Assembly: GCF_018139625.1 (NCBI RefSeq)
Contig: NZ_JAGSOH010000020.1
Span: forward strand, 1-64,000
Length of the DNA stretch: 64,000 nucleotides
Direction: 5' to 3'
DNA from: Actinospica acidithermotolerans
GTDB taxonomy: Bacteria; Actinomycetota; Actinomycetes; Streptomycetales; Catenulisporaceae
Every line of letters begins with the position of its first letter. Position 1 is the stretch's first letter. The notes beneath the pieces were generated by a model. That model was not told where the DNA came from and ran no database searches. It worked only from the letters and a program-made list of their open reading frames with translations. Below, in pieces: positions 1 through 64,000 of the stretch. Made by a program: the position numbers and the translations under genes.

Positions 1-59
1 CCCCCGCCCATATCGACCTGGTCATCACGACCCTCACCGGCAAGGAGCCGCGTGCCTGA
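1..59 (+). CDS. 3' end of an unidentified gene (truncated by window)
   Basis: An open frame enters from the left edge and ends at TGA 57-59; the last residues read ...TLTGKEPRA. Its end overlaps the GTG start of the methyltransferase at 52, so it is probably the upstream member of the same operon. Too little is present to assign a function. Confidence 0.45.
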   Translation, partial: PAHIDLVITTLTGKEPRA

Positions 60-1038
60 CACCCCCGCCCACCGTCCCGGAACCGACCGGCTCGGGGCCA
101 CCGTGTGGCTCACCGCGCAGCGCAACTCCCGCGCCCAGCGCTCCGGCCGCTACCTGCCCGCCTCCGTCGCCCACCCGGCGAAAATGCTCCCGGCGATCGC
201 CCGCGAAGCCATCGAGCGCTACACCGAACCCGGCGACCTCGTCATCGATCCGATGTGCGGAATCGGCACCACCCTCGTCGAAGCAAGCCACCTGAATCGG
301 CGCGGTTTCGGCGTCGAGTACGAGCCGCGCTGGGCCAAGCTCGCCGAGAAAAACCTCGCCCACGCCCGCGCCCAAGGCGCCACCGGCGAGACCCGGATCG
401 TGGCCGGAGATGCGCGGAACATCGCCGCACTCACCCCCACCGAACTGCTCGGAACGGCGGCGCTGGTCATCACCTCCCCGCCTTACGGAGCCTCCCTGCA
501 CGGGCAGGTCCGCTCCACCGCCGAGACTGGACAACGCGGGGTGAAGAAGTTCGACTACACCTACTCCCGCGACCGCGGCAACCTCGCCCACCTCCCGGTA
601 CACGAGCTGATCGAGGGCTTCGCGCGGATCCTCGAAGGCTGCGCGGCCCTGCTGCGCGACGGCGGAATCATCGCCATCACCGCCCGGCCGTGGCGCGCAC
701 ACGGCGCCCTGATCGACCTGCCCGGCGAAGTCCTGAACGCCGGCGAGATCGCCGGGCTCACCCCTGTCGCCCGGTGCGTCGCACTGCTCGCCGGAATCCG
801 CGACGGGCAGCAGATCGCGCGCCCGTCCTTCTTCCAACTCCACAACATCCGCACCGCCCGTGACGCCGGCGAACCCCAGTCCGTCATCGTCCACGAGGAC
901 CTGATCCTGCTCCAGAAGGACCCGAATCCGAGCGGACGCGACAACGAAGGCGCCGCGCTGCCGCTGCTGCACCCGGGCATCGAGGCGGACGACGCAGATC
1001 CTTGGGTGGACGCCTGCTGCACCTCGAGGACGGCGTGA
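52..1038 (+). CDS. beta-class DNA methyltransferase (N4-cytosine or N6-adenine)
   Basis: A 328-residue protein. The order of motifs is that of beta-class amino-methyltransferases: SPPY (catalytic motif IV) at residues 142-145, with the SAM-binding motif DPMCGIGTT (from D66) placed before it, variant of DPFxGSGTT. SPPY is typical of N4-cytosine enzymes but also occurs in some N6-adenine ones, so the modified base is uncertain. The start is GTG at 52, overlapping the previous gene; its stop overlaps the next gene's GTG. Such solitary methyltransferases are common in actinomycete integrative elements, and it lies in the integrase-bearing block, so a host-mimicry or anti-restriction role for the element is inferred. 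No partner restriction gene is adjacent. Confidence 0.85.
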   Translation: MPDTPAHRPGTDRLGATVWLTAQRNSRAQRSGRYLPASVAHPAKMLPAIAREAIERYTEPGDLVIDPMCGIGTTLVEASHLNRRGFGVEYEPRWAKLAEKNLAHARAQGATGETRIVAGDARNIAALTPTELLGTAALVITSPPYGASLHGQVRSTAETGQRGVKKFDYTYSRDRGNLAHLPVHELIEGFARILEGCAALLRDGGIIAITARPWRAHGALIDLPGEVLNAGEIAGLTPVARCVALLAGIRDGQQIARPSFFQLHNIRTARDAGEPQSVIVHEDLILLQKDPNPSGRDNEGAALPLLHPGIEADDADPWVDACCTSRTA

Positions 1039-1313
1039 GCGTACCGGGCGAGCCGGACCGGGTCTGCGCCGGCCAACCGCCGATGTGCCCGCACTGCCAG
1101 GTCCCGCTCATCGCCGACCCCACCGGGCCGTGGTGCCGACGATGCCGCCGCGCCTGGCCCGGATTCCGGGCCCACCCCCGCTGCCCGAACACCGCGATCG
1201 CCACCGGAAACACCCCGCGCACCCGCGGACTTCGCCTGTGCCGCGCCCACGCCCGGCTGCTCACCGACCTAGGCGGACCCGGCACCGCGATCCTCGACAA
1301 CCCGCCCCGCTAA
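1035..1313 (+). CDS. small zinc-ribbon-like protein
   Basis: A 92-residue protein starting at GTG 1035, which overlaps the methyltransferase stop (GTGA), with a GAGGA ribosome site just upstream. It carries CPHC and CRRC pairs followed by two more cysteines (PRCPN and LRLCRAH), consistent with one or two zinc ribbons. It is proline- and arginine-rich. No family is recognised; position suggests a DNA- or RNA-binding accessory protein of the integrated element. Confidence 0.55.
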   Translation: MSVPGEPDRVCAGQPPMCPHCQVPLIADPTGPWCRRCRRAWPGFRAHPRCPNTAIATGNTPRTRGLRLCRAHARLLTDLGGPGTAILDNPPR

Positions 1314-1346
1314 CCACCGCCGACACGCCACGCTCACGGGAGATCC

Positions 1347-1838
1347 ATGCCTGAAAACACCCCACCGAACACGCCCCAACGGGTAGCGCCCGCCCCCGCG
1401 AACCACGCCGACCAGGCGCAGAAGGCAGTCGCCGTCGCGGTCGGCGCCAGCGCGATCCTCACCGCCGGATGGGTCCTTCTGTCCGGGCTGACCGGGCGGC
1501 ACTACACGATCGTGCTGCCCCTCATCGGCGCCGCCATCGCCCTCGCGCTCACCTCCACCCCGGCCCGCCGCCCGTGGTTTCCGGTGCTGGCCGCCGTGCT
1601 CGGATTCGCCGTCGGATACCTCGGCGACATCGCCGCGGTCACCCTCCTGCTCTGGCGCGACGGGGTCAGCCTCACCGTCATCGCCAACCATGCCCCGGCG
1701 CTGGTCCGCGCGGTCAACGACGGCCACTCCGCCTCTGACTGGGCCTTCTTCCTCGGATCCGCGGCCATCGCCGCCGCCGCGACCGCGGCGCGACAAAAGG
1801 CCCGTCCGACCCACGCCGAGCCCGCCGAGCCCCGGTAG
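1347..1838 (+). CDS. small integral membrane protein of the integrated element
   Basis: A 163-residue protein starting at ATG 1347 with GGGAGA upstream. Hydrophobic stretches at roughly residues 28-55, 58-72, 78-105 and 128-147 predict three to four membrane helices; the C-terminus is charged. Polytopic proteins of this size, sometimes called DUF2637-like or spread-type proteins, are usual in actinomycete conjugative elements, but I see no diagnostic motif. A role in transfer is inference from context only. Confidence 0.55.
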   Translation: MPENTPPNTPQRVAPAPANHADQAQKAVAVAVGASAILTAGWVLLSGLTGRHYTIVLPLIGAAIALALTSTPARRPWFPVLAAVLGFAVGYLGDIAAVTLLLWRDGVSLTVIANHAPALVRAVNDGHSASDWAFFLGSAAIAAAATAARQKARPTHAEPAEPR

Positions 1839-1924
1839 CCGCACCGCCTGGTGCGGGACGGGATCACCCCCGCCGCGCACCGGGTTCCACCGGGTCTGAC
1901 CGCTTCGAACAAAGGTCTTCGCTG

Positions 1925-2893
1925 TTGCCTCGCACCCCCTCCACAACTCCCACCGCGCCGCTGTTCCAGGCCCTCTCGCTCGGCGCCGGCGTCCAATCCA
2001 GCGCCCTGCTCCTGCTCTCCGCCCACGGAGTCCTGCCCAAGCTCGACTACGCCGCCTTCGCCGACCCCGGATGGGAACGACCCGAAACCTACGCCGCACT
2101 CGACCGCCTCGAACGCGAAGTAGCAAACCCCGCAGGTATCCCGATCGTGCGCCTCTCGGCCGGCGACATCCGCCACGACGCCCTCGACCCGCACTCGCGC
2201 TTCTCGACGATGCCGCTGTTCGTGAAGAACAAGGACGGCAGCCGGGGCATGCTCCGGCGCCAGTGCACCTCCACCTACAAGATCAAGGTGCTGCTCGCTG
2301 AAGCGCGCCGCCGGCTCGGCGCCGAACAACTGCCCGAAGGCCGGGTCGGACGCACCAAGCGCGGCCTGTTCCTCGAGCAGTGGGTCGGGATCTCCACCGA
2401 CGAAATCCACCGCGCGAAAGACTCCGGCGTCTCCTACGCCCGCAACATCTTCCCACTCCTCGACCTCGGAATGTCGCGCACCGACTGCGAGAACTACCTC
2501 GCCAAGCACGGCTTCTCCGCCGTCTCACGCAGCGCCTGCGTCGGCTGCCCCTACACCAGCGACAAAGGCTGGAGAACCCTCCGAGACGGGCACCCCGAAC
2601 AGTGGCAGCAGGCCGTCGAATTCGACCGCGCCATCCGCGCAGGCTCCGCCCGCGCCAACGCCAACGGCATCCCCCTGCGCGGCCAGGCATACCTGCACCC
2701 CTCCCTCAAACCCCTCGACGAAGCACCCATCGACCCGCCCCGAGTGGACCGGAAGTTCCGGCACCTACGCCTCGTCGACACCAGCGAGAGGTGGGAAGGC
2801 GACCCCGACGGCTGCTCCCCGTGGGCGTGCCGTTCAGGATCATCGATCGCACGGGAACCGGGTCAGGCACAACCGCTCGGGAGGGCAGCGTGA
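1925..2893 (+). CDS. PAPS-reductase/ATP-pyrophosphatase family protein
   Basis: A 322-residue protein beginning at TTG 1925 (AAAGG upstream). The N-terminus has the PP-loop signature SLGAGVQSS (residues 18-26), followed by FADPGWERPETY, a C-T-S-T-YK segment (RRQCTSTYK), SACVGCPYTS and a C-terminal GCSPWAC motif. Together these mark the phosphoadenosine-phosphosulfate-reductase-like fold, which adenylates a substrate. Phage and integrative-element members of this family are widespread and distantly related to DndC of DNA phosphorothioation, but no DndD/E/B is present, so DNA sulfur modification is not supported. Its stop overlaps the next gene. Confidence 0.75.
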   Translation: MPRTPSTTPTAPLFQALSLGAGVQSSALLLLSAHGVLPKLDYAAFADPGWERPETYAALDRLEREVANPAGIPIVRLSAGDIRHDALDPHSRFSTMPLFVKNKDGSRGMLRRQCTSTYKIKVLLAEARRRLGAEQLPEGRVGRTKRGLFLEQWVGISTDEIHRAKDSGVSYARNIFPLLDLGMSRTDCENYLAKHGFSAVSRSACVGCPYTSDKGWRTLRDGHPEQWQQAVEFDRAIRAGSARANANGIPLRGQAYLHPSLKPLDEAPIDPPRVDRKFRHLRLVDTSERWEGDPDGCSPWACRSGSSIAREPGQAQPLGRAA

Positions 2894-3300
2894 GCGGCTC
2901 CAGGATCCTCGGAACCGGCCAGAACTCGCACGGCACCGCCCCATCCGATGCGCGATCACGCGGGCTGCATGTCGATGGCGGCAGAACGGGCTTTCACCAT
3001 CCGCTCGCCGACCTCCCGGGCCGCTCGGATCTCACTCCGGAACCAGAACGCGAGCAAGCTAATCAGACGAGTGCCGTTCCCGGCCTAGAGCTTTTCCCAT
3101 GCACTCCGCACGGCATCCGGCAACTGCTTTATACGCCGGAACAAGCCGCAGTACTGCTCACCGTACGCCCTTCGTGGCTCCGACGGGCCGCGGCTGAAGG
3201 CGAGATCGCGTGCACCTATCTCGGCAAGCACCTGCGCTTCTCCGACGCCGACCTGCACGCGATCATCGCCGACAACGCGTTCGGACCCCGCTCGGAATAG
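2890..3300 (+). CDS. excisionase-like helix-turn-helix protein
   Basis: A 136-residue protein starting at GTG 2890, overlapping the previous stop. The first 75 residues are low complexity. The C-terminal 60 residues (YTPEQAAVLLTVRPSWLR then EIACTYLGKHLRFSDADL) match the MerR-like winged HTH of the helix-turn-helix/excisionase family. Sitting immediately upstream of a tyrosine integrase, it probably directs excision and represses or activates the integrase gene. Confidence 0.75.
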   Translation: MSGSRILGTGQNSHGTAPSDARSRGLHVDGGRTGFHHPLADLPGRSDLTPEPEREQANQTSAVPGLELFPCTPHGIRQLLYTPEQAAVLLTVRPSWLRRAAAEGEIACTYLGKHLRFSDADLHAIIADNAFGPRSE

Positions 3301-3438
3301 CAATGCCTCCACACATCACGAAGAACACAAGGACTTGATCCCCGCCGGGCGGCGAGCGTGGATGGACCCGCCCGCCGCCCGGCGGGAGCCGAACGCGGAA
3401 GCGTTCGCCCCGAGAACCACTTTCCAGGAGCACACCGC

Positions 3439-4761
3439 ATGGCATGGGTCGAACCCAAGGGCGCCGGATTCCGCGTCCGGCACCGCCACCCCGACGGCAC
3501 CGTCGAAACCCTCGGCCGCTACGACACCAAGATCGAAGCACGCCGCCACGCCAAGAACTTCAACGCCGACCCCACCGGCCCCGCCCCCACGCCGGACCGG
3601 GCTTCGGCGACGCATGCGGACTGCGATCCGGCGCTCACGCCGCCCCCCTCCGAGACCGCCGTCTCCATGCCCACCGTCGGGTTTGGTGCCGTGATCCCCG
3701 CACCCATCCGTCCGGCGCGCCGCACCGCGCCCAAACGCCCGCGCCAGGAATCACCCGTGAATCTGACGGCCACCACCGGGCCGCTCACCCTCGGTCAGTG
3801 GGTCGAGACGTGGAGCCGTGCACACCAGGTCGCCCCCACGACCGCGGCCAGATACGAATCCCACCTGCGCCTGCACATCCTGCCCAAGTTCGGCGCGACC
3901 CCGATCGCGGCCATCACCAGGATCGAGGTCAAGGCCTGGGCCAAGGAGCTGACCGAGCGCATGGCCACCTCCAGCGCCCACTCCATCCTCACCCTGCTCT
4001 CCACCGTGATGGCGGAGGCCGCAAACGACCGGCACGTGCTGGCAAACCCCTGCCAGGGGCTGCGCCTTTCCCACCGCAAGCGCGACGAGAAGGTCATCGC
4101 GACCCCGCTGCAGGTCCTGCAGATCGCCGACCGCATGGACCCGCTCTCGGCCGCCATGGTCATCACCGCCGCCTACACCGGCATGCGGTGGGGCGAACTC
4201 GCCGCGCTCGCCTGGCACAACGTCCTGCTCGATCAGGACACCCCGGAGATCGTCATCGACCCGGACGAGGGCAACCTGCGCGAGCTCGCTGGGAAGGTAT
4301 GGCTCGATGTGCCCAAGACCGAGAACTCCGTGCGCACCATCCCCATCCCACCATTCCTCGCGAAACTCCTCACCACCAAGCTCGCCGTCGCCCGCCACGA
4401 CACCGTCTTCACCGGAGCGCGCGGCGCCTACCTGCGCCGCTCCAACTTCCGCCAACGCGTCTGGGACCCCGCCGCCGGCGGTGTACCCAGCCACGACAAC
4501 CCCGACCGTCGCGAGCCGATCACCCCCGGCATGACCTTCCACGGGCTGCGCCACTCGCACAAAACCTGGATGAAAGAAGACGGCATCGACGGCTTCGTCC
4601 AGGACAAGCGACTCGGCCACGCCACCCCCAGCATCGGCGACCGCTACTCCCACATCACCCCCGCCATGACCAACACCCTGCTCGACAAGCTCGAAACCCG
4701 CTACCAGCAATCCGTACGCGAGTTCGCCGCGCTGCCGAAGACACCGGGCCACGCCGTCTAA
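3439..4761 (+). CDS. int: tyrosine recombinase (site-specific integrase)
   Basis: A 440-residue integrase. ATG 3439 is chosen because AGGAG lies 8-9 nt upstream. An N-terminal Arm-type domain (residues 1-40, AWVEPKGAGFRVR) and a proline-rich linker precede the SAM-like core-binding domain (about 120-205). The catalytic domain has R250 (GMRWGELAAL), H368-G-L-R371-H and the nucleophile Y403 (GDRYSHI), so the active site is complete. It marks the right side of the integrated element whose other genes lie to its left; the attachment site should lie just downstream, but no tRNA or repeat was found there. Confidence 0.92.
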   Translation: MAWVEPKGAGFRVRHRHPDGTVETLGRYDTKIEARRHAKNFNADPTGPAPTPDRASATHADCDPALTPPPSETAVSMPTVGFGAVIPAPIRPARRTAPKRPRQESPVNLTATTGPLTLGQWVETWSRAHQVAPTTAARYESHLRLHILPKFGATPIAAITRIEVKAWAKELTERMATSSAHSILTLLSTVMAEAANDRHVLANPCQGLRLSHRKRDEKVIATPLQVLQIADRMDPLSAAMVITAAYTGMRWGELAALAWHNVLLDQDTPEIVIDPDEGNLRELAGKVWLDVPKTENSVRTIPIPPFLAKLLTTKLAVARHDTVFTGARGAYLRRSNFRQRVWDPAAGGVPSHDNPDRREPITPGMTFHGLRHSHKTWMKEDGIDGFVQDKRLGHATPSIGDRYSHITPAMTNTLLDKLETRYQQSVREFAALPKTPGHAV

Positions 4762-5239
4762 TCGGCTCGGCACAGACCGCAGGCGAGCGCGCGCACGGTC
4801 CCGCACCGGCGTGTGAGCGTTCCGTTGCGCGCCCCAGCCATCGGGGCCCGGGTAGTCCCCCGCCATGTCGGGACCGACGATCGCATGGCAGAGCGCCATG
4901 CGCCCTGTGGCGGCCACGCGCAATACGTGACAGATCGCGCTGCACGCAGCCGTTACGAACGGGTGCGGGCAGGCTCTTGGACTTGTGCCGGGGCGGCGCG
5001 ATCGACCACATCTCCGCCGGATCGTCCCCATAGCCGCCCATCCCGCGAGGTCACAGCGCCGCCCATGGCGTCGGTGTATGTTCACTTTCGCAATGTTCGT
5101 CGATACGAGGCGCCACCATCCAGCCACGCGTCGACCTGACAGGTGTCCGCAACAGGCTGCCTTGGCGCTCGCCGCGCCGTAGCACGTGTGACACGGCGGG
5201 ACGCGGGGCGACGCGGAGCGATCACAGCCACCTCCTGTG
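4762..5239. other. non-coding stretch at element/island junction
   Basis: No convincing gene. The open frames here are short or run antisense to the integrase and have arginine/proline-rich nonsense composition. A small hairpin (CATGGC...GCCATG near 4883) is the only structure. One end of the integrated element's attachment site is expected in this interval but cannot be recognised without the other end. Confidence 0.5.
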
Positions 5240-5256
5240 TGTTTACTAAGTAAACA
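5240..5256. promoter_or_regulatory. perfect 17-bp palindromic operator candidate
   Basis: TGTTTACT-A-AGTAAACA is a perfect 8-1-8 inverted repeat. It is AT-rich in GC-rich surroundings and lies about 150 bp upstream of the kinase-helicase start. This is the form of a dimeric repressor site. A possible -10 hexamer TACAGT follows at 5290-5295. No regulator gene that could bind it is adjacent. Confidence 0.6.
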
Positions 5257-5407
5257 GCTCGAAGAGTATCCATTAGCGGCAACTTCGTGTACAGTGGCGG
5301 AGCGTAAGGCCTCGTTCGCCCAGCCTTCGGGCACCGGAGTCCGGGGGTTGGGACGAGAATGGGAAGCGCGGCACCTGGGGTGCTGGTCGATGAGCAAGGG
5401 AGTGCCC

Positions 5408-8400
5408 GTGGACCGGGAGAGTATCGCTGGGCGATTCCGCCTCGAGGGTGTGGTGGGCCGCGGCAACGTCGGTGAGGTCTATCGAGCCGAGGATCTCCAC
5501 GCGCCGGAAGGCTCAGCTGACCGTCTCGTGGCGGTCAAGACGCTGCTGCGTCGCCGTTCTGGCGCCTCGTTCGACTCGCAGGCTGATGCCAAGGCGGTGG
5601 AACGGTTCGCGCGCGAGGTGCGGATCATGCGCGTGCTTGGGCACCCGAATCTTCCCCGGATCGTCGATGGCGGCGTGGACGAGCGGCTGGGCGGGCTTCC
5701 GTACCTGGCCATGGAGCTGTTGGACGGCCGGACCCTGGCCGATCTGATCGCGGAGGAGCCGCAGCTTCCGATCGCGTGGGCGGCGGCGGTCGGCGCCCAG
5801 ATCGCTGCCGGGCTTACAGCCGCCCACGCCGAGGGCGTTGTGCACCGGGACCTCAAGCCGGCGAATGTGATGCTGACACGCGGCGGGATCGTGAAGGTGC
5901 TGGACTTCGGAATGGGTCGGCTCGCGGATGATCCCGAGGGCACCCGCTTGACGAGTACGGGGATGACGGTCGGTACTGCCCGGTATATGGCGCCCGAGCA
6001 GTTCGAGGTGAGCCGGGTGACCCCGTCGGCGGACCTGTACGCGCTCGGCTGTGTGCTCTACGAGCTGCTCGTCGGGGTGCCGCCGTTCGTCTCGCAGAGC
6101 GCGTTCGAGCTCGGTATGAAGCACCGTCAGGACACCCCGCCCCCGCTGCGGCTGATCCGCGGCGACATCCCCCTCGAGCTTGCTCGGCTGGTTGAGCGGC
6201 TGCTGGCCAAGAAGCCCGAGGACCGGCCCGTCGACGCGGTCGCGGTGCGCGAGTCGCTGCTCGAGATCGCCCAGGAAGCGCCTATCTCTTCCGGGGTCGC
6301 TGACTGGGCCGAGCTCGATCCGACTGCCTACCTCGCCACGCTCGTCACGCACGCGGCGGCGTCGGCCGATCCGGGCTCTGGCGGCGAGTTTGTGCTGCCG
6401 AGCGCGCCCGGCATGGATGTGTTCGAGGTTCACAGGAAGCTGATCGACGACTATCGCGCGTTCACCGAGGGCGGTACGACCATTCGCGACGAGCGCATTC
6501 GTGCGTTCGTTCAGCAGGATCTGGACGCCAAGTCTCAGTGGCCTGAGCCGTGGCTCTCGCTCAACCCGTTCTTCGCCTCGGCGGGGACGGTCGCCGAACT
6601 GGCTGCGCAGGGCGTGCTGCATGCCGAGTGCGCGAAGATCTTTCAGTTCGGTAAGCGCCCCGACAAGACGGTGTGCGACGGGCGGCCGCTGAGCCTGCAC
6701 CGCCACCAGCTTGAGGCTCTGGAGGCGGCGAAGACCGGCGCGAGCTATGTGCTGACCACGGGCACTGGATCGGGTAAGTCGCTCGGCTACATCGTCCCGA
6801 TCGTTGACCGGGTGCTGCGCGAGCGTGAGGCCGAAGGGCCCGGGGCGCGCAGGCGGGTGCGGGCGATCATCGTGTATCCGATGAACGCGCTGGCCAACAG
6901 CCAGCTCGGTGAGCTGCGCAAGTACCTGCGCGACGGATACGGGGAGGGTCATGAGCCGGTCACCTTCGCGCGCTACACCGGGCAGGAGGATGACGCGCGG
7001 CGCAAGGAGATCCGCGACAACCCGCCGGACATCCTGCTGACCAACTACGTCATGCTTGAGCTGATGCTTACCCGCCCCGCTGACCGGCAGTCGCTGATCC
7101 GGATGGCGGCCGGGCTGGAGTTCCTGGTTCTCGATGAGCTGCACACCTACCGCGGTCGGCAGGGCGCGGATGTCGCGTTGCTGGTGCGGCGGGTGCGTGA
7201 GGGCTGCCAGGCGGAGAACCTTCAGTGTGTGGGCACGTCGGCGACGATGTCCACGGAGGGCAACGCGGCCGAGCGGAAGCTGGCGGTCGCGCAGGTGGCC
7301 GGCAAACTCTTCGGCGCCGCGGTCGATCCCGAGCGGGTGATCGGCGAGACGCTCGTGCGTGCGACCGCCGCCGCTCCTGCGGCCGTCCCGGCTGCCCGGC
7401 TGCGTGCTGCGCGCGCGCCGCGCAGCTATGACGAACTGGTGGCCGATCCGCTCGCCTGCTGGATCGAGTCGTTCTTCGGCCTGACCACCGATGAGGAGGG
7501 CAGGCTGGTGCGGCAGAGGCCGGCCACGGTCGCGGACGCCGCCGCGGCCTTGTCCGCCGAGAGCGGCGTGGAGGCCTCCGTGTGCGCCGCGGCGATTCGC
7601 GCGACCCTCGAGGCTGGATCGCAGGCCGAGCACCCGGTCACGGGTCGACCGCTGTTCGCGTTCCGGCTGCACCAGTTCCTGTCCAAGGGCGACACGGTGT
7701 ATGTCACGTTGGAGGACCCGGAGGTGCGGCATCGCACGCGCACCTACCAGCGCGAGCAGCCCGGTTCCGGCGGGAAGATCCTGGTGCCGCTCGCGTTCTG
7801 CCGCGAGTGCGGTCAGGAGTACCTGACCGTGTGGCGGACCGTCAAGGGCGGCGACACGGTTTACGAGCCGCGCCGGGACACGATGGCCACCGGCGGCAGG
7901 GCGGGCGATGGCTACCTCTACATCGACGCGGACCGGCCCTGGCCCGCCTCGGCCGAACAGGCGGTGGCCGAGCGGCGCCTTCCTGAGTCCTGGCTGGAGA
8001 TCGATGACAAGGGTCAGGAAGTGGTCGCGAAGTCCTATCGCGACCGGCTGCCGGTCGCGGTGACCGTCGATGCGTACGGAACCGAGGGGCGCGGGGAGCT
8101 TCAGGCGGCGTTCATTCCCGCGCCGTTCCTGTTCTGCCCGCACTGCAACGTCAGCTACGAGCAGACCCGCGGTAAGGACTTCGCGAAACTCGCCACGCTC
8201 GATCAGGAGGGCCGCTCGTCCGCGACGTCCCTGGTGTCCGCCTCGATCGTCCGCTCGCTCGACGCGGTCCCGGACCAGGCGCTCGACAAGGCGGCGCGCA
8301 AGCTGCTCACCTTCGTCGACAACCGGCAGGACGCTTCGCTGCAGGCCGGTCACTTCAACGACTTCGCGCAGGTCACCCAGCTGCGCAGCGCCCTGTACCA

Positions 8401-11400
8401 GGCCGTGCTCGCCGCCGGGTCTGCGGGCATCGCGCACGAGGAGCTCGCCACGCGCGTCGCGGAGATCCTCGACCTCAAGCCGATCGCCTACACCGGGCAA
8501 GCAGACCTCTCCCCCGCCCTGGCCCGCAACGCCGCCAAGACGCTGCGCGACGTGGTCGCCTTCCGCCTGTACCTCGACCTCGAACGCGGCTGGCGGGTGA
8601 CGATGCCCAACCTCGAGCAGACGGGCCTGCTCACGATCGGCTATGCGGATCTGCACTGGCTTGCCGGCGAGGACGAGCGCTGGCAGGGCACGCACCGCGC
8701 GCTGCGGGAGGCGGATCCGGCGCTGCGGGCGGAGGTGATGACGGCGCTGCTCGATGAGATGCGCCGGAACCTGGCGATCGACGTGCAGTACTTCCGCGAC
8801 GACTTCGAGGTGCTCCAGCGCGCGAGCGAGGAGCGGCTGATCGACCCGTGGGTGCTCACCCGCAGCGACCGGCCGAAGGTCGGCACCGCCTACCCGCAGC
8901 CGTCCCGGCCGGGCATGGACCGCGCCGGGCTGTTCCTCTCAGCCCGCGGGAAGTACGGCAAGTACCTGCGCCGCGCCGACGAGACATTCCGGGCGCTGGA
9001 CCGCGACGACCTGCAGGCGGTCATCGAGCAACTCCTGCAGGTGCTCGCCCGGGCCGGCCTGGTAACGACGGTCACCAACGCCCCGGCGCAGGCGCGCGGC
9101 TTCCACCGACCGTCAGGACCGGCTATCACCGGCTACCAGGTGGCCGCCGCCGCGCTGATCTGGCGCGCCGGGGCCGGCGAGACCGGCTCGCACGACCCGC
9201 TCACCCGCACCTACGCCAGCGGCGACGGCCCGCGCGTGAATACCTTCTTCCGCGACCTGTACCGCAGCGGAGCGGGCGCGCTGGCGGGCCTGTACGCCCG
9301 CGAGCATACCGCCCAGGTCGACCCGGCCACCCGCGAGCAGCGCGAGCAGGCATTTCGCCGCGCGGACCTCAAACTGCTCTACTGCTCGCCCACGATGGAA
9401 CTGGGCGTGGACATCTCCTCGCTCAACGCCGTGATGATGCGCAACGTCCCGCCGACCCCCGCGAACTACGCCCAGCGCTCTGGTCGGGCCGGGCGAAGCG
9501 GACAACCCGCGCTGGTGACCACCTACTGCGCGACCGGCAACAGCCACGACCAGTACTACTTCCGCCGCTCCGAGCTCATGGTCGCCGGATCCGTCGCCCC
9601 GCCGCGCCTGGACCTGTCGAACGAGGACCTGGTGCTCTCGCACCTGCACGGCATCTGGCTGGCCGAAACCGACCTGCAACTCGGCCGCGCCATCCCGGAG
9701 GTCGTCGATATCGGCCAGACCGAGGGTTCGGGCCAGATTCCCACCGATCTCGCCCTGCACGAGCACGTCACGGCGAAGATCGCCGATCCAGGGGCGCAGG
9801 CGCGCACCATCGAAGCCGCCTACCGGGTCCTCGGCGCGCTCCTGCCCGAGTTCGCCAAGACGATCTGGTGGGACGAGTCGTGGATCGAGCAGCGCGTCCG
9901 ACTCGCACCGGAGATGTTCAAGCAGGCCTTCCGCCGCTGGTGGGGACTGTACACCGCGGCCCTGTACGACCAGCACGCCCAGAACAAGCGGGTGCTCGAC
10001 CACAGCCTGACAGAACGCGACCGACGCCTGGCCGTGCGCCGCCGGGACGCGGCCGAAACCCAGCTGCGGCTGCTGAAGAACGAAACCCCGGATGCCAAGT
10101 CGGTGCTCTCGGACTTCAACCCGTACCGGTACCTGGCCTCCGAGGGGTTCTTGCCCGGCTACTCCTTCCCCCGCCTGCCGCTGGCCGCCTACATCCCGGA
10201 CTCGGCGCGCCGCTTCGGCGACGGCGACTACCTGCAGCGACCCCGGTTCCTGGCCATCCGCGAGTTCGGCCCCGGCGCCCTGATCTACCACGAAGGCGCC
10301 CGCTACCAGGTCACACGCATCCAACTGCCCCCCGGCTCGACCGGCGAGGTCGTCACCACGGAGGCCATGCGCTGCGGGCAGTGCGGCTACCACCACGACC
10401 CGGCCGAACGCGCCGACCGCTGCCAGATGTGTGGCATGCCGCTTTCCGCGCCGACCGTGGGACTAATGCATCTCGACACCGTCTACACCACGCGCCGCGA
10501 GCGGATCTCCTCCGACGAGGAAGAACGGCGCCGCGCCGGGTTCCGCCTGGTCACCTCCTATCGGTTCCACCACCACGGTGCGCGTCTGGGCCGCCAAGAC
10601 GCTCAGGTCGCCGACACGCACGGAACGCTGGCGACGATCTCCTACGGGGATTCGGCGACCGTGCGGATCACCAACCTCGGACGGGCGCGGGCCAAGCCGG
10701 GCGAGCCCGACGGGTTCTGGCTCGATCCCGGCGACGGACGCTGGATGAACGAACGGGACGCCGCGGAAGCCTCCGGCGACTCGAGCGAGATGCCCGTCGT
10801 TGACGCCGAGGGCAACGAGAAGCGCCAGAAAAAGCGCGTCATCCCCTACGTCGAGGACCGCCGCAACATCCTGGTGCTCACGCTGGCTTCCCCGCTCGAG
10901 GAGGGTGCGGCGCTTTCGCTGATGTACGCGCTCGAGCGTGGCATCGAGGCCGCCTTCGAGCTCGAGGACGCGGAGCTGACCAGCGAACTGCTTCCGCCCG
11001 ACGAGGGGCCGCGCGAACGGATGCTGCTGACCGAGGCCGCCGAAGGCGGCGCCGGCGTGCTGCGGCGGCTGCAGGCCGAGCCCGACGCGCTCGCCAGAGC
11101 CGCCCGCTACGCCCTGGCGATCTGCCACTTCGACGAGCACGGCAACGACCTTGCCGACCCGGCCACCGGCACCGATCGGCCGTGCGCCCGCGGCTGCTAC
11201 GACTGCCTGCTGACCTACGGCAACCAGCTCAACCACGGCCAGATCGACCGGCACCTGATCAAGGACCTGCTGCTGCGGCTGGCCGACTCCCATGCTGCGA
11301 GCACCGCGGCCGGCGAAACCCGCACCGAGCAGCTCGCGCGGCTTGCCGCCCAGTCCGACACCAGCCTCGAACGCGACCTGATCACCTGGCTCAAGGAGCG

Positions 11401-11707
11401 CGGCCTGCGCCTGCCCGACGCGGCGCAGCTCTACATCCCCGAAGCCGCATCGCGCCCCGACTTCGTCTACCGCCTGCCCGGCGCGAACGTCGCGGTGTTC
11501 GTCGACGGACCCGTCCACGACGACGCCACGATCGCCGAACGCGACCAGGACGCCGAGGAACGGCTCTACGACCACTCCTGGGACGTGGTGCGCTTCCGCT
11601 ACGGCGGGGCCAGCAACGGCGAGTGGCAGGCTATCGTCGAACGCCACGCCCGCTACTTCGGCACACCCACCCGGCCCCGACTGAATTCACGGACAAGGAC
11701 ACGCTAG
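5408..11707 (+). CDS. Ser/Thr kinase - YprA/MrfA-like helicase - DUF1998 - nuclease-like fusion
   Basis: About 2,099 residues. GTG 5408 is preferred because AAGGGAG sits 5-6 nt upstream; in-frame ATG 5390 is the alternative. Residues 9-300 form a complete protein kinase: glycine loop GRGNVG (17-22), K44, HRDLKPAN (D148), DFG (D166) and an APE-like MAPEQ. Then comes a superfamily 2 helicase with GTGSGKS (K457), DELH (576-579), SATM, and a C-terminal lobe with SPTMELGVDIS and QRSGRAGR (1356-1363). A four-cysteine ribbon (CGQCGY...CQMCG) and the DUF1998-type end with C1926, C1930 and C1933 follow. The last ~110 residues (RPDFVYRLP...VAVFVDG) resemble a Vsr/DUF559-type PD-(D/E)xK nuclease. DUF1998 helicases are the DrmA/DrmB relatives of DISARM and MrfA. 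It abuts the SNF2 gene (TAG directly before ATG), so the three genes are one transcript. Confidence 0.85.
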   Translation: MDRESIAGRFRLEGVVGRGNVGEVYRAEDLHAPEGSADRLVAVKTLLRRRSGASFDSQADAKAVERFAREVRIMRVLGHPNLPRIVDGGVDERLGGLPYLAMELLDGRTLADLIAEEPQLPIAWAAAVGAQIAAGLTAAHAEGVVHRDLKPANVMLTRGGIVKVLDFGMGRLADDPEGTRLTSTGMTVGTARYMAPEQFEVSRVTPSADLYALGCVLYELLVGVPPFVSQSAFELGMKHRQDTPPPLRLIRGDIPLELARLVERLLAKKPEDRPVDAVAVRESLLEIAQEAPISSGVADWAELDPTAYLATLVTHAAASADPGSGGEFVLPSAPGMDVFEVHRKLIDDYRAFTEGGTTIRDERIRAFVQQDLDAKSQWPEPWLSLNPFFASAGTVAELAAQGVLHAECAKIFQFGKRPDKTVCDGRPLSLHRHQLEALEAAKTGASYVLTTGTGSGKSLGYIVPIVDRVLREREAEGPGARRRVRAIIVYPMNALANSQLGELRKYLRDGYGEGHEPVTFARYTGQEDDARRKEIRDNPPDILLTNYVMLELMLTRPADRQSLIRMAAGLEFLVLDELHTYRGRQGADVALLVRRVREGCQAENLQCVGTSATMSTEGNAAERKLAVAQVAGKLFGAAVDPERVIGETLVRATAAAPAAVPAARLRAARAPRSYDELVADPLACWIESFFGLTTDEEGRLVRQRPATVADAAAALSAESGVEASVCAAAIRATLEAGSQAEHPVTGRPLFAFRLHQFLSKGDTVYVTLEDPEVRHRTRTYQREQPGSGGKILVPLAFCRECGQEYLTVWRTVKGGDTVYEPRRDTMATGGRAGDGYLYIDADRPWPASAEQAVAERRLPESWLEIDDKGQEVVAKSYRDRLPVAVTVDAYGTEGRGELQAAFIPAPFLFCPHCNVSYEQTRGKDFAKLATLDQEGRSSATSLVSASIVRSLDAVPDQALDKAARKLLTFVDNRQDASLQAGHFNDFAQVTQLRSALYQAVLAAGSAGIAHEELATRVAEILDLKPIAYTGQADLSPALARNAAKTLRDVVAFRLYLDLERGWRVTMPNLEQTGLLTIGYADLHWLAGEDERWQGTHRALREADPALRAEVMTALLDEMRRNLAIDVQYFRDDFEVLQRASEERLIDPWVLTRSDRPKVGTAYPQPSRPGMDRAGLFLSARGKYGKYLRRADETFRALDRDDLQAVIEQLLQVLARAGLVTTVTNAPAQARGFHRPSGPAITGYQVAAAALIWRAGAGETGSHDPLTRTYASGDGPRVNTFFRDLYRSGAGALAGLYAREHTAQVDPATREQREQAFRRADLKLLYCSPTMELGVDISSLNAVMMRNVPPTPANYAQRSGRAGRSGQPALVTTYCATGNSHDQYYFRRSELMVAGSVAPPRLDLSNEDLVLSHLHGIWLAETDLQLGRAIPEVVDIGQTEGSGQIPTDLALHEHVTAKIADPGAQARTIEAAYRVLGALLPEFAKTIWWDESWIEQRVRLAPEMFKQAFRRWWGLYTAALYDQHAQNKRVLDHSLTERDRRLAVRRRDAAETQLRLLKNETPDAKSVLSDFNPYRYLASEGFLPGYSFPRLPLAAYIPDSARRFGDGDYLQRPRFLAIREFGPGALIYHEGARYQVTRIQLPPGSTGEVVTTEAMRCGQCGYHHDPAERADRCQMCGMPLSAPTVGLMHLDTVYTTRRERISSDEEERRRAGFRLVTSYRFHHHGARLGRQDAQVADTHGTLATISYGDSATVRITNLGRARAKPGEPDGFWLDPGDGRWMNERDAAEASGDSSEMPVVDAEGNEKRQKKRVIPYVEDRRNILVLTLASPLEEGAALSLMYALERGIEAAFELEDAELTSELLPPDEGPRERMLLTEAAEGGAGVLRRLQAEPDALARAARYALAICHFDEHGNDLADPATGTDRPCARGCYDCLLTYGNQLNHGQIDRHLIKDLLLRLADSHAASTAAGETRTEQLARLAAQSDTSLERDLITWLKERGLRLPDAAQLYIPEAASRPDFVYRLPGANVAVFVDGPVHDDATIAERDQDAEERLYDHSWDVVRFRYGGASNGEWQAIVERHARYFGTPTRPRLNSRTRTR

Positions 11708-14629
11708 ATGCCCCCCACCTTCGCCGTCGGATCCCTGGTCACCGCGCGCGGCCGGGACTGGGTCGTACAGCCCGCCTCCGCCGAGGACCTGCTCGTGCTG
11801 CGCCCGCTCGGCGGCTCGGACGACGAGATCGCCGCCGCGTTCCCCGACGAGGTCGAAACCGCCAGCTTCGCCCCACCCCAGGCTAGCGACCTCGGCGACG
11901 CCCAGGCAGCCGGGCTGCTGCGCAGCGCCCTGCGCATCGGCTTCCGCTCCGGCGCGGGCCCCCTACGCTCGCTAGCGGGCATCGCCGTCGAGCCGCGCGC
12001 CTACCAACTCGTCCCGCTGCTGATGGCGCTGCGCCAACCCACCGTCAGGATGCTGATCTCCGACGACGTCGGGATCGGCAAGACCGTCGAAGCAGGGCTC
12101 ATCGCCAGCGAACTGCTCGCCCAAGGCGACGCCAAGGGCCTGGCGGTGCTCTGCGCCCCGGCGCTGGCCGAACAGTGGCAGCAGGAGTTGCGCACCAAGT
12201 TCGCCATCGACGCCGAGCTCGTCCTCGCCTCCACCGTCTCGCGCCTCGAACGCGACCTCGACCTCGGCCAGTCGCTGTTCACCAAGCACCCCAACGTCAT
12301 CGTCTCCACCGACTTCATCAAATCCACCCGGCACCGCGACGACTTCGTGCGCTACTGCCCGGACCTGGTCATCGTCGACGAAGCCCACACCTGCGTCGCC
12401 GCCGACGAGCGCACCGGCTCCCAGAACCAGCTGCGCTACGAACTGCTCAAACTGATCGCCGCCGAGGCGGACCGGCACCTGCTGCTGGTCACCGCCACAC
12501 CGCACAGCGGCAAGGAAGCCGCCTTCCGCAACCTGCTCGCCCTGGTCAACCCGAAACTCGCGGACGCCGACCTGGACACCGACACCGGCCGGCGCCTCCT
12601 GGCAGAGCACTTCGTCCAACGCAAGCGCGCCGACGTGCGCCACTACCTCAGCACCGAAGACGGCCTCGACGACGACCGGCTGAAAGAAACCACCGCCTTC
12701 CCCTCCGACCGCCAGTTCAAGGACGAGACCTACAAACTCACCCCCGCCTACCGTGCCCTGCTCGAAGACGCCTTGACCTACGCGAGCGAACGCGTGACTG
12801 CAGCTGGAAGCCAAGGCAAACGCGAAGCGCGCATCGCCTGGTGGTCCGCCATCGCCCTGCTGCGCTCCCTAGTCTCCTCCCCACGCGCCGCAGCCCAGAC
12901 GCTGCGGACCCGCTCGGCCACCGCGGCGGCCGCCTCCGCCGAGGAAGCCGACCGCCTCGGCGCCCCCCTGACCTGGGACTCGGCCGAGAACGACGCGCTC
13001 GAAGGCCTGGATGCGGCACCCGGCGCCGACCCCGGCGACACCCCAGGGCCGCTGGCCGAACTCGCCGCCCGCGCCGCCGCCCTCGAAGGCCCGACCGGCG
13101 ACGCTAAACTCAAAGCCCTCATCACACACCTCAAGGCCCTGCTCAACGACGGCCACCACCCGATCGTCTTCTGCCGCTACATCCCCACCGCCGAATACGT
13201 CGCCGAACACCTCGACGGCAAACTCGGACGCCACACCGTCGTCAAGGCCGTCACCGGCACCCTCTCCCCCCAACAGCGCATCGCCCGGATCGAAGAACTC
13301 GCCGACGCTGCCGGCACCGACCCCGACGCGCGCCGCGTCCTGATCGCCACCGACTGCCTCTCGGAAGGCGTCAACCTCCAGCACCACTTCGACGCCGTCG
13401 TCCACTACGACCTCGCCTGGAACCCCACCCGCCACGACCAGCGCGAAGGCCGCGTCGACCGGTACGGCCAGAAACGTGATGTCGTGCGCGTGATCACCCT
13501 GTACGGCGCCGACAACGGCATCGACGGCAAGGTCCTCGAAGTCCTGATCAAAAAGCACCGGCAGATCCGCAAGGACCTCGGTATCTCAGTGTCCGTGCCC
13601 GACGAGGCATCCACGGCGGTCACCGACGCGATCCTCGAATGGATGCTTCTGCGCGACGCCAAACCCGGTCAAGAAACCCTGTTCGACCTCGAAGCGCTCC
13701 AGCCGATCGAGGCGGAGGCCGCCGCCCTCGAGCAGGAATGGAACTCAGCCGTCGAGCGCGAACGCACCTCTCGCTCTCGCTTCGCCCAGCGCTCCATCCA
13801 CCCCCAGGACGTCGCCCGCGAAGTCATCGAAATCCGCCAGGCACTCGGCGAGCCCGGAGAAATCCGCGCCTTCGCCCACCGCTCCCTCACCGCCCTCGGC
13901 GCCATCCTGCGCGAAGAGCCCGGCGACGGCGAAACCCGCACGCCCGAGTTCACCGCCGAGCTCAGCGGCACACCCGCCGGCCTGCGTGATGCGCTCTCCC
14001 CCGTTCTCGGCGGCGGCATCATCGACCGCGCAGCACACCTCCCGTTCTACGCCGACGCCGCCGTCGCCCGCGGCGAAGCGGCCCTCGTACGCACCGACCC
14101 CGTCCTCGGCGCCCTAGCCAGCCACGTCCTCAATGCCGCCCTCGACCCGCACACCGACGGCGCCCGACCGGCCCGCCGCTGCGGAGTGATCACCACCGAC
14201 GCGGTTGCCGTCCGCACCACACTCCTGCTGGTGCGCTACCGATTCCACCTCACCCTGCCCTCCCGCCACGGCGAACGGCAACTGGTCGCCGAAGACGCCC
14301 GCCTCCTCGCCTTCCAAGGATCCCCGCGCAGCGCCACCTGGCTCGACCCCGAGCAAGCCCGCGCCCTAACCGACGCCACAGCCACCCGGAACACCGACCC
14401 GCTGTTCGGCGAGAACACCATCGACCGCATCCTGAGCCAGCTCAGTGAGACCGAGGGGCACCTCGCCGCGGTTGGCGAACGCCTCGCCAACGACCTCTAC
14501 GAATCCCACCGCCGGGTGCGCCGCGCCTCCCGCGAAATCGTCCAAGGCCTGAAAGTCGCCGTCCACGAACACGCCGACATCCTCGGCGTCTACGTCTACC
14601 TGCCCGCCGCACCCGGAGGCACCGCCTGA
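11708..14629 (+). CDS. SNF2/RapA-type helicase, DISARM DrmD-like
   Basis: A 973-residue SWI2/SNF2 ATPase. It has Walker A DDVGIGKT (K125), DEAH box VDEAH (224-227), motif III TATPHSG, a long insertion, and motifs V/VI ATDCLSEGVNLQ and QREGRVDRYGQ (578-588). The RapA/HepA-like arrangement and the helical C-terminus fit the DrmD component of class 1 DISARM, a translocase on duplex DNA. It starts directly after the kinase-helicase stop and its own stop overlaps the methyltransferase ATG (ATGA-like TGATG at 14627-14631), implying coordinated translation. A generic SNF2 repair translocase is the alternative, but the neighbours make a defence role more likely. Confidence 0.87.
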   Translation: MPPTFAVGSLVTARGRDWVVQPASAEDLLVLRPLGGSDDEIAAAFPDEVETASFAPPQASDLGDAQAAGLLRSALRIGFRSGAGPLRSLAGIAVEPRAYQLVPLLMALRQPTVRMLISDDVGIGKTVEAGLIASELLAQGDAKGLAVLCAPALAEQWQQELRTKFAIDAELVLASTVSRLERDLDLGQSLFTKHPNVIVSTDFIKSTRHRDDFVRYCPDLVIVDEAHTCVAADERTGSQNQLRYELLKLIAAEADRHLLLVTATPHSGKEAAFRNLLALVNPKLADADLDTDTGRRLLAEHFVQRKRADVRHYLSTEDGLDDDRLKETTAFPSDRQFKDETYKLTPAYRALLEDALTYASERVTAAGSQGKREARIAWWSAIALLRSLVSSPRAAAQTLRTRSATAAAASAEEADRLGAPLTWDSAENDALEGLDAAPGADPGDTPGPLAELAARAAALEGPTGDAKLKALITHLKALLNDGHHPIVFCRYIPTAEYVAEHLDGKLGRHTVVKAVTGTLSPQQRIARIEELADAAGTDPDARRVLIATDCLSEGVNLQHHFDAVVHYDLAWNPTRHDQREGRVDRYGQKRDVVRVITLYGADNGIDGKVLEVLIKKHRQIRKDLGISVSVPDEASTAVTDAILEWMLLRDAKPGQETLFDLEALQPIEAEAAALEQEWNSAVERERTSRSRFAQRSIHPQDVAREVIEIRQALGEPGEIRAFAHRSLTALGAILREEPGDGETRTPEFTAELSGTPAGLRDALSPVLGGGIIDRAAHLPFYADAAVARGEAALVRTDPVLGALASHVLNAALDPHTDGARPARRCGVITTDAVAVRTTLLLVRYRFHLTLPSRHGERQLVAEDARLLAFQGSPRSATWLDPEQARALTDATATRNTDPLFGENTIDRILSQLSETEGHLAAVGERLANDLYESHRRVRRASREIVQGLKVAVHEHADILGVYVYLPAAPGGTA

Positions 14630-17600
14630 TGTCCGCCACCTCCCGCAACCAGGTCTCCTCCGCCGTGCACACCGTCGGCGGGCTCCTGCCCAACGACATG
14701 CTCACCCGCATCGCCGAAGAGAGCGTCGCAGGCTGCGAACCCGCCACCTACCACATCATCGGCACCCGCACAGTACGCGACGAAGCCGAACGGCACTGGG
14801 ACTACCTCAAAGCGATCTGGCGCGAACTACGCGAGAAACTCCAACCGGCACCTGAAGCCGAAACACCGCCCGACCCGACGGGCACCGCCGTCAGCGACTG
14901 GATCGAGCCGCTCTTCGCCGAACTCGGCTACGGCCGGCTCACCCCGCTCGCCGCCACCGGCATCCCCGCCGACGACGGCACCAAGACTTTCCCCGTCAGC
15001 CACTGCTGGAACCACGTACCCATCCACATCACCGCCTGGAACACGACGCTCGACAAACGCCCCGGCGGCCCCGGAACCGTCCCGCCGCAGTCACTCCTGC
15101 AGGAATGCCTCAACCGCACCGACGCACACCTGTGGGGCATGCTGACCAACGGCCGGCAACTCCGGTTGCTGCGTGACTCCAACGCCCTGGCCAGCGCCGC
15201 GTACGTCGAGTTCGACCTCGAAGCCATCTTCGACGGCGAACTGCTCAGCGAGTTCGTCCGGCTCTACCGCCTGGCACACGTCTCGCGCTTCGAAGTACCC
15301 GAAAAGGCGGCCCCTGCAGCATGCTGGCTCGAGAAATGGCGCCTGGAAGCGATCGAAACCGGAACCCGGGCCCTGGACCACCATCGCGACGGCGTCCAGA
15401 ACGCCATCACGACCCTGGGCACCGGCTTCCTTCAGCACCCCGCCAACACCGCGCTGCGCCGCGACCTCGACGTTCAGAAATACCACGCCGCGCTCCTGCG
15501 CCTCGCGTACCGGCTGATCTTCCTGTTCGTCGCCGAAGACCGCGACGCCCTGCACCCCCCGAACACGCCGGCCCTCGCCCGAGAGCGCTACAAAGTCTAC
15601 TTCTCCACCTCCCGCCTGCGCCGACTCGCTTCCCGCCGCCGCGGCACCTCCCACACCGACCTCTACCAGACCCTGCGCATCGTCCTCGACGCGCTCAGCG
15701 ACGAAGACGGCAAGCCCGCCCTCGGCCTTCCCGGACTCGGCGGCATCTTCGACAACACCGAGGCAGACGCCCCACTGCACGGAGCGCTCATCTCCAACGC
15801 CCACCTCCTCGAAGCAGTCCGCCACCTCTCCAGAGTCCGCGACGCATCCTCGTCCCGCTGGCGGCAGGTCGACTACCGCAACATGGGCGCGGAAGAACTC
15901 GGCTCCATCTACGAATCGCTCCTGGAACTCGTCCCGCAGCACAGCGCTAGCGACTCCACCTTCGAACTCGTCGACCGTCTCGGCAACGACCGCAAGAAGA
16001 CCGGCTCCTACTACACGCCGGCCTCCCTGATTGAGACCCTGCTCGACTCGACGCTCGATCCGGTGATCGACGACGCGGTCAAGCGCGGCGAACAGCGCGC
16101 CAGTGCAGAAGGCAAGGCAGACGCCAGCGATGCGATCATCGCCGAACTGCTCTCGCTGACCGTGTGCGACCCCGCATGCGGATCCGGCCACTTCCTCGTC
16201 GCCGCCGCACGACGCATCGCCAAGCGCATCGCCGCCGTCCGCGAGGCCAACCCGGAACCTACTGCCGAGTCCGTCCGTCACGCCCTGCACGAAGTCGTCG
16301 CCCGCTGCCTGTACGGCGTCGACCTCAACCCTATGGCCGTTGATCTCGCCAAGATGTCGCTGTGGATCGAATCACTCGAACCCGGCAAGCCGCTCGGCTT
16401 CCTCGACGCGCACATCCTCCACGGCAACGGCCTGATCGGCGCAACCCCTGCCCTCCTCGAAGCCGGAATCCCTGACGCAGCCTTCAAGGCCATCGAAGGC
16501 GACGATCCGAAGGTCGCCAAGACCTTCGCCGTTCAAAACGAGAAGGAGCGCGGGAAACAGGAGAGCCTCTTCGATATCGAAGTCGCCCTCACGGCCGCAA
16601 ACACGGCGATCGCCGCGAGTGCACGCCGCATCACCCACGCCCCGGCCGACACGCTTCGCGACGTCCGCCGCCAGGCGGCTGCATACCGGGAGCTCCGCCG
16701 CTCCCCCGCCTACCTTCGCGACTGTCACATCGCGGACGTGTGGTGCTCAGCCTTCGTCTGGCGTAAGACCACGGACGCCCCTGCCCCGCCCACACACGAC
16801 GTCTTCAACGCGCTGCAGAAGTCGCCTGACATCGTGACCCCGGATCTCGTCCGCGACGAAGTCAAACGCCTGCACAAGCAGTACCAGTTCTTCCACTGGC
16901 ACCTCGAGTTCCCGGAAATCTTCAACGTCGGGGAGGGCACGTCGTCTGCCGACCCGAGGACCGGTTGGGAAGGCGGATTCAGTTGCGTGGTCGGCAACCC
17001 GCCGTGGGACAAGGTCGACTTCGAGGACAAGAAGTACTTCAGCGTCATCGAGCCGTCGATCGCATCGATCGCGGGTACTGCACGCCGCACGCGCATCCAG
17101 ACGTGGAGAACCGAGAACCCCGAAGCCGGCAACCGCTACCACGAAGCGCGGCGCACCGTCAAGGGAACATTTCATTTCGCGGGCGACTCGGGCTCGTTCC
17201 CGCTCTGCGCGAAGGGACTCAGCGTCAAGGGTGTCAACTCTCTGCAGACCGACCAATTGTTCGCCGAACGCTTCGCGACGATCGCTGCCACGGATGGGCG
17301 CGTCGGCTGCATCATCCCGACCGCTATCGCCACGGGAGCGGGCGCGCAGTACCTCTTCCAAGATTTCACCCGACGTGGAGCGATCACGTCGCTGTACGAC
17401 TTCGAAAACCGCAAGCCCATCTTCCAGGGAGTCGACTCCAGGTATAAGTTCTGCCTCCTGTCGCTGGTCGGCCGTGCTTTACACGAACCCAAGGCGCAAC
17501 TCGCGTTCTTCCTGATGGACACCTCGGATCTACGGGACTCCTCCCGCACATTCGAGCTGAGCCCAGATGAGATCAGGCTACTCAACCCCAACACGGGGAC

Positions 17601-18750
17601 ACTGCCCATCTTCCGTCGTAGGCGTGACGCCGATCTAACCCTTGATATCTACCGACGCCTTCCAGTGTTTTGGAATGAAGGCGAACGATCCGGTAACCCA
17701 TGGGGCGTCACATTCAAGAACCTCTTCAACATGACCGATGACTCGGACATCTTTCGCAGCCAGCATCAGCTTGAGGCCGAAGGATGGGAACGACGGGGCA
17801 ACGTCTTCTTAAAGGATCAAGAACGTATGCTCCCGCTATTTGAGGGCAAGATGCTCCATCACTATGACCACCGGTGGAATTCTTTTTATGGCGCCGCGGA
17901 CGACGATCGGGTGCGTCGTGTACCTGATGCGGCGAAGCACGACCCTGCCGAAGCAGCGATTCCGCGCTACTGGGTTGCTGACAAGGGCTCCGTAGCAACT
18001 CGCCGGAGAGGAGCGCACACAGAAATTCCTGGTGTAGAACTGCGGCTTGCTGACCTTCGTTGGCACCACGACTGGCTTCTCGGATGGCGCGATATCTGCC
18101 GCACAACTGATGAGCGCACGGCAATCCCAGCTTTCTTACCTCGCACAGCCGTCGGCCACACCTTTCCGCTTATGTTGCCGCGGGTTTCGCCATTCCTGAT
18201 CTCAATACTTATCGCCGCACAAAGCTCGCTTGTTTTCGACTTCGTGAGTCGACAGAAGATCAGCGACGCTCACATGAAGCTATTCGTCTGGAAGCAGCTT
18301 CCGGTACCGGATCCGAACATAATGGAGCCGCATAGAAGCTTCATCACGCCACGTGTCCTCGAGCTCGTTTACACCGCCTACGACATGGCCGCTCTCGCTC
18401 GAGACCTAGGCGACCAGGGCGAGCCGTTCTGCTGGGATGAGGATCGTCGGGCGCAGATCCGTGCCGAGTTGGACGCGTACTTCTTCCATCTCTACGGGAT
18501 CAGCCGCGAAGACGCGGACTACATTCTGGAGACCTTCCAGTCCGACTCCGGCGGCGGTCTGAAGAATAACGAGATCAACAAGTACGGCAAGTTCCGCACA
18601 AAGAAACTTGTGCTGGCCGAGTACAACCGAATGGCGCCCGCCAAGCCAGGCCTCGAGTCTCCCCTGCGCGACGGCGACAACTACACGTCGACCCTGTCCC
18701 CGGCGCCAGGATTCGGACCTCGACACCCGGCCTGTTCGGCAGCGGCCTGA
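14629..18750 (+). CDS. Eco57I/PglX/DrmMI-like adenine-specific DNA methyltransferase
   Basis: A 1,373-residue protein. The gamma-class methylase core has motif I DPACGSGHF from D514 and motif IV NPPW from N790, both intact, so N6-adenine methylation is expected. The ~450-residue N-terminal region and ~450-residue C-terminal region, which should hold target recognition, are typical of type IIG, BREX PglX and DISARM DrmMI enzymes. No separate PD-(D/E)xK site is obvious. Base composition drops from about 17,600 to 18,400 and at least three TTA leucine codons occur (in GRALHEP, VFLKDQ and AFLPRT), unlike the 5' half; the specificity region may have been exchanged. Third gene of the cassette; a strong stem-loop follows. 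Confidence 0.87.
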   Translation: MSATSRNQVSSAVHTVGGLLPNDMLTRIAEESVAGCEPATYHIIGTRTVRDEAERHWDYLKAIWRELREKLQPAPEAETPPDPTGTAVSDWIEPLFAELGYGRLTPLAATGIPADDGTKTFPVSHCWNHVPIHITAWNTTLDKRPGGPGTVPPQSLLQECLNRTDAHLWGMLTNGRQLRLLRDSNALASAAYVEFDLEAIFDGELLSEFVRLYRLAHVSRFEVPEKAAPAACWLEKWRLEAIETGTRALDHHRDGVQNAITTLGTGFLQHPANTALRRDLDVQKYHAALLRLAYRLIFLFVAEDRDALHPPNTPALARERYKVYFSTSRLRRLASRRRGTSHTDLYQTLRIVLDALSDEDGKPALGLPGLGGIFDNTEADAPLHGALISNAHLLEAVRHLSRVRDASSSRWRQVDYRNMGAEELGSIYESLLELVPQHSASDSTFELVDRLGNDRKKTGSYYTPASLIETLLDSTLDPVIDDAVKRGEQRASAEGKADASDAIIAELLSLTVCDPACGSGHFLVAAARRIAKRIAAVREANPEPTAESVRHALHEVVARCLYGVDLNPMAVDLAKMSLWIESLEPGKPLGFLDAHILHGNGLIGATPALLEAGIPDAAFKAIEGDDPKVAKTFAVQNEKERGKQESLFDIEVALTAANTAIAASARRITHAPADTLRDVRRQAAAYRELRRSPAYLRDCHIADVWCSAFVWRKTTDAPAPPTHDVFNALQKSPDIVTPDLVRDEVKRLHKQYQFFHWHLEFPEIFNVGEGTSSADPRTGWEGGFSCVVGNPPWDKVDFEDKKYFSVIEPSIASIAGTARRTRIQTWRTENPEAGNRYHEARRTVKGTFHFAGDSGSFPLCAKGLSVKGVNSLQTDQLFAERFATIAATDGRVGCIIPTAIATGAGAQYLFQDFTRRGAITSLYDFENRKPIFQGVDSRYKFCLLSLVGRALHEPKAQLAFFLMDTSDLRDSSRTFELSPDEIRLLNPNTGTLPIFRRRRDADLTLDIYRRLPVFWNEGERSGNPWGVTFKNLFNMTDDSDIFRSQHQLEAEGWERRGNVFLKDQERMLPLFEGKMLHHYDHRWNSFYGAADDDRVRRVPDAAKHDPAEAAIPRYWVADKGSVATRRRGAHTEIPGVELRLADLRWHHDWLLGWRDICRTTDERTAIPAFLPRTAVGHTFPLMLPRVSPFLISILIAAQSSLVFDFVSRQKISDAHMKLFVWKQLPVPDPNIMEPHRSFITPRVLELVYTAYDMAALARDLGDQGEPFCWDEDRRAQIRAELDAYFFHLYGISREDADYILETFQSDSGGGLKNNEINKYGKFRTKKLVLAEYNRMAPAKPGLESPLRDGDNYTSTLSPAPGFGPRHPACSAAA

Positions 18751-18760
18751 CCTCCGGGTA

Positions 18761-18814
18761 CGGACTGGTCAGCCGTACGCCACCGGGTTTGGTGGCGTAC
18801 GGCTGACCAGTCCG
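18761..18814. terminator. 24-bp perfect stem-loop between convergent genes
   Basis: CGGACTGGTCAGCCGTACGC plus four more bases (18761-18784) is the exact reverse complement of 18791-18814, with the 6-nt loop GGGTTT. There is no T-tract, as is usual for actinomycete terminators. It separates the methyltransferase end (18750) from the oppositely oriented HTH-methylase end (18821) and should stop transcription from both sides. Confidence 0.85.
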
Positions 18815-18820
18815 TCGTCG

Positions 18821-20491
18821 TCAGTCTTCGGATGCCGGTGGCTCTAGTGCTCCATTGCCGAGGCCTTCGCGTGCCAGGTTTAGCGCTTGAGTACTGAGTT
18901 CGGCCAGGCGGCGGGCGCGCTGTTCGAACTCGTTGAGAGCCCGGAAGGCGCTGCCATAGCGGCGCTGCTGCTCCACCGGCATCTGCGGAATCCGTGCCGC
19001 GCGCGTGTCCGTTCGGTAGGTGCCACTGGCGCTGGTTGAACGACGCGTGTTGCCGGGGCTGTGCAGGAATCCGCGCAGGAAATCCGTGTCGAGCTGCTCG
19101 CTCGTGGACGTGGGGTCGTCTGCCTCGAGATCGACGAGTCCCGCGCGGGCGAGTTCGGCAAGGCTAACGGCCGGCCCCTCGACTGTGCCTGTTCCGTCTC
19201 CGGGATCGAACTCGGGAAGAGATTGAAGCAGCTCGCGGGCCAGCGCGGTTAGTTCATGCCGGAGCTCGGCGTACTCGACGGGGTAGTCACGGTGCAGCGT
19301 GCCGACATAGCCGCCTGGCGACAGATCGACGGTCTCATCGAGCAGCTCGATCAGCGGTACCTCCGCTACCTGCGCCGGATCAGGATCCCATGGCCCGTCT
19401 GCGGCGTTAGTCGTGAGGTCTACCATGCGTACGTGACCGGCTGTGTCGGCCGGCGCTGTGGGGCGTTGCAGGTGCCAGATGTGGATGGGTTGCGCGTGGA
19501 CTGCGGACATGCCGGGGGGCAGGGCGGTGACTTGGGTCAAGGCGCCGCGGCGGACGAGTTCGGCGCGGATGCGCCGTCCGGCTTTGCGATAGGCGACCGA
19601 TGTGGGCATGACGATCAGCGCACGACCGCCGGGAGCCGTGTGGGCGTAGCAGTGTTGGAGCCAGGCGAGTTCGTTCTCAGCCCGTGAGGGTGTGCCCAGC
19701 TCCCAACGTGGGTCGAGGAGCAGCTGCTCGCGGCCCCAGTCCGGGGCGGCGGTGGGCGGATCGCATACCACGAGGTCGGCACGGAGGCTTGGCCACCGGT
19801 CGTCCCGCAGGGAGTCTCCGACCTCGACCTCGACGTCGGTCCGACCGGCCGCCAGGGCGCGGGCGCGTGTCAGAGCCGCGAGGCCCGGTTCCTTATCTTG
19901 GCCGCGCAGCACGACCGGGCGATTAGGCGCGGCGAGCGCAGCGGCAGACAGCAGCAGCGTTCCTGTGCCGCAGGCGGGATCCAGGATGACACTGGGCGGG
20001 GTACTGCTCGCGGCCAGGTGAGTGAGGGCCTTGATGAGAGGCGGCGGGGTGACACGGCCGGAGCCAGCTCGGCATTCCGCGTCCAGGAGCCGGTCGGCAA
20101 GGCCTGCGACAACTCCCGCGGCGCCGCTCTCGTCCGCGAGCTCGTCGACCATGGTCTGGATCTGCGTGCCGATTCCCGCCTCGTCGTTCTCGCTCAGATA
20201 TCGAGCGACGGCTGTCACTGCGGCGGTCATATCGTCGCCGAACTCGGCGCGCAGAGCCTGCCAAAGGCGTACCTCGCCCGTCACCTCGTTGCCCTTGTTC
20301 TGGCGCTTGAGCCACGCGCGGACCTCGCTGAGTGGAAAGAGCGGGCCGTTCGAGCCGCTGCGCACCGGCTGCGGAAAGTCGGAATGGCGCCGTCTCCAGT
20401 TGGACACCGCGGCCCTGGTCACCCCGGCCAGCCGGGCAACCTCAGCACTGGTGAGCAGGGGTTCCGCCATCGAACGAGCATCGCGTGTCAT
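18821..20491 (-). CDS. HTH plus N6-DNA methylase (HsdM-like) with altered motif IV and HsdS-like tail
   Basis: 556 residues from ATG 20491 (in-frame ATG 20470 is the alternative). An N-terminal MerR/XRE-like HTH (SAEVARLAGVTRAAVSNWRR, about 14-33) is followed by a helical HsdM domain, SAM-binding DPACGTGTLL from D171, and a motif IV that reads DPPT (244-247) in place of the expected aromatic (DPPF/Y/W). The C-terminal 60 residues (IPQMPVEQQRRYGSAF, then a long helix) look like the conserved end of HsdS half-subunits. No HsdR is adjacent. The lost aromatic suggests weak or absent methylation, so it could be a DNA-binding regulator or sensor. It is divergent from the HamA-like gene with a 132-bp shared promoter region. 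Confidence 0.8.
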   Translation of the reverse strand: MTRDARSMAEPLLTSAEVARLAGVTRAAVSNWRRRHSDFPQPVRSGSNGPLFPLSEVRAWLKRQNKGNEVTGEVRLWQALRAEFGDDMTAAVTAVARYLSENDEAGIGTQIQTMVDELADESGAAGVVAGLADRLLDAECRAGSGRVTPPPLIKALTHLAASSTPPSVILDPACGTGTLLLSAAALAAPNRPVVLRGQDKEPGLAALTRARALAAGRTDVEVEVGDSLRDDRWPSLRADLVVCDPPTAAPDWGREQLLLDPRWELGTPSRAENELAWLQHCYAHTAPGGRALIVMPTSVAYRKAGRRIRAELVRRGALTQVTALPPGMSAVHAQPIHIWHLQRPTAPADTAGHVRMVDLTTNAADGPWDPDPAQVAEVPLIELLDETVDLSPGGYVGTLHRDYPVEYAELRHELTALARELLQSLPEFDPGDGTGTVEGPAVSLAELARAGLVDLEADDPTSTSEQLDTDFLRGFLHSPGNTRRSTSASGTYRTDTRAARIPQMPVEQQRRYGSAFRALNEFEQRARRLAELSTQALNLAREGLGNGALEPPASED

Positions 20492-20623
20492 GCCCCAAGT
20501 GTACACGCGCAGCCTACATGACTCCATGGGAGACATGTGTTTGCAGCGTAAACGCATAGCGTGTGCTCTAATGGAGTAAAGGCCGCGGAGCGCGGCTCGT
20601 GCTAGAACGGGATGGGAGGGTCG
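20492..20623. promoter_or_regulatory. divergent promoter region with small inverted repeats
   Basis: This 132-bp gap drives both the HTH-methylase and the HamA-like gene. It contains ACTCCAT (20521-20527) matched by ATGGAGT (20571-20577), and a compact palindrome GCGT-AA-ACGC (20536-20545) between them. The HTH domain of the methylase is a natural candidate to bind here. No consensus -35/-10 pair is convincing. Confidence 0.4.
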
Positions 20624-21406
20624 ATGCTGGATCGATGGCTCGGCCGCGAACGTCGGCGCCAGATCTCGCCGATGCTGGATCTGTGCGAGGTTCTGGTCGA
20701 CGACGGACTCGACGAGGCGGACGTCCAAGAAGCCCTCGGCCGCGAGCTGGCGCGCAACTATCTCAACCCTGCGGAGCGGGCCGTCCTCGTCGACGTGTTC
20801 GCCGACCTCGGCCTCGACGCCATGGCCAGGCAGCTGGCTGCGAGCAAGCTGCCGACCTCGGTGGCGGTGCGCCACGGCGACTTCGGCGAGGCGCTGACCG
20901 GCGTCTTATTCCGGCGGGTGCGCCGGTACTGCGTGCCGATCATGAAGCTGCGCTATAAGCACCGGCCGAACCAGCCGGTGCAGAGCTGCGACTTGATCGC
21001 ATTCCGGCTCACGCGATCGCCCCAGGTGGTGGCGGCGCCAGAAGTGAAGACCCGCACCAGCAAGAGGTTGGGCATCGGCGAGGAGGCGGCCGTAAGCCTC
21101 GAGTCGGCCATCGCGACGTTGCCCTCGGCGATCCAGTTCGCTGCCGCCCGCCTGCTCGAGGCGGGGCACGCCGCGATCGGATCGCGGATCATGATGCTGC
21201 TTGCCGCGGACTATGTCCTCGAACGTCACATCGTCTTGGTGCATGACGAGGACCTGTGGGACGAGCGGATCGTGAGCCGCACTGATGCGGCTGTGCGTGA
21301 GAAGACGGATGCGACCGTGATCCGGGTCAAGGGCCTGAAGGACACGATCGCCTCAGCCTATGACGCGGTGCCCCAAGCCGTCGTCGCTGTGGGAGTCGGC
21401 CGATGA
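20624..21406 (+). CDS. hamA: Hachiman HamA-like nuclease (DUF1837)
   Basis: 260 residues from ATG 20624, preferred over ATG 20612 because GGGAGGG lies just upstream of it. The core has the DUF1837 pattern: conserved G-E (E89) in GDFGEALTGVLF, a strand KLRYKHRPN, an acidic residue D123 in CDLIAF, and E140-V-K142. This D...ExK set is the PD-(D/E)xK site of HamA, the DNase effector of the Hachiman phage-defence system. It overlaps the helicase start by ATGA, as expected for a HamAB operon. A TTA leucine codon occurs at residue 95. Family assignment is from pattern recognition; divergence from canonical HamA is considerable. Confidence 0.72.
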   Translation: MLDRWLGRERRRQISPMLDLCEVLVDDGLDEADVQEALGRELARNYLNPAERAVLVDVFADLGLDAMARQLAASKLPTSVAVRHGDFGEALTGVLFRRVRRYCVPIMKLRYKHRPNQPVQSCDLIAFRLTRSPQVVAAPEVKTRTSKRLGIGEEAAVSLESAIATLPSAIQFAAARLLEAGHAAIGSRIMMLLAADYVLERHIVLVHDEDLWDERIVSRTDAAVREKTDATVIRVKGLKDTIASAYDAVPQAVVAVGVGR

Positions 21407-24400
21407 ACGCGGTGCGCGATTACGGCGGCCGGATTCGGCGCGCCGGGGCCGCGGCGTTCGCCGCGGCCGGCCGCTCGACTTGGCGGCGTCAACTTCGCTC
21501 GGCGACATTGCTCGGCCAGGTTCGACGGCCCGGAGAGTCCGAACCGGTGTACACCTTCGATGAGGTCAAGCTGCGCAGCGCCACCGACCTCGCCCGCCAA
21601 GGCGAGCTCACCCGCACGGCCCGCGAGCGGCGGCGCGAGCCCGGGCAGCTGCCCCAGATCGCCCAGACCTATGCGGACCTGGCCGAGCGCCGCCCGCCGG
21701 GCTCGGCGGAGCGCGCCGAACTGCTGGCGTTGGCCGCATCGACCTGGAGCCTGGCCGGCTATCAGGCGAACGCCGCCGCGCTGGCCGCGTCTTACCTCGG
21801 TGAAGTCCGGGCCGCGGCGGGTGAGTCAGAGGTCCGCGAGCCGCGCGCAAGCGAGCTGGCGGCCGCGGCGATCCCGGAGCTGGTGGGCGCGATCCTGGCA
21901 CGCGATGTCAGCGCCGTCGCCAGGCTGGGTGCGTCGACGCGAGAAAGCGCCGTAGGGTTCGAAGCGATGCTGCTCGATGAGGCACGCGGCACAGGGCCGG
22001 ACGAGACCGATGCGGCCATGCTCGCCGTGTACGCGCTCACCGGCCGGGCAGCACGCAGGCTCTCCCAGTTCTGGCGCACCGGATTGCTCGAGGCCGGCCG
22101 CGCTGCGGCAGACGATCTCGAGACTGCACGCGGCCTGGTGCTAAACGCGGGCGTGGTCGATACCTGGGTCTTACTCGACAACCTCGTGCACGTGGTTGAG
22201 GACATGGTGGCGACCTCCCCCTGGCGGCTGCTGCGCCGCGCCGGAAGCTGGAACGCATTGTGGCACCAGTATTTGCGCGTTCTTGTCGCTGCGCAGCGTG
22301 CGGTGGTGCAGGTTTGGCCATCTCAGCAGCGCGTGCTCGATGCCGGGCTGCTGGATCGGGATCGGACCAACCTGACCGTGACGATGCCGACGTCTGCGGG
22401 CAAGACCCACCTCGCCGAGTGGGCGATCCTGCACGCCCTCGCAGGCTCCACCGACGGCTTCGAGTCCCCGCTGGCGGTGTATCTCGTGCCGAGCCGAGCC
22501 CTGGCCGGGCAGGTCGAACACGATCTCGAAGGCCACCTGTCCGCGGTGGGCCTGCGCGTCTCAGCACTCTTCGGCGGATTCGAGCACGCCGCGTTCGAAG
22601 ACCATCTCGTGGCTACGACCGACGTTCTGGTTGCCACCAGCGAGAAGTTCGACCTGCTGCTGCGCAACGACCCGACGATCACCAGACGCCTGGCCCTGCT
22701 GGTGATCGATGAAGGCCACCTGGTCGGCGACCACTACGGCGAGCGCGGACTGCGCCTGGAGATGCTCCTGACTCGGGTGCGCCGGACGATTCCCGCGGCT
22801 CGGATCCTGCTGCTGTCCGCCGTGCTGCCGAATCCGAGCGACCTCGCGGACTGGCTCGATCCCGGCCGAGCGCATCTGGCCAGCGTCGATTGGACCCCTT
22901 CACGCCTACGGATGGGTGTGTTCACCTGGCGCGGCCCGGCGCGCGAAGGACAGCAAGGGTTCGTCGAATACCGAGCCACGGACGTCGAGGCGGGCTTCTT
23001 CGTCCCGTACGTTCTTACCCGCACCGTACCCAAACGCTCGGCGCTCTACCCGAAGGAACGCAAGGACATCGCCGCCGAGCTCGCCGTGCACTACCAGCGA
23101 CTCGGCCCGGTGCTCATTTCCGTTCCGACCAAGCCGTCGGTCTCGGCCACCGCCCGAGCCGTGGACCGCGCAGTACGCGCAGCCGGGTTGAGCCTCGGTG
23201 CTAACGAGGGTGGCGGGCTTCCGCCCGAGGTGGTCGAGGAGCGTGGACGGCTGCACCAGCTCGTCCTCCAGTACTGCGGCAGCGGGCACGAGCTGGAAAC
23301 TCTTGTTGCGGCGGGCATCGGGTACCACCACGCCGATGTTCCCGAAGCAGTGCGTCAGGGTATCGAGCGCGCCTACCGCTGCGGCGCGCTGCGGGTGCTG
23401 TGCGCCACCAGCACCCTGAGCCAGGGGGTTAACCTGCCGACCAAGACCGTGCTGGTGTCCGGCACCTCGCGCCAGGGTGTCCCCGTCTCCATCCGGGAGT
23501 TTCTCAACACCGCGGGTCGCGCGGGGAGACCGTTTCGCGAGAGCGAAGGTCACGTGATCCTCGTCGCCACCGACGCAGCCGAGGCTGAAGATCTGCGTGA
23601 GCGTTACCTCGACGACCCCTGGCTCGAGCCGGTCGAGTCGCACCTCGTGCAGCTCTACCGGGCCCTCGTCGCGGCCAGGATCGACCCCGAGGCGCCGGAC
23701 CAGTCCCATCCGCTTCTCGAGCTCGACCCGGACGAGCCGACCGCGCACGATGCCGCGCTGCAGGCGCTCGACCTGCAGCTACTGGCCGCGCTCATGGAGG
23801 AAGCGGTGGACACCGGCGACGAGGAGCTGGTCACCAGCGGCATCCAAAAGGTGCTCGGCGACACCCTCGCTGCCGTGCAGCTCGGGGCCGAGCCGATGGC
23901 GGCCGGAGCCCTGCGGCAGGTGGCCGCTCATCGCGTGCGCGCCGTGATCGCCCGCGTGCCCGACCCGCAGCTACGCGCCGCGTTTCTCCGTACCGGGCTG
24001 AGCCTGCGCGGCAACGAAGCAGCCCTCGAAGCCGCGCGCGCCCTGCACGCCGTCATCACCCAGGACCCGACTCTGCTCGAACACGACCAGCGGCATCGAC
24101 TGATCAACCTGGCCATCGCCTTCGCCTGCACCATCCCCGAGGTGAGCCGCGCCGCCGAGGAATCACATGTCACGCTCGATGCCGTACCCGCATTGGCCAG
24201 TGATTGGATCGGCGGGCTGGCGATCGACCAGCTGCGTGACGGGCATGTCGACAGGCTCGCCGTGAGCGACCCGATGCGTTTCGCAACCGTCCTTGATCGG
24301 CTGATCACAAAAGAGTTGGCCTGGGCGCTGTCCGCCCTGCTCCATCTGCTCGAGCATGCGTGCGCGCAGCCGCTGACACCTGTGCTCGAAGCGCTGCCAG

Positions 24401-24990
24401 CCATGGCGAAATATGGGGTGGACTCTCCCGCCGCGTGCTTCGCCTCCGCCATCGGGGTGCGCGACCGCGGCGACGCTATCGGCCTGGGCGAACTATGCCC
24501 GATCGAGGCCTCAACCTCCTTTCGGGCGTTTCTGTACTGGGTAGGCACCGACGCGCCCTGGAATACCTCTGGTTTGAGCCCTGACACGCTCGCTCGGCTC
24601 GCCGGACATGCCGCGACGCTCGCCGCTCCTCGCGCGCTGCTCGCGTTCGTCGCCGGGCGCATCCGCACGATCAGCGTCCCGCTCGTGCCCGCACAAGGCG
24701 GCTTGGGCTCGGATCCCGCGCCACGCAACGGCGCCCCGCTTCGCCTACACCGCGAGCACGACCAGGCCAACGGTCCCGACACGATCGCTGTGACCGACGA
24801 GAGCACGCGGACGCTGGGACGCCTCGACCCCGCCTACTCCCGCGTCCTCGCACCGCTGATGGACAATGACGCGCTCCTTGCGAGCGCAAGTTACATCGAT
24901 CCGCCTGCATACACCCCCAGACTTCAAGACCGCCGACCGCGCGTCCTCGTCCGCGCTGAGCAACTGGGCATCGCCAGGCTGGTGAGATAG
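21403..24990 (+). CDS. hamB: Hachiman HamB-like superfamily 2 helicase
   Basis: 1,195 residues. The first ~290 residues are helical and of unknown function. Helicase motifs: TSAGKT (K334, T335), VIDEGH (D436-H439), LLSAVLPNP, and AGRAGRP (R706, R709), i.e. a Ski2/Brr2-like DEAD/DEAH helicase. The ~500-residue C-terminal region is helical with no assigned motif. It starts in the ATGA overlap with the HamA-like gene, so they are translationally coupled. A TTA codon lies at residue 257. In Hachiman, HamB senses DNA damage and holds HamA inactive. The segment from residue 828 to about 1,095 is duplicated without visible change at 38809-39611. Confidence 0.75.
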   Translation: MNAVRDYGGRIRRAGAAAFAAAGRSTWRRQLRSATLLGQVRRPGESEPVYTFDEVKLRSATDLARQGELTRTARERRREPGQLPQIAQTYADLAERRPPGSAERAELLALAASTWSLAGYQANAAALAASYLGEVRAAAGESEVREPRASELAAAAIPELVGAILARDVSAVARLGASTRESAVGFEAMLLDEARGTGPDETDAAMLAVYALTGRAARRLSQFWRTGLLEAGRAAADDLETARGLVLNAGVVDTWVLLDNLVHVVEDMVATSPWRLLRRAGSWNALWHQYLRVLVAAQRAVVQVWPSQQRVLDAGLLDRDRTNLTVTMPTSAGKTHLAEWAILHALAGSTDGFESPLAVYLVPSRALAGQVEHDLEGHLSAVGLRVSALFGGFEHAAFEDHLVATTDVLVATSEKFDLLLRNDPTITRRLALLVIDEGHLVGDHYGERGLRLEMLLTRVRRTIPAARILLLSAVLPNPSDLADWLDPGRAHLASVDWTPSRLRMGVFTWRGPAREGQQGFVEYRATDVEAGFFVPYVLTRTVPKRSALYPKERKDIAAELAVHYQRLGPVLISVPTKPSVSATARAVDRAVRAAGLSLGANEGGGLPPEVVEERGRLHQLVLQYCGSGHELETLVAAGIGYHHADVPEAVRQGIERAYRCGALRVLCATSTLSQGVNLPTKTVLVSGTSRQGVPVSIREFLNTAGRAGRPFRESEGHVILVATDAAEAEDLRERYLDDPWLEPVESHLVQLYRALVAARIDPEAPDQSHPLLELDPDEPTAHDAALQALDLQLLAALMEEAVDTGDEELVTSGIQKVLGDTLAAVQLGAEPMAAGALRQVAAHRVRAVIARVPDPQLRAAFLRTGLSLRGNEAALEAARALHAVITQDPTLLEHDQRHRLINLAIAFACTIPEVSRAAEESHVTLDAVPALASDWIGGLAIDQLRDGHVDRLAVSDPMRFATVLDRLITKELAWALSALLHLLEHACAQPLTPVLEALPAMAKYGVDSPAACFASAIGVRDRGDAIGLGELCPIEASTSFRAFLYWVGTDAPWNTSGLSPDTLARLAGHAATLAAPRALLAFVAGRIRTISVPLVPAQGGLGSDPAPRNGAPLRLHREHDQANGPDTIAVTDESTRTLGRLDPAYSRVLAPLMDNDALLASASYIDPPAYTPRLQDRRPRVLVRAEQLGIARLVR
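23884..24686 (+). repeat. 803-bp direct repeat, copy 1 (inside hamB-like gene)
   Basis: By eye this block matches 38809-39611 with constant offset 14,925 and no difference seen at the positions checked; the two encoded peptides are identical throughout. The match begins at GGGGCCGAGCC and stops at GCTCGT; beyond that the two copies still resemble each other but are clearly diverged. Confidence 0.93.
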
Positions 24991-25019
24991 GGCGGCGGAT
25001 GGGCCGAGGACTGATCGGT

Positions 25020-25190
25020 GCCTCAGCTGCCAGTTCCCGCCGCGAAGCGGTAGCGGAAAAGCAGGCCTTGGCCTTTTAGTCCGCTCACCTCGGCCTCCGT
25101 CCGGGGTGAGCGGAGCGAGCATCAACGCCGCGTACAGTGCGCTCTCCAGGCTTTTGACGGCGGTCAAGATCAGCACCTTGTAGCACTCGC
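25020..25190 (-). pseudogene. remnant of the 3' end of a HATPase-DUF3883 gene
   Basis: Read on the minus strand, this encodes KVLILTAVKSLESALYAALM then LAPLTPDGG, homologous to KVLIISGVKSPEGARFAALM and PNPLTPAG at the end of the large protein at 39929-45157, followed by a frameshift into the counterpart of its last residues. Everything upstream of the KVL segment is missing. It stands convergent to the hamB-like gene exactly as the intact gene stands to the decayed helicase copy. Confidence 0.75.
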
Positions 25191-25479
25191 GGTACCAAAC
25201 AGGGCCGTGGCCGGACCCATCGCTCCCCGGGCGAGGACCCCAGGCCTGTCCGTGGAGAGGTGGTTCAACGGCAGCAGACGCACTGTCGGTCGTGGACCCG
25301 TCGACGGTTGCGCCGCCGGCTCCGTGGCGACCACGTCAACGGGACGCGAACCGGATGAAGACAGCGGCCCGCTAGATCAGATGCCTGCTTCGCCTCCGCC
25401 AACGGTCGGCGATACGATCACTACTTGGCTTAGGCGCGGCGTCGGCTGCCGCATCGCATCGGCCGGATCGGAGTAAAGC
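25191..25479. other. intergenic stretch before the NucS-like gene
   Basis: Nothing convincing. A short open frame at 25207-25476 lacks a ribosome site and has atypical composition. Promoter of the nuclease gene is expected here. Confidence 0.4.
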
Positions 25480-27033
25480 GTGGCCGAACTGCCCGAGCAC
25501 AAGGTGCGCGACCTACTCGCCGCGAATCTGCACATCCTCGAGACCGGACTCCGCCTGGTGCGCGTGGAGTTCCCTCTGGCCAACGACCACGGCGCTCGCG
25601 GCTCGATCGATATCCTCGCGCGCGACCGGCACGGCATGTACGTCATTATCGAAGTGAAGCGAGCCAACAGCTCAGCGCGCGAGGCGCTTCACGAGGTCGC
25701 CAAGTACTCCGGGCTCCTTGCCGCCCGCGGCATCGATCCGGTTGAGATTCGCGCGATCATCGTTTCCACCACCTGGCACGAGCTACGAGTCGCCTTCAGC
25801 GCGGCCGTTCGCTCCAGCGAGCTCGATCTGCGCGGATTCGAGTTGTCCATCGATACCAGCGTCGAGCCCCCCACGCTGACCGCCCACCCGATCGCGCCGC
25901 TTCCGGCACCGCGGCTGCGCCCGATTAGTGGTTGCCATCTCATCTTCATCTGCCAGCGCCCGGAAGAGCGCGCTGCGACTTGGCGGCGCCTGCACGACCT
26001 CGCTAAGACACAGGGCATCGAGCACATGGTCGCCGTCGACATGACCTGGACCGGGCCAGCCCACCGGGTCGTGGGCAAGTACGCCTTGTACCTCGCACTC
26101 GCCGAGATGGACTACGACCTTCCCCATGTCGCTGAGCTGGCCGCATACGCTACCGAGTTCGGCTGCGATGATGAGCAGTGGCCCGCCGAATCCGAGGCCC
26201 TCGCGCGCCTCGTGCGCGACGTGCGGACCCGCAGTCAGGAGATGGGGAGCTTCACCGTATTCGCCAGCCTACTCGGCAGTCATTGGCATTTCGAGGGATT
26301 CCGTGGGACCGGCCTCTACCGCGAGGACGGCCATCTCTCGCTCATGGACGTCGTGCACGAGCTCGCGGGCACTGCACGCAGCCTCAACCCCTACTTCCTG
26401 TCTGAAACTGCCACTCCCAGCAACCGACGGCGGTGGATGGACTACATCGAACGGGTTCGACCCATCGTGGCCGGCTGCGGAGCCTGGGAGCTGCTACCCG
26501 CATGGCTAAGTGACGCGGGCCGGGCCCACCCCAACGCGGACTTCCTGATCACCGTCAACAATCCGCTCGATCTCGTCTCCTCCGTTATCCACGGCTACCC
26601 GGACCGGATGACGGAGTACGCCCCCATGCTCAAATGCCAAGTCTTTGAGGCAGGACAGCGCGTCATCGCTCTGGAGGGCGCGCTCGTGTGGAACGGGCGG
26701 ATGTCGTGGGATCTGCACGAACGCATCGACGAGTTGTTCGGCGGGAAGCTCGGCTGGGCCGCGCAGAAGGGCGACGTCGAGCTGGAGCAGATCGCGTTGG
26801 AGATCGCAGGACTGCGGCACGCGATGGTCGAGGTCGACACGGACGGTGCGCTGCACATGATCGAGCCCAGCGCTGAGGGATACACACGCGTGCGCCAAGG
26901 CAGGCGGGCGTCTGGTGAACAGGCGCTGTCGATGGCGCCACTTCACGACTTCTACGCCGGGCACCGTGACGTGCTGAAGATGCTGTGGTTCGCGTTCGAC
27001 GGGCCCTACATCGGCCAGACAGCAAACCGCTAA
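25480..27033 (+). CDS. NucS-like endonuclease-domain protein
   Basis: 517 residues from GTG 25480. The first ~110 residues hold a PD-(D/E)xK nuclease of the EndoMS/NucS C-terminal type: GARGSID44ILARDR, then E58-V-K60, then ANSSAREALHEVAKYSGLL. The remaining ~400 residues are unassigned; they include an alpha/beta segment (HLIFICQRPEERAATW) and no ATPase motif. True NucS mismatch enzymes place this domain C-terminally, so this is a different architecture, probably a nuclease effector with a sensing or partner-binding C-terminal region. Its stop is 3 bp from the stop of the convergent gene at 27037. Confidence 0.7.
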   Translation: MAELPEHKVRDLLAANLHILETGLRLVRVEFPLANDHGARGSIDILARDRHGMYVIIEVKRANSSAREALHEVAKYSGLLAARGIDPVEIRAIIVSTTWHELRVAFSAAVRSSELDLRGFELSIDTSVEPPTLTAHPIAPLPAPRLRPISGCHLIFICQRPEERAATWRRLHDLAKTQGIEHMVAVDMTWTGPAHRVVGKYALYLALAEMDYDLPHVAELAAYATEFGCDDEQWPAESEALARLVRDVRTRSQEMGSFTVFASLLGSHWHFEGFRGTGLYREDGHLSLMDVVHELAGTARSLNPYFLSETATPSNRRRWMDYIERVRPIVAGCGAWELLPAWLSDAGRAHPNADFLITVNNPLDLVSSVIHGYPDRMTEYAPMLKCQVFEAGQRVIALEGALVWNGRMSWDLHERIDELFGGKLGWAAQKGDVELEQIALEIAGLRHAMVEVDTDGALHMIEPSAEGYTRVRQGRRASGEQALSMAPLHDFYAGHRDVLKMLWFAFDGPYIGQTANR

Positions 27034-27036
27034 CCG

Positions 27037-28488
27037 CTAACCGGCGCGCTTAGATCCGTCCCACTCGAGATCCATGCGGATCATCTGGCGCAGGTACCAG
27101 CTGAGCCGTTCGGTGACCTCGGGATCGCGCATGTCCTGCTCAGGAAGGTGCGCGATACTCAACGGGCCGATCGCGCTGATCGCATCGTGGATGGCGCCGG
27201 TGAGCGCCGTCGAGGTCCACAGCTTGGAGACGCTCTCCGTGGTCATGGTCCTTAACGCTGCCGAGCCGGCGAGCTTGCCACCTGCGGAATGCAGCAGCGG
27301 AGATAGCCACCAGGCGAAGTCCGGCAGCGTGGGGTCCACGAATCTCGGCTGGCCCAGATCGAGGAAGTTCACCCAGAAGTGCGCGATGAGGTGCGGGTCC
27401 TGCTTTCGCATGCGGTGAAGGCGATCGGCGTAGACGAGGGCTACTGCGCTGGTTGTAGAGCTCGGGCTTCTCGCTGCGGTTACGGCTTCGTCGATCGATG
27501 TGGCCTGGGTCAGTCGGTGCGTCACCAGGCCGTAGCGCATGCCGGTTCGCTCTGCGATCTCTTCGCAGAACGAGGCGTGCAGTTCGCCGGTGGGCAAGAA
27601 ATGCTCGATGCCGGAGCTGCTCTCGCGTGCCGCCCGTGCGGCTGCCGCGAACCGGCTACCGGCGCATAGTTCGCCGACCTCGACCTCGGTGACGCCTTCG
27701 GTGAGGCCGGGCACCGGTGGATTGAGCGCGAAATCGATCAAGGCGAGCAGAAGTCCGGGGGCGAGGTGCCGTCCGGCGAGGTCCTCAGCACACTGCTCGA
27801 CCAGGTCGAAGTGCCCGTCGCCGCGCTTGGCCGGAACGCGTGGGCCCAGGCGTGGCGCAGCGAAGCGGCTCACATAGCCCGAGTACGTCGCATCGGACTC
27901 GTCCAAGGCGCTCGCGCACTCCAGAAGGTCAAGCACGGTGGGGAGCCCGCCGTCCTCGGATGCGCCGTCGCTGTAGACCAGGGGCCCGCGGGGCCGATAG
28001 AGACGCATCGCATGGTTCGAGTTCGCGCTCCACGTCAGGTCCAGTGCCTCGGCCAGGAGACCGGCCACTGGGGCATCCGAGCCCTGGGTGCCCAGCAGTA
28101 CTTCGTAAGCGCGGTTCAGATCCAGCCAGTTCTGGCCGCGCACTGCCACACTCATCCCTGCTCGCGCCAACAGATTCGTGGCGTCGGCGCCGATGATGGG
28201 TATGTCGGCCGCGCGAAGCTCAGCGAGGTCATTGACCGTATCGTCGTCGAGCGAGAGAAAGATCTCCATGGCCGCCTGGTCCCGCGCGGCGCGCAAGAGC
28301 GTGAGCAAGACGCCCAGGGTCGAACCGTAGAACCGGGACCACGGGCCGTATTCGTGGACGCGCCGGGCGTTCCAGGTAATAAACATGTCCACGAGCCCTG
28401 CCCGGCTCGGGTGGGGGTCACTGCCGAAGTACACATCGCTGCGCAGGTCCAGGCGCGAACCGTCCGGCAGGTGAAGCGCAGGAGACAC
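27037..28488 (-). CDS. uncharacterised defence-island protein
   Basis: 483 residues from GTG 28488, chosen because GGAGGGA lies about 7 nt upstream and the residues before it are low complexity. No family is recognised. It looks like a globular alpha/beta protein; notable stretches are FYGSTLGVLLTLLRAA, MEIFLSLDDDTVNDLAELRA, and ANSNHAMRLYRP. There is no HKD pair, so it is not the DISARM phospholipase-like DrmC, and no Walker or PD-(D/E)xK motif was found. It is convergent with the NucS-like gene (3-bp gap) and divergent from the pPIWI-RE operon across 373 bp, so it could be an accessory of either. Confidence 0.6.
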   Translation of the reverse strand: MSPALHLPDGSRLDLRSDVYFGSDPHPSRAGLVDMFITWNARRVHEYGPWSRFYGSTLGVLLTLLRAARDQAAMEIFLSLDDDTVNDLAELRAADIPIIGADATNLLARAGMSVAVRGQNWLDLNRAYEVLLGTQGSDAPVAGLLAEALDLTWSANSNHAMRLYRPRGPLVYSDGASEDGGLPTVLDLLECASALDESDATYSGYVSRFAAPRLGPRVPAKRGDGHFDLVEQCAEDLAGRHLAPGLLLALIDFALNPPVPGLTEGVTEVEVGELCAGSRFAAAARAARESSSGIEHFLPTGELHASFCEEIAERTGMRYGLVTHRLTQATSIDEAVTAARSPSSTTSAVALVYADRLHRMRKQDPHLIAHFWVNFLDLGQPRFVDPTLPDFAWWLSPLLHSAGGKLAGSAALRTMTTESVSKLWTSTALTGAIHDAISAIGPLSIAHLPEQDMRDPEVTERLSWYLRQMIRMDLEWDGSKRAG

Positions 28489-28861
28489 CCGACCGTCCCT
28501 CCCGCCCACCGCTGCTTGCCCTCCGTGATTCCAAGAGCCGTCTAAGCACTCTACAACAGGCCCCTGCGCTCTAGCCCGTCGCGTGGTCCGATCGGCCCGG
28601 ATGCGGTGGTGGACGGCGTGCGGACCGCAGGGCCGAGCTGATGTCGACACGTCTGTCAAGCTGGCGCTCCAGGCGTGGACTCATCCCATCGGGTGAAGTG
28701 CTGGCATCGAGAACTGTCGCATTTGCCCTTGTGATCTGCAGGAGCACCGTGTGATCGATACGCCGCATTGTCGGACCGTCGCGTCTCTGTCGGTGGGCTC
28801 TGGCAGGATGCTCGATCACGGAAGGCCCCCTCAGGACACTCAGTAAAGTGGATGGGATCTT
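28489..28861. promoter_or_regulatory. divergent intergenic region upstream of the pPIWI-RE operon
   Basis: 373 bp between two divergent genes. It must hold promoters for both, but no clear -35/-10 pair or palindrome was found. TAAAGT near 28846 is a weak -10 candidate for the pPIWI-RE operon. Confidence 0.4.
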
Positions 28862-30049
28862 GTGATTACTCTTATGGACCCGTGCGCGCTGCGCCGGGAC
28901 ACCCTCGTGACCGCGATGGTCCGCTCGGGCTACGCCTATTCGGTCCGCGACACCGAGCCGGCCGCCTGGTTCGAGATGGCGCGCATGGCCGGGGTGGTGA
29001 TGGCCACCTGCGGCCCGGGACGCGGCCCGAAGGGCGTCGACTCACTCATCACCGCGCTCGAGCGCCCGCTCAAAGAACTCGCCCCCGAACTGCTCGCGGA
29101 CACGGCGGTCGCCGATGTGCAGGTGCTGATCGATGGAGAGCTCAACGACGAGGTGCTCGAGCGGTGCTGCGAGCGCGTGATCGATGTCCTGGGCAAGAAC
29201 GATCGCACCTCGTCGTGGCTGCCTTCGTGGGCGTATACGCGCGGGGAGATGATCGAGAACGACGCCTTCCGGCGCCTGCACGACGGCGCGAGCCCGGAGC
29301 AGTACACCGCCGGTCGCAGATTCGTAATCGAACATCCCGCCGGCGAGTTCGACGCGCTGATCAACGCGGCGAACGCGCTCAAGTCGCTGCGACCGGCGGT
29401 CGAGTACCGGACGCTGCCCGGCGACAGGGTGTATCAGGATGCGTACTGGTGGGCGTGCCCAACCTGCCGGTATCCGATGCGGGTGGAAGGCAGCCGTGTG
29501 TGGTGCACCTACGGGCCGCATCAGGCGGACTACTTCGTCAGGAAGGTCGCCGGCTCCCGCGGTGGACCGTTGCTCTCGCGCCGCGATCCCGGCGTACCGG
29601 GGCGAGCGCCGGGAGCGCAGACGTTCCGCGCGGATGGCGAGCGCCGGAGTGTGTGCGTCCCGGTGTCGGTCTGGCGACACATCGTGGTCTCCGGGGTGAC
29701 CGAGCTCGAGCTCTACCGATGGCTTGAGCGCCAAAAGGCCAAATACGAGAAACTGCTGACCATCGGGCTGTTTCCCGGCAAGGACAAGGCCGACGTCCTC
29801 GTCGAGATCGAGAAGGCTGGTTACAGCGAGCTGTTCGACGTCAAGGACGTTTTCGACGCGGTCCGCCTGGCCGAGGAGGTGCTCGCCAAACCTCTCGCAG
29901 CGAAGGTGATCGTGCTGCCCGACCACCGCGGCGAGTCGCAGCGGCGCCAACTGCAGAGCCTGCTTCCGGGCTACCGGATCGAGCTGGTAACGGGCGTGCG
30001 CAGGGAGATCGAACGCGCCCTGCGCCAGGCCGAGCGGAGCGCGGCATGA
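28862..30049 (+). CDS. pPIWI-RE-associated PD-(D/E)xK nuclease
   Basis: 395 residues from GTG 28862. An N-terminal helical part corresponds in position to the Y-type domain of pPIWI-RE systems. Next is a zinc-binding-like segment ACPTCRYP...WCTYG (about 202-220). The C-terminal ~110 residues match the REase associated with pPIWI-RE: a YEKLLTIGLFPG lead-in, D311 (KADVLVE), and D326-V-K328 followed by a helix (DVFDAVRLAEEVL). The D...DxK triad is intact, so it should cut DNA. The downstream helicase ATG overlaps its stop (ATGA). In this family the nuclease, DinG-type helicase and pPIWI protein form a conserved operon. Confidence 0.85.
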   Translation: MITLMDPCALRRDTLVTAMVRSGYAYSVRDTEPAAWFEMARMAGVVMATCGPGRGPKGVDSLITALERPLKELAPELLADTAVADVQVLIDGELNDEVLERCCERVIDVLGKNDRTSSWLPSWAYTRGEMIENDAFRRLHDGASPEQYTAGRRFVIEHPAGEFDALINAANALKSLRPAVEYRTLPGDRVYQDAYWWACPTCRYPMRVEGSRVWCTYGPHQADYFVRKVAGSRGGPLLSRRDPGVPGRAPGAQTFRADGERRSVCVPVSVWRHIVVSGVTELELYRWLERQKAKYEKLLTIGLFPGKDKADVLVEIEKAGYSELFDVKDVFDAVRLAEEVLAKPLAAKVIVLPDHRGESQRRQLQSLLPGYRIELVTGVRREIERALRQAERSAA

Positions 30050-33000
30050 TCGACGAGTTCGAAGACCGCGCGACGCCACGCGCAGACGAAACCGCCCTCT
30101 ACCCGCGGCTTATCTCATGCTCCCTGCTGTTCGCCGAGCGGCATTTCGCCGTCAAGGACGACCATTTCGGCACCGTCGTGCCGCTCTCGGCAGCCCAGTA
30201 CCTGCTGACCGGGCAGCTCGACGCGTGGAGTGGTGCGCAGGATCTGAGCGAACTCGAGGAACTGCTGCTCGCCCGCATGCTCAGGCACCGGCAGAACCTG
30301 CTCGCCGTCGACACGGAGTTCTTCAACTACGCCCCCTCGATGCTCGCCGAAGGCCGCATCACCCACTTCGGGCCGGCCGGCGAGGGCGCCGCCGCGCCCC
30401 ATCACGGGAGCGATCCGCTTGCCTGCGCACGAGCCCTGCTCGACGAGCTCGACACCATCCGGGCCCAGGCACCCTCGCGCTCCGTCGTGGCTCCGCCCGG
30501 TATGTACACGGCTCCGCTGCGCGTAGCCAACCAGGACACCGGGGCGTCGTTCACCATCGACGCCCGCTACCACCTCCAGGAGCATCACAAGGCGCCGGAG
30601 GTCGCCGTGCCGCGAGTCACAACCGCGCCTCCGCTGCCGGAGATCGGGGTGAAGGTCCTCCAGTTCCAGCAGCTCGCCGCGACCCTCGACGGCCTGCAGG
30701 GCCAGACGTTTAGAACGACGAACACGCTGTTCGCGAACCTGCGCACCGGGCAGGACGAGCAGGTGCGCGACGAGCTGCGGCTTAGCGCTGGCCCGATGTC
30801 CGTGCTCAACGCCCCCACCGGCGTCGGCAAGTCCGTGATGATGCGCGGCCTGGGCAGCTGGTGCGTCCAACAGGACACGACCCTCGCGCTGGTGGTGCCG
30901 AACAACTTCGCCGCGCTCGAACTCGCTTACGGGATCATCCAGGACCTCGACGCTCTCGGACTGCCCTCCCGCGGCGTGGTGGTGCCGCTGATGTCGCCCG
31001 ACTCGATGATGGCAGTGCGCGAGAAGGTCACCGCCACCAGCCGCGATCCCGGATTCATCGCCTGGGTCAACCGCACGCTGGGCTACGGCTGCGGACTGAC
31101 CGGCACCGCAGAGCTCGACGAAGAGGTCGACGCGTGGGTGCCCGGCGCGGAGCCGTGCCGCGATCTGATCCCGATCGGCACTCCCGCGCCTGAACGCGCC
31201 GGCAGCGGACAGCCGAGGAGGCCGAAGCTCCCGGTCATCCACACCTGCCCGTTCTACCAGAGCTGCGGCAAGCACACGCTGGTCGAACAGGCGGCCACCG
31301 CGAAGATCATCGTGACGACGCACGCCAACTTCCAGGTCGGGCGCCTGCGCATCCCGGTGGCGTTCGACGACGGTGAGCCGGTCGAGAACGAGAGTGTCGA
31401 GCGGCTCGTTCTGGCCCGCAGTCAACTGGTGGTGATCGACGAGGTCGACGCGTTCCAGGACACCGCGTTGGGCCGAGCCGGGCGCGAACTGGTCTTGATG
31501 TGGGGCGGGCGCACCGACGGGGTCCCCCTGCACGAACTGGACCGGCAGGTCACCGAGGCGTTCACCCGCGTCCCGGGCTCGATGGACGAACCCACGCGCG
31601 GCCACCTGTTCGCCGCCCGCCTGTCCTCGATGGACTACGCCAACCACCTCGCCCGGGGCCGGCTGGGGCCGACACCGGCGCGCCGAGCCAAGGGCGGCAA
31701 GCGGGCGCAGCGCGGAGTCGACCAGCATCCGCAGTGGATCATCCCCAACCGGTGGGACGGGTATCTCGCGGTCATGCTCAAGGCGTTCTTCCGACAGGAC
31801 AAGGCCTTCATGGTCACCGATCCCGAGGCACACCGCCACGAGCAGGCGGACATGGTGATGCTCAAGCACCTGACCCGCAGCAAGACCCCGCTCGAGGACC
31901 TGCCTGCCCACGTCAAGCCGATCGCGGAGGCATTGCGGGCCCTGACGGCGCCGAGCGCGGTCGGCGGTGTGCTCGAGCATACCCGCCGCGTGCTCGATGC
32001 CGAGCTGTCCGAGTGGATCGGCGACCGGCTGCGCGTGGAGACAGTGGACCGGCTGCTGCGCCGCTCCTACCTGGTGCCGCTGCGCTCGACCCTGTACTGG
32101 TTCGTGAACAACGCCAACCGGCTCAACACCGCCGGCATCCCCGCGGCCCGGCAGATCGCCGACGCGCTCGGGGCCTACAGCACCTGGCGGGCGGCCCCGT
32201 ATGGCCCGCAGGGCCGGTTGATGTTCGCCTTCACCGAGCACGTACCGGAGGGAAACCCGGGAGATACCCGCCTCGCGGTATCCGGGTTCGGCGGCGACCC
32301 GCACGTCTACACCACCGGACTCGGCTCGGTCACCGCGCTCGCCCAGGCCGGGCACTCCAGGGCGGTGCTCGGCCTCTCGGCCACCGCCTACTTCCCCGGA
32401 GCCCACCGCCACCACATCCACACCCCGCCCACCTGGTGGGTACCGGACCTGGACGCCGGCGGGGTGAGCGTACGCGCCGAGCCGATCCCCGGTCTTGACC
32501 GCGAGATGATCCGCATCAGCGGCAAGACCGGAAAGAAACGGCGGGAGGCGACCCGGCTACTCGGACGCAAGCTCGCCCCCCGCCTGGGCCGTGAGCTCGA
32601 GGACCTCGCGCAGGCCACCGACACCCCCGGGGTGCAGGACCGCATCGCCTTGGCCACCACCTCCTACGAAAGCTGCATCCTGCTGGCCGAGGGGCTTCGC
32701 CAGGGAGGGATCGACCCGGAACTGATCTGCGTAGGTGTACGACCGGACGCGCAGGCGTGCCTGGACCAGCCGGGCATGTGGAACGAACTTCCCGGCGACC
32801 GGCTCGAGGACTTCGGACGGATGCGTCGGGCCCGCATCATCATCGCCCCGCTCGGGCGCATCGAACGCTCCTTGAACATCCTCGCGCCCGCCCAGACCCG
32901 CTCCGCAATCGGGTCGATCTGGCTCGCGATCCGCCCTGTCCCGCTGATCGACGATCCCGCGGAACTGCTCGCACACGTTAACGCCGCCGCATACGCCCAG

Positions 33001-33384
33001 GCCCGCTCCAGCGAGACTCCCTGGCTCGAGCTCAAGCGACGCCGCGATATCGCCGGGCACTACTTCGAGGACCTGGCCACCAGCCAGCGGTATATGAGAG
33101 CCCTGCCCAAACGCGCCCAGATGGCGCTGGCCGCGGAACTCATCATCACCCTGATCCAGCTCGTCGGGCGCGCGCGGCGCGGCGGAACCCCCGGGGTGGT
33201 CAACCTCGTGGACTACGCGTTCCTCGACCCGCGCGGCGGATCGGACCTGCCCAAGCTCATCCAGGAACTGCGCGCCGACTGGGAGCGCACCGGCGAGCTG
33301 CCGCGGCTTCGCGCCTACTACGGGGCCACCCTCCAGGCCTTCTTCGACTTCGCCGACACCCACCGCAAGGACCGCTCATGCTAG
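30046..33384 (+). CDS. pPIWI-RE-associated DinG/XPD-type Fe-S helicase
   Basis: 1,112 residues. The N-terminal ~210 residues fit the Z-type domain of this family. Helicase lobe 1 has APTGVGKS (K262) and VIDEVDA (D465, E466). Between them are cysteines C349, C371, C401 and C407, spaced as the four ligands of the XPD/DinG 4Fe-4S cluster. Lobe 2 ends with QLVGRARRGG (Q1038, R1042, R1045). The whole set predicts a 5'-3' DNA (or R-loop) unwinding enzyme. It overlaps the nuclease gene by 4 nt and the pPIWI-RE gene by 7 nt. In the proposed mechanism it opens duplex DNA for guide-directed targeting by the PIWI protein. Confidence 0.88.
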   Translation: MIDEFEDRATPRADETALYPRLISCSLLFAERHFAVKDDHFGTVVPLSAAQYLLTGQLDAWSGAQDLSELEELLLARMLRHRQNLLAVDTEFFNYAPSMLAEGRITHFGPAGEGAAAPHHGSDPLACARALLDELDTIRAQAPSRSVVAPPGMYTAPLRVANQDTGASFTIDARYHLQEHHKAPEVAVPRVTTAPPLPEIGVKVLQFQQLAATLDGLQGQTFRTTNTLFANLRTGQDEQVRDELRLSAGPMSVLNAPTGVGKSVMMRGLGSWCVQQDTTLALVVPNNFAALELAYGIIQDLDALGLPSRGVVVPLMSPDSMMAVREKVTATSRDPGFIAWVNRTLGYGCGLTGTAELDEEVDAWVPGAEPCRDLIPIGTPAPERAGSGQPRRPKLPVIHTCPFYQSCGKHTLVEQAATAKIIVTTHANFQVGRLRIPVAFDDGEPVENESVERLVLARSQLVVIDEVDAFQDTALGRAGRELVLMWGGRTDGVPLHELDRQVTEAFTRVPGSMDEPTRGHLFAARLSSMDYANHLARGRLGPTPARRAKGGKRAQRGVDQHPQWIIPNRWDGYLAVMLKAFFRQDKAFMVTDPEAHRHEQADMVMLKHLTRSKTPLEDLPAHVKPIAEALRALTAPSAVGGVLEHTRRVLDAELSEWIGDRLRVETVDRLLRRSYLVPLRSTLYWFVNNANRLNTAGIPAARQIADALGAYSTWRAAPYGPQGRLMFAFTEHVPEGNPGDTRLAVSGFGGDPHVYTTGLGSVTALAQAGHSRAVLGLSATAYFPGAHRHHIHTPPTWWVPDLDAGGVSVRAEPIPGLDREMIRISGKTGKKRREATRLLGRKLAPRLGRELEDLAQATDTPGVQDRIALATTSYESCILLAEGLRQGGIDPELICVGVRPDAQACLDQPGMWNELPGDRLEDFGRMRRARIIIAPLGRIERSLNILAPAQTRSAIGSIWLAIRPVPLIDDPAELLAHVNAAAYAQARSSETPWLELKRRRDIAGHYFEDLATSQRYMRALPKRAQMALAAELIITLIQLVGRARRGGTPGVVNLVDYAFLDPRGGSDLPKLIQELRADWERTGELPRLRAYYGATLQAFFDFADTHRKDRSC

Positions 33385-35966
33385 CCACGCTCGGTTTCCT
33401 CATCCCGCCCACCGAGCTCGGCTCCGTCACCCTCTACCCCCTGACCGAACAATTCGGGGCGGCGTGGCGGCAGCTGCCCGGGTACAGCGACAGCGGCGCG
33501 CGCCCCCGCACCCCCGCCTACGCCGCCCTGGCTACCGCGCTCAGCGCCGTGACGGGCCAGCCCGTAGTCCTCATGCCCGACACCGCTGGCCTGGTAGACG
33601 ACGAACTGGCCGAACCCGCCGTCCTCGTCACCACCGACCCGATCTCCGCCGACACCCTCGCGACCGCCGCACGCGCCTGGGAGCGCCTGATCCGCGCGGG
33701 AGATGACGCCGACACCATCGGGCCGCTGCTCGCCGCCGCAACCCCGCGCCGAGCCCCGCTCGCCGACTACGTCCGCAACGCCGAGCACGGCCGCCCCCAG
33801 GCCAACGGGTGGTTCTACCGGGTAGCGACCTGGTCATTCGCGAAGCGGCTCGCCGCAGAGCCCTTCCGCCTGGCCGGCTACCCGAAGCCGATCACCTGGC
33901 GGATGGACACCGCCGGCAGCCTGTGGAGCTGGAACGACGTCGTCACGCGCACCCGGTACCGCGGACGCGAGATCGGGCGCGCCATGCACAAGCTCGACCT
34001 GCGGATGATCACCCTCCCCGGGGAGTCGTGCTACGCGCTCAACATCCTGCCCACCTTCACGCGCCTGGCCGCGCACTGGGCCGGCACCCGCACCGCCGTC
34101 ATGGCGCGCGGCGGGGATGACGGCACCGTGCTGCGCCTGCCGGTCGGCCACCGCAAGAACGGCGAAGGGTGGGAACCGTACGTGCGCAACTACGCCGCCC
34201 AGGTCGTCGAGGCCTGCGGCCTCGAAGCACTGGAACTGGGCACCAACGACGACCTTCGCCAGTTGAACGGCTCGACCCGCGTGCTGGTGCCGGGCCCGAC
34301 CGAGTTCCCCTTGGGCAAAGGCACCGGTACCCGCTTCGACCTGGCCGTGGCCAGGCACGCCAAGGAGGCGCTGGCGGGACTCACCCCGGTCGAATACGAA
34401 GACACCGGTTTCCGGCTTCCGGAGCAGACCACCGGGAAGATCGCGCCGCAGGACGTCGACCTCGCCATCGAGGCCACCGGCCATCCCCGCGCCCGCATCC
34501 TCGCGCTCTACACCCATACCCACACCCGGCAGCGCATGATCGAGACCCTGGGCGACTACGCCGCGGGCGAGCAGGCGCCTCACATCACCGACGGCACGGA
34601 CGTCGCGCTCACCGAGCGGCTGTGCGTACGCTTCCACCACGTGCCAGCGCTTTCCCACACCGGGCAGGTCGACTGGGACGAGCAACTCCGCATCCTGCTA
34701 CCCTCCCCCACCGACCCGGCGCTGAGCACGTCGTGGCTCGAGACCCCGTGGAAACCGCTCACCGCCCGCCAGGCCCGAGCCCAGTCCCGCAGTGCCACCC
34801 AGCCGGTCGACCACAAGCGCACCCTGCAACGCCACCTCGCCCGCCAGCAGATCGTCACCCAGTTCCTGCGCACCCTCGACCCACCCAACCTCGACGAGAC
34901 GCCGCCGGGCGAACCCGAGAGCGAGACGGCCACGACCGTCCCCAAGCAGCGCGCCGCTCGCGACTACAAGGCCGAAAACGCCCTGCGCGACCTGCTGTTT
35001 CGCTCCGGAATCCTTGACACCCGCCTGGCCCGCTACTCCAGCTTCGACGAACCGACCCTCCTGATCGGACTCCACCTGCGCCAACAGCGCGAATCGAGCA
35101 GGCGCCCGGGCGGGGCCGACCTCACCCAGATGGTCGAAGTCCTCACCGCCGTCTACACCAGCGGCGCCCCGGACAAGCCCTGGCGGATCGAGGCGTACGA
35201 CCACGACAGCGGCCGGTGGATCGCCCAGGCCGAAGGCCAAACGGCCTTCCACACCCAGCCGATCGGCCAGCCCGGACACGCCCGGCACCGCGATGGCGCC
35301 GAGAAGGTGCGCGAGCACATCGAAGCAGCCCTGCGCGTCCTGCCCGGCGACCTCCCCACGGCGATCTTCGTCGACGCGGAGGCCGGCCGCACGATCTGGC
35401 CAGGACTCCAACACGCCAACCTCGGTCAAGGGCTGCTGCCCGGCTACAGCCTGCGCGAGCGCGGCCGGCAGGTCGCGGTCGTGAGCGTCAACACCTCCTA
35501 CGGTGAAGTGCCCCAGCCCGTCGACCGACCCGACGGGCGCCACAGCGACCCGAACAAGCCCCTCGAACCCCAGGACTCGCTCTACCGGCGCACCAGCAGC
35601 ACGGGGATCACCACCTGGGTACTCGGCCAAGCCTCCCGCACCTACACGGGGTTCGGTAGCGTTGGGCGCGCCGGCGGGAAATACACCCGGTTCACCGTCC
35701 CCGAAGACGACTCCGCCTTCCTCGGCAACGACTGGCACTCGTTCACCGCAGTCCACTACACCATCGTCGACCGCGGCCCCTGGAACGAGCGCGAACCGGC
35801 TCTCGCCGAGGCGATCGCCGAGCTGTGTCACCAGCCCATCGCCGGGGACTACCGCACCAAACACCCCGTGCCCCTACACGCGGCAAAACTCATCGACCAA
35901 GGCCACCCCGAATACCGCGGACGCAGCCTCCCCGACGGGGCAGGTGCCACCGACCAAGACGACTAA
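33378..35966 (+). CDS. pPIWI-RE protein (prokaryotic Argonaute-like, RNase H fold)
   Basis: 862 residues from ATG 33378. The N-terminal two thirds fit the X/MID-like part of pPIWI-RE proteins (formerly DUF3962); the C-terminal ~300 residues match the RNase H-fold module (formerly DUF3893). Diagnostic elements are seen: AIFVD666AEAGR671TIW674PGLQ, the R/E signature with VAVVSVNTSYGE710VPQ, DSLYRRTSSTGITTWVLGQ, and near the end HPVPLH834AAKLI. These are the positions after which the family is named and include the predicted catalytic acidic residues. The family was defined by Burroughs and colleagues (2013) as a PIWI branch in inter-genomic conflict, possibly targeting RNA-DNA hybrids such as plasmid R-loops. 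Last gene of the operon; a stem-loop follows. Confidence 0.9.
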   Translation: MLATLGFLIPPTELGSVTLYPLTEQFGAAWRQLPGYSDSGARPRTPAYAALATALSAVTGQPVVLMPDTAGLVDDELAEPAVLVTTDPISADTLATAARAWERLIRAGDDADTIGPLLAAATPRRAPLADYVRNAEHGRPQANGWFYRVATWSFAKRLAAEPFRLAGYPKPITWRMDTAGSLWSWNDVVTRTRYRGREIGRAMHKLDLRMITLPGESCYALNILPTFTRLAAHWAGTRTAVMARGGDDGTVLRLPVGHRKNGEGWEPYVRNYAAQVVEACGLEALELGTNDDLRQLNGSTRVLVPGPTEFPLGKGTGTRFDLAVARHAKEALAGLTPVEYEDTGFRLPEQTTGKIAPQDVDLAIEATGHPRARILALYTHTHTRQRMIETLGDYAAGEQAPHITDGTDVALTERLCVRFHHVPALSHTGQVDWDEQLRILLPSPTDPALSTSWLETPWKPLTARQARAQSRSATQPVDHKRTLQRHLARQQIVTQFLRTLDPPNLDETPPGEPESETATTVPKQRAARDYKAENALRDLLFRSGILDTRLARYSSFDEPTLLIGLHLRQQRESSRRPGGADLTQMVEVLTAVYTSGAPDKPWRIEAYDHDSGRWIAQAEGQTAFHTQPIGQPGHARHRDGAEKVREHIEAALRVLPGDLPTAIFVDAEAGRTIWPGLQHANLGQGLLPGYSLRERGRQVAVVSVNTSYGEVPQPVDRPDGRHSDPNKPLEPQDSLYRRTSSTGITTWVLGQASRTYTGFGSVGRAGGKYTRFTVPEDDSAFLGNDWHSFTAVHYTIVDRGPWNEREPALAEAIAELCHQPIAGDYRTKHPVPLHAAKLIDQGHPEYRGRSLPDGAGATDQDD

Positions 35967-35971
35967 GCGGC

Positions 35972-36024
35972 GTCTGAACAGCCGTCATGGGGCCGGACGC
36001 CGCAGCCCATGACGGCGTTCAGAC
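35972..36024 (+). terminator. stem-loop after the pPIWI-RE operon
   Basis: GTCTGAACAGCCGTCATGGG (35972-35991) pairs with CCCATGACGGCGTTCAGAC (36006-36024) with a single-base bulge and a 14-nt loop, starting 6 bp after the pPIWI-RE stop. No T-tract. Confidence 0.75.
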
Positions 36025-36517
36025 TCCGCCGATCAGAGCTCTACCATTTGCTGAAGCACGCGGTGTCCCTCGACAGCCGGCTCGCGGAAGAGGAACAAGA
36101 TGAACTCTGTGCCAGCCGCAGGGTCCTCCGCATGCCGCCGGAGGTGGCGGCGCGCCCTCGAGACCCACGGGGGCTACCCCGTGCCGGCGATCACTCCGTG
36201 GCGCGACGGCCAGCCGATGTTCGCCGACCAGAGTGCCATGCCGCCTCGTGATTTGCCTCATGCGCGGGCTGTGTTCGGTCTCCGGAATGAAAATACCTCC
36301 CGGTCCCGTATGGCGGGTCATCGACGAGGAAATGACAGCACTCGGAGTGCCACCCAGATGACCATCGGCTTGACCAGGCCATCGAGAACGGGCGAAATGC
36401 GTACAGCGCAGCCTTCGGCGGGTAGTCCCGCCGCCCTGGGCAGCAGCGCACGCATAATATCTGTGCCGCTGCTTCGGAGAGCCCAGGATTTTCAGCCACG
36501 TCCGAACCCTGTCTAGC
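36025..36517. other. 493 bp without a convincing gene
   Basis: Short frames on both strands (e.g. a frame with LETHGGYPVPAITPWRDG around 36160-36215) read protein-like for 30-40 residues, then break into other frames. This may be a decayed gene, but none can be reconstructed. The promoter of the 36534 operon must lie here. Confidence 0.4.
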
Positions 36518-36525
36518 AAGGAGGT
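36518..36525 (+). promoter_or_regulatory. consensus ribosome binding site deciding a TTG start
   Basis: AAGGAGGT is a full anti-Shine-Dalgarno match, 8 nt before TTG 36534. It supports the unusual TTG start of the following gene. Confidence 0.85.
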
Positions 36526-36533
36526 CGAATCCT

Positions 36534-37133
36534 TTGACACTACCGCTGTACCCGCAACTGAAGCTCAAGATCGAAAAGCTCCTTGACACTCAAGCTAGAG
36601 CCGCTGCACGCGGTCAGCTTGGCATGTTCGCGCCTATCCCCAGATCCAAGCAGCATGAGGGAAACCGACTGCAGTACACGACCATCGATGGCGCCGTGAA
36701 AGCGGCGGAATACCAGCGAGCGGCCGCAGCGTGCACCATCGAGCTTGCCGACATCCCCACCATGTCTCTCGATGATGCCGTCGCGCTCGCGCGTAAGCGC
36801 GGCGAGGAGTTGGGAGTACAGCAGGCGAAGTTCAATTTCGAATCCTTCAACCAGGCAGTTGAAGAAGTCGGCAACTCGGTACAGATGAACGGCCAGCCGC
36901 TCACTGTCGAGGCCGCGCTGCAGCTGTTCGAGAAGATGCAACTGCCCTTCGATGCAGCCGGCAGGCCGCTGATGCCCACGTGGCACACCGGGCCAGACCT
37001 AGAGGCGAGCGTTGCAGACGTGCTTCGCCAGCTGAACGAGGACCCGGCGGCGCAGGCGCGCCTGCAAGAAATCGTCGACCGGAAGAGGGAGGAGTGGAAT
37101 GCTGAGCAAGATCGTAGAAAACTGGTTGCCTAA
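36534..37133 (+). CDS. uncharacterised partner of the QxK nuclease
   Basis: 199 residues, TTG start fixed by AAGGAGGT. Mostly helical, with VKAAEYQRAAAACTIELADI, a region rich in K/E (LDDAVALARKRGEELGVQQAK) and a charged C-terminus (EIVDRKREEWNAEQDRRK). No signal peptide, membrane segment or catalytic motif. Its 3' end overlaps the nuclease gene by 35 nt, a strong coupling. It may be the sensor, immunity or DNA-recognition half of a two-gene system; function unknown. Confidence 0.7.
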   Translation: MTLPLYPQLKLKIEKLLDTQARAAARGQLGMFAPIPRSKQHEGNRLQYTTIDGAVKAAEYQRAAAACTIELADIPTMSLDDAVALARKRGEELGVQQAKFNFESFNQAVEEVGNSVQMNGQPLTVEAALQLFEKMQLPFDAAGRPLMPTWHTGPDLEASVADVLRQLNEDPAAQARLQEIVDRKREEWNAEQDRRKLVA

Positions 37134-38691
37134 TGTTGGCGAGCTGACCTTCACTGTTCCGTTTTGCCAGCTCCTGCTACGGCAGGGCAAGCGGGTCATT
37201 CATATTTCCAGCCAGGGGCCCATGGAGCAGGGAAAGGACATCATCGCGATTGACGGCGAAGGTCGAGTCCACTGCTACCAGCTCAAGTGCGGGCAGATCA
37301 CGAGCAACTCGTGGCGGGAAATCAAAGGAGAAATCGATGAGCTCGTAGAATTGCCGCCAGTCCATCCATCGCTGCCAGGAGAGGTTTTCGAGTGGGACGC
37401 CTACCTCGTAACGAATGGCAACATCGCAAATCCTGCCGTCAGGACAATCAAAGACTACTCCGACGCCAAGGCGGGCGCGGGGCATCGCCCACTCAAGACG
37501 ATCGTCGCAGGCGAGCTTGCCAGAGACTTCACGGACTGTTTCGGGGGCTTCCTCCCCGTCGAAATCACCGACCTGCAAGTGTTTCTCGAGCTCTACAACC
37601 AGCCCGGGGACGAAAGCCTTGACTGCGGGAAGTTCAAGCAGTACTTCGAAGTCTTCTTCGCAGGCCACTCGAGCGGCTCCCGTCAAAAGAAGAGCGAAGC
37701 CATCCAAGCGTCCCTGATCCTCACCAGCTACCTGATGACGTACAAGTACGCTGCGGGGAATAGGCTCGATATCATCAAAGCCCATGTCTTGCTGCTCGTA
37801 AGCATCTACCAGTTCGCCGAAGCGAACGGCTTGAAACCGTCGCTGTACAGAGGCACTGAACGCCTGGCTTACGGGGCCATCGAACTCGAATTCCGCCAGC
37901 TGATCGACGAACTCGCGGAGCATTCAAACAATTTCGTCGAAGCCAAGTACGGCCTGCTCTCCGAGGCCGTCACGTATAAGCTCCGCTGCACGGACCTCCT
38001 CGGCTACGTCGCGTCATACCTGAACTACTGCCGCATCTTGCGCAAAAACCCCCATCGAGCCGGCGAGATTGGCGCCATCATGGAGAAGCTGGAGGCGGGG
38101 AAGGTTCTAGCGGGTGAGTACGCCGTGCCGCTCTTGGTCAACGCGTGCTTCACGGCATGGGCGAGTGGGCGGGAACAGGAAGCCAACGACCGGCTGTGCG
38201 GCCTGCTGGGCGGCATTCTGGTGGCCAGCCTCCAACAGCGCGGTCTTCCTAGCCCGTACTACGCCGCGGCCGAGGCCGCGGAATGGCAGATCGGCATCGC
38301 CGGGGACGACGTCGATGAGGACTTCCGGTTCAAGTCGTATTCTCTGCAAACGATCCTCCTGTTGCTCGCCCGGAGCACGCAGCGAGACTTCCTCGCCCGC
38401 AACTGGAAGCTCATCTCCACTCATTCTATGATCGAACTGGTGCCGGACGACCCTGCGGACTACCTAGCCTGGAGATTCAGCAACGGTACGCAAGTCGACC
38501 GCTTCCCTGGGGCGCCGCAGAGCTGGGCGCGCCTGGTGGCCGATGCTCAGACGGACCACCTCGCCTCCCTTCCCCCGGTACTGCGTGACCGGCGCCACTT
38601 CCTGCCGCTGTTCGTCAACGCCATGCCTCAGCGCTTCAACCACAAGGTCGCACTCACCCTCCTCGACGCGATCGTGTCCGCCCCGGATTGA
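37099..38691 (+). CDS. Mrr-like (QxK) nuclease-domain protein
   Basis: 530 residues from ATG 37099 with AGGAG upstream. The N-terminal ~130 residues have the restriction-endonuclease-like pattern GPMEQGKD47IIAID and CYQ61LK63, i.e. D...QxK, as in Mrr and related nucleases that use Gln for the acidic residue. The region GEVFEWDAYLVTNGNI also occurs in such effector nucleases. The remaining 400 residues are helical repeats-like (YLMTYKYAAGNRLDIIKAH, LRCTDLLGYVASYLNYCR) and may be a sensing domain. GC content is lower than in the neighbours and codons are less biased, a sign of recent acquisition. Overlaps the 36534 gene. Confidence 0.72.
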   Translation: MLSKIVENWLPNVGELTFTVPFCQLLLRQGKRVIHISSQGPMEQGKDIIAIDGEGRVHCYQLKCGQITSNSWREIKGEIDELVELPPVHPSLPGEVFEWDAYLVTNGNIANPAVRTIKDYSDAKAGAGHRPLKTIVAGELARDFTDCFGGFLPVEITDLQVFLELYNQPGDESLDCGKFKQYFEVFFAGHSSGSRQKKSEAIQASLILTSYLMTYKYAAGNRLDIIKAHVLLLVSIYQFAEANGLKPSLYRGTERLAYGAIELEFRQLIDELAEHSNNFVEAKYGLLSEAVTYKLRCTDLLGYVASYLNYCRILRKNPHRAGEIGAIMEKLEAGKVLAGEYAVPLLVNACFTAWASGREQEANDRLCGLLGGILVASLQQRGLPSPYYAAAEAAEWQIGIAGDDVDEDFRFKSYSLQTILLLLARSTQRDFLARNWKLISTHSMIELVPDDPADYLAWRFSNGTQVDRFPGAPQSWARLVADAQTDHLASLPPVLRDRRHFLPLFVNAMPQRFNHKVALTLLDAIVSAPD

Positions 38692-38808
38692 CTGTCCGAG
38701 AACCGTGCAGCACCGAAGCGAATCTCGCCATGCGCGCGCAGTGATCGCTGCGCCTTACACTCACTTGCTTCAATCCTCGCGGTCACACCCTCGGGCATCG
38801 CATCGACA

Positions 38809-39611
38809 GGGGCCGAGCCGATGGCGGCCGGAGCCCTGCGGCAGGTGGCCGCTCATCGCGTGCGCGCCGTGATCGCCCGCGTGCCCGACCCGCAGCTACG
38901 CGCCGCGTTTCTCCGTACCGGGCTGAGCCTGCGCGGCAACGAAGCAGCCCTCGAAGCCGCGCGCGCCCTGCACGCCGTCATCACCCAGGACCCGACTCTG
39001 CTCGAACACGACCAGCGGCATCGACTGATCAACCTGGCCATCGCCTTCGCCTGCACCATCCCCGAGGTGAGCCGCGCCGCCGAGGAATCACATGTCACGC
39101 TCGATGCCGTACCCGCATTGGCCAGTGATTGGATCGGCGGGCTGGCGATCGACCAGCTGCGTGACGGGCATGTCGACAGGCTCGCCGTGAGCGACCCGAT
39201 GCGTTTCGCAACCGTCCTTGATCGGCTGATCACAAAAGAGTTGGCCTGGGCGCTGTCCGCCCTGCTCCATCTGCTCGAGCATGCGTGCGCGCAGCCGCTG
39301 ACACCTGTGCTCGAAGCGCTGCCAGCCATGGCGAAATATGGGGTGGACTCTCCCGCCGCGTGCTTCGCCTCCGCCATCGGGGTGCGCGACCGCGGCGACG
39401 CTATCGGCCTGGGCGAACTATGCCCGATCGAGGCCTCAACCTCCTTTCGGGCGTTTCTGTACTGGGTAGGCACCGACGCGCCCTGGAATACCTCTGGTTT
39501 GAGCCCTGACACGCTCGCTCGGCTCGCCGGACATGCCGCGACGCTCGCCGCTCCTCGCGCGCTGCTCGCGTTCGTCGCCGGGCGCATCCGCACGATCAGC
39601 GTCCCGCTCGT
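38809..39611 (+). repeat. 803-bp direct repeat, copy 2
   Basis: Second copy of 23884-24686, same orientation. Its left boundary is abrupt: 38692-38808 has no resemblance to the region before copy 1. Its right boundary passes into a diverged homologue of the hamB-like 3' end. Confidence 0.93.
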
Positions 39612-39900
39612 ACCCAAGCGAGGCTATGGCGACCTGCCCCTCATACTCAGTAATGGCGATCCACTTCACCTGCGCCGCGACCATAGCCGCTCCGATACTT
39701 CCGACGCAATCGCGGTGACCAACTACAGCAGGCGGACGGTGGGATACCTCGATCCTGCCTACGCCCGACCCTCGCGCCGCCCGCATACGGCCCCGGCTTT
39801 CACGACCGCCGGCCGCGAATCCTCGTCCGCGCGAAGCCTTCGGGTGCAGCCAGCCCGGTACGGCGATGCAGCACGAGCAATACGCGCGCAGGCATCGTGA
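38809..39900 (+). pseudogene. 5'-truncated, 3'-damaged hamB-like helicase copy
   Basis: The frame reads residues 828-1,095 of the hamB-like helicase, then a diverged tail: AIAVTNYSRRTVGYLDPAYAR versus AIAVTDESTRTLGRLDPAYSR in the intact gene. After that about 20 codons are deleted and the frame shifts (the PPAYTPRLQDRRPRVLVRA counterpart is legible in another frame). All helicase motifs are absent, since they lie before residue 710. ATG 38821 is in frame but no ribosome site precedes it. It is a gene fragment, convergent to the HATPase-DUF3883 gene. Confidence 0.85.
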
Positions 39901-39928
39901 CGACGTGGACGCCACTCTGATCGAAGCG

Positions 39929-42900
39929 TCAGTCACCCATTCCCGCTCCGAAGCGGTAGCGATAGCGCAGGCCGTGGCCCACGAGTTCGGCCACCTCGGC
40001 TCCGGCTGGGGTGAGCGGATTCGGCATCAACGCTGCGAACCGTGCGCCCTCCGGGCTTTTAACCCCGCTGATAATCAGTACCTTGTAACCGTCGTCGCTG
40101 GTGTGCTCGGTGGCCGCGCGAACCTCGGATTCACCGAGGGCAACGTCAACAGCGTCGCGGGACTCCGCGAAGGCTTTGACTTCGATGTAGTAGGTCATAC
40201 CGCGCCATTCGACAATGTAGTCGTAACCGTGGGCGTCCGAGGCATCGGGCCTACCTTCGCGCGCAGCGTAACCTGAGACCCAGCAGATGTGCGCACCGGG
40301 AAACTCGCGTTCTAGCCAGGCTGCGGCGATTACTTCGCCTGCCAGACCAATAGCACTCCGCTGCTCCTCAGACACCTTTGGAGCGGCAATGTACACGCCT
40401 GCAGAAGAAAGCCCTCCGCTGTACACCGTCCGATCCGCTGCGGGGAGGGCGATCGGCGAAGTCTGCGAGAGGAACTGCTCGCTGACGCTGCCGCGTGCGG
40501 CGCGACGAACAGCAGCCGAATCCAAGGCGTCGATGGCGACGCCGCCAATCTGGACGATGTTGTGTCTGGATGGCGTGATTGGGTTTGGCAGGGCAGGCTC
40601 CGACGCGGCGGTGCTCTCTGCCGACGGGGTGGGCACTGTTATCGGCGGCTGTTCACGTAGCGCCTGTTCCGAGGGGAATGGCAGGCCCTCAGGCCAGCCG
40701 AGGTTGCGCGAGACCACCTCGACGAGGATTGCGGGCTCTAGATCGAGCAACCCGGCTTCCGGCAGTGCGTCCAGGATCGGCCACGCCCGGTATTGGGCGT
40801 GGGCCCAGGCGGACGGCATGGGCATGGCGTGCGTGTCGCACCAGTGGCGCACGTACGCCGTGAGGGGCGCGAACAGTGCGGTGAGCCGGTCGTTGTTTCG
40901 GTCGCGTACGATCGCCTCGCTGTCTAAGCGCGGTGGTGCGTACAAGTCTGGGTCGGCGCCGAGGCCGTTGAGCCAGTCAACGGCGTGGGCGTGGAGAACC
41001 TCCTGCGGCGGCTCGACGTACAGCTCCAGCCAGGCCGGGTCTGGCTCGAGCCCGTCCAGACGCGAGCACGACTCGTACGTCGAGATATCGAGTCCTGTGG
41101 TAGCCAGGGCGTGGAAGTGTTCGCGGATCCTCGCTTCTAGCGCGCGTCCGTGAAGGCGCAGGAAGGTTTCGAAGGCTCTTTTGTGCTCGGTTGGATATGT
41201 GACGGGCGCGGTCCCGAGCGCCGCGAGCACGAGGTTGAAGCTGCGCAGGTCGAGGGCGAGCGCGGTGCAGGTGTCCGCAGGGGTCGTGCAGAGGCGGAGT
41301 GCGGCGAGGGCCTTTGTCGGCTCGAGCAGGTAATCGCCGGCCGCTGCTTGGACGATTTGCTCGAGGTCGGCGACCGAGGCGGCGGCGTTCAGGTCGGCGT
41401 CGATCTCCTCGATGGCGTCGATGCCGCGGTGCAGCGCGAGTACGGGCCGAAGGAGGTCAGCGAGTCGCGCGACGTCTCCGGTGACTTCATCGCGCAGTTC
41501 GGTTACCCGTTCGAGCCGTTCCTCCATGGCCGCGGCAAGGTCGCGGTCTGTGGGCTTATCGCGCCCGGTGACTTTGAGGAGCTGCTGGAGCTTGTAGAGG
41601 ACGAGTTGAAGGCCATCGCTCGCGGAAGGGTAGCCAGCCAGACGCGCGAGCGCCGGAGCGCACGCCTCAAGCTCTGAGTCGCCTGGGCTGACATGCGTGA
41701 CGATCGAAGGGCAGTCGGCATCAGGTAAAGCGAGGGCGCGCGGCAATGCCGTGGTGGGGACGGCGCGGTCTCCCACCTCCAGGCGAAGGTGGACGGTGCG
41801 GATCACGCGGATTGCACCGATGAGCGCTGCCTGGTCCCGTCTGCGCTCGCCGTTCAGTCCGTCGCGTATGTGGCCCTTGAGTTCAAGGACCATGGTCACC
41901 ACAGCCGGAAGCCAGGGGTATTCCTCGCCGAGCGGTCGCTGATCCGGATTGGCTTCGACCGGTTCCGGTCCGTCGAAGACGCGGACGGGTGTTTTTGAGA
42001 TGCGAATGACACTGTCGGAGTGCTTTTCCACCCATTTCGCCACACTGCTGGCGTCCGCTGTTCCGCCGTGGCTCAAGAGCACGGGCAGTTGGGCGGCGAT
42101 GAGCAGTGACCTTTCGAGCGGCGATGGCACGTCCTCGATGTAGACAGGTTCATCGTCGTTGAGCATGTGCGAGCGCAGCCCGATGTGGGTGTCGACGGCC
42201 ACGGTCGCGCGATCGCTCGGGTGCCAAGCCCACGTCCCCGTCTTGGCGGCATCCGCCAGGGCTTTGACGTAGAGTCTTCTGAACTCGGCGAACAGGTGTT
42301 GAGGTACCTGGTTCTCGTGGAGGGCGAACCCCAGGGCTTTGAGCCGTGCACCGCTGTGGTGCGGGTTGTCCCAGGAGAGCAGACCGAGGTCAGCGAGCAA
42401 CTGGGCGGTCTTCTCTTGCCCGGCGAGCGTCCGAATGTTACTGGACAGGGTCCTTATATATTCGGGGAGCTCGTGGTCTGCGTACCAGATCTCACTGGGT
42501 GCAGCGAATCCCGTGGCGCCGCTCTCCTCATAAGGCAGCCATCGCCGTGTCCGCAGGTACGTTGCGAGGGGCGTTGGCCAGGTCTGCCAGTCTGGCCGCC
42601 GCTTGTTCGGCTGATAGACGCTTACCGTAAGCGAACTTTGGCCCCAGTCTGAAAGCGCGCGCAGGATAAGCTCGGCGTAGCGCGCTCGGCTGGATGGCTC
42701 CATCGCCTCTACACTCGCTGCGCCGGTTAGATACTTTACCTGCCCAGCGAATGCGTAGTCAGGCAGGTACCAGCTTCTTCCGGCCGCATGCACCGCTGCT
42801 ATCCACGCGTCCGCGAGGGATTCGTCTAGCCCCGCCTCGGTAGCGATCGCCTTCGGGTCGATGTCCGCTGCTTGGCTGGAATAGCCGCGGGTGGATCCGA

Positions 42901-45157
42901 TCGGCAACGCGTCGCGGACCCCGATCGTGCGTAGGAACCTGCGGAACCGGTCGCGCTCACGGACAGGGAAAGGCCAGTCCTCGGGGCCCAGCAGCCAGTG
43001 GGTTTGCATATGCCTAATATCGGACGCCGTGCCGCCTCCGTCTGCGATAAGCTCGCCGGTAAGCTGCGCGACTCGACTATCCCACCCGGGCGAGAGGAAC
43101 GCCTCCTTGGCCGCGATCCAGCCGAGAGTCGCCGTCGGAACGCGGAAGGCGATCTCCGCCAGCGTCGAGCGTTCGGCGGCGGCGGCAGGGCCCAGCGCAA
43201 GTCGCGAGGCGTAAGCCAGAGCGGAGGCATGCACCTCGTCTGGTTGTTCTGTGTCCAGGATCCCTTTGATGTGCGCTAGTACGTGGCCTGGCGTGAAGTC
43301 TTGAATCAGGCCGCCCATCTGGAAAAACAGCTTCGTCAGCAGGCTCCACGGGACCGCCGGGTGGGTGAAGCAGAACCATTCCTGCATGAGCCCAAGGTCG
43401 CTGATAGATCCCCGACTTTCGCCCTCGGGAGCGAAGAAGGCAATCCTGCGTGTCGAGTCCGGGTCTTGAGTTGGGACGAGCGTTCCGTTCTGGTCGATGA
43501 CCAGCAACCTTCCGCAGAGCAGCTGAGCGTTGGATCTGAACTCGTGCGCAAGGTCGTCGTAGAACCCGGACCAGGCCGAGCCATCAAGCGTACCTGGTTG
43601 TTCTGCCATCCGCCGGGCCACGTGCTCGGCCCACTCGGCGACGGTGGCAGAAGGTGGCTGCATTCCCCTCCCCGAAAGGGATCTGCGGACAGGCTCGATC
43701 CGCTGGGAGCGTCCCGCGAGCGCCCGAGGATCCAGAATGAGCGCACCCGCTTCGGTGAGGGCCGTAGGAGTCAACGCCGCCCACGTACGCGTGGCCGGCC
43801 ACGCGTACGCTGCACCGAACCGGCCCCAACGCTCACCTACGAGAGGCGCAAGGGACAGGTCGAGGATCCCCGGATCCGCCTTTCTCAGCCGCGCCGGCTC
43901 CTCGCTCCAGGAGAGCAGATCGAGCACGCGGGGCGCAGCCTGCTTGAACGGCAAATGGTCCTTGACCAGCAATGCGAATTCCAGGCACGCGGACGCAAGT
44001 TGATCAAGGAGAAAGTCATTGAGAGCCACGTCGGGGCTGAAGGCGAGGCGGGCGAGCTTGGTGAAGAACGGTGCGTGCACGTGACCGTGCATCGGTGACG
44101 CCGCGCTCGGCCCCATGGGTAGGTACGTGTAGGCGCGCCCGGCTTCGACGTCGCGATCTAGGCGCAGTGCAACTCCGACTTCCGCGGGCCCCTGAGATGC
44201 GTTCAGCCACCGCTCCCCCACCTGGCGCGCCTGAACGCTGCGGGCGATGGCCTCGTGGAGCTCCAGTGCGTCGATAGCGCGCCGAAATACGAGAAACCGG
44301 CCGTGCCTCCCGAGGTCGACGGTGTGCGCAGCGCAATCGGCTCCGCCTTCGAGCGTCCGGTGCTCAACTAACCGGGTGAGCTCGGTGCGGGTTGGAGCCC
44401 GGTCCGCTTCGCGTATCTCAACGTCGAGACGCGCGATCCGGTCAAGGAAAAGCAGCAGCGGCGCTTCGGCTTCGACCACCTCACGAAGTTGGGCGGCCGC
44501 CGACTCAGCAGCGGCGGCGTCGCGCAGCGGTAGCTTGACGACGGTGCTGAAGTCCCCGCGTATGAACTCCTCGAGCGTCGGGTCACTCTGTTCAGCCGGA
44601 AGCGGCAAGAGGAGCGGGTGGTTGCGCTCCCGGACGATCCGTCGGGAGAACTCGTCGTCGATGAGGTCGAGGAGGTCGTCGTCTTTGGCAGATCGGAAGC
44701 TGTATCCGTCGAAGGACGTAGAAGCGGTGGTGAGCTTCGAGTAGATCTCTGGATAGTCGGTGAGTTCCAGCACGCTGCGGAAGCCGAGCCCCTTGTTCCC
44801 GATCCCCTCGCCGGGGTTCTTGTTGGAGGTGGCCAGCTGGGAGATGGCCTTGAAATTCTCGAATGTGAAGGGGCGGCCTTGATTGGCCGCGTAGAGGGCG
44901 GGCTGTTCCGTGTCGAGGTCCAGCAGCAGCACGATACGGCCTGGGTCGGCAGGCTCCAGCGCGTCGTGACCGTTCTGAATCAACTCGATTACCGTGCGGT
45001 GCTCGTACTCCCACGCGGTGTCGTCGCTAAGCGCCTTGAGGCTCGCGCCGATGTCGTAGACCTCCGGCTGCAGAATCAGTTCAACTCGCTGCCGCGCAAC
45101 CTGCAGCACCCTCTCACCGGGTGAGGCATCGGACAAGTCACTAGTAATCACGGACAC
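39929..45157 (-). CDS. giant sacsin-like HATPase with C-terminal DUF3883 nuclease domain
   Basis: 1,742 residues from GTG 45157. The N-terminus is a GHKL/Hsp90-type ATPase: N box VIELIQN62GHD65AL, then GEGIGNKGLGFRS (117-128), as in sacsin-type HATPases. About 1,400 residues of unassigned helical sequence follow. The last ~150 residues form a DUF3883-type PD-(D/E)xK domain: GYD1646YIVEWRG and YIE1659VK1661. Proteins of this architecture are frequent in defence islands, with the HATPase probably a sensor or conformational switch and DUF3883 the effector nuclease. It is preceded on the same strand by the gene at 45326-47329 and is convergent to a helicase fragment. A remnant of a paralogue is at 25020-25190. 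Confidence 0.8.
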   Translation of the reverse strand: MSVITSDLSDASPGERVLQVARQRVELILQPEVYDIGASLKALSDDTAWEYEHRTVIELIQNGHDALEPADPGRIVLLLDLDTEQPALYAANQGRPFTFENFKAISQLATSNKNPGEGIGNKGLGFRSVLELTDYPEIYSKLTTASTSFDGYSFRSAKDDDLLDLIDDEFSRRIVRERNHPLLLPLPAEQSDPTLEEFIRGDFSTVVKLPLRDAAAAESAAAQLREVVEAEAPLLLFLDRIARLDVEIREADRAPTRTELTRLVEHRTLEGGADCAAHTVDLGRHGRFLVFRRAIDALELHEAIARSVQARQVGERWLNASQGPAEVGVALRLDRDVEAGRAYTYLPMGPSAASPMHGHVHAPFFTKLARLAFSPDVALNDFLLDQLASACLEFALLVKDHLPFKQAAPRVLDLLSWSEEPARLRKADPGILDLSLAPLVGERWGRFGAAYAWPATRTWAALTPTALTEAGALILDPRALAGRSQRIEPVRRSLSGRGMQPPSATVAEWAEHVARRMAEQPGTLDGSAWSGFYDDLAHEFRSNAQLLCGRLLVIDQNGTLVPTQDPDSTRRIAFFAPEGESRGSISDLGLMQEWFCFTHPAVPWSLLTKLFFQMGGLIQDFTPGHVLAHIKGILDTEQPDEVHASALAYASRLALGPAAAAERSTLAEIAFRVPTATLGWIAAKEAFLSPGWDSRVAQLTGELIADGGGTASDIRHMQTHWLLGPEDWPFPVRERDRFRRFLRTIGVRDALPIGSTRGYSSQAADIDPKAIATEAGLDESLADAWIAAVHAAGRSWYLPDYAFAGQVKYLTGAASVEAMEPSSRARYAELILRALSDWGQSSLTVSVYQPNKRRPDWQTWPTPLATYLRTRRWLPYEESGATGFAAPSEIWYADHELPEYIRTLSSNIRTLAGQEKTAQLLADLGLLSWDNPHHSGARLKALGFALHENQVPQHLFAEFRRLYVKALADAAKTGTWAWHPSDRATVAVDTHIGLRSHMLNDDEPVYIEDVPSPLERSLLIAAQLPVLLSHGGTADASSVAKWVEKHSDSVIRISKTPVRVFDGPEPVEANPDQRPLGEEYPWLPAVVTMVLELKGHIRDGLNGERRRDQAALIGAIRVIRTVHLRLEVGDRAVPTTALPRALALPDADCPSIVTHVSPGDSELEACAPALARLAGYPSASDGLQLVLYKLQQLLKVTGRDKPTDRDLAAAMEERLERVTELRDEVTGDVARLADLLRPVLALHRGIDAIEEIDADLNAAASVADLEQIVQAAAGDYLLEPTKALAALRLCTTPADTCTALALDLRSFNLVLAALGTAPVTYPTEHKRAFETFLRLHGRALEARIREHFHALATTGLDISTYESCSRLDGLEPDPAWLELYVEPPQEVLHAHAVDWLNGLGADPDLYAPPRLDSEAIVRDRNNDRLTALFAPLTAYVRHWCDTHAMPMPSAWAHAQYRAWPILDALPEAGLLDLEPAILVEVVSRNLGWPEGLPFPSEQALREQPPITVPTPSAESTAASEPALPNPITPSRHNIVQIGGVAIDALDSAAVRRAARGSVSEQFLSQTSPIALPAADRTVYSGGLSSAGVYIAAPKVSEEQRSAIGLAGEVIAAAWLEREFPGAHICWVSGYAAREGRPDASDAHGYDYIVEWRGMTYYIEVKAFAESRDAVDVALGESEVRAATEHTSDDGYKVLIISGVKSPEGARFAALMPNPLTPAGAEVAELVGHGLRYRYRFGAGMGD

Positions 45158-45325
45158 CGCTGACCTTCAGGCAGATGGTCGACACGGTGCCGCACCACAT
45201 CCGCTGCTCGAACCAGCCTCGCACCAATATCCTCCCGGTCTAGGCCACTTCGGGCCGCCACGATGGTCAGGGAAATCAAAGCACGTTGTTGTGGCCGCGC
45301 GCCGGGTTTTCGCATGGAGGGCTCG

Positions 45326-47329
45326 TTACGTTGAAGGGCCCGCGCCGAAGCCGGAACCGAGAAAGACCTCGAACGCCGCATCCGGACCCGCTGAAAGCCC
45401 GGACAACGCCGCCGCTGTAACGCCGGCAGCAGCCGAGACCAAGCGCGCCACGGGCCAATCGGCGAGCAGGCCGGCATCTCTCCCGCTCGTCGAGAGCACC
45501 GCTCGGAGGTCGGCGGCCTCCGCAGCCGTGTCGCCCCCACCGGGGATCGCCAGCTCATCCGCGTGCACGCCCACAACCGCGAGAGCGTCGGTGACCCAGC
45601 GCATCGCCCGCAGCCTGGCCGCAGGCTCGATCAGCGGATCGCTTCCCGAAAGGTCCGGCAATTCACGAGCAAGCGCGCCCGCCAACGTGGGCTCGACCCA
45701 AGCGACCAGGGCCAGCGCGCCCAGACTCAGCAAGACGCTCTCATCCGTTTCCCTGCCCTGAATGACGCCAGCGTGCATCTTCGCGTTCGTCAGCAGTTCT
45801 GCGGACAACTCCTCGGGCGAGCTGATGTAGCCCTCCGAGTCTCGTCGGGGATTGGCGTCCGTCGCGCTCAGCGCGGCGGCTCGGTGAAGGATCTGCGTAA
45901 GCGCCAGAACGCGTCCTGCCTCGTGCGCGTCGCGGGCCAGCGCCGCATCGAGGGCGTGGCCCATTTCGTCATAGGGATCGCCCTCCGCGTCCTGCGGCAA
46001 GCAGGTCGCCTCCAGCGCCCGCACGAATGCTGCCATCGGCATCGCGACCGTGGCGGGCACGTCGAGTTGCTCGAGCGCCGCACCCACCGGTCCCGGGCCG
46101 AGCTCCAGCAGCGACGCATTGATCAGGCCAAGAAACGCTCCGCTACCCGCGGCGACATCCACCACCGCCGCGCCCCTACTTGTGCGCAGCGCCTCAGGAG
46201 CACGCACCGCCAGCCAGACTGCGGCGAGGCTGTAGCAGCCCTCGCGCAGCTCCTCGTTCTCCGCGTCTGCCCACTCGGCTACCCGCGCTGTTTCCCGTTG
46301 GGCCAGTTCCTCGACTACCGTGTCCTGGTCGAGAGCCGCGAGCAGCTGCCAAGGGTTGGTCACCGCCTTCTGCGACGCGCAGAGCGCGGCCAGAACGTTC
46401 ATTCCCGCCCACAGGAGCTCGCGCAGTTGTCTGTCGCACCGCTCGTCCGCCAGGGGCCGTGGAAGGTCATCGGGCACCCGGTTCCAGGCAAGGCCGAAGT
46501 CCTCCATGAACTGCTCAAGCAGAACGTGCCCGCGCAAATCATCGCTGTCCAAGGCATCGTCCTCGTCCCCCCACTCCTCCTCGTCCTCGACGCCAGCGCG
46601 CACCCGCCCCAAGAGCGCCGCGGCGAGCTCCCTGTGGCCGCCCGCGGTCATCGTCAGCCGGGCCCGCTCGCCCGAAGCCGCCTCCAACCGAGCCGCCTGG
46701 ACCAGAAGCCTCCCCAAAACCGCCGTCAGCTCCCTACCCCAGGGATGCTCCACCGCACCGAGCACGACGTCCCGAGCTTCGAGCACCGAGCCGTTCACCC
46801 GCCGGCCCGGCTCCCACAATGAACGCACCCCACCGGCCAGTAGGTAACCGGCCGCCAACTCGTGCAGCGGCGAATCCATCAGATCCGTGAGCGAGAACCG
46901 CGCCGCGAGATCCTCCTCGACCTCCAGCGGCTTGAGCCAGTTGTTCTCGTCGTACGGCTGGTCAACCTCACTGACCTGGACCGAAGCGATCGTGCAAGCG
47001 AGAAGTTCTGGGCTCCAACCCGTCAAATGCCTCGCCAGCCCAGTCGCGCTCAGCGCAGCCTCCTCCAGCCCCAGGCCAGGCCCGCCTAGTACAACCTGAA
47101 CATCGACGCTGCCGGGGCGACCGACGATCTGCTCATCGAGCACAACCCGCTCCGCCTCCTCGGGACCGTCGGCTTGCGCATGGCCGTCCGCGTCATCCGC
47201 GTCGAAGAACGTGGACCACCGCGACTCCCAGCCTTCCGCGATCGCTGCCGCAATCGCCTCCATAGACCGGGAGCTCTCCCTCTCATTGAGGCCGGTTCCC
47301 GAGATCATGACCTGCACCAAGAACGGCAT
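45326..47329 (-). CDS. uncharacterised large acidic protein
   Basis: 667 residues from ATG 47329, which has AAGGAGA seven nt upstream. Not recognised. Rich in Ala, Leu, Glu and Asp, with a very acidic stretch around residues 240-262 (VEDEEEWGDEDDALDSDD), all-alpha in character, and no transmembrane segment, Walker or nuclease motif. The N-terminus (MPFLVQVMISGTGLNERESS) looks like an edge-strand domain. It lies 168 bp upstream of the HATPase-DUF3883 gene on the same strand, so co-transcription is likely and it may be a partner. Function unknown. Confidence 0.65.
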   Translation of the reverse strand: MPFLVQVMISGTGLNERESSRSMEAIAAAIAEGWESRWSTFFDADDADGHAQADGPEEAERVVLDEQIVGRPGSVDVQVVLGGPGLGLEEAALSATGLARHLTGWSPELLACTIASVQVSEVDQPYDENNWLKPLEVEEDLAARFSLTDLMDSPLHELAAGYLLAGGVRSLWEPGRRVNGSVLEARDVVLGAVEHPWGRELTAVLGRLLVQAARLEAASGERARLTMTAGGHRELAAALLGRVRAGVEDEEEWGDEDDALDSDDLRGHVLLEQFMEDFGLAWNRVPDDLPRPLADERCDRQLRELLWAGMNVLAALCASQKAVTNPWQLLAALDQDTVVEELAQRETARVAEWADAENEELREGCYSLAAVWLAVRAPEALRTSRGAAVVDVAAGSGAFLGLINASLLELGPGPVGAALEQLDVPATVAMPMAAFVRALEATCLPQDAEGDPYDEMGHALDAALARDAHEAGRVLALTQILHRAAALSATDANPRRDSEGYISSPEELSAELLTNAKMHAGVIQGRETDESVLLSLGALALVAWVEPTLAGALARELPDLSGSDPLIEPAARLRAMRWVTDALAVVGVHADELAIPGGGDTAAEAADLRAVLSTSGRDAGLLADWPVARLVSAAAGVTAAALSGLSAGPDAAFEVFLGSGFGAGPST

Positions 47330-47721
47330 CGTCTTCTCCTTACCACCCGCTTCAGACCGACTACCGGACCGGATGACACACCAAGACCATAACGACCGCC
47401 ACAGACAGGCGTGGGCGAAATTGAACATGCCCGCGCCCCTGCCCGGAACCCAGAAGAGTTCCGTAGCGCGCCTCTCAGAGCGCTTCCCCGTCGCGGAAGC
47501 GGCCAGCGCGCAAAGCACGGAAGAGATCAACAACTCCAGACCCGCGAGCGCTCCGCAGTGCGCTGACTGGCCGTCAGGTGGATCGCAGCTGCGTCGAACC
47601 ACAGTGTGGCCTGGAGCCCGGGGTGCTCTCGGTCGCCGTCGTGAAGTCCACCAACGTCATGGTGGAGCGGCTCGAGCACTGACCGGCGGCCCCACGGCCG
47701 CGCCGCCGGCTCACCGTGGGC
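47330..47721. other. 392-bp gap with a possible coding remnant
   Basis: No gene. The plus-strand segment 47500-47585 (AEAASAQSTEEINNSRPASA) resembles 53743-53820 (NAEEAKARNAEEFNELRPAERS), including the shared GCGCTCCGC and GCCGTCAGG, so both may be decayed pieces of the same unknown gene. Confidence 0.4.
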
Positions 47722-49119
47722 TTAGGTGAACTGCAACTGTTCGTGCTCGGGCAGGTCGAAGTGCACGACCTGCTCGGGCTCGATCACGCCGCGCGCCAGG
47801 ACCTGTTCGACTTCGTGCGCGTTGCGCACGAACACCGCCAGGCCTGGGGGTAGGCGGTTAAGGTTCGCCGGGTGCGGGCGTACGACGCCGTAGAGCCGGG
47901 TGCCGAGGTAGAGCGCGATCCCGTAGGCGAACGCCGGGTCCGGCTGGTGCTGGCGCGGCAGTGCCGTTATCCCGGTGTGATTGACCGCGTGGCGGGCGAT
48001 CGCGGTGAGCAGTTCGCGCAGCTGCGCCTCGGAGACTTGCGCCCACCATGTGTGGGCCGCGTCCTGTTCGAGCCGCTCGCGCTCGGCCCGCTCCGCATCT
48101 TCTCGCGCCTCGCGCTCGCGGCGTTCGGCTTCGGCTTGGCGCTCGAGTTCCTGGCGTGCTAGGCGCTCGGCTTCCAGGCGTTCTTGCTCTCTGTCCCATT
48201 CGATCTTCCACAGGCGGTGCTTCTCGGCCGCCTCGAGCTGCCGCTTGCGCTCCTGCTCCTCGCGCGCGGCCTGCTCGCGTGCGATCCGCTCCCGTTCGGC
48301 CTGTGCCGCCTTGCGTTCTTGTTCCTGCCTCCACTCCTGCTGGCGTTGGCGCATCGCGTCGTGGCGCTTCTCCGCGGCGATCGAGCGCCCGCTCGTCCAG
48401 ATGTCGATGCGCCGTGCTTTTCGCCCTTTGCCAACCAGTACGCGCCGGTAGCGCGTGAGGATTCCGTGGCAGGAGATCTTCTCTTCCATCACCCACCGCA
48501 CGAACGTCGCAAGGCTCGTACCCTCCACCACGACCCAGGCTCCGCGGCGCTCGTCGAACCGGCCCAGCCCGTCGGCAACAGACCAGCCCGCATCCCCCTC
48601 GGGCTCGGCCACGCGAATACAGGGTGAAGCCCCAATCCACGGTGTGCCGGTGCGCGGGGTGACCCAGCACACGTCGATCCCGGCGTCGTAGTACTTGGCG
48701 GTCCGAGTAAGCAGCTCGAACGTGGTGATCGGCGAGAGCTGCGCCTCCCACGCCCAGCGGGTGCCCCGGTCCGCGCAGTCGGCCAACACGTCCGCCCGCC
48801 ACGCCCCGTCTTCGCCCCTGACCTCGAGCTCGGCGTGCCAGCCCGCGGCCCGGATGGAGGTGGCCAGCTCGAGTTTGAGCAGATGGTGCTCCATCGACTC
48901 GCTCGACAGCTGACACTCGGGCGGGCGGCCGGGATCGTGCGCGAAGTACTGCAGGCCGCGCGGGGAGAGCTTGGCGTGCACCCCGTGCCCGCACTCAGGG
49001 CATCTGAGCGCGATGCGCGGGCGCACCCGGTAGACAGCCGTCCAGTCCAGGCCGGCGCCGAGATCCAGCAGCGAGGCGTCGATCCGGCCGAGATCCGGGT
49101 GGATCGCGGTGAAGGCCAT
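47722..49119 (-). CDS. CoiA-like competence-family nuclease protein
   Basis: 465 residues from ATG 49119; AAGGAG lies 8 nt upstream, better than ATG 49143. Residues 30-60 contain the zinc-binding RCPECGHGVHAKLSPRGLQ, then FAHDP, then SMEHHLLKLELATSIRAAGW, and the nuclease-like core WRADVLADC...WAWEAQLSPI (D...ExQ). This is the CoiA layout; CoiA acts in recombination of incoming DNA, but in actinomycetes such proteins are standalone and may process foreign DNA. A highly charged coiled coil (residues ~255-370, Arg/Glu/Gln rich) follows, then a C-terminal globular region. Standalone on the minus strand. Confidence 0.75.
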   Translation of the reverse strand: MAFTAIHPDLGRIDASLLDLGAGLDWTAVYRVRPRIALRCPECGHGVHAKLSPRGLQYFAHDPGRPPECQLSSESMEHHLLKLELATSIRAAGWHAELEVRGEDGAWRADVLADCADRGTRWAWEAQLSPITTFELLTRTAKYYDAGIDVCWVTPRTGTPWIGASPCIRVAEPEGDAGWSVADGLGRFDERRGAWVVVEGTSLATFVRWVMEEKISCHGILTRYRRVLVGKGRKARRIDIWTSGRSIAAEKRHDAMRQRQQEWRQEQERKAAQAERERIAREQAAREEQERKRQLEAAEKHRLWKIEWDREQERLEAERLARQELERQAEAERREREAREDAERAERERLEQDAAHTWWAQVSEAQLRELLTAIARHAVNHTGITALPRQHQPDPAFAYGIALYLGTRLYGVVRPHPANLNRLPPGLAVFVRNAHEVEQVLARGVIEPEQVVHFDLPEHEQLQFT

Positions 49120-49306
49120 ACGCAGGCTCCTTCCCGCTTCCACCCTGGATCAAATCAGAACCGGACCACACCCGCTGCCGCAGTGCCTCAGGCGGAAGCA
49201 ACGCGGCAGCGATTGGCTGACCCTGTGCCGTCGTGAACCGGCCCTGTTCGGGGCGCGCGGGAGCAGGGGACCTTCGCCCCGGGGGCCGGGTCTGCTTCGG
49301 AGCCGG

Positions 49307-49730
49307 TTACTCGCCGGAGGGCTGCGGCGGGGCCGGGAACTCGGGCAGAAGGCCGCGCCGGGCGAGCTCGTCGACGACGTGCCTTTGCCGCCTCAGGAGC
49401 TCGCCGGCGTGCGCGGCGAGGTCTCCGGCCATTTGCATCCTAGTGAGTGCGGAGCGTTCGGTGCGCCGATCTACCTCGCCGGAACTCCTCGATCCCGGCG
49501 TGGAAGTCGGGGCTGGTGACCCCGTCGGCGAGCACCGAGAGCTCGGCGAGGGTCTCGCGGAAGCGCTCGCCGAGCTCAAGCGCCGAGTCCGATTCGCGCT
49601 CCATGGATTCGGTGTGCGCGACCAGTGCGGTGCGGAAACGCTGATACTCGGCACCCAGAACCGAATACAGGGCCAGCAGCGGCCCGTCGTCGAGTGCGCC
49701 GCAGGTAGCTTCGAAGTCTGAGAAACCCAT
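49307..49730 (-). pseudogene. small helical protein gene with apparent frameshift
   Basis: From ATG 49730 the frame reads MGFSDFEATCGALDDGPLLA through GVTSPDFHAGIEEF, with regular codon bias. It then shifts near 49460-49480: the downstream frame continues RRTERSALTRMQMAGDLAAH and RRQRHVVDELARRG before stopping at 49307. Either a frameshift mutation or a sequence error. The composition suggests a helical protein of about 140 residues; family unknown. Confidence 0.5.
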
Positions 49731-50048
49731 ACGAGAACCGTACCGCCTGCCCCTGTCATCCCCGGTTGGGCGCCGGCGGCCTCGGCTCGATCCGCAGCCG
49801 GCATCGGCGCCGCGGCCGCACTCAATGCCAAGCGCTCGCTCGCCGCCTCCACTGGCTAAGTGCTGCGGCCGTGCTGTGTTGGGGAGTCTCATCACCGGTG
49901 CGCGCCGGGCCGCGCGGTTCGGCCCGAGGTTGGGTCGGCTAGAGTGGCAGAGAACTGAATCATGCGAGCATCCCGCACGCTGGCGCTCTCGCAGCTACGA
50001 TCGGGCTGATCGACCTTAGGGTAGTCGAGCGTGCTGGAGGTGGCGACG
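49731..50048. other. divergent intergenic region
   Basis: 318 bp with no supported gene. It separates the frameshifted minus-strand gene from the protease operon and should contain the promoter of the latter; no clear hexamers or palindromes seen. Confidence 0.4.
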
Positions 50049-50354
50049 TTGGCAGAGGTCGAGGTCCGCGTGGAGACCGTACTCCTCGACAATGCGGGCC
50101 AGCGCCAGATCGGCGCGAAGACCCGGACCACCGCGCTGCTCAAGGAGCGGCGTGAAGATATCGAGGCCGCGGTCGCCGAGGCCTCTGCGGTGCTAAAAGA
50201 CTCGGCCGCGCGTCTTCAGGACGGGGATGGGTGGCGCGTGGCGAGCGTCGAGGCCAAATTCGGCATCACGCTCGGCGCAGAGGCAGGGGTCATCCTCTCG
50301 AAGGCGTCGGCGGAGGCCTCCTTCGAGGTGACCATCACGGTCGAACGCGGTTAG
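50049..50354 (+). CDS. trypsin-co-occurring domain 1 (CU044_2847-like) protein
   Basis: 101 residues if it starts at TTG 50049, which has GGAGGT 7 nt upstream; GTG 50031 is the alternative (107 residues). The pattern is a short beta hairpin (VEVRVETVLLDNAG), a helix (RREDIEAAVAEASAVL) and a two-strand end (ASVEAKFGITLGAEAGVILS, ASFEVTITVERG). This fits the trypco1/CU044_2847 family, small domains found beside trypsin-like proteases in bacterial conflict systems and thought to link sensor and effector. The protease follows 13 bp later. Confidence 0.75.
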   Translation: MAEVEVRVETVLLDNAGQRQIGAKTRTTALLKERREDIEAAVAEASAVLKDSAARLQDGDGWRVASVEAKFGITLGAEAGVILSKASAEASFEVTITVERG

Positions 50355-50367
50355 GGTCTGGGCCAGG

Positions 50368-51174
50368 ATGAGCAGCAGCCAGTACTGGGTGCACATCTAC
50401 CAGCACGGGACTTGCCTGGGGGCCGGGTTCTTCATTATGCCCCGCTACGTGCTCACTGCCCGCCACTGTCTTCGAGGGATCGGCGAGGATGACACGGTCG
50501 ACCTGCATAGCGCGGACGAGAAGGAGGTGCTCGTCGGCCGGGTGTACCGTAGTCCGCTCGATGCGGACGTGGCACTCATCGAGACACTCGCGCCACGAAG
50601 CGCCCCGCTCGATCTGCCCCGCGCCTGCGCGCCGAGTCCGCGCGAGCGCTGGGAGAATCCGTATCAGCCGCCTCGCGTACAGCTAAAGCTCACTGGCATC
50701 GTCACCGATCCCGCGTTCAAGTTCGAATGCGAGGACGGCTCCCTGATCGAGGCGCTCCAGCTCAGCTGCGAGCAGGCGCCGGGCACCTATGCCGGATACT
50801 CGGGGAGCCCAATCGAGAGCTCGGACGCCGGCGGTTTGGCGCTGCTGGGGATCCTGCTCGAACAGTATCCCGACCGTGAAAACCCGGATCGAGCCACCAA
50901 TGTCCTGTTCGCCGCGACGATGAGGGACGCGCTCAGCCGCTTCGACTGTTTCTCCGTCGGGCATCTTCTCGACGTGATCGACCCCCCATCTCTACCGAAC
51001 GGCGCTGCCGTCCGGGATAGGGAGCGGAAGGGTCTGGAGCTGGTCTCAGAGCGGGTGGCGTTGTTAAAGACATGGGCAGACGAAGGGCTGCTGGACTCGG
51101 CCACGCTTCGCCAGATGGTCCTCGAGATTGCGATGAACGTCGTCGAGGCGAGTATCTCGGAGGTAAGACGATGA
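50368..51174 (+). CDS. trypsin-like serine protease (effector-associated)
   Basis: 268 residues from ATG 50368. Chymotrypsin-fold catalytic residues are all visible: H33 (LTARHCL), D67 (DADVALIE) and S147 (GYSGSPI). There is no signal peptide, so it works in the cytoplasm. The C-terminal ~60 residues (ERVALLKTWADEGLLDSATL...) form an effector-associated helical domain of the kind that recruits proteases to sensor proteins. Its stop overlaps the ATG of the subtilase gene (ATGA). Together with the trypco1 gene it suggests a proteolytic, caspase-like defence cascade. Confidence 0.85.
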   Translation: MSSSQYWVHIYQHGTCLGAGFFIMPRYVLTARHCLRGIGEDDTVDLHSADEKEVLVGRVYRSPLDADVALIETLAPRSAPLDLPRACAPSPRERWENPYQPPRVQLKLTGIVTDPAFKFECEDGSLIEALQLSCEQAPGTYAGYSGSPIESSDAGGLALLGILLEQYPDRENPDRATNVLFAATMRDALSRFDCFSVGHLLDVIDPPSLPNGAAVRDRERKGLELVSERVALLKTWADEGLLDSATLRQMVLEIAMNVVEASISEVRR

Positions 51175-53621
51175 GTGGACCTCTCCAGCAGCTCGTAACA
51201 GACCTCGAACGTATCCTGACCGAAGACGCTGGCACGGCGTCGCACGGCGAGCTCGCGGACATCCCAGGTCGGCTCGAAGCAGTGCTCGACGCAATCGCCG
51301 CTCAGCCGCCGCTGACAGAGATCACGGAGTGCAACAGGCTAGCCGTTCTGCTTGACATGTGCGGCTACTCTGGCGAGGCGGGCCGGTTACTCATCGCCAC
51401 ACACGAGGCGTGCCAAGGCTTTGGTCCGGAACAGGCTAGGGTGCTCAACCAGCGAGGCATGCTCGCCGCGCTACGCGGCGATGATGAGCAGGCCGCCGAA
51501 TTATTCGAAGAGGCCCTGTTTACTCCCAGCCTTCAAAGTCCTGAGCTTCGGCAGATCCTGCAAACCAACCTCGCGGAGGTGGCCCTTCGCCGGGGTGATC
51601 TGGTAACGGCGAACCAGTGGGCCAACCGCGCCAGGGCCGCTACCCCCGCAGTCAATTCGGCGCTCCTGGAGCTCGTATTGGCACGCATCGCCTTCCAGAC
51701 AGCGCGACACCGCGCCGACCGGAACGCGATGGCTACCTCCGTTCAAGCACTCGCCGCGGCGACACGGCGCCGGATCGGCGAACTCGACCCGCACTCGATC
51801 CAGGCACTCACCCTTGTCGGCAACCTTGCCGCGGCTCAATCGGACGTAGCCTGGTCATGCGGTGAGATTGCCCGGATCGAGGTGATCATCGACGCGCTCT
51901 CCGTCACCGCACTGCGGCTTTCGGCGGCTGTAGGCGGCGGCGACCCACGCGCACTTGAGATCTACGCGGCCATCGCGATCGCCCAGTCCCGCCTCGCGTG
52001 CAACGACGGCTCGCCCCCTCGTATCGATCAGGCCGGCCAGCAACTCAAGTCCCTGTACGAGCGGGTTGTCGCGATCACGGACCCGCGCGATGTGCGCATG
52101 ATGACGCTGACGCTCGACCTCGCGATTGCCCGCGTCGAACTGGCACGCACCCATGACGCGTCCACGCTCTCGGAAGCAACCAATGATCTACGCAAGATGG
52201 CGACGCGGCTCGAAGACGCTCTTGGCCCGCAATCGGCGACGACACTCGAAGCGTTGGCCAACCTGGCGATTGCTGATCTCGAGATTCTGCGCACCTCGGG
52301 AACTGGTGAGCTAGCCGTCCCCGCCGTCGCGCGGCTCAACGGTATTGCGGAGCGGGTTGACAGGGGGTTGGGACTCCACCACCCGTTGGCCGCGAAGCTC
52401 AATGTGGCCTTGCAGCGTGGACGCCGCTCGACCGCGTTTCGCCGAGTGGGCGACGGTGGTTCCGCAGTCCGCACCGAACCGGTGAGCGCGACTGCGAACC
52501 TCGGAAACTCGTCGAGAAGGCGCGCCTTATCCCGAGACACGTTAGAACGGCTGCTTAGCCGCCATCCTGATGCGATCTTCACCGACGGTGCCGTGCACCG
52601 TCGCGATCAACTGCTTGTCGCCGAGCACCAGTCGGAGCACGCCCGCGAGGCCGTCGCCGACTACGTGGAACGCATTGACGAATATCCGGAAATCGGCGTG
52701 CACCGGCTGAGGCTGAGAGCCTCCGCCCGCGTGGACGTACCGGAACTCGCCGCCAACCTGCGCGACCAGGGCATCGGCGCGACACCGAACCACCTGCTGC
52801 GCGGCGAGCCGAGTTACGGCGTGCCCACGCTATGCGCGCCGGTCGCCGCGCCGGTCGCGAACGGCGTGGGCCGCAAGGTCACCGTTGCGGTGCTGGACAC
52901 CGGAATCACCCCGCATCCCTGGTTCACCAACACCGACTGGTGGTCGGAGGTGACACCGGAGCAACTCGACCCAGTGGACGCCGGCTGCGACTACGAACTC
53001 GACGCCCAGGCCGGGCACGGCACCTTCGTCGCGGGCGTACTGCTGCAGAAGGCGCCGAACGCGCGGTTGTGGATCGACCGACTGCTCGACGACATCGGCG
53101 TCTGCGACGAGCTCGAGCTGCTGCACAGCCTGGGCCGGATTCGGCGCCGGGAGCAGGCCACCGGCACCAAGGTGGATATCGTCAACCTCTCACTCGGCGG
53201 GTACGCGCACGCCGATCACCCGTCCCCGCTGGTCGCCGATGCGCTGCGCAGGTTCGGCAGCCACACGGTGGTGGTGACGGCCGCGGGCAACAACGGCTCG
53301 GACCGCCCGTTCTGGCCGGCCGCTCTGAAGGACTGCGTCGCCGTCGGCACCAAGGCCCCGTTCTCGGACCGCGGCTGGTGGGTGGACGCCAGCGCCCCGG
53401 GCGTGGACGTGGTCGGCCCGTTCCCGCAGCGCCGCCCCGACGGCGAGATCGAGCTCGGCTACGCGCGCTGGAGCGGCACCTCCTTCGCCGCGCCGTACGT
53501 CGCCGGCGCGATCGCACACCTGGCCAACGACAAGAACATCACCGCCCGCGAGGCGGCCGAACTCCTTCTCGACACCGCCCGCCCGAAGACCGACCCCGAC
53601 TTCGGAGTGGAGATCGGATAG
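51171..53621 (+). CDS. cytoplasmic subtilisin-like protease (S8) with helical N-terminal region
   Basis: 816 residues from ATG 51171, coupled to the trypsin gene by ATGA. Residues 1-450 are helical and TPR-like (LDMCGYSGEAGRLLIATHEA, RVLNQRGMLAALRGDDEQAA), the form of a tetratricopeptide sensor arm. The S8 domain follows with D576 (VAVLDTG), H616 (GHGTFVAG) and S771 (GTSFAAP), a complete triad. No signal peptide or secretion prodomain is apparent, so an intracellular role is expected. In the inferred cascade, the trypsin-like protease may activate this one, or both act on shared targets. A strong terminator follows. Confidence 0.87.
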   Translation: MSGPLQQLVTDLERILTEDAGTASHGELADIPGRLEAVLDAIAAQPPLTEITECNRLAVLLDMCGYSGEAGRLLIATHEACQGFGPEQARVLNQRGMLAALRGDDEQAAELFEEALFTPSLQSPELRQILQTNLAEVALRRGDLVTANQWANRARAATPAVNSALLELVLARIAFQTARHRADRNAMATSVQALAAATRRRIGELDPHSIQALTLVGNLAAAQSDVAWSCGEIARIEVIIDALSVTALRLSAAVGGGDPRALEIYAAIAIAQSRLACNDGSPPRIDQAGQQLKSLYERVVAITDPRDVRMMTLTLDLAIARVELARTHDASTLSEATNDLRKMATRLEDALGPQSATTLEALANLAIADLEILRTSGTGELAVPAVARLNGIAERVDRGLGLHHPLAAKLNVALQRGRRSTAFRRVGDGGSAVRTEPVSATANLGNSSRRRALSRDTLERLLSRHPDAIFTDGAVHRRDQLLVAEHQSEHAREAVADYVERIDEYPEIGVHRLRLRASARVDVPELAANLRDQGIGATPNHLLRGEPSYGVPTLCAPVAAPVANGVGRKVTVAVLDTGITPHPWFTNTDWWSEVTPEQLDPVDAGCDYELDAQAGHGTFVAGVLLQKAPNARLWIDRLLDDIGVCDELELLHSLGRIRRREQATGTKVDIVNLSLGGYAHADHPSPLVADALRRFGSHTVVVTAAGNNGSDRPFWPAALKDCVAVGTKAPFSDRGWWVDASAPGVDVVGPFPQRRPDGEIELGYARWSGTSFAAPYVAGAIAHLANDKNITAREAAELLLDTARPKTDPDFGVEIG

Positions 53622-53727
53622 CGCTCGCCGCGGTGCCCTCGAGCAGTTGGGCGCGATGTTGGGGCCGCTGAGTCCTGTAGCAATGGGCCGGAATATTCCC
53701 GTGCCGGTCCCCGTGCGAGAGATTGAA

Positions 53728-53763
53728 CCTTGGCCTCTTCCGGGAACGCGGAAGAGGCCAAGG
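53728..53763 (+). terminator. 15-bp perfect stem-loop after the protease operon
   Basis: CCTTGGCCTCTTCCG (53728-53742) pairs exactly with CGGAAGAGGCCAAGG (53749-53763) around a 6-nt loop, about 110 bp after the subtilase stop. Confidence 0.8.
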
Positions 53764-54830
53764 CCCGGAATGCGGAAGAGTTCAATGAGTTGAGACCGGC
53801 GGAGCGCTCCGCGCCACACTAACTCGCCGTCAGGCGAGCGAGGATTTCGTCGTCTCGGGCGGGGAGCATGCTCCCCGCCCGCTCCCCGTTCCACTCCCCC
53901 GCGGCTCCACCTCGATCGACCCGCGCCCCTGGGTGACCGCTCCGCGCGCTACGCCGACGATCAAGTACATCGGTCCAGGTAGAGACGCCGAAAAGTCCGC
54001 GCCGAAGGTGCCCGGGACTCGGGGCCGCTTCCACTCGAAAGGGGAGGTCTGTGCGAAAGAGATGCCACTGACGGGGCGTCAGAGTAAGATTCCCGTTGGA
54101 GAAGTGCTCACATTCTGCGCGTCGCCCATAGGGTGCGCCGGAGGGAGCAGTAGCGGGGAGCAGCGGTGTGCTCAACTGCACGGAACTGCGGTGAACTGCA
54201 AATCTCGCGGATCGTCAGATCAGAGAAAGTGCAGGTCAGTGGCTTGCAGCGATTTCTCTCGATCGCAGAATAAGAGGAGACCTCCGTACTGACACAGAGG
54301 TGCTCGAAATTAGAGCTCGTTTGAGCGCCGTTGCCGTCGGTTGCAGGCAAATCCGAGCAGGTCACGGCGTTTCTCGTCACCGAGAGAGTCGTACTCGTCG
54401 ACGCGCCGAATCACGTCACGATCCCGTTGAGCACTTCCGCGTTGAAGAAGTGCTCTTCGGTCGAGGCGTGGGGTGGTGCCAGTGCCGGTAACGATGAACT
54501 GGTGGCGGTATTCCTCGGTCGTGTCGAAGAGGCTCTGTTGAGCGCGGCCAGGGTGCGGGCGCTCGCGCGGACCAGGAATCGGGTGCCTGCGGGCAGGTAC
54601 GTGCCGTATCCGAAGAACAGCCCGGCGACCTTGCGTACCTGTCCGTCAGACTCGATCACGGGCGCGGCGTCGTACCCAACAACTTGCGCCCTCCGCTCTC
54701 GAGCCATAGGCATGGACCAACAGAGCGGCCCGGTCCTGGAACGGGGTTGCTATTCGCGGTTACAGCGTGCGGGCTCGCGGATCGCTGCGGCGGCGTCGGA
54801 CGGCGCCCGCTTCCCATGCCGCGAGGTCGA
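53764..54830. other. 1.07 kb with no firm gene; coding remnants
   Basis: The plus strand near 53743-53820 encodes the decayed segment ARNAEEFNELRPAERS. On the minus strand, 54411-54713 reads VVGYDAAPVIESDGQVRKV then AGLFFGYGTYLPAGTRFLVR, which looks protein-like but has neither ribosome site nor a plausible C-terminus; it may be a gene fragment of up to 100 residues. GC content is lower than around it. Nothing else supported. Confidence 0.4.
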
Positions 54831-56036
54831 TCACTCATCTTTCGTCGTGGCGTTCTTCACCGCTGATAAGGTCACCAGACCAGCCGCGACTGCTCCAACC
54901 GCCACTGCTACGCGCCCCGCCTCCACGCCCGCAGTCTTCCACTGCATAGGGTCTTGCGCTGCGTCCCACCAGCCTCTCGGCTCCATCGCCTTTCGACCGG
55001 ACTCGACTCCGAGCGGCCTGTGGAAATCGTCCACGGCGACTCTCAGTTGGTTTATCGAGCCCACCGCGGCCCGGTGGGCGGATAAATGAAGCAGCACATG
55101 CGAGCTGGCCGGGCCAGCGGCCGAATCCATCCGCGCCATCAGACCCGCGGTGACACCCAGGATCTCCTCCCTCCGCTCCCGGCGGATCCTCTTCAGGCCG
55201 AGCCGATGCGCGTCCGCCTCGTCCGGGGACTCGTCGAGCACCCGATCCAGTTCCAGCACGTCGATTTTGTCCTGCAATTCGAAGCACCGAGCCAGCACGG
55301 CGAGCCAATCGCGAACCTCGGGCTCAGCTCTGCTGGTCATCTTGGCGATATCCCGGATATTAGTCGCGCCCTCCGGGCTCCTCACAAGATCGCCGAGCTG
55401 ATACAAAGCGTACCGTTGGACTGTCGCGATCGTTTCGTTCGTAGGCTGCACCTTCGACCAGGTGATCGCGTCGACTCGACCCTTCGTCTCGCGCATTATT
55501 GTCGCGTCCTTGATGACCCTGCCGGCCCCGTCCATGTCCGCCCACTTGTCGTAGCCGTGGTCACGGAGGATCTTGTCGGCCTTCTTGTCGATCGTTGCGA
55601 GATAGGTCTTAATCTCGGCCATCTCGTGCTGGCGCGCGAACTGCGCCATGATCCCCGCCGCACCGGACAGAACCGCCGGGTTGGTCAGAAGCAGTCCTCG
55701 GCCCTCCTCGACCTGGAGCCATTTAGCGATCTTGCCCGGTTCCCCCACCAACGCATGACTGACGCCCGGAGTCTTCGTTGCCATCAGCCCATGCTGCTTG
55801 CGAAGGTGCGCTGACTCAGGGGTCAACTTCAACCAGCGAGCCGAGTCGGCACAGATCTCCGAGCCTGCGCGCATGACCTCGGCTCCGATGCCGAAGAGCG
55901 GCTTGAGGCGTCGCAGGTCGAACTTCTTCGTGGCAGCCCACAGCCCCTCCGCGCGGAGGAACTGCTCGACGGCCGCTGGGTCGCCAGCGGCCAGGAAACC
56001 ATCGCCATCGCTGACTAGCTCGACCGTGTCGTTCAT
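54831..56036 (-). CDS. uncharacterised protein with C-terminal membrane segment
   Basis: 401 residues from ATG 56036, with AGGAG seven nt upstream (an in-frame ATG at 56180 has no ribosome site). Not recognised by name. Residues 60-200 include GVSHALVGEPGKIAKWLQVE and LATIDKKADKILRDHGYD; the middle part (VRDWLAVLARCFELQDKIDV) is helical. The last ~25 residues (VAVAVGAVAAGLVTLSAVKN) form a single hydrophobic segment, suggesting membrane attachment by the C-terminus. Tail-anchored helical proteins in defence islands may be abortive-infection effectors, but that is speculation. Standalone on the minus strand. Confidence 0.65.
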   Translation of the reverse strand: MNDTVELVSDGDGFLAAGDPAAVEQFLRAEGLWAATKKFDLRRLKPLFGIGAEVMRAGSEICADSARWLKLTPESAHLRKQHGLMATKTPGVSHALVGEPGKIAKWLQVEEGRGLLLTNPAVLSGAAGIMAQFARQHEMAEIKTYLATIDKKADKILRDHGYDKWADMDGAGRVIKDATIMRETKGRVDAITWSKVQPTNETIATVQRYALYQLGDLVRSPEGATNIRDIAKMTSRAEPEVRDWLAVLARCFELQDKIDVLELDRVLDESPDEADAHRLGLKRIRRERREEILGVTAGLMARMDSAAGPASSHVLLHLSAHRAAVGSINQLRVAVDDFHRPLGVESGRKAMEPRGWWDAAQDPMQWKTAGVEAGRVAVAVGAVAAGLVTLSAVKNATTKDE

Positions 56037-56471
56037 CGTCGGCTCCTGAGTCGTGGGCAGGGCAGTCCCCTGCGGGAGTGAAACAATATCCGCGGTACCG
56101 CACGGCAGAAAGTTGCGATAGTCGAAAGACGGGCGTCGCACCGGGGCGGCGGGACTGTCCGCGACGACGACGTACGCCACGACCCGCTGATCGAAATCAG
56201 CATCTTCGGATCCGACACCTCAGATCCAGCAAGCCTTCCGTCCGGCAATGCTCGCCGACCTGGCATCACCGTGACTCGATCCGACGTCAGATTGCCACGC
56301 TCGATCCGCCAAGCCGTTAACTCACCCCCGCCCGCTCGGCCGCTGCGCGGGTCCCCGACTGACCCTGCTCGGAGGTAGACGAGGCGCGTACCGCACTCCA
56401 TCAGTGCGCCTTTCGACACGGTTTCGGGTAATTAGAGGGCGCCGGGAGGACTGGCGGGCTATTCTCGCGGG
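56037..56471. other. 435-bp intergenic stretch
   Basis: No supported gene; short frames have random composition. It separates divergent genes, so promoters for both are expected. Confidence 0.4.
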
Positions 56472-56816
56472 ATGTCGACCGATCCGTTCGCTGACCTGGC
56501 CAGGACGCTCGAAACCTTCTCGCAGGCGCTGCGCACCGCAATCAATGACATGGGGGCAACTATGTTCCCGGCTCGCTCGGCGCCGCCGAATGCGCGAGCG
56601 AGCCGTTCGCGGGCGAGTGGGGCAGCCGACCTGCGCAGACGGCGATCGGTCACGGGATGCTCACCACGAACTCGTGTATCGACCAACTCACCGGCGCGGC
56701 GTTGTTGATCCGCAGCCGGAAGGTCACGGTGAGCCTATACACGACGATGAGGGGCGCGAGCGAGTCGGGGTCAATCGCGGCCTACCTGCTGGACCCGAGG
56801 ATCGATGCTCGTGAGC
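56472..56816 (+). pseudogene. 5' fragment of a hypothetical gene split by intron and IS
   Basis: From ATG 56472 the frame reads MSTDPFADLARTLETFSQAL through AINDMGATMFP; after a single-base frameshift near 56567 it continues GSLGAAECASEPFAGEWGSR, then GHGMLTTNSC, LIRSRKVTVSLYTTMRGASE and AAYLLDPRIDARER up to about 56816, where protein-like sequence ends. The missing C-terminal half appears at 60520-61139 on the far side of the mobile elements. The LLDPxIDxRER motif is, from memory, typical of an uncharacterised actinomycete protein family. Confidence 0.65.
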
Positions 56817-56949
56817 GGTGTCAAGGGCCATTTAGTCATCCATGTAGGCGGTCGTGAAGTCTCCCTGTCGGTGGCCAGCGGATCTCCGCGTGCGTGGCCA
56901 GGCGTCTTGGTCGGGTCGCCCAGGGGGATTGCACCCCTGGGCTCCCACG

Positions 56950-56983
56950 GAACCGTACGTAAGCCTCTCGGCTTATACGGCTC
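56950..56983 (-). ncRNA. group II intron domain V
   Basis: 34 nt: GAGCCGTATAAGCC, GAGA tetraloop, GGCTTACGTACGGTTC. The two stem arms pair with a 2-nt CG bulge and a GNRA loop, and AGC follows the opening G, all hallmarks of domain V, the catalytic core. The RT stop codon TAA (56973-56975) lies inside it. Confidence 0.92.
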
Positions 56984-58244
56984 TTGTCGTCCTGGTCACC
57001 GCGCCTGCCGGTGGAGCCCAGGTCCAGTGCGCGAAGTACCGGGGTTGTCGGGCATAGCCGTCGATCATGCGGCGGCACGCCTGCCTGACGCCGATGCGGT
57101 ACTTCTTCCTGATCCACCGCATCAACCTGTAGTTGATGCGGCCGAACAGCGGGTAAAGCGCCGAGCGGTAGAAGCGACCGTAGTACGCCATCCAGCCCCT
57201 GAGCACCGGATTGATGATCCGGGCCAGGTCGGCGGTGTCACTGCCGGTACGCCGGTGCAGTCTCCAACCCCGCACCGTCTCGCCCATGCGTTTCAGGGCG
57301 GCTTTGCTCACGGCCGGGGCGAACGAGGTGAACCGCACCCCGTTGCTGTTCTTGGCGGCTCTGGGCCGGAAGGTGAACCCCAGGAACGTGAACTCGATCT
57401 CCGGGAACTCCTCCCGGCGGTTGCTGTCCTTGCAGTACACGATCCTGGTCTTGTCCGGATGCAGTTCCAGACCGACCTCGGCCATCCTGGAGCGTAAAGC
57501 GGCCAGGACCTCCCGCGCCTGCGCCAGCGTGCGGCAGTGGATCACCGCGTCGTCGGCGTAGCGCTCGAACGGGCAGCCCGGATGTTCCCGGGACATCCAC
57601 GCATCGAACGCGTAGTGCAGGAACAGGTTCGCCAAGACGGGCGAGACCGCAGAGCCCTGCGGCGTGCCCTCCGTCCGCTCTGTCGTGGACCCGTCGGGCA
57701 GGCGCAGCCCAGCGGCCAGCCACCGCTTGACGTACAGCACCACCCAACCGGCGTCGGTGTGTGCCTCGACGGCCTTCACGACCTTCTCCCACGGCACGGT
57801 GTCGAAGAAGCGCCGGATATCGAACTCGACCACCCAGTCGTACTTCCAGCACCGTTGCCGACAAGACGCGACCGCGTCCAGCGCCGATCTTTCCGGCCGG
57901 TATCCGTAGGAGTCCGGATGGAACACCGGTTCCACCCGTTCCATCAGATGCGCGGCCACCACCGTCTGCGCGACCCGATCAGCGACGGTGGGCACGCCCA
58001 AGATCCTCGTGCCACCGTGCGCTTTCGGGATCGCCACCGCTTTGACGTCCGGCGGGAAGTAGGTGCCCGAGGCCATCCGGTTCCAGACCTTGTACAGGTT
58101 GTTCTTCAGGTCCTTCTCGAACACCTCGATCGACACTCCGTCCACCCCGGACGCGCCCTTGTTCCCCTTCACCTTCACCCAGGCCTCCCACACCTCCGAC
58201 TTAGAGATGTCGAACGGCTTGGCCGATGCTTTCAACCCATCCAT
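56973..58244 (-). CDS. ltrA: group II intron reverse transcriptase/maturase
   Basis: 423 residues from ATG 58244, chosen because GGAGGAG lies 7 nt upstream. RT motifs are in order: GNKGASGVDG (RT1 region), PKAHGGTRILGVPTVADRVAQ, SYGYRPERSALDAV, VEFDIRRFFDTV, GTPQGSAVSP, and YADD at 229-232, followed by the maturase (X) domain, e.g. RINPVLRGWMAYYGRFY-type sequence. There is no H-N-H endonuclease domain, typical of bacterial intron classes that insert at replication forks or in ssDNA. It should splice its host intron and drive its retromobility. The stop codon sits inside domain V, 11 nt of overlap. Confidence 0.93.
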   Translation of the reverse strand: MDGLKASAKPFDISKSEVWEAWVKVKGNKGASGVDGVSIEVFEKDLKNNLYKVWNRMASGTYFPPDVKAVAIPKAHGGTRILGVPTVADRVAQTVVAAHLMERVEPVFHPDSYGYRPERSALDAVASCRQRCWKYDWVVEFDIRRFFDTVPWEKVVKAVEAHTDAGWVVLYVKRWLAAGLRLPDGSTTERTEGTPQGSAVSPVLANLFLHYAFDAWMSREHPGCPFERYADDAVIHCRTLAQAREVLAALRSRMAEVGLELHPDKTRIVYCKDSNRREEFPEIEFTFLGFTFRPRAAKNSNGVRFTSFAPAVSKAALKRMGETVRGWRLHRRTGSDTADLARIINPVLRGWMAYYGRFYRSALYPLFGRINYRLMRWIRKKYRIGVRQACRRMIDGYARQPRYFAHWTWAPPAGAVTRTTRAV

Positions 58245-58845
58245 CAAGCTCCTCCCGGACACTTCCCCGGTTGACACGACGAACAAGGTCACGAACGACC
58301 CGGCCCCTTCGCTCCGCCCCCATTACAGGAGCTTCACCGCTACTACAGGCCGGTCCGCCGGCGCGCTGCGCGACGGTACTCTGACGCCCGGCCGGAGGCT
58401 GCCCCCGGATCTCGCGGACTCTCCCTGTCACCCCGGGCCGCTGAGCACCGAGGCGGTGTCGCAACACGCCTTCTCCTGTTCCACACGGACGCCGCAGACC
58501 GGGCTCACGCCGCCTCTACACCGGACACCACCTGGCCAGAAAGGCGGAGCACCCGCCAGGCTCATCCCGGGGCACAAAACAGACCCCGGTTTCGATGCCG
58601 TCTTATCAATTTCGGCGCTTGATCAGCGGTTCGCTCTCGCTCGCCTTCCCGATCCCCACCTGACGCATCACGTGCGCCTTTTCCCCGACCGCTCACCACG
58701 ACGGTCTTCAGCCAACGCAGCGCGGGGCGGTTTGAAGCCTCCCACCGCCGGGCGACTCCGAGGGGCCACAAAACCCTCATCATCCGTGCAGCACCGAGAC
58801 GGAAACGATCTACTGCATGACCACTTCCTCTCGTTCAGGACGCAC

Positions 58846-58871
58846 GTTCTGGCGCTGATCTTGTGGTCGGC
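58846..58871 (+). repeat. left terminal inverted repeat of the ISL3 element
   Basis: GTTCTGGCGCTGATCTTGTG followed by GTCGGC, exact reverse complement of 60491-60516. Confidence 0.95.
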
Positions 58872-58891
58872 GCGGTCGTTGATCTTGCGCT

Positions 58892-60478
58892 GTGTCTGGG
58901 AGGATCGCGCGGTGCTTATCACAGAGTACTGATGAATTGCTCCCGCACCTGGCTGGCGTGGTGGTGGAGCGCGTCGAGCGGTGCGAGAAAGCGGTGGTGC
59001 TCGTTGCGCGGGCCCGTGGCGAGACTGCGGCGTGTCCGACCTGCGGTGTTGTCGGCCATCGGGTTCACGCTCGATACGAGCGTTCGCTGCGCGATCTCGC
59101 CCTCGGCGGGATCGCCGCGACGCTGCGGCTGACGATCCGTCGGTTCTTGTGCTCGAACCCGGAGTGTCCAGCAGTCACGTTCGCCGAGCAGATACCGGGG
59201 CTGACCAGCCCGCACGCCCGGTTCACGCCGCCGCTCTCAGCCCAGCTCACGGCCCTCGGGCTGGCGTTGGCCGGCAGGGCCGGGTCCAGGCTCGCCGCGC
59301 AGCTCGGCATCACCGTCGGCCGCGACACCCTGCTGCGCCGGGTCCGCGCCCTGCCGGACCTCCCCGTCCCGACCGGTCCGCAGGTGCTCGGGATCGACGA
59401 TTTCGCCCTACGCAGGGGAAGGGTCTACGGGACCGTGCTGGTCGATGTCACGACTGGTCGGCCGGTGGACCTGCTGCCGGAGCGCACCGCCGAACCGGTG
59501 AAGGCCTGGCTGCTGGCGCATCCCGGCGTCCAGGTCGTGTGTCGCGACCGGGCAGGGGCCTATGCCGAGGCGGCCCGCGACGGCGCGCAGGGCGCGATAC
59601 AGGTCGCCGACCGGTGGCATCTGTGGTCGAATCTGTGCGACGTCGTGGAGAAGAGCGTGGGCCGGCACCGCGGCTGCCTGCGGGAACCGGCCCCGGAAGC
59701 GGCCGCGACGCCGATCGAGGTCGCGCCGAAGCCCTCCCGGCTGGCCGAGCGCACCGTCGAACGCCACCGCGTGGTCCACGAGATGCTGGCCAAGGGAGCC
59801 AGCCCGACCGTGATCCAGCGACGGACCGGATGGGACCCCAAGACGGTGCGCCGCTACGCCGACGCAGCCGACCCGACCCAGCTCATGGGCGGCGTCACCA
59901 AGCCGAGCCTGCTCGACGAGTTCAAGCCGTTCGTCATCGAGCGCTGGAACGACGGCGTCATCGACGCCGTGTCCATCACCGCCGAGCTGCGCGAGCTGGG
60001 CTACAGCGGCAGCGAGCGCACGGTCCGTCGATTCCTGGCGCCCTACCGCAAGCAGGACGCGAAGATCCCGTCCGCCGCCGCGGCGCCCAGCGTCCGCGAG
60101 GCCACCACCTGGCTCACCCAGCACCCCGAGCGCCTCGGCGAGGATGACGCCCAGCGTCTCAAGGCCGTGCTGACCCGCTGCCCCGAACTCGAGGACCTCT
60201 CCGCGATCGTCCGCGACTTCGCGAAGATGATGGCCAACCTCGACGGACACCTGCTCGACGACTGGCTCGCCGCCATCAACACCGACGACCTGCCCGACCT
60301 GCTGCCCTTTATCCGAGGCATCCGCCACGACCACGCCGCCGTCACCGCCGGACTCAGCACCCCGTTCAACTCAGGAGTCGTAGAAGGCCACGTCAACCGT
60401 ATCAAAATGTTGAAAAGGCAGATGTTCGGGCGCGCCAACTTCGACCTTCTGCGACTCCGCGTCCTCTACAGCACGTGA
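58892..60478 (+). CDS. tnpA: ISL3-family transposase
   Basis: 528 residues if it starts at GTG 58892; the true start may be a few codons later because no clear ribosome site is present. Order of domains: N-terminal zinc finger (CPTCG...CSNPEC), HTH, then the DDE catalytic core with IDD169-170FAL, CRDRAGAY, and VEGHVNRIKMLKRQMFGRA supplying the Glu. A second HTH-like region (SPTVIQRRTGWDPKTVRRYA) lies inside the core insertion. Length and motifs are full for the family, so the element should be able to move. Confidence 0.93.
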   Translation: MSGRIARCLSQSTDELLPHLAGVVVERVERCEKAVVLVARARGETAACPTCGVVGHRVHARYERSLRDLALGGIAATLRLTIRRFLCSNPECPAVTFAEQIPGLTSPHARFTPPLSAQLTALGLALAGRAGSRLAAQLGITVGRDTLLRRVRALPDLPVPTGPQVLGIDDFALRRGRVYGTVLVDVTTGRPVDLLPERTAEPVKAWLLAHPGVQVVCRDRAGAYAEAARDGAQGAIQVADRWHLWSNLCDVVEKSVGRHRGCLREPAPEAAATPIEVAPKPSRLAERTVERHRVVHEMLAKGASPTVIQRRTGWDPKTVRRYADAADPTQLMGGVTKPSLLDEFKPFVIERWNDGVIDAVSITAELRELGYSGSERTVRRFLAPYRKQDAKIPSAAAAPSVREATTWLTQHPERLGEDDAQRLKAVLTRCPELEDLSAIVRDFAKMMANLDGHLLDDWLAAINTDDLPDLLPFIRGIRHDHAAVTAGLSTPFNSGVVEGHVNRIKMLKRQMFGRANFDLLRLRVLYST

Positions 60479-60490
60479 TCAACAACCATG

Positions 60491-60516
60491 CCGACCACAA
60501 GATCAGCGCCAGAACC
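60491..60516 (-). repeat. right terminal inverted repeat of the ISL3 element
   Basis: GCCGACCACAAGATCAGCGC followed by CAGAAC; pairs exactly with 58846-58871. Confidence 0.95.
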
Positions 60517-60519
60517 AGA

Positions 60520-61139
60520 TCACATGGCCATCAGCAAGGACCGAACTGTCCGCCTACACGGAGTCTGCCGTGGCCGCCGACAAGCGGGTGCGGCGCAGCG
60601 CTAACTGCCGGCTCGAGGGCCTGTGTGAGGAGATTCAGTTACTACGCCCATTCGCCTCTGAGCCCGAAGCCGCGAAACTGGTCGAAGGGCTCGAGGCACG
60701 GATCGCGGTTCTGGAGCGCTCCGCGCGGCAACACGGGTTCGCGTTTCACAAGGCCGAGCGGATGAAGCCGGCCTACCTCGGCGAGCGGCCCCCTGCGGCT
60801 ACGACACTGATCGGCCAGTGCGCGCTCGAAACCGAGCCACGGCTCGGCTCAAGTCTCTACCGCGTTATGAGCGGAGTCTCGCACGCCAAGGCGCACGGGC
60901 TCACACGACTCACCCGGCCGTCCAGCCAGGGAGTCCGGACCACGCAGGTGAATGTGGACGCTGGCATGTTGGCCCAGGACCTGTTCGGCGGCCCCCTGTG
61001 CGCGGCAACCATGGTCGAGCACCTCGTCGCCTTCCTCGGCTGGCACGAGGCGGGCATTAGCCCTGCCGTCGTCGCGATGCTCGAAGTCTGGGGGCGTATC
61101 AGCGGCACCGCACATCCCGGACCCGTGAGTACCGGGTAG
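60520..61139 (+). pseudogene. 3' fragment of the split hypothetical gene
   Basis: The frame is open from the right end of the ISL3 element: TELSAYTESAVAADKRVRRS, then EAAKLVEGLEARIAVLERSA, and a C-terminal part LYRVMSGVSHAKAHGLTRLT that ends at TAG 61137. GTG 60570 is an in-frame start, but it has no ribosome site and the coding pattern begins before it. The content fits the missing C-terminal half of the protein begun at 56472 (which ends after LLDPRIDARER). Possibly still translated in a shortened form; family unknown. Confidence 0.6.
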
Positions 61140-61496
61140 CCCGAGTTAAAGCGCGACGCCAAGGTCGCCCACGAGCCTGCAGCAGGACACGCCAAGCCAG
61201 CTACTGGCAGGGATCTTGTGAATCCGGACGCAGCAGGGCAGCCCACACCGGCTGGCGACGAGTCCGGTCCCGATGCTCGCGCCGCACGCCAAAGGCCTCC
61301 AGGGCTGCAACGAGCAGAGCAGCGCCGCCATATTGGGCAGTGAGCGACGCGATCGCCCCGGCACGCCGATGCCAGAGGCGACCGCGGCACGGACATAGAG
61401 CCGGCGACGCACCAATCGCGGTTTGGGCGCCGACGCGGATGCCGGAGGATTACGTACTCCGTAGAGCGTGTCGTACCCCGCGGCTAGCGTGACCTC
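61140..61496. other. 357-bp intergenic stretch
   Basis: No supported gene. A minus-strand frame through it is cysteine-rich and of random-looking composition. Presumably holds the promoter of the AlbA_2 gene. Confidence 0.4.
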
Positions 61497-62816
61497 ATGC
61501 CGCTGCGCACTCACTCAGAGATCATCACAGCGCTCGCCCAATACCGGGCCGCGGACGTCAAGGGCACCGTGGAAACCACGACGCTGGAATTCAAGCGCTG
61601 CCTGTATCCGCTGGATCAGGACAAGGGCAAGTTCGACCTGTGCCTGCACGTGGCCGCGATGGCGAATGCCTCCGGCGGCCTGATCATCTGCGGGTTCAAG
61701 GCCGACAAATCTCCAGCCGAGGCCAACGAGCAGGCCACCGAGATCACGCCGGTACCGCTCAGACTGCTGAACGGCCCTCGACACAAGGACGTGCTCGTGC
61801 AGTACGTCTGGCCTCACGTCCAAGTCGACTTCGAGTTCTACGCCTGTTCGCCGTAGGATCCGGAAAGCGGCTTCTTGGTCATCGAGGTCCAACCGCTGGC
61901 GCGGCACGAGCGGTACGCCATGGTCTGCAGGTTCCTCAACGCCGACGATCACCTCGACGAGGGCTTCGCCGTCCCGATCCGCCACGGCGACCGGACGACC
62001 TACCCATCCGCCGAGGAACTGCACCGCCTGATCACTGACGGGCGGCGGTTCCAGGACCTGCTGCCGACCACCTTCATCCGCCAACCCGTGTCAGCGGCTG
62101 CCACCCTCGACGACCGGCTCGAACAACTCCTCCGCCGTACCACCTGGAACGAGCAGGAACTACCCGTGCTGAGCTGGCAGAGCTCCCCCGAACAGCACGA
62201 AGGCCTGCTCGAGGACATGTATGACCGGAAAAACGGGGTATACGCGGCGCTCGATCGACCCGAGATCCTGCGCGAGAGCGGATTCAACTTCGAGATGCTC
62301 GGCGATCCGCCCCGCATCGACGACGGCGCCCTCGTCAAGCTCGAAGGGCGCAGGGCCATTCGAGTCGAGCCCAACGGAACCGTCACCGCAGCGGCGCTGG
62401 GCAGCAGCGACATGCTCGGCTGGGCATCACGCCCCCAGGGCACGATCCAGCGCCTGAACGTGATCGTTCTGACCGAGATGACCTTGGAGTACTACCGCCT
62501 GATCGACCAGCACATCATGCCCCGAGCACCTGGGCCCTGGCGCCACCGCATCCAGGCCCTGCGGTTCCAAGAACCCACCACCATCACGCTCGGCACCGGC
62601 GGCGGCAATCCCCAGTTCCCCTTCCACGGTGAAGCGCGCCAGGCCAGCGCCCAGAATTGGGACCGCTCATGGGTCGCCGCCGAAGACCCGGAACGCGACG
62701 CATACGAAGCGCTGGTCCGCATCTACGCGCTCTTCGGCCTGCCCGCCTGCGCCGACCCGTTCATCGACGGGAACCGGGTCAGTACCGAGGCGCTGCTCGC
62801 TTCCGTAGGCCGCTAA
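61497..62816 (+). pseudogene. AlbA_2/Schlafen-like protein gene interrupted by an amber codon
   Basis: 440 codons from ATG 61497 to TAA-type stop at 62814-62816 with one internal TAG at 61854-61856. Before it: TLEFKRCLYPLDQDKGK and AAMANASGGLIICGFKA, the E-x-K and ANAxGGxxxxG motifs of the AlbA_2 (Schlafen AAA-like) domain. After it, in the same frame: DPESGFLVIEVQPLARHERY, then PIRHGDRTTYPSAEEL, which complete the same domain, and ~250 further residues ending in a helical region. The stop therefore splits one domain. Either a nonsense mutation or a readthrough site; a TTG at 61875 could restart translation without the N-terminus. AlbA_2 proteins are nucleic-acid-binding and common in defence. 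Confidence 0.75.
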
Positions 62817-63051
62817 AACTCGCCTTCGGGAAACCCGCGGCTTCTCGCGCGATCATCTTGCCGCCGTCGACCCGCGCAGTCGGAAAGCCGGCGAGGCCAT
62901 GTCTGAGAGCGCGGACGGGACCAGAGTGTGTTTACCGGCGAGGAGTGGGGTATTGCGGCGGATTACCTCAAAACCCTGCGGTACGGCCTGGCTGCGGCTA
63001 GGGTCGCTGCGACAGCTCGTCGGGCCATCGAATGAAGGGGAGCATCAAGCC

Positions 63052-64000
63052 GTGGTCGATTGTGGGACTGTCCGTTTCTTGCATAGCGCGGACTGGCAGC
63101 TGGGGATGACGCGGCGATGGCTGACGCCGCGCATCCAGGGCCGATACGACGACGCGCGTTTGGCCGCGGTGGCCGCGCTCGGCCGCGTCGCGCGGGAGCA
63201 GGGAGCCGAGTTCGTCGTGGTCGCCGGGGATGTGTTCGATCACGTCCAGGTCGAGCCGCGGACCGCCGCTAGCGCGCTGCGTGCGTTGGAGCAGATCGGC
63301 CTCGACGTTTTCCTGTTGCCCGGCAATCACGATCACCTCTCGGCCGCTGGGGTCTACAGTTCACGGTGGTTCGGTACGGACAAGCCGGGCAACGTCCACG
63401 TGCTCGGCGAATCGGGGATCCACGTGGTGCGCCCCGGCGTAGAACTGCTCGTAGCGCCGTGGAGTTCAAATCAGCCGCCGAGCCGTCAACTTGACCGCCT
63501 GGCGGCCGAGGCCGAGCCCATCACGGCGGGCGCAGTGCGGATCGGCGTGGGCCACGGCGGAATCGACCGACTCGTGCCGCAGGGCACCGAGGATCTACTA
63601 CGGCTCGAACTGTTCGAGCAGGCGGTGCGGGAGCGGCGAATCGACCTGGTCTGTCTGGGCGACCGGCACTCGCTCACCAACGTCGGCGATACCGGCCGGA
63701 TCTGGTACTCCGGCACGCCCGAGACCACCCGGCGCGACGAGGTCAAACCCGGATACGTCGCTGTCGTCGAGCTCACGCCCAACGACGCACCGAAGGTGAC
63801 GCCGCACCGCGTCGGCACATGGACCATCAAAGAGCGCGAGTTCCCGATGAGCGACGCGGAGAGCGTCGCGCAGGTGTTGGCCTGGCTCGACGACTTCGAA
63901 GCACCTGAACGTACTGTCGCGAAGCCGATCCTCAAGGGCATGCTCTCACTGACCGAGCACAACCGGCTCACCGAGGAGATCGAGCGCCGCGCCCTGCTGT
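63052..64000 (+). CDS. SbcD/Mre11-like metallophosphoesterase nuclease (cut by window end)
   Basis: GTG 63052 with AGGGGAG nine nt upstream; 316 codons are present and the frame is open at the edge. The calcineurin-like phosphoesterase motifs are clear: FLHSADWQLG (metal-binding D and H), GDVFDH, LPGNHDH, VGHGG and LGDRHS with YSGTPE. The last reads GDRH rather than the GHxH of classical SbcD, a variant I recall from actinomycete members. SbcD-type nucleases work with the SbcC ATPase on DNA ends and hairpins; an SbcC-like partner should follow beyond the window. Confidence 0.87.
   Translation, partial: MVDCGTVRFLHSADWQLGMTRRWLTPRIQGRYDDARLAAVAALGRVAREQGAEFVVVAGDVFDHVQVEPRTAASALRALEQIGLDVFLLPGNHDHLSAAGVYSSRWFGTDKPGNVHVLGESGIHVVRPGVELLVAPWSSNQPPSRQLDRLAAEAEPITAGAVRIGVGHGGIDRLVPQGTEDLLRLELFEQAVRERRIDLVCLGDRHSLTNVGDTGRIWYSGTPETTRRDEVKPGYVAVVELTPNDAPKVTPHRVGTWTIKEREFPMSDAESVAQVLAWLDDFEAPERTVAKPILKGMLSLTEHNRLTEEIERRALL

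Follow-up and report, generated by a model that had tools for sequence, protein, structure and literature searches.

What system is encoded by the three-gene operon near the start of this stretch of DNA, and what does a protein kinase do on its first protein? The window (the whole 64,000-nucleotide stretch analysed) contained three co-directional ORFs on the + strand (5237–11707, 11708–14629 and 14629–18750). A sequence-only reading had described here a three-gene cassette with one upstream palindrome and one terminator; the cassette was real, its boundaries were correct within a few codons, and both the shared palindrome (5240–5256) and the terminal hairpin were confirmed. Genes 1 and 2 abut (TAG followed directly by ATG) and genes 2 and 3 overlap (TGATG), as had been stated. 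Gene 1 was assigned to 5402–11707 inside the ORF 5237–11707, with GTG 5402, GTG 5408 or ATG 5390 as its likely start. The hairpin (18760–18815; perfect, 25 bp, without a T-run) lies between convergent genes and is a probable bidirectional terminator. The co-occurrence check proposed in that reading found the same gene order across several phyla, in plasmid as well as genome records. Kinase-less relatives with this order were present on many plasmids, and no homologues were found in viral contigs or phage records; the class-level homologue search sampled 200 genomes. The cassette is not a chance arrangement, because the three genes recur in order and the palindrome is also found ahead of homologous operons.

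Gene 1 encodes a kinase-YprA helicase-DUF1998/MZB-nuclease fusion, assigned with Pfam (Pkinase 4e-40, DEAD 1e-23, Helicase_C 4e-11, MZB 2e-8; MZB is the DUF1998-type zinc domain) and PADLOC profiles. A Hanks-type, PknB-like Ser/Thr kinase domain with intact catalytic residues occupies residues 60–335 of the ORF from 5237 (5414–6241, + strand), as indicated by the Pfam match, by conservation and by the PDB, where PknB was the best match. The linker that follows (residues 336–392; 6242–6412, +) was variable and ends at Met393, a relic of the start of the kinase-less helicase. Use of this conserved Met as an internal start for a kinase-less isoform was rejected, as Shine-Dalgarno sequences were not enriched (16/53 vs 383/1520 internal Met). 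The YprA/DruE-like SF2 helicase (6413–9550, +) was recognized by Pfam, PADLOC (best profile DruE, 353 bits) and motifs: Walker A (TTGTGSGKS) at residue 507, DELH at 632–635 and CxxC pairs at 855 and 967, with further zinc-binding CxxC motifs in gene 1 at 1713, 1729 and 1987. A search by structure for a BrxA-like helical domain after RecA1 gave no significant match in the PDB (pLDDT of the modelled region 78). The MZB/DUF1998 zinc-binding domain was placed at residues 1895–1991 (10919–11209, +; Pfam 2e-8), and a putative nuclease-like domain of Vsr/DUF559 type, with conserved D2075 and D2090, at the C-terminus (11309–11686, +). With a permissive cut-off (E up to 1), DUF559 matched this domain in 33/43 homologues (best 8e-5) and Vsr in 9/43 (best 0.002). 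Its model was confident (pLDDT 91), and the weak fold matches included PD-(D/E)XK nucleases (best probabilities 0.85–0.89, none with E <0.001). The fusion of helicase and DUF1998 parts to a kinase, claimed from the letters alone, was thus borne out by Pfam; its nuclease part is weaker.

Gene 2 (11708–14629, +) encodes a BrxHII/DrmD/RapA-like SNF2 ATPase (ArmA-like; Pfam Helicase_C and SNF2), and gene 3 (14629–18750, +) a PglX/DrmMI-like N6-adenine methyltransferase (ArmB-like; Pfam Eco57I/N6_Mtase) with DPACGSG and NPPW motifs. PADLOC DrmD/BrxHII profiles matched the former and DrmMI/PglX profiles the latter. As defined by Bell et al. (2025, PMC12458937), ARMADA Type I consists of a YprA helicase that ends in a Vsr-type nuclease, a BrxHII-like helicase and a PglX-like methylase, generally in that order. 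Its marks were found in the window: a YprA-family helicase and DUF1998-type region in one chain (DEAD, Helicase_C, MZB), CxxC motifs inserted in the helicase, BrxHII-like and PglX-like partners in an order kept in relatives, and no RelE-GajB-like ArmD in an operon that closes with the hairpin at 18760. The cassette is therefore almost certainly ARMADA Type I, with YprA extended at its N-terminus by a Hanks-type kinase, judged from sequence, because its gene set and order equal those of published Type I and kinase-less relatives keep the same order; the assignment was made on gene set and order, with a tree of kinase-less three-gene relatives rather than published reference accessions. Added domains sit at the N-terminus in other YprA lineages too (PMC12458937). 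The paper's main text contains neither 'kinase' nor 'phosphorylat' (0 occurrences of each). The view that the cassette matches no named type accordingly fails for the three-gene core, already published as ARMADA Type I, and is right for the kinase variant alone; measured against that main text, the kinase fusion is the new part.

The cassette had also been called a compact DISARM/Pgl hybrid, and its parts and their family-level links to DISARM and Pgl components stood. Gene 2 matches DrmD profiles and gene 3 DrmMI profiles, and the PglX-like methylase is accompanied by a kinase. As a description of the system, however, the hybrid is extremely improbable: the core is the ARMADA Type I gene set and order, the helicase is DruE-like with the DUF1998 part in the same chain, and separate DrmA and DrmB, DrmC, PglZ and PglY are missing from the operon. 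NCBIfam cut-offs were missed by wide margins, and both class 1 DISARM (DrmD equivalog 304 bits vs cut-off 610) and BREX type 2/Pgl (PglW 51 vs 990, PglX 53 vs 400) were rejected. DrmC had rightly been called absent, the operon having three genes and no phospholipase-D protein gene being found beside it.

Besides the window, 55 fetched loci carried the kinase-helicase fusion in frame; together they represent at least nine actinomycete families. In alignment with PknB, K101, HRD 203–205, N210 and DFG 223–225 were invariant in 56/56 kinases. T239 was present in 56/56 and T241 was Thr/Ser in 55/56, these being activation-loop positions of PknB. The fused kinase is apparently catalytically active, as far as its residues tell. 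Fused helicases formed one clade, nested among kinase-less three-gene relatives, and fused kinases formed one kinase clade; by these trees the fusion arose once and has been conserved within a single actinomycete clade. A single true loss was observed, at a locus (L049) that dropped the kinase yet retained helicase, partners and operator. Stand-alone kinases beside three loci (L076, L084 and L091) were rejected as an ancestral split form, since they did not group with fused kinases; they would be at most an independent recruitment. The nearest PADLOC profiles for the kinase were PD-T4-6 and Mad6, kinases of defence systems. PADLOC PD-T4-6 models are numerous and also match ordinary PknB-like kinases, so that this match says little on function.

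The palindrome at 5240–5256 (unstranded), TGTTTACTAAGTAAACA, is a putative operator and a case of the recurrent consensus YGTTKACNNNGTMAACR. With up to one mismatch, YGTTKACNNNGTMAACR lay upstream of the kinase in 36/55 fused loci vs ~1% of control windows, and it was rare genome-wide. About one third of fused loci were without it, and it was found only in the fused clade and L049, that clade's kinase-less member. In 10/15 genomes checked, a second copy adjoined a McrBC/UvrD-helicase cluster or an HTH-methyltransferase of the family next to the window's cassette; in the window's own genome, a second copy amid apparent arginine-biosynthesis genes is probably chance. The operator tied an ArmD-like UvrD helicase to ARMADA in several Streptomyces genomes; no Pfam match was obtained for a RelE-like N-terminus of this helicase. 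A sigma-70-like gene was divergent from some copies, near only 9/49 fused loci. The convergent HTH and N6-methyltransferase gene of the window (18821–20494, start approximate, − strand; profile matches, neighbourhood counts) belongs to a family that is a recurrent neighbour of kinase-fused ARMADA, and is a possible associated component. Downstream pairs of an HTH/DUF5753 gene and a short DUF397-like gene, which are common in actinomycetes, had their HTH gene near 22 fused and 8 other loci.

The core is presumed to work as ARMADA does. Gene 3 would methylate host sites, and the two helicases would load onto phage DNA that lacks the modification and recruit the C-terminal nuclease, stopping replication without killing the host. 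Gathering of YprA molecules on DNA, or a phage signal, would bring kinases together, which could then trans-phosphorylate their activation loops at T239/T241. Phosphorylation of the complex or of its partners may shift it out of an idle or modifying state into a restricting one, in analogy with the proposal for PglW acting on PglX. That the kinase regulates an otherwise normal ARMADA machine is, on this analogy, the likeliest of the roles considered, though a little short of an even call; for the two statements jointly, ARMADA Type I with a fused kinase and a regulatory kinase, the case is evenly balanced. PglW kinase is required for Pgl resistance (PMC4365076), but the window kinase is far from PglW (51 bits vs a cut-off of 990). 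L049 keeps helicase, partners and operator without the kinase, which is what a control module, and not a part of the core, would predict. This loss shows the kinase to be dispensable in some context and also fits a passenger.

A passenger kinase, fused by chance and kept by drift while ARMADA works as in its kinase-less relatives, would agree with the loss in L049 and with the abundance of those relatives; it is very unlikely, given that the checked catalytic residues were invariant in 56 sequences of at least nine families and that kinase conservation was close to that of the helicase. The kinase might instead be a second effector: once the helicase met phage DNA, host proteins such as translation factors would be phosphorylated and growth would stop, as a back-up to DNA cleavage. 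A suicidal role was proposed for the kinases of PglW and DndF (PMC12839542), and the nearest profiles belong to defence-system kinases, although the PD-T4-6 match carries little weight. ARMADA Type II acts without host death and L049 dropped the kinase while the rest stayed, and the effector role is considered unlikely. A kinase that signals to transcription, phosphorylating a regulator (or the sigma-70-like protein) at the shared operator such that several defence operons are turned on upon contact with phage, would suit an operator common to ARMADA, the McrBC/UvrD operon and the HTH-methylase, confined to the fused clade with L049 and sometimes flanked by the sigma-70-like gene. It is doubtful, as one third of fused loci have no operator, L049 has the operator and no kinase, and the sigma-70-like gene is seldom near. 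There is only a small chance that kinase-ARMADA acts as signalling hub for a coordinated regulon of defence genes, in which the fused kinase would report phage DNA engagement, YGTTKACNNNGTMAACR would tie together ARMADA, the McrBC operon with its ArmD-like UvrD helicase and the HTH-methyltransferase, and the sigma-70-like gene would stand beside some copies.

Kinases recur in defence (Pgl, TerY-P, DndF). In this case >50 actinomycete genomes encode one joined covalently to a DNA helicase that ends in a nuclease-like domain, and the natural kinase-less L049 makes its role directly testable. The shared operator is likewise a testable case of co-regulation, in which defence operons may lie tens of kilobases apart. 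Annotation calls for caution: the sole full-length PADLOC match to gene 2 reads 'DpdE' (one profile, 1588 bits), and the system is not Dpd (NCBIfam DpdE 192 bits vs cut-off 500; no 7-deazaguanine genes among the proteins scanned).

Among other known systems, MADS was rejected (Mad6 kinase equivalog 134 bits vs cut-off 460). Druantia shares DruE, the top PADLOC profile for the helicase, but was rejected because DruE stands without DruH, DruABCD or DruMFG, and its operon partners are BrxHII- and PglX-like. The TerY-P kinases of CoCoNuT (PMC11090510) are likewise Ser/Thr kinases tied to defence systems in which a YprA-like helicase occurs, but TerY-P is encoded separately, alongside zinc ribbon, phosphatase and VWA partners, with no helicase fusion. 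Pgl/BREX type 2 has a Hanks-type kinase and a PglX-type methylase, in Streptomyces, whereas the cassette is without PglZ, PglY/BrxC, BrxD and BrxHI; its kinase is related to PglW by fold alone and is fused to a helicase instead of NERD. Class 1 DISARM shares relatives of SNF2-like DrmD and PglX-like DrmMI and a YprA-family helicase with DUF1998, whereas the cassette has its DrmA and DrmB parts united in a single DruE-like chain and has no DrmC. ARMADA Type II (E. coli NCTC 12900) has three of its four protein families in common with the cassette, but differs in gene order and includes the RelE-GajB-like ArmD as fourth gene of the operon (PMC12458937). With ARMADA Type I the cassette shares the YprA helicase with DUF1998 region and C-terminal nuclease-like domain, the BrxHII-like and PglX-like proteins, their order and the absence of ArmD; it differs in carrying an N-terminal PknB-like kinase on YprA and a recurrent palindromic operator.

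The cassette comprises three co-directional genes on the forward strand (5402-18750, from ORF reading): gene 1 ends at 11707 and abuts gene 2 (11708-14629), which overlaps gene 3 (14629-18750), as the sequence-only reading had described. The upstream palindrome and terminator that it had reported were also located by sequence inspection, as a perfect palindrome (5240-5256) and a perfect 25-bp hairpin (18760-18815) that separates the operon from a convergent gene. Gene 1 encodes, from N to C terminus, a protein kinase, an SF2 helicase, an MZB zinc domain (DUF1998 region) and a domain with nuclease-like motifs, the nuclease being matched weakly by both sequence and fold; a BrxA-like domain was sought in gene 1 and not confirmed. 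The product of gene 2 is an ATPase of the SNF2/RapA type; that of gene 3 is an N6-adenine methylase bearing DPACGSG and NPPW motifs.

The core of the cassette is a known system, ARMADA, defined as a YprA helicase, a BrxHII-like helicase and a PglX-like methylase (PMC12458937). It fits the definition of Type I, in which the genes generally stand in that order; a Vsr nuclease is predicted at the YprA C terminus in both ARMADA types (PMC12458937). The gene 1 helicase scored best against the PADLOC DruE profile (353 bits), in keeping with Druantia being closest to the YprA proteins of ARMADA; gene 2 matched DrmD/BrxHII profiles and gene 3 DrmMI. NCBIfam cut-offs for DrmD, DpdE, PglW, PglX and Mad6 were all missed by wide margins. 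A plasmid search returned the helicase in 68 records, and the kinase-less three-gene set was found in identical order on plasmids of Nocardioides, Rhodococcus, Deinococcus, Roseomonas, Acidithiobacillus and Agrobacterium. The helicase follows the other two genes in Chroococcidiopsis; cyanobacterial ARMADA with the pair ahead of the helicase has been described (PMC12458937). In Deinococcus radiodurans (loci L016 and L023), the Type I methylase on plasmid MP1 is broken into two annotated genes next to an IS element, and the annotation of strain BRD125 has the helicase in three pieces. A further protein with YprA-type helicase similarity lies on another contig of the window's genome (G000:C6:8745-12410).

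The fused kinase looks active from its residues (numbered along the gene 1 ORF from 5237). K101, H203, R204, D205, K207, N210, D223, F224 and G225 were invariant in 56 sequences, as was T239 of the activation loop; T241 was Thr/Ser in 55 of the 56. Both threonines align with activation-loop threonines of PknB, which are its known autophosphorylation sites. Conservation of the kinase (0.73) came close to that of the helicase parts (0.76-0.87) and far exceeded that of the linker (0.51). Met393, conserved at the old helicase start, was read as a relic start because no Shine-Dalgarno enrichment was found before it.

The window's genome is that of a 7.9 Mb actinomycete, whose order also includes the Streptomyces loci. 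The helicase was present in 11 of 198 sampled genomes of the class (E <= 1e-60), with an in-frame kinase in four of the ten other than the window's. When 84,980 species genomes were scanned, 80 loci emerged. Pooled with plasmid and genome-search loci, 55 carried an in-frame kinase and 47 did not; several of the latter are fragments or contig-end cuts, and the counts are not frequencies because most seeds of the scan were fused members. In a quick helicase tree without outgroup, all 54 fused rows fell within a single 56-row clade (support 100) spanning Streptomycetaceae, Micromonosporaceae, Pseudonocardiaceae, Nocardiaceae, Thermomonosporaceae, Streptosporangiaceae, Nocardiopsidaceae, Glycomycetaceae and the window's family; one 'Melainabacteria' row (L044), placed among Pseudonocardiaceae, is probably a misassigned contig. 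The two remaining rows of the clade were L040, whose sequence starts 74 bases 5' of the helicase, and L049, whose upstream region encodes no kinase in any of its three forward frames. L049 and L059 both belong to Streptomyces AC1-42W, which has one kinase-fused and one kinase-less ARMADA, the latter nested within the fused clade and retaining the operator (the palindrome upstream of the kinase). The fused kinases likewise formed one clade (99/99), to which none of 32 other kinases from the order belonged. One helicase clade and one kinase clade therefore make a single origin of the fusion, followed by retention, the most likely history. At L076, L084 and L091, whose helicases branch beside the fused clade, a divergent stand-alone kinase lies ~0.25-1.05 kb 5' of a kinase-less ARMADA helicase; these kinases fall outside the fused group, which suggests perhaps a second recruitment.

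The window's palindrome yielded the consensus YGTTKACNNNGTMAACR. Of 55 fused loci, 36 have it in the 400 nt preceding the kinase at <=1 mismatch and 39 at <=2, versus ~1% and ~2.5% of random 400-nt windows of those loci, a contrast that is partly circular because the consensus came from them. As an independent check, the consensus is rare: 15 whole genomes (4.5-11.6 Mb) contained 29 exact sites versus 2 for the reversed control. The terms 'kinase' and 'phosphorylat' are absent from the main text of PMC12458937, and literature searches, which covered few subscription papers, returned no kinase-ARMADA fusion. As far as could be checked, the kinase fusion with its operator is an undescribed ARMADA variant; the earlier claim that the cassette matched no named type holds to that extent for the fusion and fails for the core, which is ARMADA Type I.

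In 10 of the 15 genomes a further operator copy, besides that of ARMADA, lies either next to genes for a McrB-type AAA ATPase, for McrC (PF10117) and for a GajB-like UvrD helicase, or ahead of an HTH-N6-methylase (the family of the window's 18821-20494) adjoining the GajB-like helicase. Published work already links McrBC to a DISARM-like YprA cassette (PMC11090510; PMC12458937). The HTH-methylase occurred in 12 of 49 fused loci versus 2 of 39 others, L049 being one of the two. Where it lay directly upstream and co-directional, the operator was absent (0/8), versus 36/42 remaining fused loci, a difference whose Fisher p = 6e-6 overstates the evidence because related loci were counted separately. 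In some of these genomes the operator is flanked by a divergent sigma-70-like gene. Such a gene with regions 2, 3 and 4 (L131:5971-7620; relatives in L129, L132, L064 and L086) adjoins the operator or sits upstream of kinase-ARMADA, with a match to the PADLOC MzaA profile in its sigma part. Elsewhere in the window's genome, another contig encodes a full-length UvrD helicase (G000:C111:16550-18646, L172) that shares 45% identity with the operator-linked protein.

Just 5' of the cassette (52-4761) lie an N6/N4-methylase fragment, an HTH_17 protein (2380-3300) and a tyrosine integrase (3358-4761), which may mean that the island is a mobile element that has integrated. Downstream are a Hachiman system transcribed divergently from the HTH-methylase (20612-24990; HamA-like DUF1837 protein and HamB-like helicase with a C-terminal HIRAN match), a three-gene pPIWI-RE system (28862-35966; pPIWI_RE_Y plus REase, PprDinG-like helicase, PprPIWI) and a 1742-aa protein with a full-length PADLOC TmtA match (1282 bits) and a sacsin-type domain (39929-45157). 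The intervals 25480-27033 and 47722-60478 contain a NucS-C-like protein, a CoiA-like nuclease protein, trypsin and subtilase genes, an ISL3 transposase and the reverse transcriptase of a group II intron.

The core should act as ARMADA, and the fused kinase would add control to it; by analogy, control is its most likely role. The main rival readings make the kinase an effector or place its action in transcription. For control of the core, we suggest that proximity on DNA would drive kinase autophosphorylation. In Type II ARMADA all four enzymes are required and infected cells remain intact (PMC12458937). Its ArmD is resembled in family and motif spacing by the operator-linked UvrD helicase (Walker residues K278/D460 versus K266/D454 in ArmD), on which a RelE-like N terminus was sought and not confirmed. 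The closest precedent for the ARMADA-fused kinase is PglW of the Pgl system, a Hanks kinase that autophosphorylates, whose catalytic lysine is required for resistance and for which signalling to the methylase PglX has been proposed (PMC4365076).
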